Program-made: the position numbers and the translations under genes
Notes under the pieces: generated by a model
What the model was told of the DNA's origin: nothing
The model's input: only the letters and a program-made list of their open reading frames with translations
Database searches by the model: none
Assembly (NCBI GenBank): GCA_958296345.1
Contig: CATQIJ010000007.1
Span: 60,608-124,607 of the forward strand
DNA from: an uncultured Rhizobiaceae bacterium
Lineage (GTDB): Bacteria; Pseudomonadota; Alphaproteobacteria; Rhizobiales; Rhizobiaceae
DNA length: 64,000 nucleotides
Direction: 5' to 3'
Shown: positions 1 to 64,000 of the stretch, one piece after another
How the letters are laid out: every line of letters starts with the position of its first letter
How positions within the stretch are numbered: the stretch's first letter is position 1

Positions 1-198
1 CTTGAAAAGGAAGTGGCAAAATTCACTGCCAAGTTTGGTGTTGGCGAAGTGCCACGCCCCGAATATTGGTCCGGTTTTCGCTTAATGCCATTATCGATTG
101 AATTTTGGAATGATGGAAAATTTAGATTGCATGACCGCAAGCGTTTTGACCGAGATACGGTTGATGGGGCTTGGAATATGGTCAGGTTGTATCCTTAA
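1..198 (+). CDS. pdxH: Pyridoxamine 5'-phosphate oxidase, C-terminal end (partial)
   Basis: Only the last 65 residues are inside the window; the frame is open from base 1 and ends in TAA. The motif [14 protein letters not shown] followed by [12 protein letters not shown] and a terminal RLYP is the conserved C-terminal block of PdxH, the FMN enzyme that oxidises pyridoxamine or pyridoxine 5'-phosphate to pyridoxal 5'-phosphate in the cytoplasm. The Arg and His of this block contact the substrate phosphate in the family. The stop codon overlaps the stop of the convergent tldD gene by three bases, so there is no room for a separate terminator between them. Confidence 0.93.
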
Positions 199-1607
199 AC
201 TCCAGTGCCTCCAACAGTCACCGCATTCATGCGTAGTGTTGGTTGTCCCACACCCACTGGCACGCTCTGTCCATTTTTGCCGCACATGCCGATACCCGTA
301 TCAAGTTCCATGTCATTACCAATCATCGCGATACGCTGCATGGCTTCTGGGCCGTTGCCAATTAGGTTTGCACCCTTGAGAGGGCGCCCAACTTTACCGT
401 TTTTAATTTCATAGGCCTCGGTGCAATCAAAAACAAACTTGCCGGAGGTTATATCCACTTGTCCGCCGCCAAATGAAACTGCATAGATACCGTCTTTAAC
501 GGATTCTAAAATTTCTTTTGGATCATGTTCACCAGATTTCATGTAAGTGTTCGTCATTCGAGGCATTGGTTGGTGAGCATAAGACTGACGACGACCATTG
601 CCTGTTGATTCAACTCCCATAAGACGCGCGTTTTGACGATCTTGCATATAACCAACTAAAATTCCGTCTTCGATAAGAACCGTATCGTTCGTTGGCGTGC
701 CTTCATCGTCAATGGATAACGATCCGCGTCTTCCATCAATGGTGCCATTGTCAACAACAGTAACACCTTTTGAAGCCACTTGCTTACCCATCAGTTCTGA
801 AAATGCAGATGTTTTCTTTCTGTTAAAATCACCTTCTAGACCATGACCAACCGCCTCATGCAGCATAACACCAGGCCAACCAGCACTCATAACAACATCA
901 AATGTACCAGCTGGTGCAGGGATGGCTTCTAGGTTTACGTTTGCTGATCGAATAGCTTCATTTACTGCGTATTGCCATTTATCTTTGGTTAGAAATTCAC
1001 CGTAGCTAGTGCGCCCACCAAAACCGTATGAGCCTGTTTCTTGACGATCTCCATCGCCAACGACGACGTTCACACCAATACGAACAAGTGGGCGAACATC
1101 GCGCACAAAGTGTCCATCTGGTCTGAGAATTTCTATAACTTGCCAATTAGCGCCTAGTGAAACAGTAACTTGGCGAACTTTATCTTCTGCATCGCGTGCA
1201 TAGGCGTCAATTTCTTCAAGCAGTTTTACTTTGTCTTCAAAAGTTGGCGCAAGGATCGGATTATCTTCTGAGTATAGATTACGGTTTGTACCACGAGGCC
1301 CGCTTGCATATGCCCCCCCTTTGCCAGATTGCACAGAGCGAACCGCATCACAGGCCCGTTTTAGACCAGCTTGAGACATATCACCAGAATGAGAATGGGC
1401 GGAGAGTTCACCTGAGACTGCGCGTAACCCAAAACCTTGCCGCGTATCAAAAGTACCTGTTTTTAATTTTCCATTATCAAAAACTAATCCTTCGCTCTCG
1501 CAATATTCAACGAAAAGCTCACCATCTTCTGCTTTACCAATTGAGTCTTTTAACATTTGCTCAATTTGGCTTTGTTCAATATCAAATTGTTCGAGAAGTG
1601 ATGTCAT
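195..1607 (-). CDS. tldD: Metalloprotease TldD
   Basis: A 470-residue protein of the TldD/PmbA (U62) family. The zinc-binding HExxxH is visible as [11 protein letters not shown] near residue 255, in the usual setting [15 protein letters not shown]. In the family TldD pairs with TldE/PmbA to form a cytoplasmic protease that degrades unfolded or modified peptides; the partner is not in this window. Length is normal for TldD. It lies upstream of the ialB-like gene and the cox operon, a gene order common in Rhizobiales, but is transcribed away from cox. Confidence 0.93.
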
Positions 1608-1695
1608 GCAAATGCTCCAATAAAGAATGCTTCATCATGAGATAACACTTTTGGTTCAAAAACCAAGAGAGGATGTTAGATAAAGGTTTTAAGTC

Positions 1696-2205
1696 TTATG
1701 GAATTTTTACGTAGCCATCAGAAAAACCTGATAGATCAACTGGAATGCCAATACCTTCTTCTGGTGTTTGGAAAACAATGAAAGTTGCAGTCGTGCCTTT
1801 TTTCAGGTCTTCCAAAAGCTGACCTTCGAGAATAACCTCTGCATAACAGCCATCTTGGAAACAACGCACAAAATATGCACGCCCAATATCTTTACCGTCC
1901 ACGTTGAGACCAAGGCCATTTGGTAGAAGCACGCCCAATGGTGCTAAAACACGCATAATTTCTGATTTGCCGTCGGCAGTTCTCAAAATGACAACTGAAA
2001 GCCCAACTTCGGAACGATCCTGAGCAACAACATTCTGCATCAAGGCGCATTGTTCGCTTGAAGCACCTGGCGGTGTTTCACAAACCATAGACCAAGCACC
2101 ATGTGAAGATTTAACAGTGCCCTGTGCAAAAGCTGAACTCGTTGCAAAAGACCACAGGCCTGCAAATGCAGCCATGAGAACTAAAGATTTTTGAAATATG
2201 CGCAT
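1696..2205 (-). CDS. Invasion-associated locus B (IalB) family secreted protein
   Basis: A 169-residue protein with an N-terminal signal peptide (hydrophobic stretch to about residue 27, cleavage after SAFAQ likely). The mature part has the IalB-family pattern: GAWSMVCETPP near the start, two cysteine pairs, and a C-terminal stretch ending in a valine/glycine-rich segment. IalB proteins are periplasmic or outer-membrane-associated; the name comes from Bartonella but homologues occur in most Rhizobiales, including free-living ones, so no invasion role follows. It is divergent from coxB with about 400 bases between. Confidence 0.85.
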   Translation of the reverse strand: MRIFQKSLVLMAAFAGLWSFATSSAFAQGTVKSSHGAWSMVCETPPGASSEQCALMQNVVAQDRSEVGLSVVILRTADGKSEIMRVLAPLGVLLPNGLGLNVDGKDIGRAYFVRCFQDGCYAEVILEGQLLEDLKKGTTATFIVFQTPEEGIGIPVDLSGFSDGYVKIP

Positions 2206-2604
2206 CGTTGTGTCCGAATCAGTTATCTTACTTAAGTATTTATCACCGCTAAATGTTAATCAAAACCAACCAGCGAGCATATCTGTTGTTATTATGTGTT
2301 GTAAATCGTGAAACTATGGCAGATTTACGCTCTCAGATTTAAATATGACAAGTAATTAATGCATTATTGCCTTGGTGGTTATGCGTGCAAATATGCCGCA
2401 TAAATAAAGCGTCATTTTATTTGCGATTATTGAGACCATATGGTTTTAGTGTCTGAAATGGGGTTTACCGTGGAAAAATGACTTTTGAACACGATTTTGC
2501 GGATAAATCACAAAAATATATTGTGAAATGAATTATGGCGTGGTCAAAGGCATAAAAGCGGGATAAATCATCCCAAATGTCTATTAGACCCATACAGGAG
2601 AATA
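2206..2604. other. Gene-free spacer between ialB-like gene and cox operon
   Basis: About 400 bases without a credible reading frame. It must hold the divergent promoters for the ialB-like gene and for coxB-coxA. It is AT-rich. A good Shine-Dalgarno (AGGAG, 2596-2600) precedes the coxB start. I see no riboswitch or operator I can name. Confidence 0.6.
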
Positions 2605-3495
2605 ATGATGAGAGCGATTGCTTCTGTCATAGCAGGATTTGGAATTTTAATATTATCGGCAGTTGCTGCATTTGCACAACCCGTTGATGGTGGCTTATGG
2701 CACCAACCAGCAGGTTCGGATATGATGGCAAGCATTGAATGGTTTGATGCTTATACATTGTGGTTCATCGTGCCAATTACAATTTTTGTGATGATCTTGT
2801 TGTTGATTGTAATGGTAAAGTTTAATGCGAAAGCAAACCCTGAGCCTTCAAAAACAAGCCACAACACATTTATTGAAGTTGTTTGGACTGTAGTTCCAAT
2901 TGTTGTTCTGATCGCTATCGCTGTTCCTTCTTTTGAACTTTTGGATAATCAATTTGATCCAGGTGAAGAACCAACGGTAACTGTTAAGGCTGTAGGCCAG
3001 ACTTGGTACTGGGATTTTGAATATCAGGACGAAAGCGAAATTTCATTCTCTTCAAACATGCTTCAAGAAGAAGACCGTGCAGAAGCTGGTAAAGAAGACA
3101 AGCAAGCTTATCCGCGCCTTTTGGCGGTAGACAATGAACTTGTAGTACCTGTTGGCGAAACAATTCGTGTTCTTGTAACTGCTGATGCAGAAGGGGTTAT
3201 TCACAACTTCGCAATGCCAGCATTTGGCTTGAAAATGGATGCAATCCCTGGTCGTACTAACGAAACTTGGTTCAAGGCTAACAAAGAGGGCATTTACTAC
3301 GGACAGTGTTCAGAGCTTTGCGGCATCAATCACGCATTCATGCCAATCGGTATTCGCGTTGTTTCAAGAGCTCAATTTGATGCTTGGCAAACAGCCGCTG
3401 CTGACGATCTTGAAGCAGCAAATAACGAGCTAGTTGCTTCAACAGCAGACAGCAAAAATTTAAAACTCGCTGAAAACGCACAAAGCGCTCAATAA
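2605..3495 (+). CDS. coxB: Cytochrome c oxidase subunit II
   Basis: A 296-residue subunit II of the aa3-type oxidase. It has a signal peptide (to about residue 25), two transmembrane helices (about 50-75 and 93-115) and a periplasmic cupredoxin domain. The binuclear CuA site is intact: CSELCGINHAFMPI near residue 237 supplies two Cys, a His and a Met, with the upstream His in VIHNFAMPAFG. It takes electrons from cytochrome c. Two ATG codons stand in tandem (2605 and 2608) behind AGGAG; either could start. First gene of the cox operon, 39 bases before coxA. Confidence 0.97.
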   Translation: MMRAIASVIAGFGILILSAVAAFAQPVDGGLWHQPAGSDMMASIEWFDAYTLWFIVPITIFVMILLLIVMVKFNAKANPEPSKTSHNTFIEVVWTVVPIVVLIAIAVPSFELLDNQFDPGEEPTVTVKAVGQTWYWDFEYQDESEISFSSNMLQEEDRAEAGKEDKQAYPRLLAVDNELVVPVGETIRVLVTADAEGVIHNFAMPAFGLKMDAIPGRTNETWFKANKEGIYYGQCSELCGINHAFMPIGIRVVSRAQFDAWQTAAADDLEAANNELVASTADSKNLKLAENAQSAQ

Positions 3496-3516
3496 AGCGC
3501 GTTGTTACAGCACTAA

Positions 3517-5139
<1,623 letters not shown>

Positions 5140-5146
5140 ATCACAT

Positions 5147-5179
5147 GCAAGTCGCTGATAAAATTAGCGGCTTGCGATT
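5147..5179 (+). terminator. Stem-loop between coxA and ctaB
   Basis: GCAAGTCGCT (5147-5156) pairs with AGCGGCTTGC (5166-5175) across a 9-base loop with one G-U pair, followed by GATTTTG. It resembles a weak intrinsic terminator or attenuator between structural and assembly genes, and could also stabilise the coxBA message 3' end. Confidence 0.5.
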
Positions 5180-5195
5180 TTGTAAGGGTGCGTAA

Positions 5196-6122
5196 ATGAC
5201 CGTCGAAACAGTAAATAATGAAAATCAAACAGCTGGCATTACATCTGCAATGCCAGCTGATTTTTATCGTTTGCTAAAACCGCGGGTCATGTATCTGGTA
5301 ATATTTACAGCTTTTATTGGCATGTTAATGGCACCAGGCAGCATCAACCCATTTCTTGGGTTCGTTGCTATTTTATGTATCTCAATTGGTGCTGGCGCTT
5401 CTGGTGCATTAAACATGTGGTATGACGCTGACATTGATGCCGTTATGGACCGCACAGCAAAGCGCCCTATTCCTGATGGCAAGGTAGAAGCATCTCAAGC
5501 TTTTTCTTTTGGCATCTTCTTGTCGATATTCTCAGTAGTTGTGCTTGGCCTTTTAGTAAATTGGCTTTCTGCATTTTTGCTTGGCTTCACAATCTTCTTT
5601 TATGCAGTCATCTACACAATGTGGCTAAAACGCTCGACACCCCAAAACATTGTTATTGGTGGTGCAGCAGGTGCTTTCCCGCCAATGATCGGTTGGGCAG
5701 CAGTAACAGGTTCTGTAACAATTGAGAGCATTGTACTTTTTGCGATTATCTTCTTATGGACACCGCCGCATTTTTGGGCTTTAGCGCTTTGGCGTTTGCA
5801 AGACTACGACAATGCAGGCGTACCTATGATGCCAAATGCTAAGGGCGAAAAATCAACTCGCAATCAAATTTTTGCGTATTCTATACCGCTTGCTATTTCT
5901 GGTGTTCTACCAGCAATCATGGGGTTCGCTTCTATTTATTATGGTGTAGTTGCTGTGGGTTTGAATATCTACTTTGCTTACCTTGCTTATAAGGTTTGGA
6001 AAGACGGCACTTCTGAAAATAAATATGCACATGAGAAAAAGCTTTTTGGTTATTCAGTCTTTTATCTCTTCGTAATCTTCGCAGCTCTTGGCATCGATGC
6101 TGTGATTGAAAAGGTGCTATGA
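5196..6122 (+). CDS. ctaB: Protohaem IX farnesyltransferase (haem O synthase)
   Basis: A 308-residue UbiA-family prenyltransferase with about nine membrane helices. It attaches a farnesyl group to protohaem to make haem O, the precursor of haem A used by CoxA. The first Asp-rich motif is seen in [19 protein letters not shown], and the second near [16 protein letters not shown]. Length is normal. The stop TGA overlaps the ATG of the next small gene (ATGA at 6119-6122), indicating translational coupling. Confidence 0.95.
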
Positions 6123-6295
6123 TTATGCGTGAAGCTGAATTTACAAATGAAACAGTTACTCTAACTGCTACACAAAAAAAGTCACGCCGCACTCGTAACG
6201 TCGCAATTGCATTTTGTCTGATTGCTTTCATCTTGATTATGTTCTTTGGGACAATGGCCAAAATGGCTTCAGTATTAGAAGCAAGTGGAGCATAA
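6119..6295 (+). CDS. CoxF-like small membrane protein of the cox operon
   Basis: A 58-residue reading frame between ctaB and ctaG. It begins with a basic cytoplasmic segment (QKKSRRTRN, residues 19-27) followed by a single hydrophobic helix (about residues 28-46). Small proteins of this shape, with the pattern QKxxRRxRxVAI then a helix, occupy the same place in other Rhizobiales cox operons and are often labelled CoxF or hypothetical; their function is not settled, and a role in oxidase assembly is inferred only from position. Start is ATG at 6119 (overlapping the ctaB stop) or the in-frame ATG at 6125. Confidence 0.75.
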
Positions 6296-6304
6296 CTTTT
6301 TATC

Positions 6305-6973
6305 ATGAGCATGGTTGATACATCCATTACTAATACAAACAACGAGAAGAATAATTCTCGTATCGTTGTTATGTGCGTTTGTATGGTTTTAGCTATGGGC
6401 GGATTGGCATATGCTTCTGTTCCTTTGTATCAACTATTTTGTCAGGTAACAGGTTATGGTGGCACAACACAGCAAGTAGATGCAGAAGCAGCTGATGGCG
6501 TTGGCATAATTGACCGTGATATCAATGTTCGCTTTGATGCAAATACGGCTTCAGTTCTTAATTGGCAATTTGCTCCACAACAGCGTCAAGTCACCATCAA
6601 GATGGGTGAGAAGATGGTAATCAACTACGTTGCTAAAAATCTGTCTGATAAACCAATCGTAGGCATGGCAACTTTTAATGTAACCCCACAAGCAGCGGGT
6701 GTTTTCTTTAATAAGATTGAGTGTTTCTGTTTTACTGATACCTACATAAAACCAGGTGAAACACTGGATATGCCAGTTGTTTTTTATGTGGATCCAGAAA
6801 TGGACCAAGAAAAAGCATTGAAGGCGCTAAATACGATTACGCTTTCTTACACATTTTTCCAAAGTGAAACTTCAATAGAAGAAGCACTTGAAGAACGTGC
6901 AGAAGAAGCGGCTATCCAAGCTGAAATTAAAGCTGAAGAAGTCGCTGTTAAAATTGATAATGAGAAGATATAA
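6305..6973 (+). CDS. ctaG: Cytochrome c oxidase assembly protein CtaG/Cox11
   Basis: A 222-residue membrane-anchored copper chaperone that delivers copper to the CuB site of CoxA. One N-terminal transmembrane helix (about residues 20-42) is followed by the periplasmic Cox11 domain; the copper-binding CFCF is present in ECFCFTDTYIKPGE near residue 138. The C-terminal ~35 residues are glutamate-rich and helical, longer than in most homologues, which usually stop near residue 190-200. Operon member between the coxF-like gene and coxC. Confidence 0.94.
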   Translation: MSMVDTSITNTNNEKNNSRIVVMCVCMVLAMGGLAYASVPLYQLFCQVTGYGGTTQQVDAEAADGVGIIDRDINVRFDANTASVLNWQFAPQQRQVTIKMGEKMVINYVAKNLSDKPIVGMATFNVTPQAAGVFFNKIECFCFTDTYIKPGETLDMPVVFYVDPEMDQEKALKALNTITLSYTFFQSETSIEEALEERAEEAAIQAEIKAEEVAVKIDNEKI

Positions 6974-7016
6974 ACAATAAAAGTCCGTTTAACGGATTCG
7001 AATTCAGGAGTATAAA

Positions 7017-7898
7017 ATGGCTGACGGTCATAACGTAAACCACGATTATCACATCATAGATCCTAGCCCATGGCCTTTGTTTGGCTCAATTGGTGGATTG
7101 ATTACTGCAATCGGCGCAATTTCATGGATGCGCTCGCTATCAGAGGGTGAGTTTATTCTTGCGGGAATAGATTTTGCTGCTGCTGGCCCTTGGATATTTT
7201 ATATTGGTATCGCACTAGTTTTATATACTATGTATGCTTGGTGGGCTGATACTGTTAAAGAAGCGCATAATGGCGACCATACCAAAGTTGTATCGCTACA
7301 TTTACGCTATGGCATGTTATTGTTCATTGCTTCTGAGGTAATGTTCTTTGTTGCTTGGTTCTGGGCATTCTTTGATGCAAGCCTCTTTGCTGATGAAGTT
7401 GCTCAATATGCACGTGTAGAGCACACAGGTGGTCTTTGGCCGCCACAAGGTATTGAGGTTCTCGACCCTTGGCACTTACCGCTTTTCAATACAGTTATCC
7501 TATTACTATCAGGAACAACTGTAACTTGGGCGCACCATGCATTAATTGAGGATGATCGTAAGACACTTAAATGGATGTTGTTCATCACGGTAGCGCTTGG
7601 CATCTTCTTTAGTTATGTCCAAGGATATGAATACGCACACGCACCATTCACATTCTCAGAATCAATCTATGGCGCTACATTCTTCATGGCGACTGGCTTC
7701 CATGGTTTCCATGTATTAGTTGGAACTATCTTCCTTCTTGTTTGCCTAATCCGTGCGATGTCTGGTCACTTTACTCCAAAACAGCATTTTGGTTTTGAAG
7801 CAGCTGCTTGGTATTGGCATTTTGTGGACGTTGTTTGGTTGTTCCTATTCTGTACAGTCTATGTATGGGCAAGCGCAGGCGCAACAATCGCGCACTAG
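7017..7898 (+). CDS. coxC: Cytochrome c oxidase subunit III
   Basis: A 293-residue subunit III with seven predicted membrane helices. Recognisable blocks include [17 protein letters not shown] (with the conserved Glu), [19 protein letters not shown] at the C-terminus and the HHALIEDD segment. It stabilises the proton-pumping core and carries bound lipid in the family. RBS CAGGAG lies 8 bases ahead of ATG. A strong intrinsic terminator follows, closing the coxBA-ctaB-coxF-ctaG-coxC unit. Confidence 0.97.
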
Positions 7899-7918
7899 TG
7901 ATGTGCACATAAATTCCT

Positions 7919-7947
7919 AAAAAGGCGGTCAAATTGGCCGCCTTTTT
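7919..7947 (+). terminator. Intrinsic terminator after coxC
   Basis: AAAAAGGCGG (7919-7928) and CCGCCTTTTT (7938-7947) form a perfect 10-bp stem with a 9-base loop, and the right arm ends in five T. Classic rho-independent terminator, placed 20 bases after the coxC stop. Confidence 0.88.
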
Positions 7948-7964
7948 CGTTTATAAGAGGACTC

Positions 7965-8312
7965 ATGGCACGTAGAAAAAAAATAGAAGATGAAGCTTTA
8001 TATTTAGCTCCCACACCTATGCAAGTTGGTTTGCGTGGTTGTTGCCCGCGATGCGGTGAAGGTAAGCTTTTTGTAAGCGTTTTAAAGCCCGGCAAGTCAT
8101 GCATGAATTGTGAGCTTGATTTTGAATTTATTGATTCAGGTGATGGGCCAGCTGTTTTCGTTATTTTAATCATCGGTTTCTTTGTCACCGCTCTAGCTAT
8201 GACCCTGCAAACTTCTTACGCGCCACCAATCTGGGTGCACATGCTTTTGTGGATACGGCTAATTAGTATTCTTTCAATTTGCCAAAGGTATTATGATTGC
8301 TCTTCAATATAA
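7965..8312 (+). CDS. DUF983 family protein with frameshifted C-terminus
   Basis: As it stands the frame gives 115 residues. Residues 1-100 match the DUF983 pattern: a cysteine-rich knuckle (CCPRCGEGKLF and CMNCELDF) and two membrane helices around AVFVILIIGFFVTALAM and WVHMLLWIRLISILS. After about base 8270 the expected C-terminus (KGIMIALQYKTKAEQG) is found in the next frame, ending at 8355, one base before the SURF1 start. So a small deletion has shifted the frame and replaced about 20 residues. DUF983 function is unknown; it commonly sits between coxC and SURF1 in alphaproteobacteria. Confidence 0.8.
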   Translation: MARRKKIEDEALYLAPTPMQVGLRGCCPRCGEGKLFVSVLKPGKSCMNCELDFEFIDSGDGPAVFVILIIGFFVTALAMTLQTSYAPPIWVHMLLWIRLISILSICQRYYDCSSI

Positions 8313-8356
8313 AACAAAAGCAGAGCAGGGTGCTCTTGATAAATCGGATACATAAA

Positions 8357-9085
8357 ATGCGCCTATCTAATATTATTGTTCTTGTTTTTATGGTCGTAGC
8401 AATTGTGATCTTATGTAGTTTGGGGTCATGGCAGGTAAAGCGTCTTTATTGGAAAGAGGCACTCATTGCCAAAGTTGAGCAGCGTACTTCTCTTGCGCCA
8501 ATGGAAATTGGTAATTTTTTTGACCGTCAGATGGTTGAAGATAACTGGCCGTATAGTCCAATCACAGCTCAAGGGGTATATGATCATTCAAAGGAAGCAT
8601 ATTTTTTCACGACAAGTAAGACGGGTCAATCAGGCTGGAATGTTCATACGCCGATGCTGTTGAATAATGGTAAATACCTTATAGTCAATCGTGGTTTCGT
8701 TCCGTACAATATGAGAGAGCCAGAGAAACGCTTGGAAGGCCAAGTGACAGGCGAGCAATCGATAACAGGTTTTGTAAGAGTCCCAGAAAAAGTAAAACCA
8801 AATGATTTCTTCCCCGATAACATTCCCGCAAAGCGCGAACTTTATTGGCGTGATTATGATTTGTTTGTCGATCTAATGGGAAAAGAAGAGGGACGGGACT
8901 TTGTAGCGTTTTTTGTCGATGTAAATGATGCGCCAATTCCAGGGGGCTGGCCAAAGGGTGGAACAACTATTATTTCTTTCCCAAATAGTCATTTGCAGTA
9001 CGCTGTAACATGGTATGGTTTAGCGCTTGCCCTTCTTGGGGTTGGTGGTTTCTTTCTTTATTCACGTAGGCAAAAGCATGACTGA
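8357..9085 (+). CDS. SURF1 family cytochrome oxidase biogenesis protein
   Basis: A 242-residue SURF1/Shy1 protein that helps insert haem a into CoxA. Two membrane helices flank a periplasmic domain: one near residues 5-25 ahead of [16 protein letters not shown], and one near the end ([19 protein letters not shown]). The family pattern GxWQxxRxxWK and NRGFVP are present. I place the start at ATG 8357, which follows directly on the conserved end of the DUF983 frame; an earlier in-frame TTG at 8297 lies inside DUF983 coding. The last 8 bases overlap ispH. Confidence 0.93.
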
Positions 9086-10076
9086 TACAAAACAAAAATT
9101 GGAACTAAGGCTTTGTGGTCCACGAGGGTTTTGTGCAGGTGTGGATAGGGCTATCCAAATGGTAGTACTCGCACTTAAAAAATACGGTGCTCCTGTTTAT
9201 GTTCGCCATGAGATTGTTCATAATCGATATGTCGTTGAGGGACTTGAACAGCAAGGCGCAATATTTGTTAAAGAGCTGGATGAAATTCCGCCAACAGATC
9301 AACCAGTAATTTTTTCTGCACATGGTGTTCCAAGGTCTGTTCCTGAAAATGCTGAGAAGTTAAATCTACATTATCTTGATGCTACTTGCCCGCTTGTTTC
9401 TAAAGTGCATAAGCAGGCTATCAGACATATCAGGCAAGGACATCATGTGCTTTTAATTGGCCATGCAGGACACCCAGAGGTTATTGGAACCATGGGGCAA
9501 GTTGATGCATCAGAAATGACCTTGATAGAAGACGTATTACAAGCACAAACTTATGAGCCAAGAGATGCAGATGCACTGGGATTTGTTACACAAACCACTT
9601 TGTCTGTTGATGATACTGCTGAGGTAATCAACGCTTTGACAAAGCGCTTCCCAAACCTTCAGGCGCCAGCGGCAGAATCCATTTGTTATGCAACAACTAA
9701 CCGCCAGGAAGTTGTAAAATTAGCTGCCAAAGGTGCGGATTATTTCTTGATTGTTGGTGCGCCAAATTCATCAAATTCAAAGCGCTTAGTCGAAGTTGCA
9801 ACAAGAGCAGGAGCTAAGAGTTCTGTTTTGGTACAAAAAGCTGCCGACATTCCATGGAATGAAATTAAAAACGCTAAGGCTGTAGGACTTTCTGCTGGAG
9901 CATCTGCACCAGAAATTTTAGTCAATGAAATTATAGAAGCATTTCGGGAGCGGTTTGATATGTCTTTAAACCTTGTTGAAACTGTCAAAGAAGATGAAGA
10001 GTTTTTAGTCGCGCGTGATTTGCGCGATACAGAACTAACATCTCAGGACATGGCTTTTGTAAATGGTGTTGAATAA
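9078..10076 (+). CDS. ispH: 4-hydroxy-3-methylbut-2-enyl diphosphate reductase
   Basis: A 332-residue IspH (LytB), last enzyme of the MEP isoprenoid pathway; it reduces HMBPP to IPP and DMAPP. The three cluster cysteines are visible in [16 protein letters not shown] and [10 protein letters not shown]. Other signatures: [31 protein letters not shown] and the substrate-binding SSNSKR. Start taken at ATG 9078 ([12 protein letters not shown]), which overlaps the SURF1 stop; the longer frame would run into SURF1 coding. Two bases separate it from thrB. Confidence 0.97.
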
Positions 10077-10078
10077 GC

Positions 10079-11044
10079 ATGGCAGTTTATACAGAAATCC
10101 CAGACGCAGAGCTGATTGAATATCTAAAGCAGTATAATATTGGCGAACTGCATTCTCTAAAAGGAATTGCAGAAGGCGTAGAGAATTCAAACTACTTGTT
10201 ATCAACAGACGCAGGGCTACATATTCTGACACTCTATGAAAAGCGAGTTAATGTTGATGACCTCCCGTTTTTTTTGGGTCTCATGGAGCATCTTGCAAAA
10301 AATGGACTTGAGTGTCCTCAACCCATCGCATTGAAAACTGGAGAGCAACTCTCAACGCTTGCTGGTCGTCCTTCGGCTATTATTAGCTATTTGGATGGTA
10401 ATTCAGTACGTCGCCCAACAACATCGCATTGCCGCCAACTGGGTGAGGCTCTTGTGCAGATGCATACCGCAGGTGAGGGGTTTGAAATAGAACGCCCCAA
10501 TGCACTAACAGTTGAAAATTGGCGCCCACTCTTTGAGATGTCAGGCAAAGGCTCTGATGCGGTAGCAAGCGGACTTTCAAAGCTTATTGAAGATGAACTA
10601 ACTTACCTAGAAGCCAATTGGCCTAAGGGACTGCAAACAGGCGTCATTCACGCAGATTTATTTCCTGATAATGTATTTTTCCTCAAGGACAAATTGTCAG
10701 GTATTATAGACTTCTATTTTGCCTGCAATGATGTGCTTGCCTATGACATTGCTATTTGTATCAATGCTTGGTGTTTTGAAGCTGACCATTCATTTAATGT
10801 CACCAAGGCTCAAGCTATGCTCAAAGGATATAACTCTGTGCGCCAAATGACTGAAAATGAAATTCAAGCTTTACCTATTTTATGTCGTGGCTCTTCGCTG
10901 CGTTTCTTGTTGACTAGATTATATGATTGGTTGAACGTTCCTGAAGGTGCAATGGTAACACCTAAGAACCCAGCTGAATATATTGCAAAACTAAAATTCC
11001 ATCAGTCTGTGAAAAAAGCGTCAGAATATGGAGCATCTGCTTAA
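10079..11044 (+). CDS. thrB: Homoserine kinase (ThrB, APH-fold type)
   Basis: A 321-residue homoserine kinase of the aminoglycoside-phosphotransferase fold used by alphaproteobacteria and pseudomonads, not the GHMP type of E. coli. It phosphorylates L-homoserine for threonine synthesis; thrC lies 7 kb downstream. Motifs: [10 protein letters not shown] (nucleotide loop), [14 protein letters not shown] (catalytic HxDxxxxN) and [12 protein letters not shown] (metal-binding DF). The stop overlaps the rnhA start as TAATG, so rnhA is likely coupled. Confidence 0.94.
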
Positions 11045-11478
11045 TGAGTACGGTAGAGATTTGGACAGACGGTGCTTGTTCTGGAAACCCTGGCCCTGGG
11101 GGGTGGGGTGCGCTTCTTCGTTACGGCGAAAAAGAAAAAGAACTCTTTGGTGGTAAAGCAGATACAACAAACAACCAAATGGAATTAATGGCAGCGATCG
11201 AAGCGCTTAATGCTTTGAAGAAACCCTGTACTGTTGAGCTAACGACAGATAGCCAATATGTGAAAGGTGGCATGACTGGTTGGATTTTTGGTTGGAAGAA
11301 AAATGGCTGGAAAACAGCTAATAAAAAACCAGTAAAGAATGTTGAGCTTTGGCAAGCCCTAGATGATGCAGTATCGCGTCACAAAGTAAACTGGCATTGG
11401 ATCAAAGGTCACGCGGGTCACGCGGAAAATGAAAAGGCGGACGAACTCGCCCGCCTTGGCATGGAAGACTATAAGTAG
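11044..11478 (+). CDS. rnhA: Ribonuclease HI
   Basis: A 144-residue RNase HI that cuts RNA in RNA-DNA hybrids. The catalytic carboxylates are in place: Asp in [12 protein letters not shown], Glu in [12 protein letters not shown], Asp in [10 protein letters not shown] and Asp in NEKADELAR, with the loop His in KGHAGH. The thrB-rnhA order is common in alphaproteobacteria. It ends one base before the stop of the convergent peroxiredoxin gene. Confidence 0.96.
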
Positions 11479-11479
11479 C

Positions 11480-11965
11480 TTATAACGCTGCGAGAATATT
11501 CTCAGCACTTGAAGCAGTGGCACTGCTAGGCACATCTTCTACATTTAGAACACTAACTTTGCCATCATCAACGACCATGGCAAAGCGCAACGAACGTACA
11601 CCAAGACCACGCTCTGTCAGATCTAATTCCATTCCAATTGATTTGGTGAAGTCACCGCTACCATCAGCAAGAAATGTAATTGCATCATCGCTATTAGTAG
11701 CCGTATGCCACGCATCCATAACGAAAACATCATTTACAGAAACAACCGCTATTTCATCTACACCTTTACTTTTAAGCGCATCACGATGCTCAACAAAACC
11801 TGGAAGATGATTGTTATGACATGTTGGTGTAAAGGCGCCAGGAACTGCAAAAAGAACAACTTTTCTATCAGAGAAAAGGTCTGTAGACTTCATCTCTTTT
11901 GGGCCTTCTTCACCCATTACGGTAAAAGTTGCATCAGGTATAGTATCACCAATTGAAATAGTCAT
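11480..11965 (-). CDS. Peroxiredoxin of the Prx5/AhpC-TSA type
   Basis: A 161-residue peroxiredoxin. The peroxidatic Cys is in PGAFTPTCHNNHLPGF (residue about 49), the Prx5 signature, with the partner Thr three residues before it. It reduces hydrogen peroxide and alkyl hydroperoxides, usually with glutaredoxin or thioredoxin as donor. No second conserved resolving Cys is apparent, suggesting a one-Cys, glutathione-linked mechanism. It is convergent with rnhA, the standard Rhizobiales arrangement. Confidence 0.92.
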   Translation of the reverse strand: MTISIGDTIPDATFTVMGEEGPKEMKSTDLFSDRKVVLFAVPGAFTPTCHNNHLPGFVEHRDALKSKGVDEIAVVSVNDVFVMDAWHTATNSDDAITFLADGSGDFTKSIGMELDLTERGLGVRSLRFAMVVDDGKVSVLNVEDVPSSATASSAENILAAL

Positions 11966-12024
11966 AAAATGTCTCCAGAAATATATTTATTTATCATGGA
12001 TATATAGAACTTTTGTGATTCAGT

Positions 12025-12867
12025 TCAACGTTGAATTTCGATACCAGAACTGCCAGTCACAATTGTATAGCGCAGTTTGTGCGCAAAAATATGTGTTCCC
12101 TTGGGTGCTCGTGAAACATCAAGTTTAAAGACAGCAAAATTTTCTTCCTGTGATACCAATTCTGCTGGCGTTAAATACCAATCAGCTGGTCCTTCTACAA
12201 ACATGGAGGGCTTACCATAGCTCTTTTTGTGTTTAGTCTTGATATAGAGAGTATTTTCATTAATTTGCTCACGGCTTATTAGAATATCTTCCGCGTTTTT
12301 TATTACTGGTACAGCGATTTTTGCAAAGGAAACAGCTTTTATTACTTGAGGGTCGCTTTGCAATAATTGGCTATTTTTTATACTTAGTTGCGCAGTTGCT
12401 GGTATGCAAACCTCAGAACAAACACCAATTAACAAATTAAGATTAATTTCTGCACTACCTGTTGCGAGTAGTTCGCCTACAAATGGAAACATGATTTTGT
12501 TTTTGTAACCCGCATAAGAACCATATTCTTGAGTGATTAATTTTGGGGTGGGAAATTGTACGCTGCCTAATGAAAAAGCGAAGGATTTAGAAAAATCAAA
12601 CTGTGGTGGAATTCCTGAACTGCCTGGATACCGCCAATAAGTTGACCACCCTTTATCAAGAATAATTTCTATTGCACCAGAAACTTTATTGGTGGTTGGA
12701 TCAAGATGCGCTAAAAGCCTTACCTTACCTCCGCCAAGGTCTTGCCATTCACTTGATGCAGCTTGAGTATTTGGAACCTGCAAACTAATTATAAAAATAA
12801 AACCCAAAACAAATTTGGCGATATAAGCAAGAATCATTCTCGAGTTTGTGTATACAATTTTTATCAT
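12025..12867 (-). CDS. Periplasmic DsbD N-terminal-domain-like protein
   Basis: A 280-residue exported protein: a hydrophobic signal segment (about residues 11-36) and a beta-rich domain resembling the N-terminal domain of the thiol-disulfide interchange protein DsbD. The redox-like cysteine pair is seen in IGVCSEVCIPATA (CxxxC) near residue 156, and the conserved GWSTYWRYPGSSG and FPFVGE segments fit the family. There is no membrane electron-transport domain, so it would act as a stand-alone periplasmic domain; its substrate is unknown. An in-frame ATG at 12837 is an alternative start. Divergent from yqgE. Confidence 0.75.
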   Translation of the reverse strand: MIKIVYTNSRMILAYIAKFVLGFIFIISLQVPNTQAASSEWQDLGGGKVRLLAHLDPTTNKVSGAIEIILDKGWSTYWRYPGSSGIPPQFDFSKSFAFSLGSVQFPTPKLITQEYGSYAGYKNKIMFPFVGELLATGSAEINLNLLIGVCSEVCIPATAQLSIKNSQLLQSDPQVIKAVSFAKIAVPVIKNAEDILISREQINENTLYIKTKHKKSYGKPSMFVEGPADWYLTPAELVSQEENFAVFKLDVSRAPKGTHIFAHKLRYTIVTGSSGIEIQR

Positions 12868-12992
12868 TTCAAAGTCTTATTAGAGAAATTGTCATAAATC
12901 GACTTACAATATTGGTATAATTATCATATTTAGGTGATTTAAGAGTGAAAAAAATAGTATGATAAGAATCATCAACTTGGGAGCATCGCGAA

Positions 12993-13583
12993 ATGATCGC
13001 GAAATCATTTCCTTCATTATGCGGAAAGTTTCTCATCGCCATGCCTGGCATGGGTGATGCTAGGTTTGATAAAACAGTTATCTATATTTGTGCGCACTCT
13101 GATGAGGGAGCTATGGGTTTTATCATCAACCAAGTTTTAGATAGCCCAAAAGTGTCCGATTTCTTCTGTCAGCTCGAAATTATCAGCGAAGAAGAAAGGC
13201 ATGAGCTTCCACAAGATGCTTTTAAAACAATGATGCACTGTGGTGGCCCTGTCGAACCAGGTCGTGGCTTTGTTCTTCATTCTCCAGACTTTACAAGTGA
13301 ATCCACGGTAGAAGTTAATGGTGATGTGAGATTAACCGCAACACTTGAAATACTAAGAGCAATTGCCACGGGAAAAGGCCCTAAGTCTTGTTTAATGGCG
13401 TTAGGATATTCTGGTTGGTCTGCAGGGCAGCTTGAAGATGAGATTGTATCAAATGGTTGGCTAATTGCTGATGCAGAAGACAGTATTATTTATGATCAGA
13501 AAAACGATACAAAATATACAAGAAGCCTAAAGTTGTTGGGCGTTGATGAGGCTCTTTTATCAAGCAACTCTGGTCACGCATAA
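12993..13583 (+). CDS. YqgE/AlgH family protein (UPF0301)
   Basis: A 196-residue UPF0301 protein. Diagnostic segments: GKFLIAMPGMGDARFDKTVIY, EGAMGFIINQ and GGPVEPGRGFVLHS, followed by LGYSGWSAGQLEDEI. The biochemical function of the family is not established; AlgH was named from alginate regulation in Pseudomonas. GGGAG lies upstream of the ATG at 12993 with a 9-base spacer. It converges on the large c-di-GMP gene, with only 9 bases between the stops. Confidence 0.9.
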   Translation: MIAKSFPSLCGKFLIAMPGMGDARFDKTVIYICAHSDEGAMGFIINQVLDSPKVSDFFCQLEIISEEERHELPQDAFKTMMHCGGPVEPGRGFVLHSPDFTSESTVEVNGDVRLTATLEILRAIATGKGPKSCLMALGYSGWSAGQLEDEIVSNGWLIADAEDSIIYDQKNDTKYTRSLKLLGVDEALLSSNSGHA

Positions 13584-13592
13584 TAAGCAATT

Positions 13593-16493
13593 TTACTTTT
13601 CGTTTTCAACCATCTGGCAGGCTGCATCAATGTTCATTGGCTTGCCAAACAAATAGCCTTGAGCATATTCACATCCCAATTGCATGAGATCAGTTGCGTC
13701 GGATTCATACTCAACACCTTCTGCAATTATGGATTGGTTTAAGCCATGACCAAGCGCTATGATTGAGCGAAGGATGATTAAGCGTTCGTGTTGTTGCCGA
13801 GCCTGCACAAACGACTTGTCAATTTTAATTACGTCAAACGGTACTTTAAGAAGATAAGACAAGCTTGAATAGCCAGTGCCAAAATCATCTAAAGATATAT
13901 CAACACCCATGCTTTTTATTCGAGACATAATTTGGGTCGAATGCTCAGGGTTTTGCATAACCATACTCTCGGTCAATTCCATGCGAAGTTTCTCAGGAGC
14001 AAGGCCACTAATTTCAAGCGCACCTTCAATATCAGCAATGATATCGTTGCGAAGCAGTTCTCGGCTAGAAACATTCACACTAACAAAACAGTCGCTACCA
14101 ATTTTTTGATTAAGTGAAGCAAAGTCCTGTGTTGCTGTATTTAAAACATATAATCCCAGCTCGTTTATTAATCCTGAACGCTCAGCAATAGGAACAAAAT
14201 CAGCAGGCATTAACTTGCCAAGCTTAGGGTGGTTCCATCTTAATAAAGCTTCAAACCCCTTAATTTTTCTATCGTTGAGACTTATGATGGGCTGATAAAA
14301 CAGTTGCAATTGCCCAAGCTTGATGGCGCGGCCTAAATCATCAAGTAAAATAATTGAATCATCTTTTGATTGTCTGAAAGCAGGGCGGAATGGTTCAGTC
14401 TTATCGCCACCTTCACGTTTAGCCTGGTCCTTTGCGAGCTCAGCATCTCTCATAAGTTGATCAGGCAGTGTATGCTCTGGACTCCAACTTGCTAAGCCAA
14501 TTGATGAAGAAAGAACTATTTCTTTTTCATTATAATCAATTGAGGCTTTTATGGTTCGACGAATGGCATAAGCAAATGAAGCTATCTTTTTGGGCTCTGT
14601 TTCTGAGAGTAATAGAATAGCAAATTGATCACCAGATAGGCGCGCCATGCTATCTCCATTTTTGAGAAGTCGGCTTAAGCGGCGCGCTAACGTCAACAAA
14701 ATAGTATCACCTACAGCAAACCCAAATTTTGAATTAATGTTATTAAAACCATCAATATCAATATAAAACACCGTCGGTCGTATATCGTCTTTTTGTTTAG
14801 CTAGATGAATAAGCGTTTCTAGTCTACTTGAAAATAATCCTCGATTTTCAAGACCTGTTAAATGATCACGAATTGAATCTTGTAATAAGCGTTCTTCAGA
14901 TTTTTTCTGATCGGTTATATCGGTTAACGTTCCGATGCATCGTGATACTTCGCCTGAGGCATCAAGCATTGGTCGTGCGCGTAATTGAAACCATTGGTAA
15001 TGGCCATCGCCATCCCGCATCCTAAACCCTTGTGAAACTCTGCCACGTTTATGTTCAATGATTGCTGCTAAGGTTGATGCAAAGCGGTCTCTATCATTTG
15101 GATGAAGTAGCTTTTGCCAATTTGCAGGGCTCGAATTAAAAAGCTTATTATCCTGCTTGAGTAGAGAGGAGATTTTAGAATCAACTGAAACTTTATCTCG
15201 ATTAACATCCCAATCCCATAAAATATCACCAGCACCGGTCAGAGCAAGAGCAGATCGTTCTGAATCGCTAACAAGCCCTTGAGCAAATGCTCCACCCGAA
15301 AAGGCGTGTTGCATAACCGTAAAACATAATAGCAGAACAACAAGAACCAAACCGCCGCCTAGAGCTGGTTGGATAACATCATTAGCAATATTGCCAGTTA
15401 CCGTCATGCCAGCACCTGTTAGCCAAACAATAAGTAATATCCAAGTCGGGATTAGCATGACGGCGCGATCAAATTTATTGAAGCTTTGGTAGATCAATAA
15501 AACCACACCAAGAACCACTGTGGCAGCGATAGACATTCGAGCAATGCCAGCTGCGATTTGGGGCTCAAACAATGCAACACCCATCAAGATGATTAATGCT
15601 AGCACCCAAGCTATTACAAAGAACGAAAGTTTCTTATTCCATCTACTAATGCTCAGATAAGCATATACGAAAATGATTAAACTTATTGCCAAAAAGACTT
15701 CTGTGCTAGCTCGCCAAAAAGGTTCATTTGCTGCATGCGTTCCAATAACTTTATTCCAAAAGCCAAAATCAACGCAAATATACGCTAAAACACCCCAGGC
15801 AATTCCAGCTGTTGCTGGGAACATCGCTGAACCTTTTACCACAAAAAGTATCGTTAAAAATACTGCCAACAGACCTGAAATGCCCAGCACAATACCATAG
15901 TACAAAGTATAGCTATTAGCTGTGTCTTTATAGGCGGAAGGCTCCCATAAATAAAGTTTAGGAAGCTTATCTGTTTTCTGTTCGGCTATCAGAGTTATGA
16001 CAGCGCCTGGATCAAGCGTGAGAAAGAAAACATCAGATTCCGTGTTATCTTGGCGATCAAGAGCAAAGCCTTCACTGGGTGTCACAGCAATTATGCGATT
16101 GGTATCAAGATCAGGCCATACAACCCCGGAGCCCACCATCCGGTAATGGGGGGCAACGATAAGGCGGTCTATTTGCTCATCACTAGTATTAGCAAGAGAA
16201 AATACAGCCCAATGTGAAATGCCATCTTCTTTTTTTGAACGCACTTCAATTCTGCGAACAATACCTTCTGCATCAGGTGCAGTTGAGATTTTAAGAGTTC
16301 CGTCCTGGCGCTTATGAGTTTCAATTGCACTTGTAATATCAAGCGCTATATCATCAATAGAAACACTCACGGGCTCTAGTGCCAGCGCAGTCAGACTAAG
16401 CGACAGCCAAGCAAATACACTTAGCAGAATACTGGTAACGCTTTTTATTCTTTTATTTAAAAGCTTCAAGTTATATTCCCGCATCAAAGCCAT
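13593..16493 (-). CDS. Membrane 7TMR-DISM / PAS / GGDEF / EAL protein
   Basis: A 966-residue protein. Order: signal segment (to ~40), extracellular 7TMR-DISM-like sensor domain (~40-190), seven-helix membrane region (~195-400), PAS (~425-545), GGDEF (~550-700), EAL (~710-960). The GGDEF signature is degenerate: SGDQF in ARLSGDQFAILL, so cyclase activity is doubtful. The EAL domain looks complete: FEALLRWNHP, SVNVSSREL, ELTESM, DDFGTGYSSLSYL, IDKSF, AEGVE and QGYLFGKP. It is therefore probably a c-di-GMP phosphodiesterase whose GGDEF part is regulatory, responding to an external ligand. Start ATG 16493 or the in-frame ATG three codons later. Confidence 0.9.
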   Translation of the reverse strand: MALMREYNLKLLNKRIKSVTSILLSVFAWLSLSLTALALEPVSVSIDDIALDITSAIETHKRQDGTLKISTAPDAEGIVRRIEVRSKKEDGISHWAVFSLANTSDEQIDRLIVAPHYRMVGSGVVWPDLDTNRIIAVTPSEGFALDRQDNTESDVFFLTLDPGAVITLIAEQKTDKLPKLYLWEPSAYKDTANSYTLYYGIVLGISGLLAVFLTILFVVKGSAMFPATAGIAWGVLAYICVDFGFWNKVIGTHAANEPFWRASTEVFLAISLIIFVYAYLSISRWNKKLSFFVIAWVLALIILMGVALFEPQIAAGIARMSIAATVVLGVVLLIYQSFNKFDRAVMLIPTWILLIVWLTGAGMTVTGNIANDVIQPALGGGLVLVVLLLCFTVMQHAFSGGAFAQGLVSDSERSALALTGAGDILWDWDVNRDKVSVDSKISSLLKQDNKLFNSSPANWQKLLHPNDRDRFASTLAAIIEHKRGRVSQGFRMRDGDGHYQWFQLRARPMLDASGEVSRCIGTLTDITDQKKSEERLLQDSIRDHLTGLENRGLFSSRLETLIHLAKQKDDIRPTVFYIDIDGFNNINSKFGFAVGDTILLTLARRLSRLLKNGDSMARLSGDQFAILLLSETEPKKIASFAYAIRRTIKASIDYNEKEIVLSSSIGLASWSPEHTLPDQLMRDAELAKDQAKREGGDKTEPFRPAFRQSKDDSIILLDDLGRAIKLGQLQLFYQPIISLNDRKIKGFEALLRWNHPKLGKLMPADFVPIAERSGLINELGLYVLNTATQDFASLNQKIGSDCFVSVNVSSRELLRNDIIADIEGALEISGLAPEKLRMELTESMVMQNPEHSTQIMSRIKSMGVDISLDDFGTGYSSLSYLLKVPFDVIKIDKSFVQARQQHERLIILRSIIALGHGLNQSIIAEGVEYESDATDLMQLGCEYAQGYLFGKPMNIDAACQMVENEK

Positions 16494-16576
16494 CGTTTAA
16501 GTAGGCAAGAGCTAATATTTATTCCCCAATTACTTACAACACACAGAAACCTATTTTTCCAGCCAAAAACAATCTT

Positions 16577-17173
16577 TTAAGTGTTTTGTTGAGTAAACTC
16601 TGAGGCTAAAATAGCAAAAAGAATATGGTCCTCGCGCTTGCCGTTGATCTCTAAATATTCCCTTGCATAGCCTTCTTCTTCAAAGCCTGATTTTTTAAGT
16701 AAATTTATAGAGGTAGTGTTTCTTGGTATACAGGCGGCTTCCACACGTTCGAGCTTCAATTCATTGAAAGCAAAATTTTGAATTGCTGGAACTGCTCTTC
16801 GCATATGACCTTTTCCAGCATGGTTGACCCCCATCCAGTATCCAAGCATCGCAGATTTGGTTATGCCATATGTTATGCGGGTAAGGCTTATGCCACCGAT
16901 TAGTTGATCTCCATCTCGAGTGAATAAGAAATATGTCTTTGCAGAACCATCTTGTCTTTGTTGACTGTATGATTTTAATCTCCGACGAAAACCTATATTA
17001 CTTAAATCATCTTCAGGCCAAAGAGGTTCCCATGGTTTTAGGAATGCTTTGCTCTTTGTTCTCAACGTCACCCATTGATTGTAATCGGAGACTATAGGTG
17101 TCCTTAAATACAGATTACCTTCAGCTATATCGATTTTTTTATTAAAAAATCTAGATAGCAAACGTAAATGCAT
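16577..17173 (-). CDS. GNAT family N-acetyltransferase (RimJ/RimL-like)
   Basis: A 198-residue GNAT acetyltransferase. The acetyl-CoA-binding region is seen in YWMGVNHAGKGHMRRAV and the RimJ-like RVEAACIPRNTTSINLLKKSG. RimJ/RimL relatives acetylate protein N-termini, but substrates differ widely. I choose ATG 17173, which follows the M16 peptidase stop after one base (TAAAATG), over an upstream start that would overlap it by 50 bases. Likely last gene of thrC-M16-GNAT; this order is typical of Rhizobiales. Confidence 0.85.
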   Translation of the reverse strand: MHLRLLSRFFNKKIDIAEGNLYLRTPIVSDYNQWVTLRTKSKAFLKPWEPLWPEDDLSNIGFRRRLKSYSQQRQDGSAKTYFLFTRDGDQLIGGISLTRITYGITKSAMLGYWMGVNHAGKGHMRRAVPAIQNFAFNELKLERVEAACIPRNTTSINLLKKSGFEEEGYAREYLEINGKREDHILFAILASEFTQQNT

Positions 17174-17174
17174 T

Positions 17175-18407
17175 TTACTCTGCTGCCGTTGACTGTTTGA
17201 TACCAAGGCGATGTTTGATTTCATCTAGACGCGGTACGTTTTCTACAGGACCAACGGCGCTGAGTGTTGGTGTACTTTTATGGAATATACGACCTGCCAA
17301 ATCGCGAATTCGTTCAACTGAAAGCGCATCTAAGCGTTCCATTAATTCATCATTTGGAATTTGCCGTCCAAATAACAAAATCTGACGTGCAATCTGTCCT
17401 GCACGTGCAGCTGGGCTCTCCATTGCCATTAATAGCCCTGAGCGAATTTGTGCACGTGCACGATCAAGTTCTTCTTGGATAATGTCTTCACTTGATCGCT
17501 GTAATTCTTGTAGAATGAGAGAGACTAATTCTTGTAAATCTTCTGGGCCAGTTGCTGCATGAATGCCAAAAATACCAGTGTCAGAAAACCCCCAATGGAA
17601 GGATGATATTGAATAACAAAGCCCATGTTTCTCGCGAACCTCTTGGAACAGTCTTGATGACATTCCGCCGCCCAAGATCGTTGCTAAAAGTTGTGAAGCG
17701 TAAAAGTCTTTGACGTGATAAGCGCGCCCTTCAAAACCAAGGACTAGCTGCGCTTCTTGAAAGTCATCTTCGACAATACTCTCACCACCAATATAGGTTG
17801 CGGGACTAGCTTCTTCAGTGCTCGAATTTTTAAAGCTCGAATAAGTTGTTTCTGCCTGCTTAACCAAAGCATCGTGATCAACTGCGCCAGATGCCGCAAG
17901 AACCATGTTAGGCCCATGATAGTGACCACTTAAGTATTCGCGAATTTGATCCGTAGAAAAGCTTTCAACGGTATCTGGTGTACCTAAAATAGGCCTGCCA
18001 ATAGGCTGATTGCCAGTAAAAGTAGTTGATTGAAAGTTATCAAATACAAGGTCATCAGGAGAATCTAGCGAAGCCCCAATTTCTTGGAGGATTACATGTT
18101 TTTCGCGTGTTAATTCTTGTTCTTCAAAGGTTGAATTAGCAAGAATGTCATAAAGAATATCAGCGGCATGACCAACTTCTGGTTTTAATACACGTGCATA
18201 ATATGCAGTTGTTTCAGTGCTCGTAGCAGCATTTAATTCACCGCCAACGTTTTCGATTTCTTCTGCAATCTGTAGCGCGGTTCGTGTTTTTGTACCCTTA
18301 AAAGCCATATGCTCTAAAAGGTGTGCAATGCCATGTTGGTCTTGGGTTTCATTACGAGAACCAGATTTAATCCAAACACCAAGAGCTGCACTTTCAAGGT
18401 GAGGCAT
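17175..18407 (-). CDS. M16 (mitochondrial processing peptidase-like) zinc peptidase, shortened N-terminus
   Basis: A 410-residue M16 peptidase. The inverted zinc motif HxxEH is intact in HGIAHLLEHMAFKGT, with the downstream Glu in NAATSTETTAYYARV; a second inactive M16 domain follows. Orthologues begin about 18 residues earlier, with a strand of the type LxNGLTVVT before MPHLESAALGVW. Here only 8 bases separate the thrC stop from the ATG at MPHLES, no other start exists in frame, and no Shine-Dalgarno is visible. The N-terminus appears to have been deleted, so activity or expression may be reduced. Confidence 0.85.
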   Translation of the reverse strand: MPHLESAALGVWIKSGSRNETQDQHGIAHLLEHMAFKGTKTRTALQIAEEIENVGGELNAATSTETTAYYARVLKPEVGHAADILYDILANSTFEEQELTREKHVILQEIGASLDSPDDLVFDNFQSTTFTGNQPIGRPILGTPDTVESFSTDQIREYLSGHYHGPNMVLAASGAVDHDALVKQAETTYSSFKNSSTEEASPATYIGGESIVEDDFQEAQLVLGFEGRAYHVKDFYASQLLATILGGGMSSRLFQEVREKHGLCYSISSFHWGFSDTGIFGIHAATGPEDLQELVSLILQELQRSSEDIIQEELDRARAQIRSGLLMAMESPAARAGQIARQILLFGRQIPNDELMERLDALSVERIRDLAGRIFHKSTPTLSAVGPVENVPRLDEIKHRLGIKQSTAAE

Positions 18408-18415
18408 GGCGACAC

Positions 18416-19819
18416 TTAAACTACTTTTGCAGCACGAGAATGTTGTTCAATGAAGGCTTCTAGTTTTGTAATGTCATTGGGTAGAACAGACATTCGTTCT
18501 TCGCGGCTCATCATGTCGCCCATGCGCGCTGGTAAATCAGGATAAACACCACTTGCAGTCTTAACAGCATCAGGGAATTTTGCAGGGTGTGCGGTTGCGA
18601 GCGTCACCATTGGTGTTTCACTTGAAAGATGGTTCTTAGCCACATGAAGACCTACGGCCGTATGTGGATCTACCAAATAAGAACATTCCTTAAGGTTTAT
18701 CGCAATTTGTGTAGAAGTTTCGCTCTCACTACATGCCCCCGCCATAAATTCTGCAGAGATATTTTTCATTGTGGTTTGGGATAACTCAAATGAGCCAGAT
18801 TGCTTTAAGCTAGCCATCTGATTACGAACTATTTCTGCATCTTTGTTAGACGCGTCAAAAAGCAAGCGTTCAAAGTTTGATGAAACTTGTATATCCATTG
18901 ATGGTGAAATTGAAGACGATGTGCCAGCGGTTTCATATCGCGATGTAGCAAGCGTTCTTGTTAGAATATCATTTTGGTTAGTCGCAATAACCAAGTCTTT
19001 GATGGGCAAGCCCATACGCTTTGCTACATAGCCTGCAAAAATATCACCAAAATTACCAGTAGGAACCGTATACGATATTTCACGGTTTGGAGCACCAAGC
19101 GAGGTTGCTGTGGTGAAGTAATAAACCACTTGAGCCATGATACGGCCCCAGTTAATTGAGTTCACACCAGAGAGCTGAAGTCGGTCACGGAACTCAAGGT
19201 GATTAAACATTTCTTTGACCAAGGCCTGACAATCATCAAAATCACCTTCGATTGCCAAACAATGCACATTAGCATCAGATGCGGTTGTCATTTGTCTTTG
19301 CTGAACAGGTGAAACCTTACCTTTTGGGAAAAGAATAAAAATATCAGTATTCTCACGTCCTCTAAAGGCTTCTATTGCAGCGCCTCCCGTGTCGCCTGAT
19401 GTAGCGCCTACGATAGTTGCCTTTTGGCCGCGTTCCGTGAGAACATAATCCATCAAACGAGCAAGCAACTGCATTGCAACATCTTTAAAAGCAAGCGTTG
19501 GGCCATGGAATAATTCCATCACCCAATGATTGTCATCAATTTGAACAAGCGGTGCTACAGCTGGGTGATGAAAGCTTGCGTATGCTTCATCCACCATTTT
19601 ATGGAAATCAGTAGTTGGAATTTCACCTTCAACAAAAGGTGCTAAAACTTTTTTGGCTGTTTCAGCATAGGGTTGCCCAGCCATTGAGCTTATTTCTTCT
19701 TTGCTTAGGGTTGGCCAATTTTCAGGCACATACAGACCGCCATCACGGGCAAGCCCTGCTAAAAGTGCGTCTTGAAAGCCTAATTTTGGTGCTTCACCGC
19801 GTGTACTAACGTATTTCAC
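18416..19819 (-). CDS. thrC: Threonine synthase
   Basis: A 467-residue PLP enzyme that converts O-phospho-L-homoserine to threonine. The PLP Lys is in FHGPTLAFKDVAMQLL; the phosphate-binding loop in PTGNFGDIFAGYVAKRMG; VGATSGDTGGAAIEAF and SINWGRIMAQVVYYF are further family blocks. Length matches the longer class of thrC found in proteobacteria and fungi. First gene of a thrC-M16-GNAT unit, divergent from the lipoprotein gene at 19951. Confidence 0.96.
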   Translation of the reverse strand: MKYVSTRGEAPKLGFQDALLAGLARDGGLYVPENWPTLSKEEISSMAGQPYAETAKKVLAPFVEGEIPTTDFHKMVDEAYASFHHPAVAPLVQIDDNHWVMELFHGPTLAFKDVAMQLLARLMDYVLTERGQKATIVGATSGDTGGAAIEAFRGRENTDIFILFPKGKVSPVQQRQMTTASDANVHCLAIEGDFDDCQALVKEMFNHLEFRDRLQLSGVNSINWGRIMAQVVYYFTTATSLGAPNREISYTVPTGNFGDIFAGYVAKRMGLPIKDLVIATNQNDILTRTLATSRYETAGTSSSISPSMDIQVSSNFERLLFDASNKDAEIVRNQMASLKQSGSFELSQTTMKNISAEFMAGACSESETSTQIAINLKECSYLVDPHTAVGLHVAKNHLSSETPMVTLATAHPAKFPDAVKTASGVYPDLPARMGDMMSREERMSVLPNDITKLEAFIEQHSRAAKVV

Positions 19820-19950
19820 TTTAAATCTAACCTTGATTTTCTTGCATTTTTTGCACAGGAATGTTTGATTGCCGTCTTTTAGCCCCTTATAAGAGCTACT
19901 GGCAATATATAACTAAGCCTTTTAGGCAAATCATTTGATGAGTTGATAAA

Positions 19951-20547
19951 ATGAAATTGGACTGGGAAAATAGTAAAGCAGTAAAATTGCTTAGTCTTGG
20001 CGCTATGGCTTTTGTCTTAGCAGCTTGTAATACAGCAACAAAAAATCAGACTGAAGACACGCTTGGTATCACTGATCAGCAAGAAGTTGCTGAAGCAAAA
20101 CCGATTGATCAATCAAATAACCTGCGAGCTTTTTGTCCAAAAACAATCCTTCGTGCTGGTACAGAAACTTATCGCACCTTTGAAGGAGGTGTTAAAAAAG
20201 ATGAACCAGGTGCATTAAATTCTTTACAATTTCAATCAACCATTACGGATGTTGCCCGTGAGTGTAATTATTCACCAAGTAATCTAAACATGCGCGTTGG
20301 TGTCAAAGGTCGTGTTATTAATGGCCCAACAGGTCTGACGGGTACCCTAAACGTGCCATTAAGAGTTGCGATTGCAAATACTGCAAATGAAGTTGTTTAT
20401 TCACAGTTACACCAAGTGCCAGTCACCATTCCAGAAGGTGGCTCAAATGCATTCTTTAGCTTTGTCGCTAGCAATATAAACATTCCAGTGCCTGATAAGA
20501 ACAATCTGGTCGTATATGTTGGCTTTGATGAAGGCCCGCCTAGTTAA
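19951..20547 (+). CDS. Conserved hypothetical lipoprotein
   Basis: A 198-residue protein with a lipoprotein signal peptide: hydrophobic stretch then lipobox LAAC (Cys at about residue 26). The mature part contains CPKTILRAGTETYRTF and a beta-rich region ending in VVYVGFDEGPPS. It resembles uncharacterised lipoproteins of Rhizobiales; I know of no assigned function. It would be anchored to the outer or inner membrane. Converges with the HAD hydrolase gene, five bases between the stops. Confidence 0.75.
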   Translation: MKLDWENSKAVKLLSLGAMAFVLAACNTATKNQTEDTLGITDQQEVAEAKPIDQSNNLRAFCPKTILRAGTETYRTFEGGVKKDEPGALNSLQFQSTITDVARECNYSPSNLNMRVGVKGRVINGPTGLTGTLNVPLRVAIANTANEVVYSQLHQVPVTIPEGGSNAFFSFVASNINIPVPDKNNLVVYVGFDEGPPS

Positions 20548-20552
20548 GCGTG

Positions 20553-21242
20553 TTACTCCATCCCACCCCATTGAGAAAATGCTTCAATAATTGCAGGTAG
20601 TTCTGATAGGCGGTTAATTACGGTTTCTGCCCCTGCATCGATGAGTTCATCTGTATGAGTAGGATAAGTGTGCGATGCGCCTGTAAAGCCGATTACTCTT
20701 GTGCCTGCGCGCCTAGCAGCTTCCACGCCATATTTAGAGTCTTCCACGACGATTGCCTGCGCAGGTTGTAGCTCAAATTCTTTTAGGGCTTTAAGAATGA
20801 TATCTGGTTCAGGCTTATGATTTGGCGGATTTAATTCTTTTGCTGAGAAGATATAAGGGCGGAACTTGTCATATAGGCTAACACGGCTAAGCATTTGTTT
20901 CATTTTTAACTGCGGGCCATTCGAGCAAATACATCTGGCTTGATCCAATTGATCTAAAACGATATCTGCCCCTTTGATCATCTTGGCTTCCAGCCCACAT
21001 GTAGCATCTACATTAGCATGGATTTTTTTCATAGTGTCATCGGGCAATTTACGACCAAGCTCGGCTTCCATATCAAGTTTAATAAGCTCACTTGCTTTTC
21101 CCGCAAATCTCTCAGAAAATTCTGCAGGTGTCATCTCAATGCCAAACTCAGAATAAATTTCTAATTCCGCCGCTGCTGCAACAATTTCTGAATCCATCAG
21201 CACGCCATCGCAGTCAAAAATCACCAATTGAATTTCAGTCAT
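20553..21242 (-). CDS. HAD superfamily (subfamily IA) hydrolase
   Basis: A 229-residue phosphatase-like HAD protein. Motif I is IFDCDGVLMDSE (nucleophile and acid Asp), motif II CSNG, motif III Lys in HKPEPDII, motif IV VVEDSKYGVEAA. It belongs with the beta-phosphoglucomutase/phosphoglycolate phosphatase-like group; the substrate cannot be read from sequence. I prefer ATG 21242 over 21254 since the domain begins at once (MTEIQLVIFDCDG). Divergent from ccrM, as often seen in Rhizobiales. Confidence 0.85.
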   Translation of the reverse strand: MTEIQLVIFDCDGVLMDSEIVAAAAELEIYSEFGIEMTPAEFSERFAGKASELIKLDMEAELGRKLPDDTMKKIHANVDATCGLEAKMIKGADIVLDQLDQARCICSNGPQLKMKQMLSRVSLYDKFRPYIFSAKELNPPNHKPEPDIILKALKEFELQPAQAIVVEDSKYGVEAARRAGTRVIGFTGASHTYPTHTDELIDAGAETVINRLSELPAIIEAFSQWGGME

Positions 21243-21257
21243 AAGAGCTCTCATTAA

Positions 21258-22484
<1,227 letters not shown>

Positions 22485-22494
22485 ATAGTATTAC

Positions 22495-23829
22495 TTATTG
22501 TAGCGTATCCACGTCATCCTGAGTTACAACATAAGTTGCTGTAAAGGTCACCGCATCGCCAGGCGTTAAAGTTTCCCATATACCGTTTGTACCGGTATCC
22601 GTTGAATCCCCAGTAGCGCCAGCATCAGTTGTGAGTGTTTCATTCGTCGGCGTCGGCGTGGGGCCTGAGCCACCATGTGCATCAGCCAAATCAATATTAC
22701 TAACGGTTTGATTGCCAGTATTGGTCACAACGTAAGTATAGGTAACAGTAACTCCAGCAGGTACATTGGTATCTGATGAGGCTGTTTTACTGACTGTTAT
22801 ATTTGGACCACCTGTAATGGTGGTTTGTGCATTTGAGTTGTTTGAATTTGCAGCAACGCCGCCTGAAGATGTCCCAGATGAACTAGCTGTGTTTGATACC
22901 CCATTCGTTATACCTACTGAATTATCTACATCCAGTTGGCTAAGCGTATAAGTAGCTGTAAATACTTGAGAACCGCTAACAGGAATGGTTGCTGAAGCTG
23001 GTGAAAAAGCAGATAAAATTCCCGTTCCTGCATTTCCGTTAAAAGTTGGGCCAGGGTCCGTTATAGTTACACTTTCAATCGGCACATTGCCGGTATTGTT
23101 AACAGTGTAAGAGTAGGAAATTGTATCGCCAGCATCTGTCAGTGTTGCCGTAGAGCCTGCAGCAATTGTAGGTGTGCCTGAAGTTTTAGATAACGTAATT
23201 GCGGGGATTTCTCTAACAACAGTTTCAGTATCAGAATTGGATTGTAGTCTGGTGGCAAAACTTTGTGCACCTGTTCCAACACCAGCGGTTGCCACATTAA
23301 TAACACTGGCGGCAGACGCATCGCCGGCAGTTGTATTGTAAGTTCCAGTGCAAGTGTGAGTGCCTGAGACCGGAATATCAGTAGCAATTGCTGGGCAGTT
23401 TATAATGCCAATCTGGTCATCATTGATTTGTATGTTTTGACCTGTATTGATAGGCAAGGGGCCATCATTGGTGACAACATAGGTATAAGTAATTGTTTCA
23501 CCAGAGGTAACATAACTAGGTACATCGGCACTTTTAGCTAAGCTGACAGATTGATTAACTGTGAGAATTGAGCTTGCCCAAATACCAATTCCGCGAGCAG
23601 CGGCATTCAAACTTGTGCTACCAAGAACGTTTTCAATGGATTCATCATAAAAAACAGTAGCTGTTGATGTGCCAGCTGGCCATGTTGCTAGAATGGAACC
23701 ATTATCATCGCCAGCCGAATTTGGAGATGCTGTCGCACCCGTGTTGTAGATACATTGTGCTTGGTTAGCTGCAATTGGCCCCGTTGTTCCAGAGCCTGTC
23801 GCAGGGCCGATTCTGACCGAAGTAGCTGC
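22495..23829 (-). pseudogene. DUF11-repeat surface protein, C-terminal fragment (frameshifted, 3'-truncated)
   Basis: Downstream part of a gene broken near 23821-23840. Read in this frame it continues from the upstream fragment as GPATGSGTTGPIAANQAQ and onward without a stop to 22495. It holds two to three DUF11/CARDB-like beta repeats, each with the pattern SKTxxxxxVxAGxTxTYTYVVTN and ATYxxxQxDVD. The last repeat stops abruptly after VTQDDVDTLQ, ten bases from the ccrM stop, so the 3' end (more repeats and any cell-surface anchor) is missing. It probably was a large secreted adhesin-like protein. Within this fragment a TTG at 23610 could start a 371-residue product. Confidence 0.72.
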
Positions 23830-24389
23830 ACAGTTGCAGGGTTTACTAGAGCTAGTGTCGGATTGCCTGCATTGCCTGTTGCTGTGATGAAATCACACCT
23901 GTCAGTAGTTGTGTTGTTATCAACAGAATCAATATCACTAATTACAAACGAAACGCCATCTGTTGCAAAAGCAGTGCCACCACTAGAAAATGAAAGTGTA
24001 GCTGTGTTTGTGGCTTCCCCAATACCACTGCTTCCATTATTTGAATCCCATATCAGCCCGATTGAGGTTGCTGTTCCAAAGAATGTCTGCTCATTCAACG
24101 GAAAACCACCAACCCCAGTGCCGCCAGTTTGTGCAATTGTTGCGGAAGTATCGAGTTGAAAACCAAATTCGTCTGTTAGTGTAAAAGTTACAGGCCCATT
24201 GCTACCTGACGGCCAGTTTGGGTTAGTGCCTAAGTTCATCGAGAAGTCACCAGCAAATGCGGTGTTGAAACTAGTGAAAAGTGCAGATGACAAAAACAGG
24301 TAGGCAGATGCACGTTTTATAGCGCATATCCCTTTGATTTTTAGAGGCCAATTCAGTAGCCTGATATTGTTATTATTCCTGCTTTGCAA
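23688..24389 (-). pseudogene. DUF11-repeat surface protein, N-terminal fragment (frameshifted)
   Basis: The 5' part of the same gene. It starts with a basic N-terminus, a hydrophobic signal peptide ending near NTAFAGDFS (residue ~47), and a beta-rich secreted domain (GPVTFTLTDEFGFQ ... SFVISDIDSVDNNTTTDRCDF). After NPATVQ the composition changes to QLLRSESALRQALEQRG, unlike a secreted beta protein; the natural continuation lies in the next frame. The real gene therefore spans 22495-24389 with a single frameshift. It is an insertion between ccrM and mutY relative to the usual gene order. Confidence 0.72.
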
Positions 24390-24399
24390 AATATAGTCC

Positions 24400-24426
24400 G
24401 CCCAAAATTGCTAATGCAACATTAGC
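24400..24426 (-). terminator. Short perfect hairpin after mutY
   Basis: GCTAATG (24410-24416) and CATTAGC (24420-24426) form a 7-bp stem with a 3-base loop. Read on the minus strand it is followed by AATTTT, fitting a weak terminator for mutY, and it sits about 20 bases upstream of the DUF11 gene start, so an operator role is also possible. Confidence 0.4.
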
Positions 24427-24492
24427 TGATTCTCCTAAAGAGTTGTTTGGGTAGATTACGCAAAGTCAGTTAATTGCTAAGTTATCAACAAA

Positions 24493-25569
24493 TTAAAATG
24501 CTTTTTCGATAACTTTTCGCATGGCGGTAGGTAAGGCTTCATCAGAAAGTTTATCAATATTACACCACCACCCGTTTACCGGTAATGTGTTGATATTGTT
24601 CGTTTTCCAAACCGTAAGCTCTAGATGGAAGTGGGTAAATGTGTGTTTAGCAATGCCAGCTTTTCCCCAATTAGCTTCAATTGGCGCTTCACTCGTATCA
24701 TAGCTGCCATCTTGTCTCGAATTCCAGTCAGTTGTTGGGACTTGTGTCATTCCAGCGAGCAACCCACTTTCTTGTCTTTTGCATAAAAAGACTTCACCTT
24801 TAGCGTTTATAATGACAAAAGCTGCGCCTTTGCGAGTAGGTTTTTCTGATTTAGGCTTTTTGTAAGGAAAGTTTTCTGCATCACCATTTTTAAAACCAAG
24901 GCAATCTTCGTTAATTGGGCATACTGCACAGGCAGGCCGTTTAGGCGTGCAGATCGTAGCCCCTAAGTCCATTGTTGCTTGTGCAAATTCACCGGGTCGA
25001 TTGTCATCTAAAATAGAGTTAAGGATGAGTTTGATTGCTGCTTTAGCTTCAGGAAAAAAAGCCTCAATGCGTTGATGACGAGACATAACGCGTTCTACGT
25101 TGCCATCTAAAACGGCAACTGGTTGGTCAAATGCAATGGATGCTATGGCAGAGGCTGTATAATCACCAATGCCTGGGAGTTTTTTAAGCTCTTCAAATGT
25201 TTGAGGGAATTTTCCATCATATTCAGCAACGACAACATCAGCGCATTTCTTTAAATTCCGCGCACGTGAATAATATCCAAGGCCAGCCCACGCTTTTAAT
25301 ACATCTTCTTGATCGCTCTGGGCTAAACCATCGAGGGTTGGCCACTTCGTGATAAATTTATGGAAATAATCTTTGACTGTTGCAACTTGGGTTTGCTGTA
25401 ACATTACCTCGGATAGCCACACGTGGTAGGGATTGGCACGTATGCCTTGAGCATGATCATGCGGCGGTACTCGCCAAGGTATTTCGCGTGCATTTGCGTC
25501 ATACCACTCAAGAAGTCGGTGGGCGAATGACGCTTCGCCTTTTTGTTTCGAAAATTCAGTGCTATCCAT
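24493..25569 (-). CDS. mutY: A/G-specific adenine glycosylase MutY
   Basis: A 358-residue DNA glycosylase that removes adenine paired with 8-oxoguanine. The helix-hairpin-helix is LPGIGDYTASAI, the catalytic Asp is in AVLDGNVERV and the catalytic Glu in SEVMLQQTQV. The [4Fe-4S] cluster ligands follow as CTPKRPACAVCPINEDC. The C-terminal NUDIX-like domain that reads 8-oxoG is present (EVFLCKRQESGLLAGM). Start at ATG 25569 rather than a TTG 27 bases upstream. Divergent from the DUF721 gene. Confidence 0.95.
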   Translation of the reverse strand: MDSTEFSKQKGEASFAHRLLEWYDANAREIPWRVPPHDHAQGIRANPYHVWLSEVMLQQTQVATVKDYFHKFITKWPTLDGLAQSDQEDVLKAWAGLGYYSRARNLKKCADVVVAEYDGKFPQTFEELKKLPGIGDYTASAIASIAFDQPVAVLDGNVERVMSRHQRIEAFFPEAKAAIKLILNSILDDNRPGEFAQATMDLGATICTPKRPACAVCPINEDCLGFKNGDAENFPYKKPKSEKPTRKGAAFVIINAKGEVFLCKRQESGLLAGMTQVPTTDWNSRQDGSYDTSEAPIEANWGKAGIAKHTFTHFHLELTVWKTNNINTLPVNGWWCNIDKLSDEALPTAMRKVIEKAF

Positions 25570-25606
25570 AAGTTTAAGGAACTCGATTACGAACAAAAAT
25601 CAAGTC

Positions 25607-26134
25607 ATGTCAGAAAAACCAACATCAAAGCGTGTAAATAAACGTGGAAAGAATATCGGCCCTCGCTCGGTTGCAGAAATTGTTGGCAAAGTTTTAGAGC
25701 CAGTTTTAGCGCGTCGTGCGGGTATGACATTAGATTTGATTAATGCATGGCCTGATTTAGTTGGTGAAGAGTTTCGAAAAACGACCCGCCTAGAAAAAAT
25801 TAATTGGCCACGTCGCGCTCATGAGGATGATCCGTTCAAACCAGCTGTTCTTGTTGTCGCGTGCGAAAACTCAGCGGCGCTTTTTTTTCAGCATGAGCAG
25901 CCTGCAATCTTAGAAAGGGTAAATATCTTTTTTGGATTTGAGGCAATCGATCGCATGACCATTCTTCAAAAAGCAGTATTAGCTTCAAAACCTGAAAGAC
26001 CTGAGAGGCTTTCTAAAGTTACAAAAAATGACGAGATTAGACTTGCAGCAATTTTAGATGGAATAGATGACCCTAAGCTTAAGGAGGCCCTTACTAAATT
26101 AGGCCGGGGTGTTATTTCAAAGAGCCCTAAATGA
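25607..26134 (+). CDS. DUF721 (DciA-like) family protein
   Basis: A 175-residue DUF721 protein. The conserved core is GKVLEPVLARRAGMTLDLINAWPDLVGEEF followed by a KH-like segment, LVVACENSAALFFQHE. DciA proteins with this domain load the replicative helicase in bacteria lacking DnaC; whether the alphaproteobacterial form does so is inferred from the family. Start is ATG 25607 (MSEKPTSKRV). Member of the mutY|DUF721-dsbA-smc arrangement typical of Rhizobiales. Confidence 0.82.
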   Translation: MSEKPTSKRVNKRGKNIGPRSVAEIVGKVLEPVLARRAGMTLDLINAWPDLVGEEFRKTTRLEKINWPRRAHEDDPFKPAVLVVACENSAALFFQHEQPAILERVNIFFGFEAIDRMTILQKAVLASKPERPERLSKVTKNDEIRLAAILDGIDDPKLKEALTKLGRGVISKSPK

Positions 26135-26248
26135 TAACGCAGATGTTACTCAAATACCCCTGACTGCGACATTATATGAACGCGATTGTCATGCTATGTT
26201 CAGGTTAAGTATATTACATAAAAGAATAAAATTATTTCGGAGTTGAAT

Positions 26249-26893
26249 ATGAAAATCACACGTCGTGAAATATTTCCAGTATTTGCAGCAGGTGGCGTAA
26301 CAGCAGCTGGTGCACTAAGCGGTATTCCAGTTTTAGGGAGCCAAATTGCAAATGCAGCTGATTTATCAACTCTAATGGATGAAGGTCCGCTTGGGGAACA
26401 TGTAGTTGGTGACCCCAATGCTCCAGTAACAATTATTGAGTACGCATCTATGACGTGCCCACATTGTCGCTCTTTCCATAAAGAAATTTACCCCGTTATA
26501 AAGGAAAAATATCTTGATACGGGTAAGGCAAAACTTTATTTTCGTAGCTTCCCGTTTGATCCAGCTGCCGCCGCTGCAACCATGTTAGCAGAATGCTCTG
26601 GCGATAAGTATTTCTCGATGGTTGATATTCTCTATGAGAAGCAATCGACTTGGTCGCGCGGTAAAGTGGTTGATGAACTTCTAAAAATTGCAAAACTTGC
26701 TGGTTTTACACAGGAGTCATTCAACGCGTGCTTGAAAAACCAAGAACTTCTAGACAATGTATTATCAATTCAGAAAAAAGCGGCTGAGGTTTACGAGGTT
26801 AATGCAACGCCAACCTTCTTCATTAATGGTACCAAGTACTCAGGCGATATGTCTGCTGAAGCTATGGGCGAGGTTATCGACTCTCTCGTCTGA
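26249..26893 (+). CDS. DsbA-family periplasmic thiol-disulfide oxidoreductase
   Basis: A 214-residue thioredoxin-fold protein. It has an N-terminal twin-arginine-like start (MKITRREIFP) and a signal segment to about residue 37 (QIANAADLS). The active site is CPHC in ASMTCPHCRSFH and the cis-Pro loop is NATPTFFING. It belongs to the DsbA/Com1-type (thioredoxin_4) group and should oxidise cysteines in exported proteins. Two further cysteines are present (AECSGD and NACLKN). Lies 100 bases before smc with a terminator between. Confidence 0.9.
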   Translation: MKITRREIFPVFAAGGVTAAGALSGIPVLGSQIANAADLSTLMDEGPLGEHVVGDPNAPVTIIEYASMTCPHCRSFHKEIYPVIKEKYLDTGKAKLYFRSFPFDPAAAAATMLAECSGDKYFSMVDILYEKQSTWSRGKVVDELLKIAKLAGFTQESFNACLKNQELLDNVLSIQKKAAEVYEVNATPTFFINGTKYSGDMSAEAMGEVIDSLV

Positions 26894-26940
26894 TTTAGTG
26901 TGCCTGATTAAAGGCCACATTTTTTCTGCGCTAAAAATCC

Positions 26941-26976
26941 AAAACGGGCGAAACGTTTGCTTTAGCCCGTTTTTTA
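26941..26976 (+). terminator. Intrinsic terminator between dsbA-like gene and smc
   Basis: AACGGGC (26943-26949) pairs with GCCCGTT (26965-26971) across a 15-base loop, flanked by A-rich and T-rich runs (six T). It ends just before the smc Shine-Dalgarno (CGAGGTG), so smc probably has a promoter within this short region or depends on read-through. Confidence 0.75.
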
Positions 26977-26992
26977 ATGCCGAGGTGACGCG

Positions 26993-29900
26993 ATGAAGTT
27001 TAATAAACTCCGTCTTCTTGGTTTTAAGTCATTCGTCGAACCAACTGAATTTCTTATTGAAAATGGCTTAACAGGTGTTGTTGGGCCAAATGGTTGCGGT
27101 AAATCTAATCTTGTTGAAGCACTGCGTTGGATTATGGGTGAAAACTCATACAAAAACATGCGTGCTTCTGCCATGGATGACGTCATTTTTTCCGGTTCAG
27201 GCAACCGTCCTGCACGTAATACTGCTGAAGTTTCTCTCTTTCTTGATAATGCAGATAGAACCGCACCTGCAGCGTTCAATGATGCAGACGAACTGCAAGT
27301 TTCTCGCCGCATTGAGCGCGAATCAGGCTCCGTTTATCGCATCAATGGTAAGGATGTTCGTGCAAAAGACGTGCAACTCTTGTTTGCAGATGCCTCAACC
27401 GGCGCAAGATCGCCTTCAATGGTTGGGCAGGGGCGTATTGGTGAATTAATTGCAGCAAAACCTGTAGCAAGACGTGCATTATTGGAAGAAGCCGCTGGTA
27501 TTTCTGGTCTTCACTCCCGTCGCCATGAAGCAGAGCTTCGACTTCGTGCAGCGGAAACCAATTTAGAGCGACTAGATGATGTTGTTGGCCAATTAGAAAG
27601 CCAATTAGAGAGCCTAAAGCGTCAAGCCAGACAAGCGAACCGTTACCGTGATTTATCAGGCGATATCCGAAAAACAGAAGCTTTACTTTTTCATCTTCGA
27701 TGGGTGGCTGCCAAGACAAGTGAAGCAGAGGCTGAAAGTGCATTATCTGCATTTAACCTAGCCATGGGTGAACGCGCAGAAATTCAGGCTAATTTTGCAA
27801 AAATAGAAGCAATTGCAGCACAGAAATTACCAAGCCTTCGTGAAGCTGAAGCTGCAAGTGCAGCCGTATTGCAACGTTTGCAAATCGCTAAAGGTCAAGT
27901 TGAAGAAGAAGTCGCTCGTCTTGAAGGCCGCAAAAATGAGCTTGAAAGCCGTCTAACGCAATTAGAAAATGATCTAAAACGCGAAGAACATATTGTTGCT
28001 GATAATGAATTGACAATTGTAAATCTTGATGGCGAACAAGCGGAACTGCAAGAAGCCAGCAGACGCGTTGGTGAAACAGAAGCAAAATCAAAAGAAGAGC
28101 TTACCAATGCAACGGATGCACTTGGTAAAAGTGAAGCGTCTTTCTCTGATTTAACCGTTAAACTTGCTGATGAAAATGCAAGAAGAAGTCAGTTGCAAAG
28201 AACTTTGGAAGAAGCCCAAGCACGCAAAGAAAAAATTGAAAATCAAGCTAAATCTGTTGAGAGTGATTTAAGCGCAATTATTGCTGAGATATCTGGTCTT
28301 GAAGGTCCTGCTGCAAAACAGGAAGACGTCACAAGGCTTGAAGCGTTAACAGCTGGAATTGAAATGGCACTAACATCATCTGAAGAAGCAACTCAACAAG
28401 CTCGCAATGATGAACAAACAGCGCGTGGACCACTTGAAGCTGCTGAAGGTAACCTGCGCGAGATTGAGACAGAAGCTCGTACGCTTCGCCAAATGTTAAA
28501 CCGTGGCGGCGAAGATTTATTTCCTGCTGTTGTTGAGCGTATGGATGTTGAGCCAGGTTATGAAGCAGCACTTGGTGCAGCCCTCGGTGAAGATCTTGAT
28601 ATCTCTATTGAAGAAACCGCTCCTGTTCATTGGGGGATTGCAGGTGATGGATCGCAAGACGAAAGCCTGCCAGAGGGCGTTAAGTCTTTAAGTGCTCTTG
28701 TAAAAGCACCTATGGAGTTATCTCGCCGCTTAGCGCAAATTGGTGTTGTGGATAAAACACGCGGTGATGAAATTGCAAAACTCTTAAAACCCGGTCAGCG
28801 TATTGTTTCCATTGAAGGTGACCTATGGCGCTGGGATGGCTTTGTTGCAAGTGCTGAAGCGCCAACTGCTGCTGCACTTAGACTTGCACAGAAAAACCGT
28901 TTGATTGAGCTTGATAAATTATCAGTTGAGGCTCATGCAAAAGTAAATTCTGCCCAAACAGCATATGATGCTGGGAAGCAAAAAACTGCCGATTTAATTG
29001 AAGCAGAACTTGCAGCCCGCGATGCTATCCGTTCTCATCAGCGCAAACTTGGTGAAGCGCGTGAAGCGCTTACAATTGCAGAACGTTCAGTTAGCCAACT
29101 TGCAGCAAAACGATCAGCGCTCGAAGAGGCAAAGAACAGGCTTGCTGACGATCTTCAAGAGACTGAAAAACGCGTTGTACAAACAGATAGTATCTTAATC
29201 GCGATGGTTGATATGAGTGCATCTGCTTCAGAGCTAGAAGTATTACGCATGAAAGTTGCGGAAGATCGTGCAAGATTGGCAGAGGCTAGAGCTGCCTCAC
29301 AAGGGTTATCGCGCGACGCAGAAGCACGCGGACGTCGATTAGAAGTAATACAAACTGAACGTCAAAATTGGCAAAATCGTTTGAAGAATGCAGGCAAACA
29401 AATTGAGACACTTGCTAAACGTCGCGACGAGACTTCGGCAGAAATTACAAAACTAGCTGATGCGCCCGAAGAGTATGATGCTAAACGTCGTGATTTATTG
29501 AACCAGCTAGAAAATGCAGAAGCAACCAGACGCGAAGCCGCTGATGTTTTGGCAAAAGCTGAAACAACTTTGGCAGAAGCTTCTCGCGCAGCCCGTCAAT
29601 CTATTGACGATTTAGCTGATGCGCGTGAAAAAGTTGGCCGTTCAGAAGAGCGCTTAAATGCTGCAAAAGAACGTCGTACAGAAGTTGAAGCTCGTATCCG
29701 TGAAGAGCTTGAGTGTCACCCTGCTGATACAATGGCAATGGCTGAAGTTAAACCAGATGATAGCCTGCCCGAAGTTGACAAAGTTGAAAGCAAGCTTGAG
29801 CGCCAAAAAGCGGAGCGTGAACGGCTAGGTGCTGTTAATTTACGGGCTGATACTGAGCAAACAGAAATTGATGAAAAACGTACAGCAATTATTACAGAAC

Positions 29901-30451
29901 GTGACGATTTAATCGAAGCAATTGCTAAGCTTCGCTCTGGCATTCAAAGCCTAAATAAAGAAGGTCGCGAGCGCTTGCTTGAGGCGTTCGAAATGGTAAA
30001 TACAGAATTCAAACGCTTATTTACACATCTGTTTGGCGGCGGTACGGCAGAGCTTCAACTGGTTGAATCTGATGATCCACTAGAAGCTGGTCTTGAAATT
30101 CTAGCGCGACCTCCAGGTAAAAAACCGCAAACGATGACACTGCTTTCTGGTGGCGAACAGGCGCTGACTGCAATGGCTCTTATCTTTGCGGTATTCTTGA
30201 CTAATCCAGCACCTATCTGTGTGCTTGACGAGGTTGACGCTCCACTTGATGACCATAACGTAGAGCGTTTTTGTAATCTTATGGACGAAATGTCTGCTAC
30301 GACTGATACAAAGTTTGTATTGATTACGCACAACCCTATTACAATGGCGCGTATGGATCGTATGTTCGGTGTCACAATGGCCGAGCGCGGTGTCAGTCAG
30401 CTTGTGTCGGTGAATCTAGAAGAGGCAGAAGGCCTTCGCGAAACTGCTTAA
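26993..30451 (+). CDS. smc: Chromosome segregation protein SMC
   Basis: A 1152-residue SMC ATPase. Walker A is GPNGCGKSNLVEALRW near residue 32; the signature is LLSGGEQALTAMALIFA and Walker B is ICVLDEVDAPLDDHN near residue 1085. Between them lie two long coiled coils (about 170-480 and 620-980) flanking a hinge (about 500-610, including VERMDVEPGYEAALGAALGEDLD). With ScpA/ScpB it forms the condensin that compacts and segregates the chromosome. The 3.5-kb frame is uninterrupted, useful evidence that the underlying sequence is not uniformly error-prone. Confidence 0.97.
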   Translation: MKFNKLRLLGFKSFVEPTEFLIENGLTGVVGPNGCGKSNLVEALRWIMGENSYKNMRASAMDDVIFSGSGNRPARNTAEVSLFLDNADRTAPAAFNDADELQVSRRIERESGSVYRINGKDVRAKDVQLLFADASTGARSPSMVGQGRIGELIAAKPVARRALLEEAAGISGLHSRRHEAELRLRAAETNLERLDDVVGQLESQLESLKRQARQANRYRDLSGDIRKTEALLFHLRWVAAKTSEAEAESALSAFNLAMGERAEIQANFAKIEAIAAQKLPSLREAEAASAAVLQRLQIAKGQVEEEVARLEGRKNELESRLTQLENDLKREEHIVADNELTIVNLDGEQAELQEASRRVGETEAKSKEELTNATDALGKSEASFSDLTVKLADENARRSQLQRTLEEAQARKEKIENQAKSVESDLSAIIAEISGLEGPAAKQEDVTRLEALTAGIEMALTSSEEATQQARNDEQTARGPLEAAEGNLREIETEARTLRQMLNRGGEDLFPAVVERMDVEPGYEAALGAALGEDLDISIEETAPVHWGIAGDGSQDESLPEGVKSLSALVKAPMELSRRLAQIGVVDKTRGDEIAKLLKPGQRIVSIEGDLWRWDGFVASAEAPTAAALRLAQKNRLIELDKLSVEAHAKVNSAQTAYDAGKQKTADLIEAELAARDAIRSHQRKLGEAREALTIAERSVSQLAAKRSALEEAKNRLADDLQETEKRVVQTDSILIAMVDMSASASELEVLRMKVAEDRARLAEARAASQGLSRDAEARGRRLEVIQTERQNWQNRLKNAGKQIETLAKRRDETSAEITKLADAPEEYDAKRRDLLNQLENAEATRREAADVLAKAETTLAEASRAARQSIDDLADAREKVGRSEERLNAAKERRTEVEARIREELECHPADTMAMAEVKPDDSLPEVDKVESKLERQKAERERLGAVNLRADTEQTEIDEKRTAIITERDDLIEAIAKLRSGIQSLNKEGRERLLEAFEMVNTEFKRLFTHLFGGGTAELQLVESDDPLEAGLEILARPPGKKPQTMTLLSGGEQALTAMALIFAVFLTNPAPICVLDEVDAPLDDHNVERFCNLMDEMSATTDTKFVLITHNPITMARMDRMFGVTMAERGVSQLVSVNLEEAEGLRETA

Positions 30452-30456
30452 AAAAG

Positions 30457-31365
30457 CTAATGAAACTCAATCATAATAGCACCAACTGCAATTAGCAGAA
30501 TTGCAAACATTCGTTTGAGGTCAACTTTCTCATGGAAGAATAAAACACCAATACCTGTAGCAAAAATGATGGATGTTTCGCGCAAGGCTGCTGCTTCACT
30601 TACCTTTCCAATGCGGGTTGCAAGCATAAGAGTGCCGAACGAGAAAAAGGCAATCAGCGCCCCAAAAATACCACGCACTATAAGGGGTTGAATTTCTGGT
30701 TTGTCATCTATTTTTTTCCAACGGTTATAGGCCACAAATGGAAAACCAAATCCACCCAAAAAGAAAAACCACGCTAAAAACGTAAAAGGATCGATAGCAG
30801 TTCTGATGCCAACTGCATCAACGGTAGTATAAAGCGCTACGAATATACCTGCACATACTGCAAGTAGAATTGATATCAACAATCCGCGCTTTGCCTGAGG
30901 AGCCAACTTAGTCTCACCAAGATTTATGAAGGCAAGTGAGAAAATCGCTCCAGATAAAAGCAATAAACCTAACCACTGGCTAAGGACTAAAACCTCACTG
31001 AATACAAACAGTGCGAGTAAGGCTGTAATGACAGGGCCAACGCCGCGAGCGATTGGATAAACAAGTGTGAAAGAACCACGTGAAAAAGCTGCAGCCTGAA
31101 ACCACTCGTAAGCGATATGAAGAAGGAATGAGAAAAATAACAAGGGTATGAGTTCGCCACTTGGAAACGGGAAGATAAAGAGAGCAAAAGGGGTGGCCAT
31201 AACCGAATAAGAAACATTGATAACGCCACGGTTTAGGTAGGGGTCTACTCCTCCTTTGTTGACGGCAGCAAAAATTGCATGTGCCAAGGCAGACATAAGT
31301 GCCAAAAATAACGCCAGCACTTCGCCTTGCGGAGTACCAGCCATGGAGACAAAAATTTCACCCAT
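30457..31365 (-). CDS. DMT-superfamily (EamA) membrane transporter
   Basis: A 302-residue protein with about ten hydrophobic helices arranged as two EamA repeats (about 15-145 and 165-300). Segments such as FTLVYPIARGVGPVITALLALF and EAAALRETSIIFATGIGVLFFHE are typical of the drug/metabolite transporter superfamily. Substrate cannot be assigned. It ends six bases after the convergent smc gene and its N-terminus lies near the HAD gene, which is divergent. Confidence 0.85.
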   Translation of the reverse strand: MGEIFVSMAGTPQGEVLALFLALMSALAHAIFAAVNKGGVDPYLNRGVINVSYSVMATPFALFIFPFPSGELIPLLFFSFLLHIAYEWFQAAAFSRGSFTLVYPIARGVGPVITALLALFVFSEVLVLSQWLGLLLLSGAIFSLAFINLGETKLAPQAKRGLLISILLAVCAGIFVALYTTVDAVGIRTAIDPFTFLAWFFFLGGFGFPFVAYNRWKKIDDKPEIQPLIVRGIFGALIAFFSFGTLMLATRIGKVSEAAALRETSIIFATGIGVLFFHEKVDLKRMFAILLIAVGAIMIEFH

Positions 31366-31451
31366 TAATTTGCTTTCATGATTTAAATTCCATGTTTGTC
31401 AAAGATATGGAAAACTGTCAAAGATATTTAAAACAAACTTGGGGAATCATC

Positions 31452-32153
31452 ATGGATATCAAGGCAATAATTTTTGATAAAGATGGGACAATTGCAGACT
31501 TCGCTGCAACATTTAATCCTGCAACTAAGCTTGTGCTTGATGAAGTATGCCAAGGTGATCCTGAATTACTTGAGCAAGCTGCTGAGGCTGTCAACTTTGA
31601 CTTAGTAAGTAATCAGATTATGGATACGTCAATTATTATTGCAGGTTCAGGTGTCGATATTGCAGAAGCTCTATCCAGTGTTCTTCCCATCGAGGACGTT
31701 GAAGAGTTTGGCTCAGGCCTAGATGAGATGTTTGGTGAGATATGCCAAAATACCATTGAAGCAATACCAGGGGCTGCAAAAGCACTTGAAGCCTTGCATA
31801 GTGCTGGAATGATCCTGGGTGTTGGAACAAATGACTCAGAAGAAAATGCGGTTACTCAGATGGAAGTATTGGATATTGACCATTTATTCGAGCATATTAC
31901 AGGCGCAGACTCTGGTTATGGTGCAAAGCCAGGAAGTGGTATGATTGACGCTTTTGTTGAGGTTTTAGGGTTGAAACCACATCAAGTTTTAATGGTTGGT
32001 GATAGCATTCACGATATGGAAGCTGGCAAAGCGGCGGGCGTTAAAACCTGCGCCGTTGAAACAGGTCCCGCAAAGCGTGAAGAATTATTACCCCATGCAG
32101 ACATAGTGCTTTCATCCATTACAGATTTACCAAAAGCACTTAATGCGAAGTAG
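31452..32153 (+). CDS. HAD superfamily phosphatase, Gph-like
   Basis: A 233-residue HAD hydrolase resembling phosphoglycolate phosphatase. Motif I is IIFDKDGTIADF (Lys replaces the more common Cys or Leu between the Asp residues), motif II GVGTNDSEENA, motif III Lys in GAKPGSGMID, motif IV MVGDSIHDMEAGKAAG. Start is ATG 31452, preceded by TGGGGA; longer in-frame starts fall in the divergent transporter's 5' end. Substrate not determined. Its 3' end overlaps the next, opposite gene by 14 bases. Confidence 0.85.
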   Translation: MDIKAIIFDKDGTIADFAATFNPATKLVLDEVCQGDPELLEQAAEAVNFDLVSNQIMDTSIIIAGSGVDIAEALSSVLPIEDVEEFGSGLDEMFGEICQNTIEAIPGAAKALEALHSAGMILGVGTNDSEENAVTQMEVLDIDHLFEHITGADSGYGAKPGSGMIDAFVEVLGLKPHQVLMVGDSIHDMEAGKAAGVKTCAVETGPAKREELLPHADIVLSSITDLPKALNAK

Positions 32154-32502
32154 TAGTGCTTTTCTGAAAGAAGCTCAAAACATTTGCATATGATTCTACA
32201 AAACGAATAGCACCAGAGGGTGCTTCATCGTTGCTTACAACATGAATTACACCAGTCTCACGATCACATAAAATAAAAGCTAGCTGATTGTCTTCATTAT
32301 ATACATTTAATTTAATGGCAGCAGCTCTACTGTCTTCAAAGCCAAAAAGTTCAGCTGGCACTTCAAACAAAAATTGACAGCCTGCATTATCCGCAGCTTC
32401 TAATATAGCATTGTTAAATTCATGAGGTTTCTTGAAAGTTGGATCACAAATTAAAGCGCTAGAGTCTTTGTTGGCAACTTGCGAAAAATTATTATATTGC
32501 AT
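32140..32502 (-). CDS. Hypothetical protein
   Basis: A 120-residue soluble, acidic protein without a signal peptide or membrane helix. I do not recognise the family. Visible features are a central segment CQFLFEVPAELFGFEDSR and a second half IKLNVYNEDNQLAFILCDRE with alternating strands, suggesting a small alpha/beta fold. Codon use looks like its neighbours and a Shine-Dalgarno-like GGAG lies just upstream (GATATAGGAGCTTATC). It is convergent with the HAD gene and divergent from the DUF1499 gene. Confidence 0.6.
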   Translation of the reverse strand: MQYNNFSQVANKDSSALICDPTFKKPHEFNNAILEAADNAGCQFLFEVPAELFGFEDSRAAAIKLNVYNEDNQLAFILCDRETGVIHVVSNDEAPSGAIRFVESYANVLSFFQKSTTTSH

Positions 32503-32612
32503 GATAAGCTCCTATATCAGCCACCTATAAGTTCTACTCTCAAGAAAAGACTTGCCCCGTGGCTATAATGGGGCGAAATAGAGGTGATTTTAAAGAATTA
32601 GAGTTAAGTTAT

Positions 32613-33503
32613 ATGGCTAGTTATTTTGAAGACCGACGTTCCAAGGCAGCAATTTGGTGTCTGAGGTTGTCTTTATTCCTTATTCCATTCTTTGTTCTCG
32701 TTATCTTGCTGTATCGCTTCGCAAAGATAGATACAGTTCAAATGTTCATCTTGATTACATTTGGTTTATTGATCGCACTTCTATCACTGGTTTTTGCCTT
32801 TAAGGCAATCAGTGAGCTTTGGACAAAGGGTTACCGTGGTGGCTCGCAAGTTGTACGAGGCATGATTATTACTTTGCTTGTACTTCTACCATTTGGTTAC
32901 CAAGCATTTTTGGCGCTTCAATACCCTTTAGCTAACGATGTCTCAACAGACATGTTGAACCCACCCGGATATATAAACGCAATCAATCTGCGCGCGAGCA
33001 AAGCAGATAAGGGGATGAATCCGATTATTGAGTATGATGAAGAATATTCAAAAACTATGATTTTAGCTTACCCAAGACTTCAATCAAGACGTTATCCCGC
33101 AGGGTCAGAGCGTGTTCTGGAAGCAGTTCGTACTATTATTGATGATAATGAGTGGCTATTAACGGGGTCTCTGGGTATTCCTGAATTAAAAAATAATAGT
33201 GAAACTGAAAATACAAGCGAACTTGCGGACAATAATACTGGGGCATCAGATCAAGAAGAACCATTAGAAGATAACTTTGAAACACCCGATGATATTTTCA
33301 TCGAGGTTTTAGAGCGCACTTTTATCTTTGGGTTCGAGAATGACATTATCATTCGTATTGTAAGTGAAGATCGCAACACATTGGTTGATGTTCGTTCATC
33401 AGCAAGATGGGGAAAGCATGATTTTGGTTATAATGCCAAACTCATAGAAAGCCTTCTTCAACAATTAGACGCATCTTTATTGGGGATAGCAGGTGAAGGC
33501 TAA
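32613..33503 (+). CDS. DUF1499 domain membrane protein
   Basis: A 296-residue protein. Three membrane helices (about 10-35, 43-65 and 85-105) precede a DUF1499-like domain (about 120-290, including SRRYPAGSERVLEAV, VLERTFIFGFENDIIIRI and VDVRSSARWGKHDFGYN). An acidic linker (about residues 190-225) interrupts the domain and is longer than I expect for the family. Function unknown. I choose ATG 32613 because homologues start a few residues before the RRSKAAIW segment; in-frame starts at 32559 (GTG) and 32568 (ATG) also exist. Stop overlaps the MBL gene by 4 bases. Confidence 0.75.
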   Translation: MASYFEDRRSKAAIWCLRLSLFLIPFFVLVILLYRFAKIDTVQMFILITFGLLIALLSLVFAFKAISELWTKGYRGGSQVVRGMIITLLVLLPFGYQAFLALQYPLANDVSTDMLNPPGYINAINLRASKADKGMNPIIEYDEEYSKTMILAYPRLQSRRYPAGSERVLEAVRTIIDDNEWLLTGSLGIPELKNNSETENTSELADNNTGASDQEEPLEDNFETPDDIFIEVLERTFIFGFENDIIIRIVSEDRNTLVDVRSSARWGKHDFGYNAKLIESLLQQLDASLLGIAGEG

Positions 33504-34415
33504 ACTAATGCAGGCGCATAAATACTATTAAGCGCTGGTGGACCTTCACATAATACTCTTTCCTGAGTAACTAGATCTTCAATATGAGCAAAGACAGATA
33601 GCCCCGCTGCACCATGAAGCCTAGGGTCTGTTTCTTTGTAAATTACTTTCACAATATCCGGGATAGTTTTATCGCCTGCGCGGATTCGGGAAAGAACGGC
33701 CGTCTCACGCATCTTACGGTGGGCACGAAGCGCCCTAACAAACTCTGGCGCTTTTTCTAATCGACCACCATGTCCGGGAAAATAGACTGTTTCCTTGCGT
33801 TCCATCATTACGGAAAGTGAGTTCATATAATCAGTCATAGAACCATCTGGTGGGGCAACAATAGAAGTCGCCCAGCTCATGACATGGTCACCAGAAAAAA
33901 GCATATTGGTATCAGATATTGCAAAGCAGGCATGGTTTTGTGTATGGCCTGGAGTTAGAATAGTTTCCAACGCCCAATCTTTCCCCTTAATCATATCGCC
34001 GTGTTTGAGGATAACATCAGCTTTAAAATCATGATCAGCTGCGGCATCAAGTGAATTTATTTCACCTAAATGTAATTCTCTTGAATTACGATGAGGCCCC
34101 TCTGCATAAATAGATGCGCCAGTTTTTTCTTTCAAAGGACTAGCTAATGGTGAATGATCCATATGCGTATGCGTAACAATAATATGGCTAACTGTTCGCC
34201 CTTGTAGTGTTTCAAGAAGCAACTCAAAATGACTATCAATTGCAGGGCCAGGATCAATAACTGCTACGCTATCCCCACCTAAAATATAGGTATTTGTTCC
34301 ACGATATGTAAAAGCACTTTCATTAGGTGCGGTGATACGTTGAATTTTATCAGCAATCTCAACAGCTTTACCATGTTCAGGATCAAATTTGGAACGGGAA
34401 AGAAGGGGAGGCCAT
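33500..34415 (-). pseudogene. Metallo-beta-lactamase-fold hydrolase, frameshift near the start
   Basis: About 304 residues if read through. The conserved body is open from base 34410 down: SKFDPEHGKAVEIADKIQ, FTYRGTNTYILGG, VIDPGP, then the metal motif THTHMDHSPL (HxHxDH), GHTQNHACF, FSGDHVM and FPGHGG. It lacks any ATG or GTG in that frame. A well-placed ATG at 34415 with AAGGA upstream lies in another frame and joins after removal of one base in a run of four C (GGGG at 34405-34408, plus strand). A TTG at 34222 gives a 240-residue product lacking the first strands. The family comprises lactonases, glyoxalase II-like and tRNA-nuclease-like hydrolases; this one resembles the LACTB2 group. Confidence 0.75.
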
Positions 34416-34505
34416 GAAATTCCTTAATGCAATTTTGAATGCTTGATACCAATGGTATTAACTAATATACAATAAGGCACAATCATATTCTCAGGGAAAT
34501 ACATA

Positions 34506-35093
34506 ATGTCAGCAAATGCACTCGCACCCAGTTTAATTAACAAATCATCTCTTAAAGCGCTAACCATGGTAGTAATGGTTGCCTTTGGTGTAGCACTCAT
34601 TACTTTATCTGCAAAAATTCAAGTTCCATTCTGGCCAGTTCCAGTAACCTTACAAACCCTTGCAATTATGGGATTGGCAGCAGCCTACGGTTTACGACTT
34701 GGCCTAGCGACGATAACGTCATACTTAGCAGCAGGTTATATGGGAGCACCCGTATTTGCTGGAGCAATTGCTGGTCCTGCTTATTTTGCTGGCCCAACAG
34801 CAGGTTACTTAGCCGGTTTCGTAATTGCCGTTGCAATTGTTGGTTATGTTGCTGATCGTATTAGCTCAAAAAACATCTTCGCACTTGTTGGTGCAACGCT
34901 TGTTGGTACTTTAGTCATTTACGCACTAGGTGCTTACTGGCTTGGTTTTGTGTATGTCGGCTCTAGTGGAAACCTTCTTTCTTTCGAAGGCGCTTGGAAA
35001 TATGGCGTTCAGCCCTTCATTCTAGCTGATATTGTAAAAGCAGTTATAGCTTCACTTAGTATTCCTGCAATCAGTGGTTTGATGAAAAAGTAA
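34506..35093 (+). CDS. bioY: Biotin transporter BioY
   Basis: A 195-residue integral membrane protein with about six helices. The BioY signature is present: VPFWPVPVTLQTLAIM, AAYGLRLGLATITSYLAAGYMGAPVFAG and PTAGYLAGF. BioY is the substrate-binding S component of the biotin ECF transporter and in many alphaproteobacteria works with BioMN; those genes are not in this window, so it acts alone here or with distant partners. A strong terminator follows. I found no BioR-type TTATAGATAA operator in its 90-base upstream region. Confidence 0.93.
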   Translation: MSANALAPSLINKSSLKALTMVVMVAFGVALITLSAKIQVPFWPVPVTLQTLAIMGLAAAYGLRLGLATITSYLAAGYMGAPVFAGAIAGPAYFAGPTAGYLAGFVIAVAIVGYVADRISSKNIFALVGATLVGTLVIYALGAYWLGFVYVGSSGNLLSFEGAWKYGVQPFILADIVKAVIASLSIPAISGLMKK

Positions 35094-35113
35094 TCTTACT
35101 AAACTTCACGTTT

Positions 35114-35141
35114 AAAACCCAGCTATAAGCTGGGTTTTTTT
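35114..35141 (+). terminator. Intrinsic terminator after bioY
   Basis: AAAACCCAGCT (35114-35124) and AGCTGGGTTTT (35128-35138) form a perfect 11-bp stem with a 3-base loop and a T-run. With A- and T-rich flanks on both sides it can terminate transcription from bioY and from the convergent VWA pseudogene. Confidence 0.92.
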
Positions 35142-35152
35142 ATATCCAAATT

Positions 35153-36335
35153 TTAATGAGATAGTTCTTTTAAGCCTTGATCTAAGCCAGACAATGTCAT
35201 GGGGAACATACGGCCCGTAAAAGCTGATTAATCATCTGTGTTGATTGTGTGTATTTCCAACACGCTCTTCAACTGGATTGAGCCAAATTGCATTGTTCCA
35301 TTTATCTAGAAACACGCCTTAACCCAAATCTCTCCAGATTCTTGATTCCAATGTTCACAGAGCCGCCCGGATAAACCACTTCATAAGGGCTCATGGCAGC
35401 ATCGCCTACAAAGATAATTTTATAATCAGAACCATAAGTATGCAAAACATCCCACGTTGACATGCGCTCGTTATGACGTCGCTTATTATTTTTCCAAACA
35501 CCTTCATAAAGGCAATTGTGAAAGTAAAAATATTCAAGGTTTTTAAGTTCAATTCGGGCTGCAGAAAAGAGCTCTTCAACTAACTTAATGTGATCATCCA
35601 TAGAGCCACCAATATCGAGGAACAATAATACCTTTACCGCATTTCTACGTTCTGGTCTTGTCTTCACATCAAGATAACCGTTTTCCAGCAGTGGCTTTGA
35701 TTGTGTTGTTTAAATCTAGCTCTTCGGATGCGCCGTCACGTACCCAGCGACGTAAACGCTTTAAGGCAACCTTAATATTACGCGTTCCAAGTTCGACAGA
35801 ATCATCAAGGTTTTAAATTCACGTTTATCCCAAACTTTAACCGCGCGGCGATGCCTGCTTTCATGTTGGCCAATTCTAACGCCTTCAGGGTTATAGCCAT
35901 AAGCACCAAAGGGGGATGTGCCAGCTGTTCCAATCATTTTAGAACCGCCTTGATGGCGTTTGTGTTGTTTTTCCAAGCGCGTCTTCAGGGTTTCATAAGC
36001 TTTTCCCATCCACCAAGAGATTCAATTTCTTTCATCTCTTCTTTGGAAAGGTGTTTCTCAGCCATCTTGCGTAGCCATTCTTCAGGTAGGTCAACTTGGT
36101 CTATACCTTCTGTTCCACCAACCCGTTCAACACCTTTAAAGCTTTCAGAAAAAACAACATCAAAGCGGTCTAAGTTACGCTCATCTTTAACAAGAGCTGC
36201 ACGTGCAAGGTAATAGAAACCTTCAACATCGTAAGCCACGAGGTTTTTTTCCATCGCTTCTAGCAAGGTTAAAAATTCTCGCAACGTGACGGGAATTTTA
36301 GCTTCTTTGAGTTTTAAAAAGAACGGTAAAAACAT
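35153..36335 (-). pseudogene. VWA (CoxE-like) domain protein, multiply frameshifted
   Basis: Remnant of a ~390-residue von Willebrand factor A protein that partners MoxR ATPases. Family segments occur in order but in changing frames: FLPFFLKLKEAKIPVTLREF, HQGGSKMIGTAGTSPFGAYG, AVKVWDKREF, then LGTRNIKVALKRLRRW, then VLLFLDIGGSMDD (MIDAS-like), IIFVGDAAMSPYEV, EHWNQESGEIWV, AIWLNP and finally GRMFPMTLSGLDQGLKEL ending at 35153. At least six shifts are needed (near 36000, 35815, 35690, 35355, 35310 and 35230). The longest surviving frames are 116, 82 and 121 residues. No functional product is expected. Its normal partner, a MoxR ATPase gene, survives at 39237. Confidence 0.85.
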
Positions 36336-36362
36336 GTTGTTTGTTTAGCTTAAGATTGCGCT

Positions 36363-37191
36363 TTAAGAAAGAGGCACACCTTCAATAGTAATACGGTGCA
36401 TTAAGCGGCGATGGCCTGCATAATCATTAATAGCCATATGTTGAAGCGCGCGATTATCCCAGATAGCCATGGTTCCTGGTTCCCATCTTATCCGGCACGT
36501 GAAATCAGCTCGAGAGCAATGGGTATAAAGTTGGTTGAGTAGCGGTTGCGATTCTTCCTTAGTCCAGCCGTCAATATGTGTCGTGAAATCTACATTTACA
36601 TAAAGACATTTTTTTCCCCGTTACTGGATGCGTTAATACGATAGGGTGAAGCGCGTCTTGCTTAGCTGCCTCTTCATTAACAAGGCGCCCATCTTTATGA
36701 GCTTCTTCATCGCTATGATCGGCCCCAAACGCATGACGCGATGAGTGCCACGCATGTAAACCTTCAAGCGTTTTCTTCATGCCATCTGAGAGTGCCATAT
36801 AGGCTGCATGTTGAGAAGAAAAAGCAGTATCACCACCTACTGGTGGTGTTTCAACGGCGTAGAGCATAGAGCACATGGCGGGCGCTGTGTCGTAGTATTG
36901 ATCTGTATGCCAAGTTTTGCCAACGGCAGAGATTTGATCAGGCTCTTTTACAACAGACGCAATTTCAGGATAGCCTTCAACAGGTTTAAAGAACCGATTG
37001 ACATTGATTTCACCCCACTGTTTAGCAAAAGCAATATGTTCTTCAGGGGTTAGGTTTAATCCACGAATGGCAACGACGGAATGATCTGTAAGCGCTTGTT
37101 TAATAGCGTTAACGTCATTTTCATTCGTAACATCAGCACCATATATATCAGCCCCAACTGATGGTGTAATAGGCCTTACTTCAATTCCCAT
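36363..37191 (-). pseudogene. TauD/TfdA-family 2-oxoglutarate dioxygenase, frameshifted in an A7 run
   Basis: About 275 residues if read through. Iron ligands are KTWHTDQYYD (HxD) and, in the shifted frame, ALQHMAIND (distal His), with the 2-oxoglutarate Arg in RRLMHRITI. After HPVTGKK the current frame runs to a stop at 36571 (MSLCKCRFHDTY); removing one base from the run of seven A (T7 at 36609-36615 on the plus strand) restores CLYVNVDFTTHIDGW through to a stop at 36363. The truncated product lacks the distal His and should be inactive. The family oxidises taurine, alkyl sulfates or other small acids. RBS GGAG precedes ATG 37191/37194. Confidence 0.82.
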
Positions 37192-37245
37192 CATAATCTC
37201 CACTTTTCAAAAGTGTAGCGGAAAACGAAGTAATTTCAATCAAGA

Positions 37246-38163
37246 TTATTGGCCAATTTCATCCATATAAAATGGTGTTGTTTGATACATCTGATTTATC
37301 CAGTTACTAAATAGAAGGTGCGCGTGAGATCGCCAGCGGTTTTGTGGCGGGATATCCGTATTATCACTTGGATAATAGTTATGTGGAATATGAATGTCTT
37401 TTCCGTTTTCACGATCACGTAAATATTCTTCGCCTAAGGATAACGTATCATATTCTATGTGATTGAAAATATAGAGCCTGTTGCCCTTATCTTCCTGAAT
37501 GAGACATGGGCCAGTAATATCTGACTCCATCAAAATATTTAAACCCCGTTCTGGTTCAATGTCAGAAGAGCGTATTTCCGTCCAGCGTGAAACAGGAATT
37601 GAAAAATCATCTGAAAAGCCACTTAGATATGGGGATGCTGGCTTAAGGTTACGGTGACGATATACGCCAAAGGCTTTCTTTTCTAATTCATGCTTTGGTA
37701 TTCCATGAAAGTAATGTATCGCGGCCATAGCACCCCAACAGATATTAAATGTCGAGTGGACATTATGTGTCGTCCATTCAAGAATTTCACAAAGCTCTTT
37801 CCAATATGTAACTTCTTCAAACTCAAGTTTTTCAATCGGTGCACCTGTGATAATAAAGCCATCAAATTTGCGATGCTTAATCTCATCCCAAGTATTATAA
37901 AAATCGATTAAATGCTCTTCATTGGTGTTTTTAGCTTTATGGCTTCCAATACGAATGAGAGATAATTCAACTTGCAAAGGAGTTGCTCCAATTAAACGCG
38001 CAATTTGAGTTTCAGTGCGAATTTTATTTGGCATAAGATTAAGAAGCCCAATTTGCATCGGCCTAACATCTTGACGGTTAGCATCTGTCTCGCGCAAAAT
38101 TTGAACGCCTTCTTTAAGCAGCGTTTGGGTAGCAGGCAAACCATCAGGGATACGTATAGGCAT
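37246..38163 (-). CDS. metA: Homoserine O-acetyltransferase MetA (acetyl-CoA type)
   Basis: A 305-residue MetA acyltransferase that activates homoserine for methionine synthesis. The catalytic Cys is in [10 protein letters not shown], the His/Glu pair in [11 protein letters not shown]. Residue 111 is Glu ([10 protein letters not shown]). In the characterised Bacillus cereus enzyme Glu111 confers acetyl-CoA use, where E. coli has Gly111 and uses succinyl-CoA, so acetylation is inferred. Start is ATG 38163 (MPIRIPDG, as in other MetA); a TTG at 38172 is one base from the Shine-Dalgarno. A SAM-II riboswitch precedes it. Confidence 0.94.
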
Positions 38164-38175
38164 GGGGATCAATCT

Positions 38176-38228
38176 CCTCTTTAGCTAATTTTTTAACGTG
38201 GTTGCAATTTGGTAAAATCACCACGAGT
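38176..38228 (-). promoter_or_regulatory. SAM-II riboswitch controlling metA
   Basis: On the minus strand the leader reads CGTGGTGATTTTACC (38225-38211), ATTGCAACCACG, then TTAGCTAAAGAGG. This matches the SAM-II (metA) consensus: stem P1 CGTGG/CCACG, the internal GATTTTACC with ATTGCAA, and the terminal GCTAAA that closes the pseudoknot. The 3' end overlaps the Shine-Dalgarno GAGGAG (38179-38174), so SAM binding would hide it and block translation. Its ligand S-adenosylmethionine is the end product of the pathway that MetA begins. Confidence 0.93.
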
Positions 38229-38280
38229 TAATGTGATTATTAAATTCAATTTAAGAAAGGTCAACTCAAGTATATTTGAA

Positions 38281-39150
38281 TTAGCCCTCCTTTGGACTGT
38301 CCAATGCTTCAAACCAATTAATAGCTTCTTCTGCCCATCCTTTTGGAACTCTGTGACCGCCCTTAAATAGATTAAATTGCAATGCACTATCAGGCTTACA
38401 TTTTGTCCACCAACGTTTCCAAAATTGACCTGAAGTATCAAATTTATCAGCTTTAAGTCTTTTGCATCCATTAACTTGGCGCATTAGTTGAAGTCCATAA
38501 AAAACATCCCCTTGTACAATCCGAGGATTATCAATAGGTCCAATCGGACGTCCCTCTAATGGAACTGTTCCATCAAGCCAGCCATGTGTGTGAAGTAACT
38601 TAACTGGCCCAGCGCAATCTTGTGCAGATGGGTGAGGGCGCCAAAATGCGCCTGCAACAGGAGCAAATGCCTTAACTACATCGGGGTCCTGACAGGCAAG
38701 ATACCAAGTAAGGGAGCCGCCGATCGAAAACCCGGTCATCAACATGCGTTCACGATCTAAATTAAATTTTGAAGAAGCGTCTTTCAGAACTGCTTTCGAG
38801 AATTTTAGTTCATCACGTCGTTTCTTACGCTCAGGATGAAATGACCATCCAGGTCCAAAATTAGTATTAGGTCTTCTAAGACCGCTAGGCGCAATAACAG
38901 CATAACCACGGTTAAGGAAAGTCTCGACCATCTCGCGGTTTTTTAATGATCTTTGTCCTGAACCACCTGCGCCATGAAAGTATATCATTGCAGGTATTTT
39001 AATCGAAGGATCAGAGCGAGGTGGTAATTCTATATTGTATTCACCTAATTCAATTTTGCAGCCATTCTCACCAAGCCCGCAAGTTTGTTCTGCTTGGCTT
39101 ATATGAGAAGCCCCAAATACGATTGTTAGTGCAAAGAATAAAATGCGCAT
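38281..39150 (-). CDS. Secreted PHB-depolymerase/LpqC-like alpha/beta-hydrolase
   Basis: A 289-residue exported esterase. A signal peptide (about residues 1-20, ending near ISQAEQ) is followed by an alpha/beta-hydrolase fold: the oxyanion segment IYFHGAGGSG, nucleophile elbow GFSIGGSLTW, acid Asp in THGWLDGTVPLEGR and His in KGGHRVPKG. The family includes PHB depolymerases and feruloyl-type esterases (LpqC); substrate unproven. Start at ATG 39150 with GGAG upstream; a longer in-frame start exists. Four cysteines suggest disulfides, fitting a periplasmic location. Confidence 0.82.
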   Translation of the reverse strand: MRILFFALTIVFGASHISQAEQTCGLGENGCKIELGEYNIELPPRSDPSIKIPAMIYFHGAGGSGQRSLKNREMVETFLNRGYAVIAPSGLRRPNTNFGPGWSFHPERKKRRDELKFSKAVLKDASSKFNLDRERMLMTGFSIGGSLTWYLACQDPDVVKAFAPVAGAFWRPHPSAQDCAGPVKLLHTHGWLDGTVPLEGRPIGPIDNPRIVQGDVFYGLQLMRQVNGCKRLKADKFDTSGQFWKRWWTKCKPDSALQFNLFKGGHRVPKGWAEEAINWFEALDSPKEG

Positions 39151-39236
39151 GAAAAGCTCCAATATGAATATTTTCAAACTTTCACATTAATTTAGCAATA
39201 ATATCAACGGCCTCGCAAAAGTGTGAAGCGCATTAT

Positions 39237-40079
39237 TTATCTATTTTGTTGCTTTGCCATGAAAGCTAACCGCTGTAATAAATGTACATCTTGCTCGTTT
39301 TTCAAAAGTGCACCGTGCAATCGAGGAAGTGCATCGCTGGCAGCGCCACGAAGATCTGCACCATCTATATCATCAGAAACCAGCAACCTAATCCAATCAA
39401 GTGCTTCTGATGTAGAAGGTTTCTTTTTTAATCCAGGCGTTTCACGAATTTCGTAAAACTGATTTAGCGCTTCACGAACCAAGTTCGTTTTTATGCCAGG
39501 ATAATGCACATCAACGATTTGCTCGAGAACGTTTGTTTCTGGAAACTTGATATAGTGAAAGAAACATCTGCGCAAAAATGCGTCGGGCAATTCTTTTTCA
39601 TTATTTGAAGTGATGATAACGATAGGGCGTATAACCGCTTTTACGTTTTCATTGGTCTCATAAACATGAAACTCCATGCGATCGAGTTCTTGTAGAAGAT
39701 CATTAGGAAACTCAATATCCGCTTTATCAATCTCATCAATTAGAAGCACAACCTTCCCTTTGGCTTCAAAAGCTTCCCAAAGCTTGCCCTTGCGAATATA
39801 GTTTTTAACATCATTTACACGTTCATCACCCAACTGGCTGTCGCGAAGACGGGAAACCGCATCATATTCATAAAGACCTTGCTGAGCTTTTGTCGTAGAT
39901 TTTACGTGCCATTCAATTAATGGAAGCCCTAAAGAGCCTGCAACTTGTTTTGCTAGCTCTGTTTTACCAGTGCCAGGCTCGCCTTTTACTAAGAGTGGGC
40001 GCTCAAGCGCTATGGCTGCATTTACGGCTGTTGTTAAATCATCAGCCGCTACATAAGAAGATGTGCCTTCAAATCGCAT
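39237..40079 (-). CDS. MoxR-family AAA+ ATPase
   Basis: A 280-residue AAA+ ATPase. Walker A is VKGEPGTGKTELA, Walker B LLIDEIDKAD, sensor 1 ITSNNEKELPDAF, and an arginine-finger region LRRCFFHYIKFP. MoxR ATPases act as chaperones with VWA proteins on metal-enzyme maturation. In most Rhizobiales the CoxE-like VWA gene lies next to it; here that gene is a pseudogene 3 kb away, leaving this ATPase without an evident partner. Start ATG 40079 (MRFEGTSSYV) with AAGGA upstream. Confidence 0.9.
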   Translation of the reverse strand: MRFEGTSSYVAADDLTTAVNAAIALERPLLVKGEPGTGKTELAKQVAGSLGLPLIEWHVKSTTKAQQGLYEYDAVSRLRDSQLGDERVNDVKNYIRKGKLWEAFEAKGKVVLLIDEIDKADIEFPNDLLQELDRMEFHVYETNENVKAVIRPIVIITSNNEKELPDAFLRRCFFHYIKFPETNVLEQIVDVHYPGIKTNLVREALNQFYEIRETPGLKKKPSTSEALDWIRLLVSDDIDGADLRGAASDALPRLHGALLKNEQDVHLLQRLAFMAKQQNR

Positions 40080-40192
40080 AAAATGTTCCTTCAATTATCT
40101 CAATTTGTTTTAAGGCTAAGGCTCTATTCGAGCAAGTTTTATGAATAAAAGAAAAAAGATTTATCATGTTGCAAAAATCTATGAATTTCATC

Positions 40193-40221
40193 TTGCAGGC
40201 TAATGCGGTTAGGGTTATAGA
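40193..40221 (+). promoter_or_regulatory. Sigma-70-type promoter of tRNA-Gln
   Basis: TTGCAG (40193-40198) and TATAGA (40216-40221) are separated by 17 bases and end 10 bases before the tRNA 5' end. Both hexamers are close to the -35 and -10 consensus, and no other plus-strand gene lies nearby. Confidence 0.6.
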
Positions 40222-40231
40222 AGCGCTATGT

Positions 40232-40306
40232 TGGGGTGTAGCCAAGTGGTAAGGCAACGCTTTTTGGTAGCGTGCATCGTAGGTTCGACTCCTACCACCC
40301 CAGCCA
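40232..40306 (+). tRNA. tRNA-Gln (anticodon TTG)
   Basis: A 75-base tRNA with encoded CCA. The acceptor stem TGGGGTG pairs with CACCCCA, discriminator G. The D arm contains AGTGGTAAGGC, the anticodon stem ACGCT/AGCGT closes a TTTTGGT loop giving anticodon TTG (reads CAA/CAG), and the T arm is GTAGG-TTCGACT-CCTAC. It lies alone on the plus strand between minus-strand genes. Confidence 0.95.
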
Positions 40307-40363
40307 TTTTTCAGTTTAGAGCTTTATTTTATGGGACATTCTGGGTTTGCTGTTAATGCAAGG

Positions 40364-40870
40364 CTATTTTTGCAATACTTGAAGGCGCTTTGTAGCACCA
40401 CTATTGCCTAACTCTTCAGCTTTTTTATATAACTTGATTGCTTCCGCTTTACTTTTTTGAACACCTCTTCCTGCTTCGTACATTTTCCCAAGTAAATAAT
40501 AAGAGCCACTGTTATTTATCTTCATTCCTTTACGATGCCATTTTATTGCAGTTTGATAATTTTGCTCAACGCCCGTTCCATTTTCATAGGCACGTGCAAT
40601 TGAACCAAAGGCATTCACGTATTCAGCTTCAGCACTTTTTTCAAACCAACATGCAGCTTGTGTAGGCCTCTTCCTGAAAAATACTGAATTCTTTATAGCA
40701 AAATTCCACATTTGTTCTCCAGTGAAATTAGTCTTTTGACTAAGATCACAGTTTGGAGGTGGCGCTGCAGATTTAAACTTGAAAAGTAGATAAACAATAA
40801 CAACAAGGCATACTAAAAGTAGTCCTAGGAACTTTATAATCTTTTCAGATTGCTTATGGGTTCTAGTCAT
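40364..40870 (-). CDS. Membrane-anchored Sel1-repeat protein
   Basis: A 168-residue protein with one N-terminal transmembrane helix (about 12-32) and two to three Sel1-like (TPR-type) repeats: AACWFEKSAEAEYVNAFGSI, AYENGTGVEQNYQTAIKWHR and YLLGKMYEAGRGVQKSKAEA. Sel1 repeats bind other proteins; no partner is evident. The topology places the repeats in the periplasm. Its start overlaps the end of the DUF3726 gene by 8 bases, so it is probably the last gene of the catabolic operon that starts with the aldehyde dehydrogenase at 45568. Confidence 0.75.
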   Translation of the reverse strand: MTRTHKQSEKIIKFLGLLLVCLVVIVYLLFKFKSAAPPPNCDLSQKTNFTGEQMWNFAIKNSVFFRKRPTQAACWFEKSAEAEYVNAFGSIARAYENGTGVEQNYQTAIKWHRKGMKINNSGSYYLLGKMYEAGRGVQKSKAEAIKLYKKAEELGNSGATKRLQVLQK

Positions 40871-41447
40871 TGTCGTTAAGACCAGCCCCAGCCCCAGCTA
40901 ATCTTGATGCCTCTGTTGAGGGCGCATAAGTTTTATGTGCAAGAGTATTTAAAATTGCCACATGTGGCTCAGCTTCTTCAGAGACGCGAGTTTTGTTTGA
41001 TAATATATCTGAAGTGTTTTCAGATAATATAGCTTTTAAGACATGCTGCTGCGTATCTAGTGCGTTTAAGTTTTTAGCAGTAACGCCATTTTTTTGAATG
41101 GTTATACTATTATTATCCCAGCTTAAAATAAGACTCTCGTCGCCTAAAACATTAGCGATAAAGGGGGCAAGTAATAGTGGTTCGTGGACAGTTTTTCCCT
41201 GAAGTTCATTCCAGTCATTTGTATCTGATATCAAACAACCCAGCTTTAACGGGCAATGTTCATATTCAAAACCATTTGGCTTCTGCACTTTATATAAATA
41301 CTGAGCCAAGCTTTTTGCACCTTGTAATCCATGTGCTTCTAGCCAGTTAACAACAAATCCTGCTTCTTCAGCAATGCCCCAGTCCATTCCAGCACCGCGA
41401 GCTGCTTTTACGCTAAGTGCGCGTATTTCACCTAAAGACCAGCTCAT
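40863..41447 (-). CDS. DUF3726 family protein
   Basis: A 194-residue soluble protein. The N-terminus SWSLGEIRALSVKAARGAGMDWGIAEEAG matches DUF3726, a family of unknown function I know mainly from marine alphaproteobacteria. The C-terminal ~40 residues are low-complexity. It overlaps the upstream gene of unknown function by 4 bases (ATGA type), so the two are translated together and probably act together. Confidence 0.7.
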   Translation of the reverse strand: MSWSLGEIRALSVKAARGAGMDWGIAEEAGFVVNWLEAHGLQGAKSLAQYLYKVQKPNGFEYEHCPLKLGCLISDTNDWNELQGKTVHEPLLLAPFIANVLGDESLILSWDNNSITIQKNGVTAKNLNALDTQQHVLKAILSENTSDILSNKTRVSEEAEPHVAILNTLAHKTYAPSTEASRLAGAGAGLNDND

Positions 41448-43144
41448 TTTGAATCCTGGGGCGGGTAGGCTAAGTCATCAGGATCTAGTGCTGAAATCTC
41501 ATCAGGAAAAGGAGCGCCTTGATACATCGTAATTCGTACCCACCGATCTGATCGGGGATCAAATTTAGTTGCGCCGAAGAAAGACAACTTGCAGCGCAGT
41601 AAGTCTATAGGAAGCATTGTAGAACAAATCGTATTATCGCAGATTTCTGCATATTGTTTGTTAGAAACCAATTGTACTCGACGAACAATATGGCGGTGCT
41701 CTGGATGCTTCATCAAAAACGTAGCAACTGTTTCAGTATCAGCCCAGTTTTGAAGATCTTCAATTAGTCTGACTGTGTCGCGCGCAGGTGAAAGAGGTTG
41801 TTCGTAAGGCTCAACAGGCTCCTCATGGCGTTCACCAAGACGAGGCTCAAGTTTTTCTTCTGATACATACCAAACGCGAGCATTGGCAGTTGTTTCGTCA
41901 AAATTAATTTGGTCAGTCCACTCATATAAATTCTTTAGAATAGATTTAATCGTTGAGATTGGCATGGTGCCATTTATTCGAAAACTATCACTCTCATCAG
42001 CGCACATTGTTTCAGCCATATGGTCAACAAGTTCACCATATGGCTCTAAGATAAGAGACGCAATTTGTTCTTGTCCTTCAAAACTAAGATTGTTCTCAGT
42101 CCATTCTATCAATGAATTCCAAGGATAGTCTTGATTAAGAATATCTGTCTTTAAAACTGAATTGATTTTTTCAAAATCTTTGCAAAGGCCTTCAATTTTA
42201 CTTTTTTGAAGTTCATGACCAGTATACCAGCTTGCAGCATTAATCTCAGAGCGTTCAACAAGGTTTTTAAATTTAGCAATTTTTTGCGGTTCTGCTGTTT
42301 CCAGCGAACGAACAATCCCAATGGCAGTTTCTCGCCCATTAATCCAGGCATGAATAAGTGCAGGATGATTAATTAGGAATGGTGCCATTCCCAGACCCGT
42401 AGAATTCCCAACGCCAAACTGGCGGCGAACATCTGGGTCTAGCGCAACAGCACTTTCTCTATTCATTACTTTTGCCATATGTTCAACCATATCAATTGCA
42501 AAAGTTCTAATGAGCCACACAGATAATAATTCGGGCTGAAAAGAACCAGAGAACTCTGGTCGATCGGCCCACTTTTGACGGTCGCAGGAGCCAAATTTAG
42601 CAGATCCATACACCGCAGTAGTGCGCATTAAATAACCCACTTTTTCGATCTCTGAAATATCAGGTTGCTGCCCATTTGAAAGGCATTCACTGACATACTT
42701 AAACAGACGTACAGAACGATTAGCTCTTGAAAGAGAAATTTCCTTTTCAGAAACACGACCTGCTTCTTGGAGAGGGACGTTTTTGGAAAGCCGTTCGATA
42801 TCTGCTTTAGTTGGTTCACCATCAAAAAGCGTAAAGGTAGCATCCCAAGCTTCTGCAATTACGCGGTCGGATCGAAGTTCTGCTGGTAGGTCATGGGCAA
42901 AGGCAATAAGCGTATAAGTGCGTTCCGGTCCTTTAGCGCTGTATGTCGCAACACCAACACCATTATCATCGACATCAAAGATCGGGCGATCAAACTGCCA
43001 ATTTTCTTTCTTCAATCGCCGTAATAAAACACGCATGAAACTCAAGCGAGATTGATGAAACGAACCCATTCGCTTTAATCGCATAACCTGCGAAGCAGGG
43101 CGCATTTTTAAGCTTTGAGATAGGTGCTTATCTGGCTCTCTCAT
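41444..43144 (-). CDS. Conserved protein of unknown function (566 aa)
   Basis: A 566-residue cytoplasmic protein with no signal peptide or membrane helix. I do not recognise a domain of known function. Visible features: N-terminal basic segment (RLKRMGSFHQSRLSFMRVLLRRLKK), a region rich in Trp and His (QPELLSVWLIRTFAIDMVEHM), and a C-terminal segment ending in YPPQDSK. The ATG at 43144 overlaps the stop of the dipeptidase gene as ATGA, and its own stop overlaps DUF3726, so it lies within one operon. It may be an unrecognised enzyme or chaperone of the cluster. Confidence 0.7.
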   Translation of the reverse strand: MREPDKHLSQSLKMRPASQVMRLKRMGSFHQSRLSFMRVLLRRLKKENWQFDRPIFDVDDNGVGVATYSAKGPERTYTLIAFAHDLPAELRSDRVIAEAWDATFTLFDGEPTKADIERLSKNVPLQEAGRVSEKEISLSRANRSVRLFKYVSECLSNGQQPDISEIEKVGYLMRTTAVYGSAKFGSCDRQKWADRPEFSGSFQPELLSVWLIRTFAIDMVEHMAKVMNRESAVALDPDVRRQFGVGNSTGLGMAPFLINHPALIHAWINGRETAIGIVRSLETAEPQKIAKFKNLVERSEINAASWYTGHELQKSKIEGLCKDFEKINSVLKTDILNQDYPWNSLIEWTENNLSFEGQEQIASLILEPYGELVDHMAETMCADESDSFRINGTMPISTIKSILKNLYEWTDQINFDETTANARVWYVSEEKLEPRLGERHEEPVEPYEQPLSPARDTVRLIEDLQNWADTETVATFLMKHPEHRHIVRRVQLVSNKQYAEICDNTICSTMLPIDLLRCKLSFFGATKFDPRSDRWVRITMYQGAPFPDEISALDPDDLAYPPQDSK

Positions 43145-44117
43145 TTTACAGGTCCAAAATTCTCATCATAAAACCGCAACCAGTTTTCACCCATAATACC
43201 AGCTGTTTCTGTTTCAGAAAACCCAATATCTCTTAGACCCTGTTCTATATTGCCAAAATCGCGGTTGTCTTTAAACCATTCAGGCATTGGTGGGAAACCA
43301 GCGTCACTTGCTGAGCCTCACCGTAATCTATTTCTTTAGACCAGCGCCCAACGCGCATCCATTCAACAATACTATCAGGTTGATCTTGGCAAAGATCTGT
43401 ACCTATACCAAGATTTTCTGCACCCATTAGATCTGCTGTCTTCGCTATCATTTCGCAAAAACTTTGGAGCGTACAGTCAGATTTTCCTTTAAGATGGTGT
43501 GGGTAAAGCGAAAAGCCTAACATGCCACCAGATTGACCAAGTGCTTTTAAAACGTCATCAGATTTGTTGCGAAGTGCTGCGTGCCAGAAGTATGGGTTTG
43601 CATGAGTAATGGCAATTGGTCGCTCAGAAACTTCGATTGAATCAAGTGTAGAGCGTTCTGCAGAGTGGCTCATGTCAATAACAAGACCAACACGGTTCAT
43701 TTCTTTAATAACCTGCTTACCCATACGAGTAATCCCAGTATCTTCGGCCTCATAACAGCCAGTCGCGAGTAGGGACTGATTGTTATAAGTAAGCTGCATA
43801 AAGCGAGCGCCCAACATGTGGCAAATTTCTACAAGTCCAATATCATCTTCTATAGGCGATGGGTTTTGAAAGCCAAAGAAAATCGCCGTCCGGTTAGTTT
43901 CACGCGCAAGACGAACATCATCCCCCGTTTTGCCATGAAAGATAAGTTCAGGAAAACGCTCGAACCATAGGTTCCATTTTTCGACATTGGCAACCGTTTC
44001 ACGGAAGTTTTCATGATAAGTTATCGTGACATGAACTGCATCAACACTACCTTCGCGCATTTGACGAAAGGTTTTTTCTGACCAATTGGCATATTGTAGG
44101 TTATCTATTCTATGCAT
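43141..44117 (-). pseudogene. M19 membrane-dipeptidase family protein, frameshifted near the C-terminus
   Basis: About 325 residues if read through. Renal-dipeptidase-type residues are present in VIDMSHSAERS, ITHANPYFWH and GIGTDLCQDQ, but the usual N-terminal metal motif HxD is absent: the protein begins IDNLQYANWSEK. After GRWSKEIDYGE the frame shifts (near 43314-43318, one G lost), giving a false C-terminus ending at 43245. The expected GFPPMPEWFKDNRDFGNI through NWLRFYDENFGPVK lies in the next frame and ends at 43143, overlapping the downstream ATG. The shift may be recent or a read error. Starts at TAATG on the aldehyde dehydrogenase stop. Confidence 0.8.
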
Positions 44118-45568
44118 TATTGAGGGTCTCCAGCTGATATGTAAGCAGTTTTTACTGTCGTATAAAATTCTGCGGCAGCTTTACCTTGTTCTCTTGAGCC
44201 ATATGAGCTGTCGCCACGTCCACCAAATGGTACATGATAATCCGTACCAGCTGTAGGTAAATTCACTGTAACGACACCACTTTTCGCATTTCGCCTAAAA
44301 TGAGTAGCACGTGCAAGGCTTTTTGTGGCGATGCCGCAAGTTAGGCCAAAATTGGTGTCATTTACAGTTGCAAGAGCTTCTTCATAAGAATCTACTTTGA
44401 TAATAGAGGTAAGTGGAGCGAACATCTCTTCGCGGTTAATCCGCATCTCGTTTCGCGTATTTAGAAATACACCTGGTGACATGTAATACCCTTCAGTGGA
44501 CATCTCTAGTTGCTCACCACCACAAGCAAGCTCTGCTCCTTCTTCTTGGCCAAGCTTCACGTAAGAAAGATTGCTTTTTAGTTGTGAATTACTGACGACA
44601 GGGCCTATTTGCGTGCCTTCATCTAATGCATGACCTACCTTCATGGATTTTGTGCTGGTAATTAATTTTTCAACAAATTCGTCATGAATACTCTTATGTA
44701 CTATCAAACGGGAAGAGGCCGTACATTTTTGCCCTGTGCCTCCAAAAGCACCACCAACAGCTATGCTAACTGCAAGGTCAATGTCGCAATCGTCCATAAT
44801 AGCCAGAGCATTTTTTGAGCCCATCTCCATTTGTATTTTTGTAAAATTTTGAATTGCCATTGTGGCAATTTGTTTGCCAGTTTCAACTGATCCAGTAAAA
44901 GAAATGGCGTCAAGGTCAGGATTAGATATAAGCTGTTCGCCAATCGTAGCACCTGAGCCCATTACAAGACTAAATAGTCCTTTAGGAATATCTTGTCGAT
45001 CAATAATTTCAGCTAAAGCAACTGCCGATGCTGGTGTAAGGTTTGCCGGTTTCCAGATGACCGCATTACCGTAACAAAGGGCCGGGGCAATTTTCCATGC
45101 TGCAGTTGCCGTTGGAAAATTCCATGGAGATATAACGCCAACAATGCCAAGCGGTTCACGGTGCACATCAATTTCAACACCTGCTCTTACAGAATCTGCG
45201 CTTTCCCCAAGTTGACGAAGCGTTTCAGCGGCATAATAGGTGAAGAATTGCCCAGCTCTGTATACTTCGCCACGTCCCTCTGCAAACGGCTTTCCTTCCT
45301 CACGGCTAAGTAGAGTTCCTAATTCATCACAGCGGTTGATTAATTCATTTCCGATGGCCATTAGAGCTGAAGATTTGCGCTCAAGACCATACTCAGCCCA
45401 CACGATTTGCGCCTTGCGCGCATGAGCTAACGTTTCAATAATTTGTTCATTACTCGCTTGAGCAAAATTACCAATTAGATCGTTTAAATCTGAGGGATTT
45501 CTATTCTCAACTTCGCTTTGACCATCTACCCATTGGCCTGCGATTAAATTAAGATTTAATTTTGACAT
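44117..45568 (-). CDS. NAD(P)-dependent aldehyde dehydrogenase
   Basis: A 483-residue aldehyde dehydrogenase. The cofactor motif [12 protein letters not shown], the Glu in [10 protein letters not shown] and the catalytic Cys in [12 protein letters not shown] are intact, as is the N-terminal [18 protein letters not shown]. It is closest in pattern to ketoglutaric-semialdehyde/succinic-semialdehyde dehydrogenases. Start is ATG 45568 with GGAG 7 bases upstream. First gene of the operon ALDH - dipeptidase - unknown - DUF3726 - Sel1, divergent from a LysR gene. Confidence 0.9.
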
Positions 45569-45633
45569 TTTCTGCTCCAGTTTGAGTTTGCTAAGAAAAT
45601 ATAGCCTCATCGTATAATTTCAGTCAAAATCAA

Positions 45634-45646
45634 ATAATTGAATTAT
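45634..45646. promoter_or_regulatory. Palindrome between ALDH and LysR genes
   Basis: ATAATT-G-AATTAT is a perfect 6-1-6 inverted repeat placed between the divergent ALDH and LysR starts, where a LysR regulator would bind to control both. It is AT-rich so chance is not excluded. It covers a TTG (45638), supporting the later LysR start. Confidence 0.35.
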
Positions 45647-45664
45647 ATTTCAGGAAAATTGAAA

Positions 45665-46552
45665 TTGAGTATAAAAATTGAAATGCTTCGTTATTTTTGT
45701 GTAGTTGCAGAAAAAGGCAATCTACTTACTGCTGCTGAAAGTCTTGGCAGAACACCATCGGCTATTTCCATGATGTTAAAACAACTAGAAGGCAATTTGG
45801 GCGGAAAGTTATTTGAAAAGGATCGTAAAAACAAACTTACAAGCCTTGGAAAATACGTGCTACAACAGGCTCAAAATGAAATATCGCATTTTGATGCAAC
45901 CATAAATGCAGTTGAGAATTACGCAAAAAATCCATCGGGAATATTGCGGATAGCATCTGTCCCATCTGCCACATTTGGGTTTCTTGCATCTGTTATTGAG
46001 GAATACTCACAAGAATTTCCAAAGATTAAAATTGAAATATGGGATATGGATTCAGCGAGTATTGTAAGAGCACTCTCAAACGGCTTTATAAAGTTAGGGA
46101 TAGCCTCTTGGCCTGGGGATGTTAAAAACCTTACTAGTCAGCCTCTGTTTCAGGATGACTTTGGTTTGGTCTCGCATGTAGATCATGAAATTGTATCAAC
46201 GAAACGCTCTTTAACGTTTTCGGATTTAAAAGCAGAGAAGTTAATTACCAATGATCTAAGTAATTTAATTGAACATGAAGAATTAAAAAGACTATCCAAA
46301 GATTAGTCACTTTCTGCAAAAAATACTTTTTCTTTAATTTCTCTAATGAACTCTCATTATTGGTATTCTATTCTCCCAAGTAATGTCATTAATATCAGTC
46401 CAAAAACATTAGTTTTTCAAAGAATTAAAGGGCTATCTTCGCAAAGAACAGTTTCAGCCTTGTACAAGAATGATGATAGAGACAAAAAACATTTATTAGA
46501 TTTTATGGATATGGTTTCTCAAAGTGTTGCTGAATTAAATAAAGAGCAATGA
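45665..46552 (+). pseudogene. LysR-family regulator interrupted by an in-frame amber codon
   Basis: The N-terminal helix-turn-helix is intact (MLRYFCVVAEKGNLLTAAES, SAISMMLKQLEGNLGGKLFEK), followed by the LysR substrate-binding domain (GILRIASVPSATFGF). A TAG at 46304-46306 stops translation after LKRLSKD, about 214 residues in. The same frame then continues as SLSAKNTFSLISLMNSHY and SILPSNVINISPKTLVFQRI to 46552, matching the usual LysR C-terminus. So a single nonsense mutation removes the last ~80 residues. The start is taken as TTG 45665 with AGGA upstream; ATG 45683 is an alternative that would cut the helix. Confidence 0.82.
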
Positions 46553-46656
46553 ATGATAAACTTGCGAAAGCAATTTCATAAAATTATGTAAAACGTTCAG
46601 ATAATAATATCGACAGCATCAATTTTGCGATGGTTTTCCCAATAAAATTGTTAGGA

Positions 46657-47001
46657 TTACCTAACCATTCCTTTTTCTTTAAGTTCAGCCAAATACTCTG
46701 CCCATCGCTCTTCTTTATTTTGTCCTAGATCCTGAAAATAGACCCATGAAAAAATACCCGTGTTGTGCATGTCGTCAAAGGTAATTCGAACAGCGTAATT
46801 GCCTACAGGTTCCATTTGCATGATTTGAATGTTTTGTTTTCCGCCAATGGTTTTACGTTGTTCGGGCGAATGGCCTTGCACTTCTGCGGATGGCGAAAGT
46901 ACGCGCAACATTTCTGCTGTTAGTTCATAAACCTCAGTGTCACCAAAGGCAATTTCCAAGGATTTTTTATCTTTGCGAACTGTTAGTTTGGTCGGTTGCA
47001 T
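46657..47001 (-). CDS. DUF971 (gamma-butyrobetaine hydroxylase N-terminal-like) protein
   Basis: A 114-residue protein of the DUF971 family, resembling the small N-terminal domain of gamma-butyrobetaine dioxygenase. The family pattern includes the LRVLSPSAEVQGHSPEQR and GNYAVRITFDDMHNTGIFSW segments. It is often found as a stand-alone gene whose role is unknown; iron-sulfur or metal-related functions have been suggested for relatives. Divergent from the desaturase-like gene, 90 bases between. A short hairpin GTTAGG/CCTAAC overlaps its stop and could end transcription. Confidence 0.82.
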   Translation of the reverse strand: MQPTKLTVRKDKKSLEIAFGDTEVYELTAEMLRVLSPSAEVQGHSPEQRKTIGGKQNIQIMQMEPVGNYAVRITFDDMHNTGIFSWVYFQDLGQNKEERWAEYLAELKEKGMVR

Positions 47002-47091
47002 GTGTTTTGTATCATCCTGTGTGAATTGTCATCATTTGCGGTGTGTAAAAGACGTATTGATTTTGACTGGAAATTCGAATTATCTCAATTC

Positions 47092-47970
47092 ATGACTAAT
47101 ACTTTTTCTGATCATAAACAACTCATAGCAAGTCTTACAGATCAACAGCGTGCAGAGCTGACTCGAAAGTCAGATGTATCGGGGATAGTACATTTCATCA
47201 GCCATCTTTTCGCAATTTCTTTAACAAGCGCTTGGATTATCAATGGTTGGGTTGGTTGGCAGGTAATTACTATTTTACACGGTGTGATGTTAGTGTTTTT
47301 GTTCACGCTCTTGCATGAAACGGTTCATTTTACGGTTTTTGAAACGTCGCGACTAAATACAGTCGCGGGTTGGGTCTGTAGTCTTATTATTCTCTTACCA
47401 CCCAATTGGTTTCGCTATTTCCATTTAGCGCATCACCGCCATACCCATAATCCAGAAAAAGACCCAGAGCTTGAGGGTAAAAAACCAGAAACAGTTTTGG
47501 AATTCATTTGGGCTATAAGTGGCATTCCTGTTTGGTTGTTCCATATCAATACGATCATAATGAATGCTATCGCTAGTCCTGTATATGCCTATGTTCCCAA
47601 GCCGGGATATAAAAAAATAAGAGCAGAAGCTTGGGTGATGATTGCTATTTATATAATTTTATTTGGTGCATCGATTTACTATGCGTCCAATACGCTATTA
47701 TGGGGCTGGATCATTCCTGGTTTAGTAGGCCAACCGTTTTTGCGGCTTTATCTTATGGCTGAGCATGGCCGATGCCCAAATGTCGCAAATATGTTGGAAA
47801 ATACACGCACGACATATACGACAAGTTTTGTGCGGTGGCTTGCCTGGAATATGCCTTACCACACAGAACATCATGCCTATCCATCGGTTCCATTTCATAA
47901 ATTGCCAGAATTTCATGAGGTCGCAAAACTGTATTTGCATGTGACAGAAAATGGCTACTCAATTTCATAA
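47092..47970 (+). CDS. Membrane di-iron fatty-acid-desaturase-like protein
   Basis: A 292-residue membrane protein with four or more helices and the three histidine boxes of the family: LLHETVHF, HLAHHRHTHN and MPYHTEHHAY. These ligate a di-iron centre that activates oxygen. The family includes acyl desaturases but also hydroxylases of small amines and alkanes. Here the gene starts a plus-strand set with two FAD-oxidoreductases, so a role in oxidising the cluster's substrate is possible. Start is ATG 47092; longer in-frame starts run into the DUF971 promoter region. Confidence 0.85.
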   Translation: MTNTFSDHKQLIASLTDQQRAELTRKSDVSGIVHFISHLFAISLTSAWIINGWVGWQVITILHGVMLVFLFTLLHETVHFTVFETSRLNTVAGWVCSLIILLPPNWFRYFHLAHHRHTHNPEKDPELEGKKPETVLEFIWAISGIPVWLFHINTIIMNAIASPVYAYVPKPGYKKIRAEAWVMIAIYIILFGASIYYASNTLLWGWIIPGLVGQPFLRLYLMAEHGRCPNVANMLENTRTTYTTSFVRWLAWNMPYHTEHHAYPSVPFHKLPEFHEVAKLYLHVTENGYSIS

Positions 47971-48009
47971 AAAGACTATCCAGATATTATCTGGTGCAAG
48001 GGAGCAACC

Positions 48010-49317
48010 ATGAACAAACAATATGATGCAATAATTATTGGTGCAGGAGTGATTGGTGCTTGCGTTGCCTTTGAACTTTCAAAAAAGGGCTACAAAACAC
48101 TGAGTATAGATAAAGGGCCAGAAGCAGGTTACGGCTCTACATCAGGCTCATGCGCAATCATTCGTACTTACTACTCTGCATATGAAACTTGCGCACTTGC
48201 TTACGAAGGATGGTTCTACTGGAAAGATTGGGCGGGATATTTAGGCACTGATGATGAGCAAGGTTTGATCACTTATAACGATACAGGGTGTCTTGTAATT
48301 AAGACGCCACACAATAAGTTTCTTGAGGAAGCCTGCAAAACAATGGACCGTATTGGTTGTTCATATGAGCATGTTGAGGCTGAAGATATCCCATCAAAAT
48401 TACCTGGCGCGGACATTCGTAAATTCGAGCCTGCAAAACTAATATCTGACGATAGTTTTGGCGAGGCAACGGGCGGTGAAGTTCCTGGAGCTGTTTTATT
48501 CCATGCTGGTGGTTATGTATCAGACCCTAAACTATCGGCTCATAACGCGCAGCGTGCTGCAGAGGCACAAGGTGCGAAGTTCATATTCAAATCTGAAATC
48601 ACCGAAATTAGACAAGCTGATGGTCGAGTTGTAGGTGTAACGCTTGCGGACGGTACACAGATTGACGCAAGAATTGTTGTTAATGTAGGTGGGCCCCACT
48701 CTTCAATTCTTAACGAAATGGCTGGCGTTAAAGCAAGCATGAAAATGTCTACGCGTGCCCTTCGTCATGAAGTTAGCCACGTTAAAGCACCCGTTGATAT
48801 TGATTATGGTAATGGTGGGTTTGTTTATTCAGACAGTGATATTTCAACTTATGCACGTTCAGATATAGGTGGGAATATTCTGCTTGGTTCAGAAGATCCA
48901 GAATGCGATACGCAAGAGTGGATCGAAGACCCTGATAACTACAATACTGAGTTTACAGATCAAAATAAAACACTAGCCATGCGTTTTGCTCAGCGGTTGC
49001 CCTCGCTAGGTATTCCCGAGCAGGCTAAAGGAGTTGTAGCACTTTATGATGTTACAGAAGACTGGATTCCAATTTACGATAAATCTGACTTGCCAGGTTT
49101 TTACATGGCTTGTGGTTCGTCAGGCAATCAGTTCAAGAATGCACCTGTTGCTGGCAAAATGATGACTGCAATTATTGAAGCCTGTGAAAATGGTCACGAC
49201 CATGATGTTGAGCCTGTGATGTTTGAACTCGAAAACATCGGCCATACAATTTCACTTGGAACTTTTTCTCGCAACCGTGAGATCAATCCAAATTCTAGTT
49301 TTTCAGTGATTGGCTAA
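48010..49317 (+). CDS. FAD-dependent oxidoreductase (DAO / sarcosine oxidase beta-like)
   Basis: A 435-residue flavoprotein of the D-amino-acid-oxidase fold. The N-terminal Rossmann motif is IIIGAGVIGACVAFELSKKG with Lys/Asp at the adenosine end (SIDKGP); GSTSGSCAIIR is the region that in relatives carries the covalent flavin Cys or His. C-terminal GFYMACGSSGNQFKNAP closes the active site. Such enzymes oxidise N-methyl amino acids or amines; substrate unknown. Starts 40 bases after the desaturase-like gene, RBS AAGGGAGC. Confidence 0.85.
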   Translation: MNKQYDAIIIGAGVIGACVAFELSKKGYKTLSIDKGPEAGYGSTSGSCAIIRTYYSAYETCALAYEGWFYWKDWAGYLGTDDEQGLITYNDTGCLVIKTPHNKFLEEACKTMDRIGCSYEHVEAEDIPSKLPGADIRKFEPAKLISDDSFGEATGGEVPGAVLFHAGGYVSDPKLSAHNAQRAAEAQGAKFIFKSEITEIRQADGRVVGVTLADGTQIDARIVVNVGGPHSSILNEMAGVKASMKMSTRALRHEVSHVKAPVDIDYGNGGFVYSDSDISTYARSDIGGNILLGSEDPECDTQEWIEDPDNYNTEFTDQNKTLAMRFAQRLPSLGIPEQAKGVVALYDVTEDWIPIYDKSDLPGFYMACGSSGNQFKNAPVAGKMMTAIIEACENGHDHDVEPVMFELENIGHTISLGTFSRNREINPNSSFSVIG

Positions 49318-49358
49318 TAAGAAGCGTCAAGAGGCTTTAGTCTGATAGGGAGAAAGAA

Positions 49359-51908
49359 ATGAAAGATTCATATCGTGCAGTTGTCATTGGCGGCGGTGTT
49401 GTTGGGTGTTCGGTGCTTTATCATCTTGCAAAGGCAGGCTGGACGGATGTGCTTTTAATTGAACGATCAGAACTTACATCAGGTTCTTCTTGGCACGCAG
49501 CTGGCGGGTTTCATACGTTAAATGGCGATCCAAATGTAGCAAAACTTCAAGCCTATACGGTTTCGCTTTATGATGAATTAGAAAAGATCTCTGGTCAGTC
49601 TTGCGGGCTTCATCTGACAGGTGGCGTTATGATGGCTGACTCTGAAGAACGGATGGACTTCCTGCGCCTGACTCAAGCACAAGGACGATGCTTGGGAATG
49701 GAAACAGAAATCATCACGCCATCAGAAGCCAAAGCAATGTTTCCCTTGATGGATGAAATAAATTTTGTTGGTGCGCTTTGGGATCCTGTTGAAGGTCACT
49801 TAGACCCATCAGGCACAACACACGCCTATGCAAAAGCTGCAAAAACTCTAGGCGCTGATATTGAATTACGAAACCGCGTCGAAGACTTAACTCAAGATGT
49901 GGATGGTACTTGGAATGTGGTTACTGAAAAAGGCACAATCCGCACAGACCATGTTGTTAATGCTGGTGGGCTATGGGCGCGCGAAGTAGGGCGTATGGTG
50001 GGTCTCGAACTCCCCGTTCTTGCCATGGAGCACATGTATCTTCTAACAGAAGAAATGCCAGAAGTGCTAGAGTTCAATCAAGATACAGGGCGTGAACTTG
50101 TCGGTGTTATAGATTTTAAGGGAGAGATTTATACGCGCCAAGAGCGTACAGGCCTTCTACTAGGTACTTATGAAAAAGCCTGTAAACCATGGTCGCCAAC
50201 TAAGACGCCTTGGGATTTTGGTCATGAACTTTTACAGCCAGATCTTGAACGTATTTCACCATCCTTAGAAATCGGATTTAAGCATTTCCCTGCTTTTGAA
50301 AAAGCTGGCATTAAACAAACCATCAATGGACCTTTTACCTTCGCACCGGATGGAAATCCTTTGGTTGGTCCTGTCGATGGACTGACAAACTTCTGGTGTG
50401 CTTGTGCTGTTATGGCTGGCTTTTCTCAAGGTGGCGGTGTTGGCCTCGCACTTTCTAATTGGATGGTACATGGTGACCCAGGGTATGACATTTGGGGGAT
50501 GGATGTAACGCGTTTTGGTGAGTGGGCAACGCCTCGTTACACCAATGCAAAAGTGCGCGAAAACTATTCAAAGCGTTTCTCAATTCGTTTTCCAAATGAA
50601 GAATTACCTGCTGCAAGGCCGCAACAAACAACGCCGCTATATGATGTGATGAAAGATAAAAATCATGCAGTGATGGGCGATACTTGGGGGTTGGAGACAC
50701 CCCTTTGGTTCGCGCCATCTCAAGAAGAAGCGCATGATGTATTATCGTTCCATCGCTCGAATGATTTTGAACACATTGGTAATGAAGTCTGCGCAGTACG
50801 TGAATCTGTTGGCATCACGGAAATTTCAAACTTTGCAAAATACCAGGTGAGCGGAGAGGGCGCAGAAGCTTGGCTTTCACAACTCATGACAAATACAATG
50901 CCAAAAGAAGGGCGTATTACTCTAACCCCAATGTTAAATGAAAATGGCAAGCTGATAGGTGACTTCACAATAGGGAAGATTTCTGAGGATGCATTTATGA
51001 TGTGGGGTTCGCTGGGTGCTTCACGGTATCATATGCGGTGGTTCATAGATCATTTGCCGCAAGATGGTTCAGTAGAAGTACATCGATTTGATATGGACTT
51101 AATGGGCTTGTCGATAGCTGGTCCAAATGCGCGCAAGGTGCTTGAAAAATTATGTGATGATGATGTTTCTAATGAAGCGTTCCGTTTTATGGATATTCGA
51201 GAAATGGATGTGAATGGCGCACCTTGTATTGTCAATCGCATTACTTATTCCGGTGATCTTGGGTATGAAATTTGGATGGAGCCAATCTATCAACGCAAGG
51301 TATATGATGGTCTGAAAGGTGCAGGTGCAGAATTCAAGATTGTTGACTTTGGTATGCGTGCGCTTTTATCCATGCGTCTTGAGAAAAACTTTCCTACTTG
51401 GTTTGCAGAAATGCGTCCGATTTATGGGCCTTATGAAGCATCAATGGATCGTTTTATTAAGCTTTCAAAGAATGATTTCATAGGACGAGAGCCAGCAGCA
51501 AAAGAACATGCTGATGGGCCAAAATTACGCCGTGTATCGTTTGTGATTGATGCAGATGATGCAGATGTAATGGGTGATGAGCCGATATGGGCTAAAGTCT
51601 GCGATAAGGATTACGGAACGGTTGAAGCACCCCATGGTTATGGTGCCGTACGATTTGATGCATCAGGAAAAGAAGTTGCAAAAACAGTGCCTCATATTGG
51701 CGGAGAATGGCGCGTGATCGGCTGGGTAACATCTGGCGGCTACGGACATTATGTTAAGGCATCCTTGGCGCAAGGGTATATCCCTGCAGAGCTTGCAGAG
51801 CGCGATGAGGAAAAGTTATTTGAAATTGAAATTCTTGGTATTCGCCGAAAAGCTCGTATTAATATCGAGCCATTATTTGATCCAACTGGTGAGAAGATGC
51901 GAAGCTAG
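49359..51908 (+). CDS. Dimethylglycine/sarcosine dehydrogenase-like fused DAO-GcvT protein
   Basis: An 849-residue two-part enzyme. Residues 1-390 form the flavin oxidoreductase (Rossmann VVIGGGVVGCSVLYHLAKAG; SSWHAAGG with His46 in the place of the covalent-FAD His of dimethylglycine dehydrogenase), 390-440 the FAO_M linker, and 450-840 the GCV_T folate domain and its C-terminal barrel (LMGLSIAGPNARKVLEKL, NRITYSGDLGYEIW, VTSGGYGHYVKASLAQGYI). Members demethylate dimethylglycine, sarcosine or related N-methyl compounds and pass the methyl carbon to tetrahydrofolate. Forty-one bases separate it from the DAO gene. Exact substrate unproven. Confidence 0.9.
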   Translation: MKDSYRAVVIGGGVVGCSVLYHLAKAGWTDVLLIERSELTSGSSWHAAGGFHTLNGDPNVAKLQAYTVSLYDELEKISGQSCGLHLTGGVMMADSEERMDFLRLTQAQGRCLGMETEIITPSEAKAMFPLMDEINFVGALWDPVEGHLDPSGTTHAYAKAAKTLGADIELRNRVEDLTQDVDGTWNVVTEKGTIRTDHVVNAGGLWAREVGRMVGLELPVLAMEHMYLLTEEMPEVLEFNQDTGRELVGVIDFKGEIYTRQERTGLLLGTYEKACKPWSPTKTPWDFGHELLQPDLERISPSLEIGFKHFPAFEKAGIKQTINGPFTFAPDGNPLVGPVDGLTNFWCACAVMAGFSQGGGVGLALSNWMVHGDPGYDIWGMDVTRFGEWATPRYTNAKVRENYSKRFSIRFPNEELPAARPQQTTPLYDVMKDKNHAVMGDTWGLETPLWFAPSQEEAHDVLSFHRSNDFEHIGNEVCAVRESVGITEISNFAKYQVSGEGAEAWLSQLMTNTMPKEGRITLTPMLNENGKLIGDFTIGKISEDAFMMWGSLGASRYHMRWFIDHLPQDGSVEVHRFDMDLMGLSIAGPNARKVLEKLCDDDVSNEAFRFMDIREMDVNGAPCIVNRITYSGDLGYEIWMEPIYQRKVYDGLKGAGAEFKIVDFGMRALLSMRLEKNFPTWFAEMRPIYGPYEASMDRFIKLSKNDFIGREPAAKEHADGPKLRRVSFVIDADDADVMGDEPIWAKVCDKDYGTVEAPHGYGAVRFDASGKEVAKTVPHIGGEWRVIGWVTSGGYGHYVKASLAQGYIPAELAERDEEKLFEIEILGIRRKARINIEPLFDPTGEKMRS

Positions 51909-51912
51909 TCTG

Positions 51913-51951
51913 TTTCAAGGGCTGCAACTTTATAGCAATCAGCCCTTGAAA
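51913..51951. terminator. Perfect 12-bp stem-loop at convergent gene ends
   Basis: TTTCAAGGGCTG (51913-51924) and CAGCCCTTGAAA (51940-51951) pair exactly with a 15-base loop. It lies just past the stop of the dimethylglycine-dehydrogenase-like gene and covers the 3' end of the opposite small ORF. A/T runs inside the stem arms could serve termination in both directions. Confidence 0.55.
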
Positions 51952-52061
51952 AACCTAACAAGTGTATAGGCTATGATGCATCCAAAACAGATAAGAATCC
52001 ACGGCATCCAGACCTGAGGTCCATGTCCGCCAGTAACCCAATAAATTGTGTCATTTAGCAT
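51939..52061 (-). CDS. Small single-helix membrane protein (40 aa)
   Basis: A 40-residue frame preceded by GGAGG (52072-52068) with a 6-base spacer to ATG, an unusually strong Shine-Dalgarno. The peptide starts MLNDTIYWVTGGHGPQ, then one hydrophobic helix rich in Ile, Cys and Trp (VWMPWILICFGCIIAYTLV), and ends RFFKG. This is the shape of a small bitopic membrane protein. I know no family. Its opposite orientation to, and 28-base distance from, the dimethylglycine-dehydrogenase-like gene leave its relation to the cluster open. Confidence 0.55.
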   Translation of the reverse strand: MLNDTIYWVTGGHGPQVWMPWILICFGCIIAYTLVRFFKG

Positions 52062-52184
52062 CTGCAACCTCCACTCCTTCTTTGATGAAGGCTATGTTAA
52101 AACAGTGCTATGCTCTCTCCAGTAGTATGAACTGTAGAGTTTAAGAGCATCTTGCTAAATTAGTTACAATGCTAGTTATTCTTT

Positions 52185-54254
52185 TTAAGTTTTCTTACGC
52201 TTTAAGCCCTGATTTCCGCCACCAGTATCCGTGCCGCCTGAGCCTTTTCGAGACTTTGATTTAGAAGAGCCTTTAGATTTTTTCTTTGCCCAACCTTCTT
52301 TGAGAACAGCTTTGTTTTTAGCTTTTCCCTTGAATGGTTTCTTGCCTAAGGCGTCCATATCAAGCGGTGGTTTAGTATGAAGCTCATGGCCTTCTGATTT
52401 ATTTTCAGTTTTGCCTTTATAAGCTTTTTTCTCTTTTGGTGCATCGCTGAAAGTGTCATTGCGAGACAGCTTCTCGCGCGGTGGTTTATCACCAAATGAG
52501 TTATCACGTTTGCGGTCGCGTTCACGTTCTCTCTTGCCTCTGCGAGGCTTATCATCAAATTTACCCTTGCCACCTGAAGGCTTAACATAAGGTTCAGCAC
52601 CTTCAGTAGGTTTTCCGGCAAGTCGTTTTACTCTGATATTTTTATCAATGGTTTGATTTGGGCCAATTTTATCAAAGAAGCTTTCAGCCTGCGCTGCATC
52701 AAGTTGGATTAATGTATCTTCCTGCTGCATTTTAATGACACCAATGTCAGCTTTGGTAATATCACCTGATTTACAAAGCAGTGGAATTAGCCAGCGAGGT
52801 TCTGCATTTTGCTTGCGGCCAACTGAGATCGTAAACCAAACACTTTCATCAAACTCTTCGCGGCGTTTTCTTCCTCCGTCACGTCCACCGCCATCACGGC
52901 CATCTCTGTCTTTAAATGAACCAGGCTTAGGTGCATCAAAGGAAACAGATTGTACATCTTCAGGTGCGGAACGGCCTTTATGACTTAGTCTTGCAAAAGC
53001 AGTTGCCAGCTGATCAATCGTAAAGTTCTCTAATATCTTTTCGACAAGACCTTTTTCATTGTCTTCGATTGGGTTTGTCAAAATTGGATCGGCTAAAATA
53101 CGTTCTTCGTCGCGTGAAATAACATCATCTGCTGATGGGGGCGTTGCCCACTCTGCATTGATTTTTGCAAAACGTAAAAGGCGTTCTGCGCGTTTACGTC
53201 CCTTTTGATCAATGATCATGGCGCTCACGCCCTTTCGCCCTGCGCGTCCTGTTCTGCCGCTTCTGTGAAGTAGTGTATCAGGGCTATTAGGAAGTTCAGC
53301 ATGGATAACTAACTCTAGTTTAGGTAGATCAATGCCGCGTGCCGCAACATCAGTAGCTATACAAACCCGAGAGCGGCCATCACGCATGGATTGTAGCGCA
53401 TGTGTACGTTCAGTTTGACTAAACTCACCAGAAAGAGCGACAACTGAAAAGCCGCGATTATTTAACCGAGCAAGCATGTGGTTTACGGTTGCTCTCGTAT
53501 TACAGAAAATTATTGCGTTTTCTGACTCATAATATCGAAGTACATTTACAATTGCATTTTCACGCTCTCTTGGTGCAACAACAAGTGCGCGGTACTCAAT
53601 ATCAACGTGTTGTTTTTGCTCTTCAGAAGTTTTCACGCGGACTGCATTGTTTTGGTATTGTTTTGCAAGCTTGCCAATAGTTGCTGGTACAGTTGCCGAG
53701 AACATTAAGGTGCGGCGATCTGCAGGCGTAGTTTCAAGGATAAATTCAAGTTCTTCTTTAAAACCTAAATCAAGCATTTCATCTGCTTCATCCAAAACAA
53801 CAGCTTGCATTTCCGATACATTAAGAGCGCGACGTCTAATGTGATCACATAAACGACCAGGCGTGCCAACAACAATATGTGTGCCACGATCCAAATTCTT
53901 GCGCTCAGTACGAATATCCATACCACCCACACAAGATGTAATCACGGCGCCCGTTTCAGCATATAGCCAATCAAGTTCGCGTTTAACTTGGAGTGCAAGT
54001 TCACGCGTTGGAGCCACAACAAGTGCTAATGGAGCATTCGCTCGACCAAATTTAGTTTCTTCACCAAGTAAGGTAGGTGCAATGGCAATGCCAAAAGCAA
54101 CCGTTTTGCCAGAACCAGTTTGAGCAGAAACCAGCAAATCTGAATTTGTTATTTCTGGATCAAGCATGGACTGTTGTACGGGAGTGAGTTCAGTATATTC
54201 GCGTTTTTTCAATGCGTTATTTAACGCTAGGCTTACGCCTTCAAATTCAGTCAT
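52185..54254 (-). CDS. DEAD-box RNA helicase (DeaD/CsdA-like) with basic tail
   Basis: A 689-residue DEAD-box helicase. Motifs are complete: SAQTGSGKT (I), PTRELALQ (Ia), TPGRL (Ib), DEAD in VVLDEADEMLD (II), SAT (III), IIFCNTR (IV), ARGIDLP (V), HRSGRTGRAG (VI). A DbpA-like RNA-binding domain follows (about 490-565, WFTISVGRKQNAEPRWLIPLL), then a ~115-residue tail very rich in Lys, Arg, Gly and Ser. DeaD-type helicases act in ribosome assembly and cold adaptation. Start is ATG 54254 (MTEFEGVSLA). Confidence 0.93.
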   Translation of the reverse strand: MTEFEGVSLALNNALKKREYTELTPVQQSMLDPEITNSDLLVSAQTGSGKTVAFGIAIAPTLLGEETKFGRANAPLALVVAPTRELALQVKRELDWLYAETGAVITSCVGGMDIRTERKNLDRGTHIVVGTPGRLCDHIRRRALNVSEMQAVVLDEADEMLDLGFKEELEFILETTPADRRTLMFSATVPATIGKLAKQYQNNAVRVKTSEEQKQHVDIEYRALVVAPRERENAIVNVLRYYESENAIIFCNTRATVNHMLARLNNRGFSVVALSGEFSQTERTHALQSMRDGRSRVCIATDVAARGIDLPKLELVIHAELPNSPDTLLHRSGRTGRAGRKGVSAMIIDQKGRKRAERLLRFAKINAEWATPPSADDVISRDEERILADPILTNPIEDNEKGLVEKILENFTIDQLATAFARLSHKGRSAPEDVQSVSFDAPKPGSFKDRDGRDGGGRDGGRKRREEFDESVWFTISVGRKQNAEPRWLIPLLCKSGDITKADIGVIKMQQEDTLIQLDAAQAESFFDKIGPNQTIDKNIRVKRLAGKPTEGAEPYVKPSGGKGKFDDKPRRGKRERERDRKRDNSFGDKPPREKLSRNDTFSDAPKEKKAYKGKTENKSEGHELHTKPPLDMDALGKKPFKGKAKNKAVLKEGWAKKKSKGSSKSKSRKGSGGTDTGGGNQGLKRKKT

Positions 54255-54414
54255 TTTATCTCTTTCGATAGGGTGGCGGTTGTATCCAAGCTCACCCTTC
54301 GAGCACATAACAACTGCTTTTTAATATGCCTCATCGCATATTCTGACGTGTCAGTACGTGTTCAAAGCCTACTTGTATAGGGCATATTATTAAATTGGTG
54401 AATCAATCTAAATT

Positions 54415-55377
54415 TTATGGAATTAAATCAGCAGGAATATTGCCGCTAGTAATGCCATAAAGCAGAACAGAAACGGTAATAACTGAAGCTGATGTTGTGA
54501 TTAAAACGGATGCTGAAGCACGCTCTACCCAAACGTTATATTGTTGCGCGATAACAAAGACATTTGTAGCCGTTGGCAACGATGCAAGTAGTACGGCTGC
54601 AAACATCCACTTTGCATCAAAATTGCCCGCATAACTTAAGCCTACATACATCAAAAGCGGATGGGCTATAAGTTTGATTGGTACAATATATCCTAGTGAC
54701 CATGGCGTTTTGTTAAGTGGGCGTAAAGCAAGCGTTACGCCCATGGCAAACAATGCACAAGGTGCTGCTGCTTGAGCCAGGTAATCAATTAATCTTTCAA
54801 TTGGAATTGGTGGAGTAAATCTAATTGATGCTGCTAACACACCAACCGCAGTCGCCATGATAAATGGATGAAAAACAATCTTCTTGATGATTTCTAAAAT
54901 CAATTGAAACGTATTTTGCTTTTTCAATCCAGATATAGCCATCATCGCTGGTGCTATTGCAAAGTGCATGACATTTTCAAAACAGAAAATAATTGCAACT
55001 GGAATTGCAGCTTGTTCACCCAATGCCAGAATTGCAAGTGCAGGACCCATGTAACCGATATTGCCATATGCACCGGCTAGGCCTTGGATGGTAGCTTCCC
55101 CAATATTTCCACGGGCATTTATGATGCCAAGAATGAAAGTAAACGTAAATACTAGAAAGGTAATTCCGATATTCGCAAATATGAAGCTCCAGCTGGCTAA
55201 TTGTTCAATTGGTGTTTTGGATAGTAGTTTAAAAAAAAGGGCAGGGAGTGCAAAATAGATAATAAATGTATTGAGCCAACCAAGCGCTTCAATTGGCTGT
55301 TTAGTAAATTTAGCGCCAATGAAGCCTAACAAAATTAGTCCAAAAAGAGGTAAGATAAGTCCTAGAACCTCAATCAT
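54415..55377 (-). CDS. AEC-family (auxin efflux carrier) transporter
   Basis: A 320-residue membrane protein of about ten helices arranged as two five-helix repeats. Family segments: LGWLNTFIIYFALPALFFKLLSK near the start, GAYGNIGYMGPALAI in helix 4 and LASLPTATNVFVIAQQY in helix 9. Bacterial AEC proteins move malonate and other carboxylates; substrate here unknown. Its ATG overlaps the stop of the DMT gene upstream (TAATG), so the two are probably co-transcribed. Confidence 0.9.
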   Translation of the reverse strand: MIEVLGLILPLFGLILLGFIGAKFTKQPIEALGWLNTFIIYFALPALFFKLLSKTPIEQLASWSFIFANIGITFLVFTFTFILGIINARGNIGEATIQGLAGAYGNIGYMGPALAILALGEQAAIPVAIIFCFENVMHFAIAPAMMAISGLKKQNTFQLILEIIKKIVFHPFIMATAVGVLAASIRFTPPIPIERLIDYLAQAAAPCALFAMGVTLALRPLNKTPWSLGYIVPIKLIAHPLLMYVGLSYAGNFDAKWMFAAVLLASLPTATNVFVIAQQYNVWVERASASVLITTSASVITVSVLLYGITSGNIPADLIP

Positions 55378-56291
55378 TATGTGTTGCCCTTTTCTGAGCT
55401 ACCAGCAAACAAATCAATAATTATGGCGATAAGAATTAAGCCTGCACCACCCCAGGAAATCCAGGATAATTCTGAAGCATCTAATAAAGCTGTTGAGATT
55501 GTTGCTGCTAAAATTTCAGACATGGTTAAAAGTGCAGCAGTGGTCGCTGCAACATATTTAGCACCCCATAATTGGCCAACCATGGTTGTCCACAAGACTA
55601 TAATTCCAAAAGCAACAACAGGTAATAATATTGAAAGTGAAGTGTCGATACTAGGAAAAGCAGGTTGCATGTCAGGCATAATTGAATGCATTGTGACACC
55701 CAAGATAATTGCCATAATAAATGCAAACCCTAAGGCTGATGCACTAACAACTAACGCATCCAATTCAGATTGTCCCCGCATCATAGTAAGGCCAAGCGCC
55801 CAAAATATACCGGCCAATATACCAAACACATCCCCAATATTTTGCGGAAGAGGCCAGCCACCAGCGCCCAACAAAAGCCATATGCCTATGATTGCAAACC
55901 CAAGCGCAAACATACGAGTTCTTCCAATTGGAATATTATATAATAGTTTTGAAAAAAGCGTTGCCCAAATGGGTAAAAGATAAAATAGAAAAGTTACTCG
56001 AACAACGTCTGATAAAATAATGCCCGCAAAATAAAAAATGTTTGCGGCACCCATCCCCAAACCCATAATAATGAGCCATTTTATATCTTCATGTTTGAAT
56101 TTGCCAAAATACCTAGCGGCAGGCAAAGCAACTAGGGAAGCGGCAAGGTTTATATAAGCAACAGCCCAAAGTGCGTGAACACCAGATTGATCGAAGTATC
56201 GAAGCGGTATCCAGAATAGCCCCCAGACACTAGCGCTAAAAAAAATTGATAAGGAGCCGCGAAGCTTAAGGTTTTGTGTTGTCGTACTCAT
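55377..56291 (-). CDS. DMT-superfamily (EamA) transporter
   Basis: A 304-residue membrane protein of ten helices in two EamA repeats (about 12-140 and 155-298). Segments such as GVHALWAVAYINLAASLVALP, VVRVTFLFYLLPIWATLFSKLLY and ATTAALLTMSEILAATISTALL are typical. Substrate cannot be read. It is coupled to the following AEC gene and stands divergent from the UDP-xylose synthase gene. Confidence 0.87.
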   Translation of the reverse strand: MSTTTQNLKLRGSLSIFFSASVWGLFWIPLRYFDQSGVHALWAVAYINLAASLVALPAARYFGKFKHEDIKWLIIMGLGMGAANIFYFAGIILSDVVRVTFLFYLLPIWATLFSKLLYNIPIGRTRMFALGFAIIGIWLLLGAGGWPLPQNIGDVFGILAGIFWALGLTMMRGQSELDALVVSASALGFAFIMAIILGVTMHSIMPDMQPAFPSIDTSLSILLPVVAFGIIVLWTTMVGQLWGAKYVAATTAALLTMSEILAATISTALLDASELSWISWGGAGLILIAIIIDLFAGSSEKGNT

Positions 56292-56530
56292 TGCTTACAC
56301 ATGAGTAAATTGAACTCTAAGGTCAAGTAGAATCTGTTTTGCAACCTAAGCAGTTTACTTACGTAAGGAAATATATGGTTAATCCACTGTTCTAAAAGGT
56401 TTAATTTAATTTTTTACTTAGGTACTTGGTAGTTACCACTAATGTTCATTCGTATTTTTTTCTATTATTTTTCAACCAAGGCCTCATGAACTGAGGATGC
56501 GGATTAGAAATATTATTAGGAATTAAAAAC

Positions 56531-57529
56531 GTGATTGACGATTTCAAATATCCATCTGACAAAACAATTCTTGTAACTGGTGCTGCTGGCTTTCTTGGCT
56601 CACACTTATGTAGACGTTTATTGGACGAAAATCCAAACGTAGAAGTACTTGGTGTAGATAACCTTTACTCTGGTTCACGTTACAATATTGCAGATTTACA
56701 AAATCATCCGCGTTTTGAATTTAAACGGCATGACATCACGATGCCTCTTCATGTTGAGGTTGATGAAATTTATAATCTGGCTTGCCCTGCTTCCCCAGTA
56801 CATTATCAGCATGACCCTGTTCAAACGCTAAAAACATCTGTTCATGGTGCTATAAACATGTTGGGCTTAGCTAAGCGGACTGGTTCTAAAATTCTCCAAG
56901 CTTCAACAAGCGAAGTTTACGGCGATCCTAAAGTCTCCCCACAACAAGAAGAGTATTGGGGCAATGTAAACCCAATTGGCATTCGCTCTTGTTATGATGA
57001 AGGCAAACGATGTGCAGAGACATTGTTCTTTGATTATCGTCGCCAGCATTCGCTTGATACACGTGTTATGCGTATCTTTAATACGTATGGCCCAAACATG
57101 CACCCAAATGATGGTCGTGTTGTTTCAAATTTCATTTTGCAAGCTTTAAAAAATGAACCAATCACTATTTATGGTGATGGATCACAAACGCGCAGCTTCT
57201 GCTATGTCGATGATAATTTGACTGGTATGATTTCATTGATGAACCACCCAACTGCTGGAACAGAGCCAATTAATATAGGAAATCCATACGAAATCACTGT
57301 GAAGCAATTGGCTGATTTTATCGTGGAGCTTACAGGCTCAAGGTCTAAAGTAGATTATTTAAATCTTCCAAGCGATGATCCGCTTCAACGCTGTCCGAAT
57401 ATTACAAAAGCAAAAGAGCTTTTGAATTGGACGCCAAAAGTGAAGCTTAAAGTTGGCCTGTCAAAAACCATTGCGTATTTTGATGATCTAATGATGGCGC
57501 GCCCGCAGGTTTTAGAAGCTGCTGAGTAA
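56531..57529 (+). CDS. UDP-glucuronate decarboxylase (UDP-xylose synthase)
   Basis: A 332-residue extended SDR enzyme. NAD motif [16 protein letters not shown], catalytic Tyr and Lys in [11 protein letters not shown], and the UXS-typical [18 protein letters not shown] and [12 protein letters not shown]. It converts UDP-glucuronate to UDP-xylose, a precursor of surface polysaccharide. GTG start at 56531. The sugar transferase at 59751 is nearby, but no polysaccharide cluster is contiguous. The gene is preceded by a 240-base region in which I see no gene. Confidence 0.92.
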
Positions 57530-57584
57530 TCTTCATAGATTTCAAATTGACAGCTATTTCCAAAGAAGTTACCTATTAGATACA

Positions 57585-57654
57585 GGGGCTGCGCGAGTGC
57601 CCCGTTAGGCGCCAGCCCAATCTCGCATCCTTCAACCTTCAAAGAGGAGGATGC
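57585..57654 (+). promoter_or_regulatory. Structured 5' leader of the chromate operon
   Basis: The leader of the rhodanese-ChrB gene can fold in two exclusive ways. GCATCCT (57625-57631) pairs with AGGATGC (57648-57654), which includes part of the Shine-Dalgarno GAGGAGG (57644-57650). Alternatively CTCGC (57622-57626) pairs with GCGAG (57593-57597), freeing the site. A further stem GGGCTGCGC/GCG-C-CAGCCC (57586-57618) competes with it. The pairing pattern resembles a translational switch; I cannot assign it to a known riboswitch class. Confidence 0.35.
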
Positions 57655-57657
57655 TTT

Positions 57658-58476
57658 ATGGCGTCATTCAACGAAATTTCAGTCCAAAAACTATCTAAAT
57701 TAATTGGTACTCCAGAGTGCCCAATCATTATTGATGTTCGCATTGATGAAGACTTTAATGATGATCCACAACTGATACCCACAGCATTTAGACATCCTTT
57801 CAATGATATTTCTTCAATTGCGGAAAATCTGCACGGTCGAGCTGTAATTATTTATTGTCAGAAGGGTTTGAAAATTAGCCAAGGCGCTGCAGCCATTCTT
57901 CGAAATATGAAGGTTGATGCGCAAGTCTTAGAAGGAGGGCAATTTGCTTGGAGAGATGCAGGCTTACCTATGGTTTCTACCAAAAATATTCCTGCCATTA
58001 CATCAAAGTCATCAACTATCTGGGTGACACGTCATCGTCCAAAAATCGACCGCATCGCATGTCCTTGGCTAATACGTCGCTTCATAGACCCTAATGCTCA
58101 ATTTCTTTTTGTGGCTCCTTCGCAGGTGGAGAATGTAGCTGAAAAATTTGCAGCTATTCCATTTGATATAGAGGGCGCTTTTTGGAGTCACAGGGAAGAA
58201 AACTGTACTTTTGATACGATGTTAGAGGAATTTGATATCAAGAATGAAGCGCTTGAAACATTAGCAAAAATTATTCGTGGCGCTGATACTGATAGTTTAG
58301 AATTGGCGCCTCAAGCAGCAGGTTTGCTTGCTGTATCATTAGGCCTGTCGAGAATGCATAGAGATGATTTGGTGCAAGTCGATGCCGCTATGGTTGTCTA
58401 TGATGCACTATATAGATGGGCGCGTGATGCAACAGATGAAGGCCATGATTGGGTAACAACAATGGCGAAAGCGTAA
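57658..58476 (+). CDS. Rhodanese-ChrB fusion protein (chromate resistance)
   Basis: A 272-residue protein with two parts. Residues 1-115 form a rhodanese domain with the active Cys in VIIYCQKGLKISQG and a standard start IIIDVRIDEDF. Residues 125-270 form a ChrB-type domain: TRHRPKIDRIACPWLIRRFIDP, FDIEGAFWSHREENCTFDTML, and LSRMHRDDLVQVDAAM. ChrB proteins regulate or assist chromate resistance. The gene is followed directly by chrA (3 bases), so the pair forms an operon, preceded by a structured leader. Confidence 0.87.
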   Translation: MASFNEISVQKLSKLIGTPECPIIIDVRIDEDFNDDPQLIPTAFRHPFNDISSIAENLHGRAVIIYCQKGLKISQGAAAILRNMKVDAQVLEGGQFAWRDAGLPMVSTKNIPAITSKSSTIWVTRHRPKIDRIACPWLIRRFIDPNAQFLFVAPSQVENVAEKFAAIPFDIEGAFWSHREENCTFDTMLEEFDIKNEALETLAKIIRGADTDSLELAPQAAGLLAVSLGLSRMHRDDLVQVDAAMVVYDALYRWARDATDEGHDWVTTMAKA

Positions 58477-58479
58477 TTG

Positions 58480-59754
58480 ATGAGCGAACAATCTCCCTCA
58501 CTTGGTGATGCTACCAGAACTTGGTTTAAGATTGGAATACTTTCATTTGGTGGACCTGCAGCACAAATCTCTTTAATGCACAAAGAGGTTGTTGAAGAAA
58601 ACAACTGGCTTTCTGAACAACAGTTTTTAAACGCTCTTAGCTTTTGTATGCTTTTACCAGGACCTGAAGCCATGCAGCTTGCAACTTATGCCGGATGGCG
58701 ATTGCATGGTGTTTTTGGTGGACTTATTGCCGGGCTATTTTTTGTGCTGCCGGGTGCTGCAATCATAATGCTTCTTGCTGGAATTTACGCAAGCTACGGT
58801 GATGTTCCTTTGGTGACCGCTCTTTTTTACGGTGTTAAGGCTGCAGTCTTAGTCATTGTTTTGGAGGCTTTAATTAAAGTCTCAAAGAGGGCGTTGGGTG
58901 ATAAATCACATTGGATTATAGCAGCTCTTGCCTTCATTGGATTGTTCTTTTTATCCGTACCATATCCTTTAATTATTCTAAGTGCTGCCTTGTATGGATT
59001 TTTTACAACTCAGAAAACAAACGCTATTCAGGAAAAAGAAGCCAATCAAATTTCCATGATCAAAAGCTTAGGAACAATCTTCACTTGGTTGGTTATCTGG
59101 CTTTTGCCTTTGGCGCTGTTAAGCGTTTTGGGTGCACCAGAAATTCTAGTGAAAATTGGGCAGTTCTTCTCAACGCTCGCGGTCGTAACATTCGGTGGGG
59201 CATATGCTGTGCTTGCTTATATGGCGCAGGATGTTGTGACGCAATTTGGTTGGCTCACAGCACAAGAGATGATTGATGCTCTTGGTCTGGCAGAAACAAC
59301 ACCCGGGCCGCTAATTCTCGTTACACAGTTTGTAGGTTTCTTAGCAGCATTTAAAGAAGGTGGCTTGTGGTTGGCCATTTCAGGTGCAGTCGTTGCCTTA
59401 TGGATGACTTTTGCGCCTTGCTTCTTATGGATTTTCATCGGCGCACCTTACATAGAATGGATATCAAATCAGCCGAGACTAAAAGGTGCATTAACGGCAA
59501 TTACCGCAGCAGTAGTAGGGGTTATTTTAAATCTATCAATCTGGTTTGCATTACACGTTTTATTCACAAATGTTGAACGTATCAATTTTGGAATCGCTCA
59601 TGTTTGGTGGCCAGCATTAAACTCAATAGAGTGGTTAGCATTCATGCTCTTTATTTTGAGTGCTTTTCTAGTGTTCAAACTTCACTGGAATATAGTGAAA
59701 GTGCTTCTGAGTATATCGATACTCGGCGCAATCGCGAAGTACATTTTAGTTTAA
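58480..59754 (+). CDS. chrA: Chromate efflux transporter ChrA
   Basis: A 424-residue membrane protein with two homologous CHR domains, each of about six helices. Characteristic segments: KIGILSFGGPAAQISLMHKEVV and LLPGPEAMQLATYAGWRLHG in the first, VVTFGGAYAVLAYMAQDVV and AETTPGPLILVTQFVGFLAA in the second. The family exports chromate, and sometimes sulfate, from the cytoplasm. Start at ATG 58480, three bases after the ChrB-domain stop. The end overlaps the opposite sugar transferase stop by 4 bases. Confidence 0.93.
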   Translation: MSEQSPSLGDATRTWFKIGILSFGGPAAQISLMHKEVVEENNWLSEQQFLNALSFCMLLPGPEAMQLATYAGWRLHGVFGGLIAGLFFVLPGAAIIMLLAGIYASYGDVPLVTALFYGVKAAVLVIVLEALIKVSKRALGDKSHWIIAALAFIGLFFLSVPYPLIILSAALYGFFTTQKTNAIQEKEANQISMIKSLGTIFTWLVIWLLPLALLSVLGAPEILVKIGQFFSTLAVVTFGGAYAVLAYMAQDVVTQFGWLTAQEMIDALGLAETTPGPLILVTQFVGFLAAFKEGGLWLAISGAVVALWMTFAPCFLWIFIGAPYIEWISNQPRLKGALTAITAAVVGVILNLSIWFALHVLFTNVERINFGIAHVWWPALNSIEWLAFMLFILSAFLVFKLHWNIVKVLLSISILGAIAKYILV

Positions 59755-60440
59755 AAAGCATCCTTGCTGATTAAGCCATAATAGGGTGTCGCGAGCATGA
59801 TTTTAAAATCGCCCCACAATGACCAAGTCTGAGTGTATTCAATATCGCAATCAACGCGGCTTTGCATTTTTCCAACGGTTTCAGTAGGGCCACGATATCC
59901 ATTCACTTGCGCCCAGCCTGTAAGTCCTGGCTTCATTACACAGCGCTGATCGTAATTTTCAATCAAAGGTCTGAAGCGATCATTCAATGCAACTGGATGG
60001 GGTCTTGGGCCAACAATCGACATATCGCCAAGTAGGACGTTAACAAGTTGAGGCAGTTCATCAATGCTAGACTTGCGCAAAAAACTACCAACGCGAGTTA
60101 TTCTGCGATCATCTTTTTCTGCTTGTTTTACATCCGAATTATTTTCCATAACGCGCATTGTGCGGAATTTCCAAGCATTGAATATTTGGTTGTTTAACCC
60201 ATTGCGCTTTTGCCTGAAAATTATTGGGCCGCTGCTATCAAGCCTTATAACAACACAAACTATCAAGATTAGTGGCATTAGTATAATCAAAGCAATTATA
60301 GCAATGAGCTTATCTACGCATAGTTTGGCGAAAAGCCGAATGCCCCCATCGTTTTGATTGGCGTAGCCTTTTTTGTTCGTCATCTCATGTTTGAAAAATT
60401 GGTTTTCAATACTCACAATTATTTGCTCTTTTTGTATCAA
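59751..60440 (-). CDS. Sugar transferase (initiating exopolysaccharide glycosyl-1-phosphate transferase)
   Basis: A 229-residue bacterial sugar transferase of the WcaJ/PssA family that attaches the first sugar phosphate to undecaprenyl phosphate. A single membrane segment (about 42-66) precedes the catalytic domain: GPIIFRQKRNGLNNQIFNAWKFRTM, SIDELPQLVNVLLGDMSIVGPRPH, MKPGLTGWAQVNGYRG. Short form lacking the N-terminal multi-helix region seen in WcaJ. Alternative start at M20 (MTNKKGY). It diverges from the GntR gene. Confidence 0.92.
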   Translation of the reverse strand: MIQKEQIIVSIENQFFKHEMTNKKGYANQNDGGIRLFAKLCVDKLIAIIALIILMPLILIVCVVIRLDSSGPIIFRQKRNGLNNQIFNAWKFRTMRVMENNSDVKQAEKDDRRITRVGSFLRKSSIDELPQLVNVLLGDMSIVGPRPHPVALNDRFRPLIENYDQRCVMKPGLTGWAQVNGYRGPTETVGKMQSRVDCDIEYTQTWSLWGDFKIMLATPYYGLISKDAF

Positions 60441-60536
60441 TCCAGCACAGTAAAGGCTTGAATTAAAATAGTTTACTACTCTTCATTTAGAGGAATGCAA
60501 ATTTGAGGCCATTTGTTGAAAAAATCGCATATTGTA

Positions 60537-60548
60537 ATTGTATACAAT
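60537..60548. promoter_or_regulatory. Candidate GntR (FCD-type) operator
   Basis: ATTGTATACAAT is a perfect 12-base palindrome, 30 bases ahead of the GntR start. It fits the general FCD/FadR-subfamily half-site pattern (TnGTnnnACnA). Placed where the regulator could repress its own gene and the following genes. Also lies upstream of the divergent sugar transferase gene. Confidence 0.5.
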
Positions 60549-60578
60549 ATGTATTATTTAATAAACATTGGAGGCGAG

Positions 60579-61274
60579 ATGATCTTAAACAAGAAGCAGG
60601 CGTGTCAAGAAGCACTAGTACATCGTATTTTATCGCTCGATATTGACCCAGGTTCAACATTGGATGAAACCTTGCTTTCAGTGGAGTACGGATTATCACG
60701 AACGCCTTTACGTGAGGTTTTCCAAAAACTAGCTGGTGATGGCTATTTGATGCTGAATGAAAATCGAGGCACAAAAGTGTCTTCGATGGACTTAGCCAGT
60801 ATGAGAGATTTTTTCCAATCTGCACCCATGATATACGCAGCAGTTGCGCGTTTAGCCGCAGAAAATGGCACAAACGAACAATTGGATGATTTGAAAAATA
60901 CTCAGACCTTTTTCCGCCGTGCTGGAGAGGCAAGTGAAACGCAAGACATGGCGATGCATAATCATCGTTTTCATAAAATTATCGGCGAAATGGCGGGTAA
61001 CCCATACCTATCTCCGAGTTTAAATCGCCTTTTAATTGATCACACTCGAATGAGTCAGATGTTTTATAAACCAATTAATTCCAAAGAGCGTTTGTTGGTT
61101 TGGGAGGCGTGTGATCAGCATGATGGTATGATTGATGCAATTGAAAAAAGAGATTGTGGAGCAGTTGTAAATTTAACCATTGAACATTGGGAATTATCCC
61201 GAGACAGAATTGAAAAATTTGTAAGACCTGACCCGCTTGATGTGGATATAGGTATGCAGCAATTAGGGGAGTGA
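60579..61274 (+). CDS. GntR-family (FCD) transcriptional regulator
   Basis: A 231-residue regulator. N-terminal winged helix: SVEYGLSRTPLREVFQKLAGDGYL, with the NRGTKVSSMD wing; C-terminal FCD ligand domain (HNRFHKIIGEMAGNPYLSPSL, and AIEKRDCGAVVNLTIEH, which hold metal-binding His/Asp in the family). Likely ligand is a carboxylic acid. Start ATG 60579 with GGAGG four bases upstream. It precedes a DapA-family gene and an aldehyde dehydrogenase, suggesting control of their pathway. Confidence 0.87.
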   Translation: MILNKKQACQEALVHRILSLDIDPGSTLDETLLSVEYGLSRTPLREVFQKLAGDGYLMLNENRGTKVSSMDLASMRDFFQSAPMIYAAVARLAAENGTNEQLDDLKNTQTFFRRAGEASETQDMAMHNHRFHKIIGEMAGNPYLSPSLNRLLIDHTRMSQMFYKPINSKERLLVWEACDQHDGMIDAIEKRDCGAVVNLTIEHWELSRDRIEKFVRPDPLDVDIGMQQLGE

Positions 61275-61277
61275 ATT

Positions 61278-61667
61278 ATGAAAATTAGATTATTTATTTC
61301 ACTTTTAATGTTGTTACTGCCAACTCATGCATTTGCGACAGGAGAGGTAGTTTGCAAAGCGATTGATGGTCGTAGTGGTGAAGTATATTTATCTGTTGGG
61401 CGTCTTCCTGTGTTGAATATTTTATCTGCCGAAGTCAATGCCTTTGGAAAAACATGGTCGACGGCACAAGATGCAGAAAACCAAATTGTTGTCGGGCAAG
61501 CATTTGAAGATAAGTCGCAGTTACTTGTTGATTTCACTAACAGTAATATTGAAGAAATTATCATCTCTCTACGTACCTCAAGAATGAGTACTCCCAAAGA
61601 ATACGGTGAGGCGGGTGTTCTAAGAATTGGCGAAGCTGTTTACCCAGTCTTATGTGAAGGTGGATGA
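61278..61667 (+). CDS. Hypothetical secreted protein
   Basis: A 129-residue protein with a signal peptide (KIRLFISLLMLLLPTHAFA, about residues 2-20). The mature part is small and beta-rich with two cysteines (VVCKAIDG near the N-terminus and PVLCEGG at the C-terminus) likely to form a disulfide. No family recognised. It starts three bases after the GntR stop, so it is co-transcribed, but its relation to the catabolic genes is unclear. Confidence 0.7.
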   Translation: MKIRLFISLLMLLLPTHAFATGEVVCKAIDGRSGEVYLSVGRLPVLNILSAEVNAFGKTWSTAQDAENQIVVGQAFEDKSQLLVDFTNSNIEEIIISLRTSRMSTPKEYGEAGVLRIGEAVYPVLCEGG

Positions 61668-61677
61668 GGTCTGCAAA

Positions 61678-61752
61678 ATGAATCATGAATTAGTCAAACG
61701 AGAGCATCAGATATTGTTACTGACGATCTGTGTGAGCATTGGAGAAGAGTAA
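61678..61752 (+). other. 24-codon mini-ORF overlapping the DapA-family start
   Basis: ATG at 61678 opens a 24-residue frame whose TAA (61750-61752) overlaps the next ATG as TAATG. It contains the downstream gene's Shine-Dalgarno (GGAGAAGAG). It may be chance or a coupled leader peptide. Confidence 0.3.
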
Positions 61753-62663
61753 TGCGTTTTGAAGGAGTTTATACCCCAGTAGTCACACCTTATGGTGACG
61801 ACTTCTCAATTGATAAAGATAGGTTTGCTGAAGTCATTGAATATCTGATTTCATCAGGAGTGCATGGATTAATTATTGCCGGAACGACAGGCGAATATTA
61901 CGCTCAAACTACTGAAGAGCGCATCATGTTGATGAAACTTGCAAAAGACATAATCAAGGGCCGTGTGCCACTGATTATCGGTACAGGTGCTATTCGAACC
62001 GAAGATTCCATTATTTTTGCTGAGAATGCTAAGGCAATAAAAGCAGATGCTTTGTTGATTGCAACGCCGCCTTATGCTTACCCAACATCCCGTGAGATTG
62101 CCCTACATGCGCTTGCAATTGATCGAACGGCAAACTTACCAGCCATGCTTTATAATTATCCAGGCCGTATGTCGGTTATGATGGATGAAGAAGTTTTAGA
62201 TCGCGTTGGCCGTAGCCCTAATTTTTGTGCAATAAAAGAAAGCTCTGGTGATATCAATCGTGTGCATTTACTTGCACGCGATTACCCTCACATTCAACTT
62301 TCATGTGGCATGGACGACCAAGCATTAGAGTTTTTTGCTTGGGGTGCGCGCTCATGGGTTTGTGCAGGATCAAATTTTGCACCAGAAGCACATATAGCAC
62401 TTTATAAAGCTTGCGCAATTGAAGGTAACTTCGACAAAGGCCGTCGCATTATGACTGCCATGCTTCCACTTATGAGCGTGCTGGAACAAGGTGGGAAGTT
62501 TGTTCAATGTATAAAGCATGGGTTATCTTTGAGGGGTATTCCTGTTGGGCCTCCTCGCAAACCCCTACAACCACTTAACAAAGATGACAAACGCGCACTG
62601 GAACAAGTGGTAAAGGTTATGAACACAACAATTGAGAATATCGAGAAAGAAGCAAGCAAATGA
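61752..62663 (+). CDS. DapA-family (dihydrodipicolinate synthase-like) lyase/deaminase
   Basis: A 303-residue class I aldolase-like enzyme. The Schiff-base Lys is in FCAIKESSGD and the catalytic Tyr in LYNYPGRMSV; GTTGEYYAQTTEER replaces the usual TTGE block. The family includes dihydrodipicolinate synthase, KDG aldolase, N-acetylneuraminate lyase and hydroxyproline-pathway deaminases. Next to a GntR regulator and an aldehyde dehydrogenase, a catabolic role such as the pyrroline-4-hydroxy-2-carboxylate deaminase of hydroxyproline breakdown is plausible but unproven. Its stop overlaps the next ATG (ATGA). Confidence 0.85.
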   Translation: MRFEGVYTPVVTPYGDDFSIDKDRFAEVIEYLISSGVHGLIIAGTTGEYYAQTTEERIMLMKLAKDIIKGRVPLIIGTGAIRTEDSIIFAENAKAIKADALLIATPPYAYPTSREIALHALAIDRTANLPAMLYNYPGRMSVMMDEEVLDRVGRSPNFCAIKESSGDINRVHLLARDYPHIQLSCGMDDQALEFFAWGARSWVCAGSNFAPEAHIALYKACAIEGNFDKGRRIMTAMLPLMSVLEQGGKFVQCIKHGLSLRGIPVGPPRKPLQPLNKDDKRALEQVVKVMNTTIENIEKEASK

Positions 62664-64000
62664 GCGGACTTTTAACTAGAGAAGAATACGCAAGCATTGC
62701 AGCAGATATAATTTATCCTGCAGCGCCTTTTATTGATGGCAAATTCAGAGCAGGGCGTGGTGAAAAATTCCCTACGATTAATCCAGCAACAGGAAAACCA
62801 GTTGCGACAATTACAGGTTCAAATGCAAAAGATGTTAATCTTGCTGTAGAAAAAGCTCGAGAAGCATTTGATCAAGGTCGTTGGTCAAAAATGCACCCAT
62901 CTGATCGTAAAGATGTTCTCATTAAGCTCTGCAAATTGATTACACGCAATAAGCGTGAACTAGCTGTCATGGAAAGCCTTGATAGTGGTAAGCCGATTAA
63001 AGACTGCGAAGAGATAGACATTCCAGAAACCATTCACACCATTAAATGGCATGCTGAAGCAATTGATAAAATCTATGACCAAATGGCACCAGCAAGCGAT
63101 GATCACATCGCTATGATTGTCCGTGAGCCAGTAGGCGTTGTTGCTGCCGTCTTGCCTTGGAATTTTCCCCTTCTGATGATGGCGTGGAAAATTGGTCCAG
63201 CATTGACTGCTGGGAACTCAGTTATTGTTAAACCTGCCGAACAAACTTCACTGACTGCGTTAAAGTTAGCAGAATTAGCAATGGAAGCAGGTCTACCAAG
63301 AGGTGTTCTTCAAGTTTTACCCGGAATGGGGCCAGAAACAGGTGAACCACTTGGGCGCCATATGGATGTTGATATGCTGAGCTTTACTGGTTCAACAGAA
63401 ACAGGACGCTTGTTCTTAAAATATTCTGCTGAATCAAATTTGAAAAAAGTTGTTCTTGAATGTGGTGGTAAAAACCCAGCAGTAGTCTTGGATGATGCAG
63501 AAGATTTAGATTTGGTAGCTGGTCATATCGTCAATGCAGCGTTCTGGAATATGGGTGAAAATTGCTCAGCAAATTCACGTTTGATAGTACACGAAGCGGT
63601 GAAGAAACCACTACTTGATCGCATCCTTGCACGTACGCGCGATTGGAGAATAGGTGATCCGCTTGACCCATCAAATCACCTAGGTGCTTTGGTCGATAAA
63701 GAACATTGCAAGAAAGTATCTAAATACCTCAAAGAGCCAAAAGGCATAAAAATGCTTCTGGGCGGTAAGGCAAAAGGTAATTTTGTCGAGCCTACTATTT
63801 TTGATGGCGTTAAAGCAGGTGACAAACTAGCAAAAGATGAAATTTTTGGACCAATTCTTTCTGTTATTACAGTCAAGTCTTTTGATGAAGCTATTCAAGT
63901 TGCAAATGATACACAATACGGTCTCGCTGCGAGTGTCTTCACTGCAAATGCAAAAAAAGCTATCCGAGCAGCTCGAGAAATAAAAGCTGGAACAGTTTCT
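62660..64000 (+). CDS. NAD-dependent aldehyde dehydrogenase (3' end outside window)
   Basis: At least 447 residues, open to the window end. The protein is of the PuuC/betaine-aldehyde type: LPWNFPLLMMAWKIGPAL, NAD-binding FTGSTETGRLFL, catalytic Glu in VVLECGGKNPAV, and catalytic Cys in WNMGENCSANSRL. Coupled to the DapA-family gene by ATGA. In a hydroxyproline-type route it would oxidise 2-oxoglutarate semialdehyde, but the sequence resembles general aldehyde dehydrogenases so the substrate is open. Roughly 50 residues remain beyond the window. Confidence 0.9.
   Translation, partial: MSGLLTREEYASIAADIIYPAAPFIDGKFRAGRGEKFPTINPATGKPVATITGSNAKDVNLAVEKAREAFDQGRWSKMHPSDRKDVLIKLCKLITRNKRELAVMESLDSGKPIKDCEEIDIPETIHTIKWHAEAIDKIYDQMAPASDDHIAMIVREPVGVVAAVLPWNFPLLMMAWKIGPALTAGNSVIVKPAEQTSLTALKLAELAMEAGLPRGVLQVLPGMGPETGEPLGRHMDVDMLSFTGSTETGRLFLKYSAESNLKKVVLECGGKNPAVVLDDAEDLDLVAGHIVNAAFWNMGENCSANSRLIVHEAVKKPLLDRILARTRDWRIGDPLDPSNHLGALVDKEHCKKVSKYLKEPKGIKMLLGGKAKGNFVEPTIFDGVKAGDKLAKDEIFGPILSVITVKSFDEAIQVANDTQYGLAASVFTANAKKAIRAAREIKAGTVS

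What the first reader, a model, noticed from the sequence alone, without database searches (positions are those of the whole stretch)
41444..52061. Uncharacterised catabolic cluster built around a dimethylglycine-dehydrogenase-like enzyme
Two divergent gene sets share one neighbourhood: ALDH, M19-type protein, a 566-residue unknown and DUF3726 on one strand, and a membrane di-iron oxygenase-like protein, DAO flavoprotein and fused DAO-GcvT enzyme on the other, with a LysR gene between. Flavin demethylases plus a folate-linked GcvT domain imply removal of N-methyl groups, and a membrane di-iron enzyme could open or hydroxylate the starting compound. No named pathway I know has this exact set; candidate substrates include betaine-like or N-methylated heterocyclic marine osmolytes. 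Coupled start/stop overlaps show the unknown proteins belong to it.
Basis: partly seen in the sequence, partly recalled or inferred. Interest (0 to 1): 0.72.

Follow-up and report, generated by a model that had tools for sequence, protein, structure and literature searches.

The report
Likely homarine-breakdown operon, plus separate demethylases
Four genes packed end to end here, most of them kept together in many other bacteria, likely let the cell break open homarine, a nitrogen compound made by marine algae, and would feed it into glutamate metabolism; the demethylase genes next door are probably a separate set that is rarely found beside them elsewhere.

Summary
The named genes are there, but they look like two modules. 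The leftward set (ALDH, M19-like hydrolase, a 566-aa protein here called U566, DUF3726) with LysR is a widespread operon: 39 of 289 alphaproteobacterial genomes, the own one included, carry U566. Within 9 kb of U566 in 80 named loci lie M19 in 76, DUF3726 in 80, ALDH in 55, LysR in 46, BCCT betaine transporter in 27, and Ldh_2 imine-reductase-like gene in 26. Some copies adjoin a glycine betaine ABC transporter or a soxBDAG/mgd-like operon. This fits betaine uptake, ring opening, aldehyde oxidation, amide hydrolysis, imine reduction and Mgd demethylation; homarine is the best candidate. I think it is homABCDER (Ferrer-Gonzalez et al. 2026), but that paper was not held, so this is inference. 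FADS lies near U566 in 5 of 80 and 0 of 38 loci, DAO in 3 and 0, DMGDH in 2 and 3. DAO and DMGDH often pair elsewhere (9 of 20). Possibly new: the DUF3726 model resembles a shortened Ldh_2 dehydrogenase, and U566 is the proposed ring opener.

The parts
40863..41447 (-). DUF3726 protein (194 aa); structure model resembles a shortened Ldh_2 dehydrogenase
41444..43144 (-). U566: 566-aa protein of unknown family, core of the operon, proposed ring-opening enzyme
43141..44117 (-). M19-like amidohydrolase, split by a frame change near 43,315; proposed deformylase/amide hydrolase
   Evidence: PF01244 213 bits; 88% then 82% identity to L033 M19 in two frames; closest PDB chain for the L033 relative is 2i5g, 182.6 bits
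44117..45610 (-). Aldehyde dehydrogenase
   Evidence: PF00171 504 bits; best NCBIfam alpha-ketoglutaric semialdehyde DH at 487.3 bits, under its 770 cut-off
45638..46306 (+). LysR regulator, divergent; homology continues past an in-frame stop to about 46,471
   Evidence: PF00126/PF03466; tblastn; LysR near U566 in 46 of 80 named and 5 of 38 class loci
46657..47001 (-). DUF971 / GBBH-like_N small protein, probably not part of the operon
   Evidence: PF06155 91.9 bits; found in 3 of 80 named loci: L071, L072, L079
47092..47970 (+). Membrane fatty-acid-desaturase-like protein, likely independent
   Evidence: PF00487 123.8 bits; no DAO435, DMGDH or U566 homologue in loci of 20 of its 22 best relatives
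48010..49317 (+). DAO flavoprotein (435 aa), part of a recurring DAO-DMGDH pair
   Evidence: PF01266 167 bits; a DMGDH homologue nearby in 9 of 20 fetched relatives, 6 of them at 42% identity or more
49359..51908 (+). Dimethylglycine-dehydrogenase-like DAO-GcvT enzyme (849 aa)
   Evidence: PF01266, PF16350, PF01571, PF08669; 561.5 bits to DMGDH 4p9s

Best explanation
The leftward genes at 40,863-45,610 with the LysR gene form a conserved operon that likely breaks down homarine (N-methylpyridinium-2-carboxylate) to N-methylglutamate. Proposed route: a betaine transporter (BCCT or ProXWV type, next to the operon in other genomes) would import homarine. U566, probably working with DUF3726, would open the ring between C5 and C6, as the trigonelline enzymes TgnAB do (recalled), leaving an N-formyl-N-methyl enamine with an aldehyde. 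ALDH would oxidise the aldehyde, and the M19-like hydrolase would remove the formyl group. An Ldh_2 imine reductase (DpkA-like; in the operon in many genomes, here only a copy elsewhere in the genome, 44% identical to the TM1040 one) would reduce the resulting N-methyl imine to N-methylglutamate. The heterotetrameric Mgd enzyme would then give glutamate and a folate-bound one-carbon unit. Shown here: operon conservation, gene families, linkage to betaine transporters and to tmaR-mgd-like genes in some genomes, and co-occurrence. Inferred: substrate, order of steps, each enzyme's reaction. The rightward DAO+DMGDH genes are read as a separate N-demethylation module.
For: Gene order LysR-ALDH-M19-(BCCT)-U566-DUF3726-Ldh in named genomes (counts). 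BCCT and OpuAC/permease families confirmed in sample loci, and Aminobacter carries a glycine betaine ABC transporter directly downstream. soxBDAG plus an AraC/DJ-1 regulator lies directly upstream of the operon in Ruegeria TM1040, and the same with a 69%-identical regulator in A. crassostreae. In R. pomeroyi an AraC-type tmaR adjoins mgdABCD, and Mgd is reported to act in homarine catabolism (PMC13390433, passages). SoxB of this type lies 7-12 kb from U566 in 3 class genomes, G065, G161 and G207, and the own genome has a similar set (SoxB 76%, regulator only 28% identical). Co-occurrence with U566: Ldh (E<=1e-50) 30 of 39 vs 26 of 250; SoxB at 58% identity or more 28 of 39 vs 37 of 250. The Ldh profile matches delta1-piperideine-2-carboxylate reductase 1wtj best (244.5 vs 187.7 bits), an enzyme type that makes N-methyl-L-amino acids (PMC6110843, passages).
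Against: No direct test of substrate. The homarine paper was not held, so equating the operon with homABCDER rests on recall and gene count. The window copy has no Ldh or transporter gene beside it, and its M19 and LysR are broken. In its nearest kin (L071, L072, L079) no ALDH or LysR was found in the locus, and in the wider sample ALDH is near U566 in only 12 of 38 and LysR in 5 of 38 loci, some cut by contig ends. SoxB is near U566 in 1 of 80 named and 2 of 38 class loci (9-kb limit). The own genome also has a luciferase-type monooxygenase cluster beside its mgd-like genes that could be the homarine or trigonelline route. That monooxygenase and DAO435 co-occur with U566 too (11 of 39 vs 8 of 250; 10 of 39 vs 12 of 250), so part of the co-occurrence is lifestyle or kinship. 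U566 shows no recognised oxygenase domain. M19 has lost residues aligned with known metal ligands (ligands recalled). Distant U566 relatives in Sinorhizobium and Natrinema suggest more than one substrate.
Confidence: 0.62

Rival explanations
1. The operon degrades another N-methylated betaine or pyridinium (trigonelline, a proline betaine or a related compound) by the same chemistry.
For: Betaine transporters and the imine reductase do not fix the substrate. Relatives, mostly at 28-46% identity, occur on plasmids of soil and plant-associated bacteria.
Against: Linkage with mgd-type genes in some genomes and the reported role of Mgd in homarine catabolism. An imine reductase ending in an alpha-N-methyl amino acid fits a 2-carboxylate (homarine) better than a 3-carboxylate (trigonelline) - inference.
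Confidence: 0.2
2. One reading: both gene sets form one pathway, with the desaturase-like protein acting first and the DAO and DMGDH-like enzymes removing N-methyl groups.
For: Both sets lie together in L071 and L079, and FADS plus core in L072. FADS also lies within 9 kb of U566 in L120 and L133, DAO435 in L144, and DMGDH homologues in 3 of 38 class loci. DAO435 is enriched in U566 genomes (10 of 39 vs 12 of 250). A folate-linked demethylase is the kind of enzyme needed after N-methylglutamate.
Against: FADS is near U566 in 5 of 80 and 0 of 38 loci, DAO435 in 3 and 0. In loci of 20 of the 22 best FADS relatives no DAO435, DMGDH or U566 homologue was found. The own genome already has an mgd-like set.
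Confidence: 0.1
3. The homarine pathway of this genome is the luciferase-type cluster beside the mgd-like genes, and the U566 operon serves another, unknown substrate.
For: Flavin reductase, luciferase-like monooxygenase, ALDH and alpha/beta hydrolase beside an AraC regulator and soxBDAG in G000:C10, like the recalled TgnABCD trigonelline set.
Against: It is rarer: 19 of 289 genomes at E<=1e-60 (U566 39 of 289 at the looser E<=0.001). In the lists, the latter cut, no other copy lies within 15 kb of a soxB (nearest about 25 kb, G079), whereas U566 operons do so in several lineages. No imine reductase is among its six genes seen.
Confidence: 0.12

Closest known systems
Homarine operon homABCDER (Ferrer-Gonzalez et al. 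2026, Nat Microbiol 11:1531; seen only as a reference in PMC13390433, content recalled)
   Same: Recalled as five genes plus a regulator, in Rhodobacterales, SAR116 and SAR11, ending in N-methylglutamate and Mgd. Here: five enzyme-like genes plus LysR in the fullest copies, in Rhodobacterales and SAR116 records, beside mgd-type genes in some.
   Different: Gene families of the published operon could not be compared. The window copy lacks the Ldh gene in place and has broken M19 and LysR genes.
Trigonelline pathway TgnABCD of Acinetobacter baylyi (recalled)
   Same: ALDH plus an amide-cleaving hydrolase plus LysR for an N-methylpyridinium carboxylate; C5-C6 cleavage is the model used here.
   Different: No luciferase-type oxygenase or flavin reductase in this operon; U566 and DUF3726 instead, and an imine reductase in many copies.
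Dimethylglycine dehydrogenase (PDB 4p9s, 5l46)
   Same: The 849-aa protein has the DAO-FAO_M-GCV_T-GCV_T_C layout and 561.5 bits to 4p9s.
   Different: Substrate not known; belongs to the rightward module, not to the U566 operon.
Ldh_2 dehydrogenases such as DpkA (PDB 1wtj) and sulfolactate dehydrogenase
   Same: The operon Ldh is a full member. The DUF3726 model aligns with the fold over 141-169 residues.
   Different: DUF3726 is about 140-150 residues shorter, and the Ldh_2 Pfam model did not report it at E 0.001.

Membership tests
Homarine operon homABCDER | Same five protein families plus regulator as published | not testable with these tools
   Paper not held; the listings of searches showed no open description of the genes
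Homarine operon homABCDER | Five enzyme genes with an adjacent regulator in one operon (count recalled) | tested here: met
   LysR-ALDH-M19-U566-DUF3726-Ldh in TM1040, Aminobacter, A. crassostreae; the window copy lacks Ldh
Homarine operon homABCDER | Link to N-methylglutamate dehydrogenase | tested here: met
   soxBDAG with a regulator gene adjacent in TM1040 and A. crassostreae; met in few loci overall; that these are Mgd and not sarcosine oxidase rests on synteny with R. pomeroyi
Homarine operon homABCDER | Presence in Rhodobacterales and SAR116 (distribution recalled) | tested here: met
Homarine operon homABCDER | Homarine growth or induction | not testable with these tools
   needs experiment
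Trigonelline TgnABCD type | Two-component flavin oxygenase (luciferase-like + flavin reductase) in the cluster | tested here: not met
   none among the nine window genes; such a set is elsewhere in the genome
Dimethylglycine dehydrogenase (849-aa protein) | DAO-FAO_M-GCV_T-GCV_T_C architecture | tested here: met
M19 membrane dipeptidase, canonical binuclear zinc enzyme | Full set of metal ligands | tested here: not met
   in L033 M19 the position aligned with Glu of 1itq GVEGGH is Gln, and the N-terminus reads like that of 2i5g without HxD; two His kept (ligand identities recalled)
Ldh_2 fold (DUF3726) | Fold similarity across the domain | tested here: met
Ldh_2 fold (DUF3726) | Sequence relationship | tested here: inconclusive
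   hhalign E 0.006 but probability 6%; a Natrinema gene downstream of a U566 relative gives 36.2 bits to Ldh_2, cut-off 38.8

The most novel reading that the evidence does not exclude
U566 with DUF3726 is a new type of pyridinium-ring-opening enzyme: a large protein of unlisted family working with a dwarf relative of Ldh_2 dehydrogenases that has shed about 150 residues, opening an aromatic N-methylpyridinium ring without any recognisable flavin, haem, Rieske or di-iron oxygenase gene in its operon.
Probability: 0.35. Interest if true: 0.8.

Novelty: new member of a known kind. Interest (0 to 1): 0.52.

Why it matters
Homarine is a phytoplankton osmolyte, and R. pomeroyi draws it down with a mean lifetime of 2 h or less (PMC12817926, passages). 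If the reading holds, every gene of the route has a proposed job and the two unannotated proteins become the ring-opening step, which can be tested directly. It also moves DUF3726 from unknown function to a candidate shortened dehydrogenase fold, and it warns against reading the DMGDH gene next door as the core.

Tried and rejected
Rejected as less likely: one pathway started by the desaturase. Rejected: canonical dipeptidase for M19. Considered: M19 as part of a dimethylglycine operon as in Pseudomonas (PA5396 near dgcAB, recalled only).

Led nowhere: papers on DUF3726 (0), on the gene set (0 with 3 of 4 terms), on homABCDER (0), on trigonelline cleavage (1, unrelated). The 120 listed U566 hits show no R. 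pomeroyi name, so its presence there is unknown.

Limits of the counts: the 80 named loci are the best 80 of 585, so they favour near relatives. The 38 class loci come from 36 of the 38 other genomes with a match; G064 and G088 (fragment hits) were not fetched. Loci cut by contig ends count as misses. For FADS 20 of the 22 best other matches were fetched (G279:C60 and G263 left out). For DAO435 20 of the 23 other matches were fetched (second copies in G117 and G222, and G116, left out); of the 9 with a DMGDH homologue, 3 show only 31-33% identity. The SoxB 58% limit was set by hand after seeing the list, the genome lists there were typed, one search's match list is cut, and kinship was not corrected for. 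Identity limits were also set by hand.
Full report
What is there. The window is G000:C7:60608-124607 of a 2.94-Mb, 83%-complete genome. Nine genes between 40.86 and 51.91 kb were scanned; eight have Pfam families and U566 has none. The leftward four are tightly coupled: TAATG at ALDH/M19 and ATGA at M19/U566 and U566/DUF3726. M19 is split by a frame change near 43,315 and LysR carries an in-frame stop. A TauD-like gene at 36.2-37.2 kb, outside the finding, is also split between frames, so assembly errors are as likely as decay.

Conservation of the left set. U566 has no Pfam or NCBIfam match and only a chance-level PDB sequence match, yet 39 of 289 alphaproteobacterial genomes, the own one included, carry a relative. 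Where sources name it they say hypothetical or uncharacterized protein, apart from one UniRef title with EH_Signature. Within 9 kb of U566 in these 80 loci: M19 76, DUF3726 80, ALDH 55, LysR 46, BCCT 27, Ldh_2 26, ProX 3, SoxB 1. In 38 loci drawn from the 289 genomes: M19 33, DUF3726 29, Ldh_2 15, ALDH 12, LysR 5, BCCT 5, ProX 5, SoxB 2. The firm core is thus M19-U566-DUF3726; ALDH, LysR, Ldh_2 and transporters are common but not constant. In the nearest kin L071, L072 and L079 no ALDH or LysR was found in the locus.

Links that point to the substrate. Full versions read: TM1040, soxBDAG - AraC/DJ-1 regulator - LysR - ALDH - M19 - BCCT - U566 - DUF3726 - Ldh; Aliiroseovarius crassostreae, the same genes with BCCT at the end; Aminobacter, LysR - ALDH - M19 - U566 - DUF3726 - Ldh - glycine betaine ABC transporter. 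P. inhibens has RidA - LysR - ALDH - M19 - U566 - DUF3726. Among the 80 named loci SoxB/A genes of this type appear in L107 and L131; in the class sample SoxB is 7-12 kb from U566 in G065, G161 and G207. PMC13390433 (passages) reports tmaR, an AraC-type gene, beside mgdABCD in R. pomeroyi and cites the finding that Mgd acts in homarine catabolism. The window genome has an AraC/DJ-1 - soxBDAG set at C10, 76% identical in SoxB to the TM1040 copy. Ldh and SoxB occur in 30 and 28 of 39 U566 genomes against 26 and 37 of 250 others. A luciferase-type gene (11 of 39 against 8 of 250) and DAO435 (10 of 39 against 12 of 250) are also enriched, so part of this is lifestyle or kinship.

Mechanism (inferred). 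Homarine is a betaine with the carboxylate on C2. Opening C5-C6, as recalled for trigonelline, would give an N-formyl-N-methyl enamine and an aldehyde at C5. ALDH, M19 and Ldh then have natural jobs, and the end product is N-methylglutamate, the Mgd substrate. The Ldh profile scores 244.5 bits to delta1-piperideine-2-carboxylate reductase 1wtj, next best 187.7. Such DpkA enzymes make N-methyl-L-amino acids from 2-oxo acids and methylamine through imine reduction (PMC6110843, passages). U566 with DUF3726 is left for the ring opening. No cofactor site was recognised.

The right set. The 849-aa protein is DMGDH-like (561.5 bits to 4p9s). DAO435 is related at a distance to monomeric sarcosine oxidase (45 bits). 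DAO435 relatives occur in 22 of 289 genomes at E<=1e-60, and 9 of 20 fetched loci carry a DMGDH homologue nearby, 6 at 42% identity or more and 3 at 31-33%. In 20 loci of FADS relatives no DAO435, DMGDH or U566 homologue was found. Both sets lie together in Rhizobiaceae-group MAGs L071 and L079, and FADS plus core in L072; FADS also lies within 9 kb in L120 and L133, and DAO435 in L144. So the joint arrangement is shared by some relatives but is not general. DMGDH homologues near U566 in L047, L051 and L060 leave room for a link between such enzymes and N-methylglutamate, at low probability.

Known or new. I judge the operon to be the recently reported homarine operon, which makes this a new member of a known kind. 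That judgement uses recall for the published gene count and distribution, because the paper was not held. The reading of U566 and DUF3726 is what could be new.

Noticed in passing
L248 (G000:C10:150500-169500): Flavin reductase, ALDH, luciferase-like monooxygenase, AA_synth, alpha/beta hydrolase and TPP enzyme beside an AraC/DJ-1 regulator and soxBDAG: a trigonelline-type cluster next to mgd-like genes.
   Followed up: partly
window 60513-64000: A regulator that looks GntR-like, a dihydrodipicolinate-synthase-like gene and an ALDH running to the contig end (contig length); looks like a hydroxyproline-type set, judged by eye from the translations.
   Followed up: no
window 36200-37203: TauD-like dioxygenase (by eye) split between two frames.
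   Followed up: no
L232:9245-10147 (G000:C13): Ldh_2 gene with an internal TGA in the profile match, beside an FA_hydroxylase and, by eye, aminotransferase-like and kinase-like genes; 44% identical to the TM1040 operon Ldh.
   Followed up: partly
L233:7716-16854 (S. meliloti pSymB): Distant U566 (28.5%), a 251-aa protein without Pfam match, M19, an SBP_bac_8 ABC transporter and a class-III aminotransferase in a row: a divergent version with probably another substrate.
   Followed up: partly
L235 (Natrinema versiforme plasmid): U566 relative (31%) between an ALDH and a BCCT transporter in a haloarchaeon, suggesting transfer between domains.
   Followed up: partly
L033:7931-8914, relative of window M19 43141-44117: The M19 protein shares with 2i5g the loss of canonical metal-ligand positions (ligands recalled).
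   Followed up: partly
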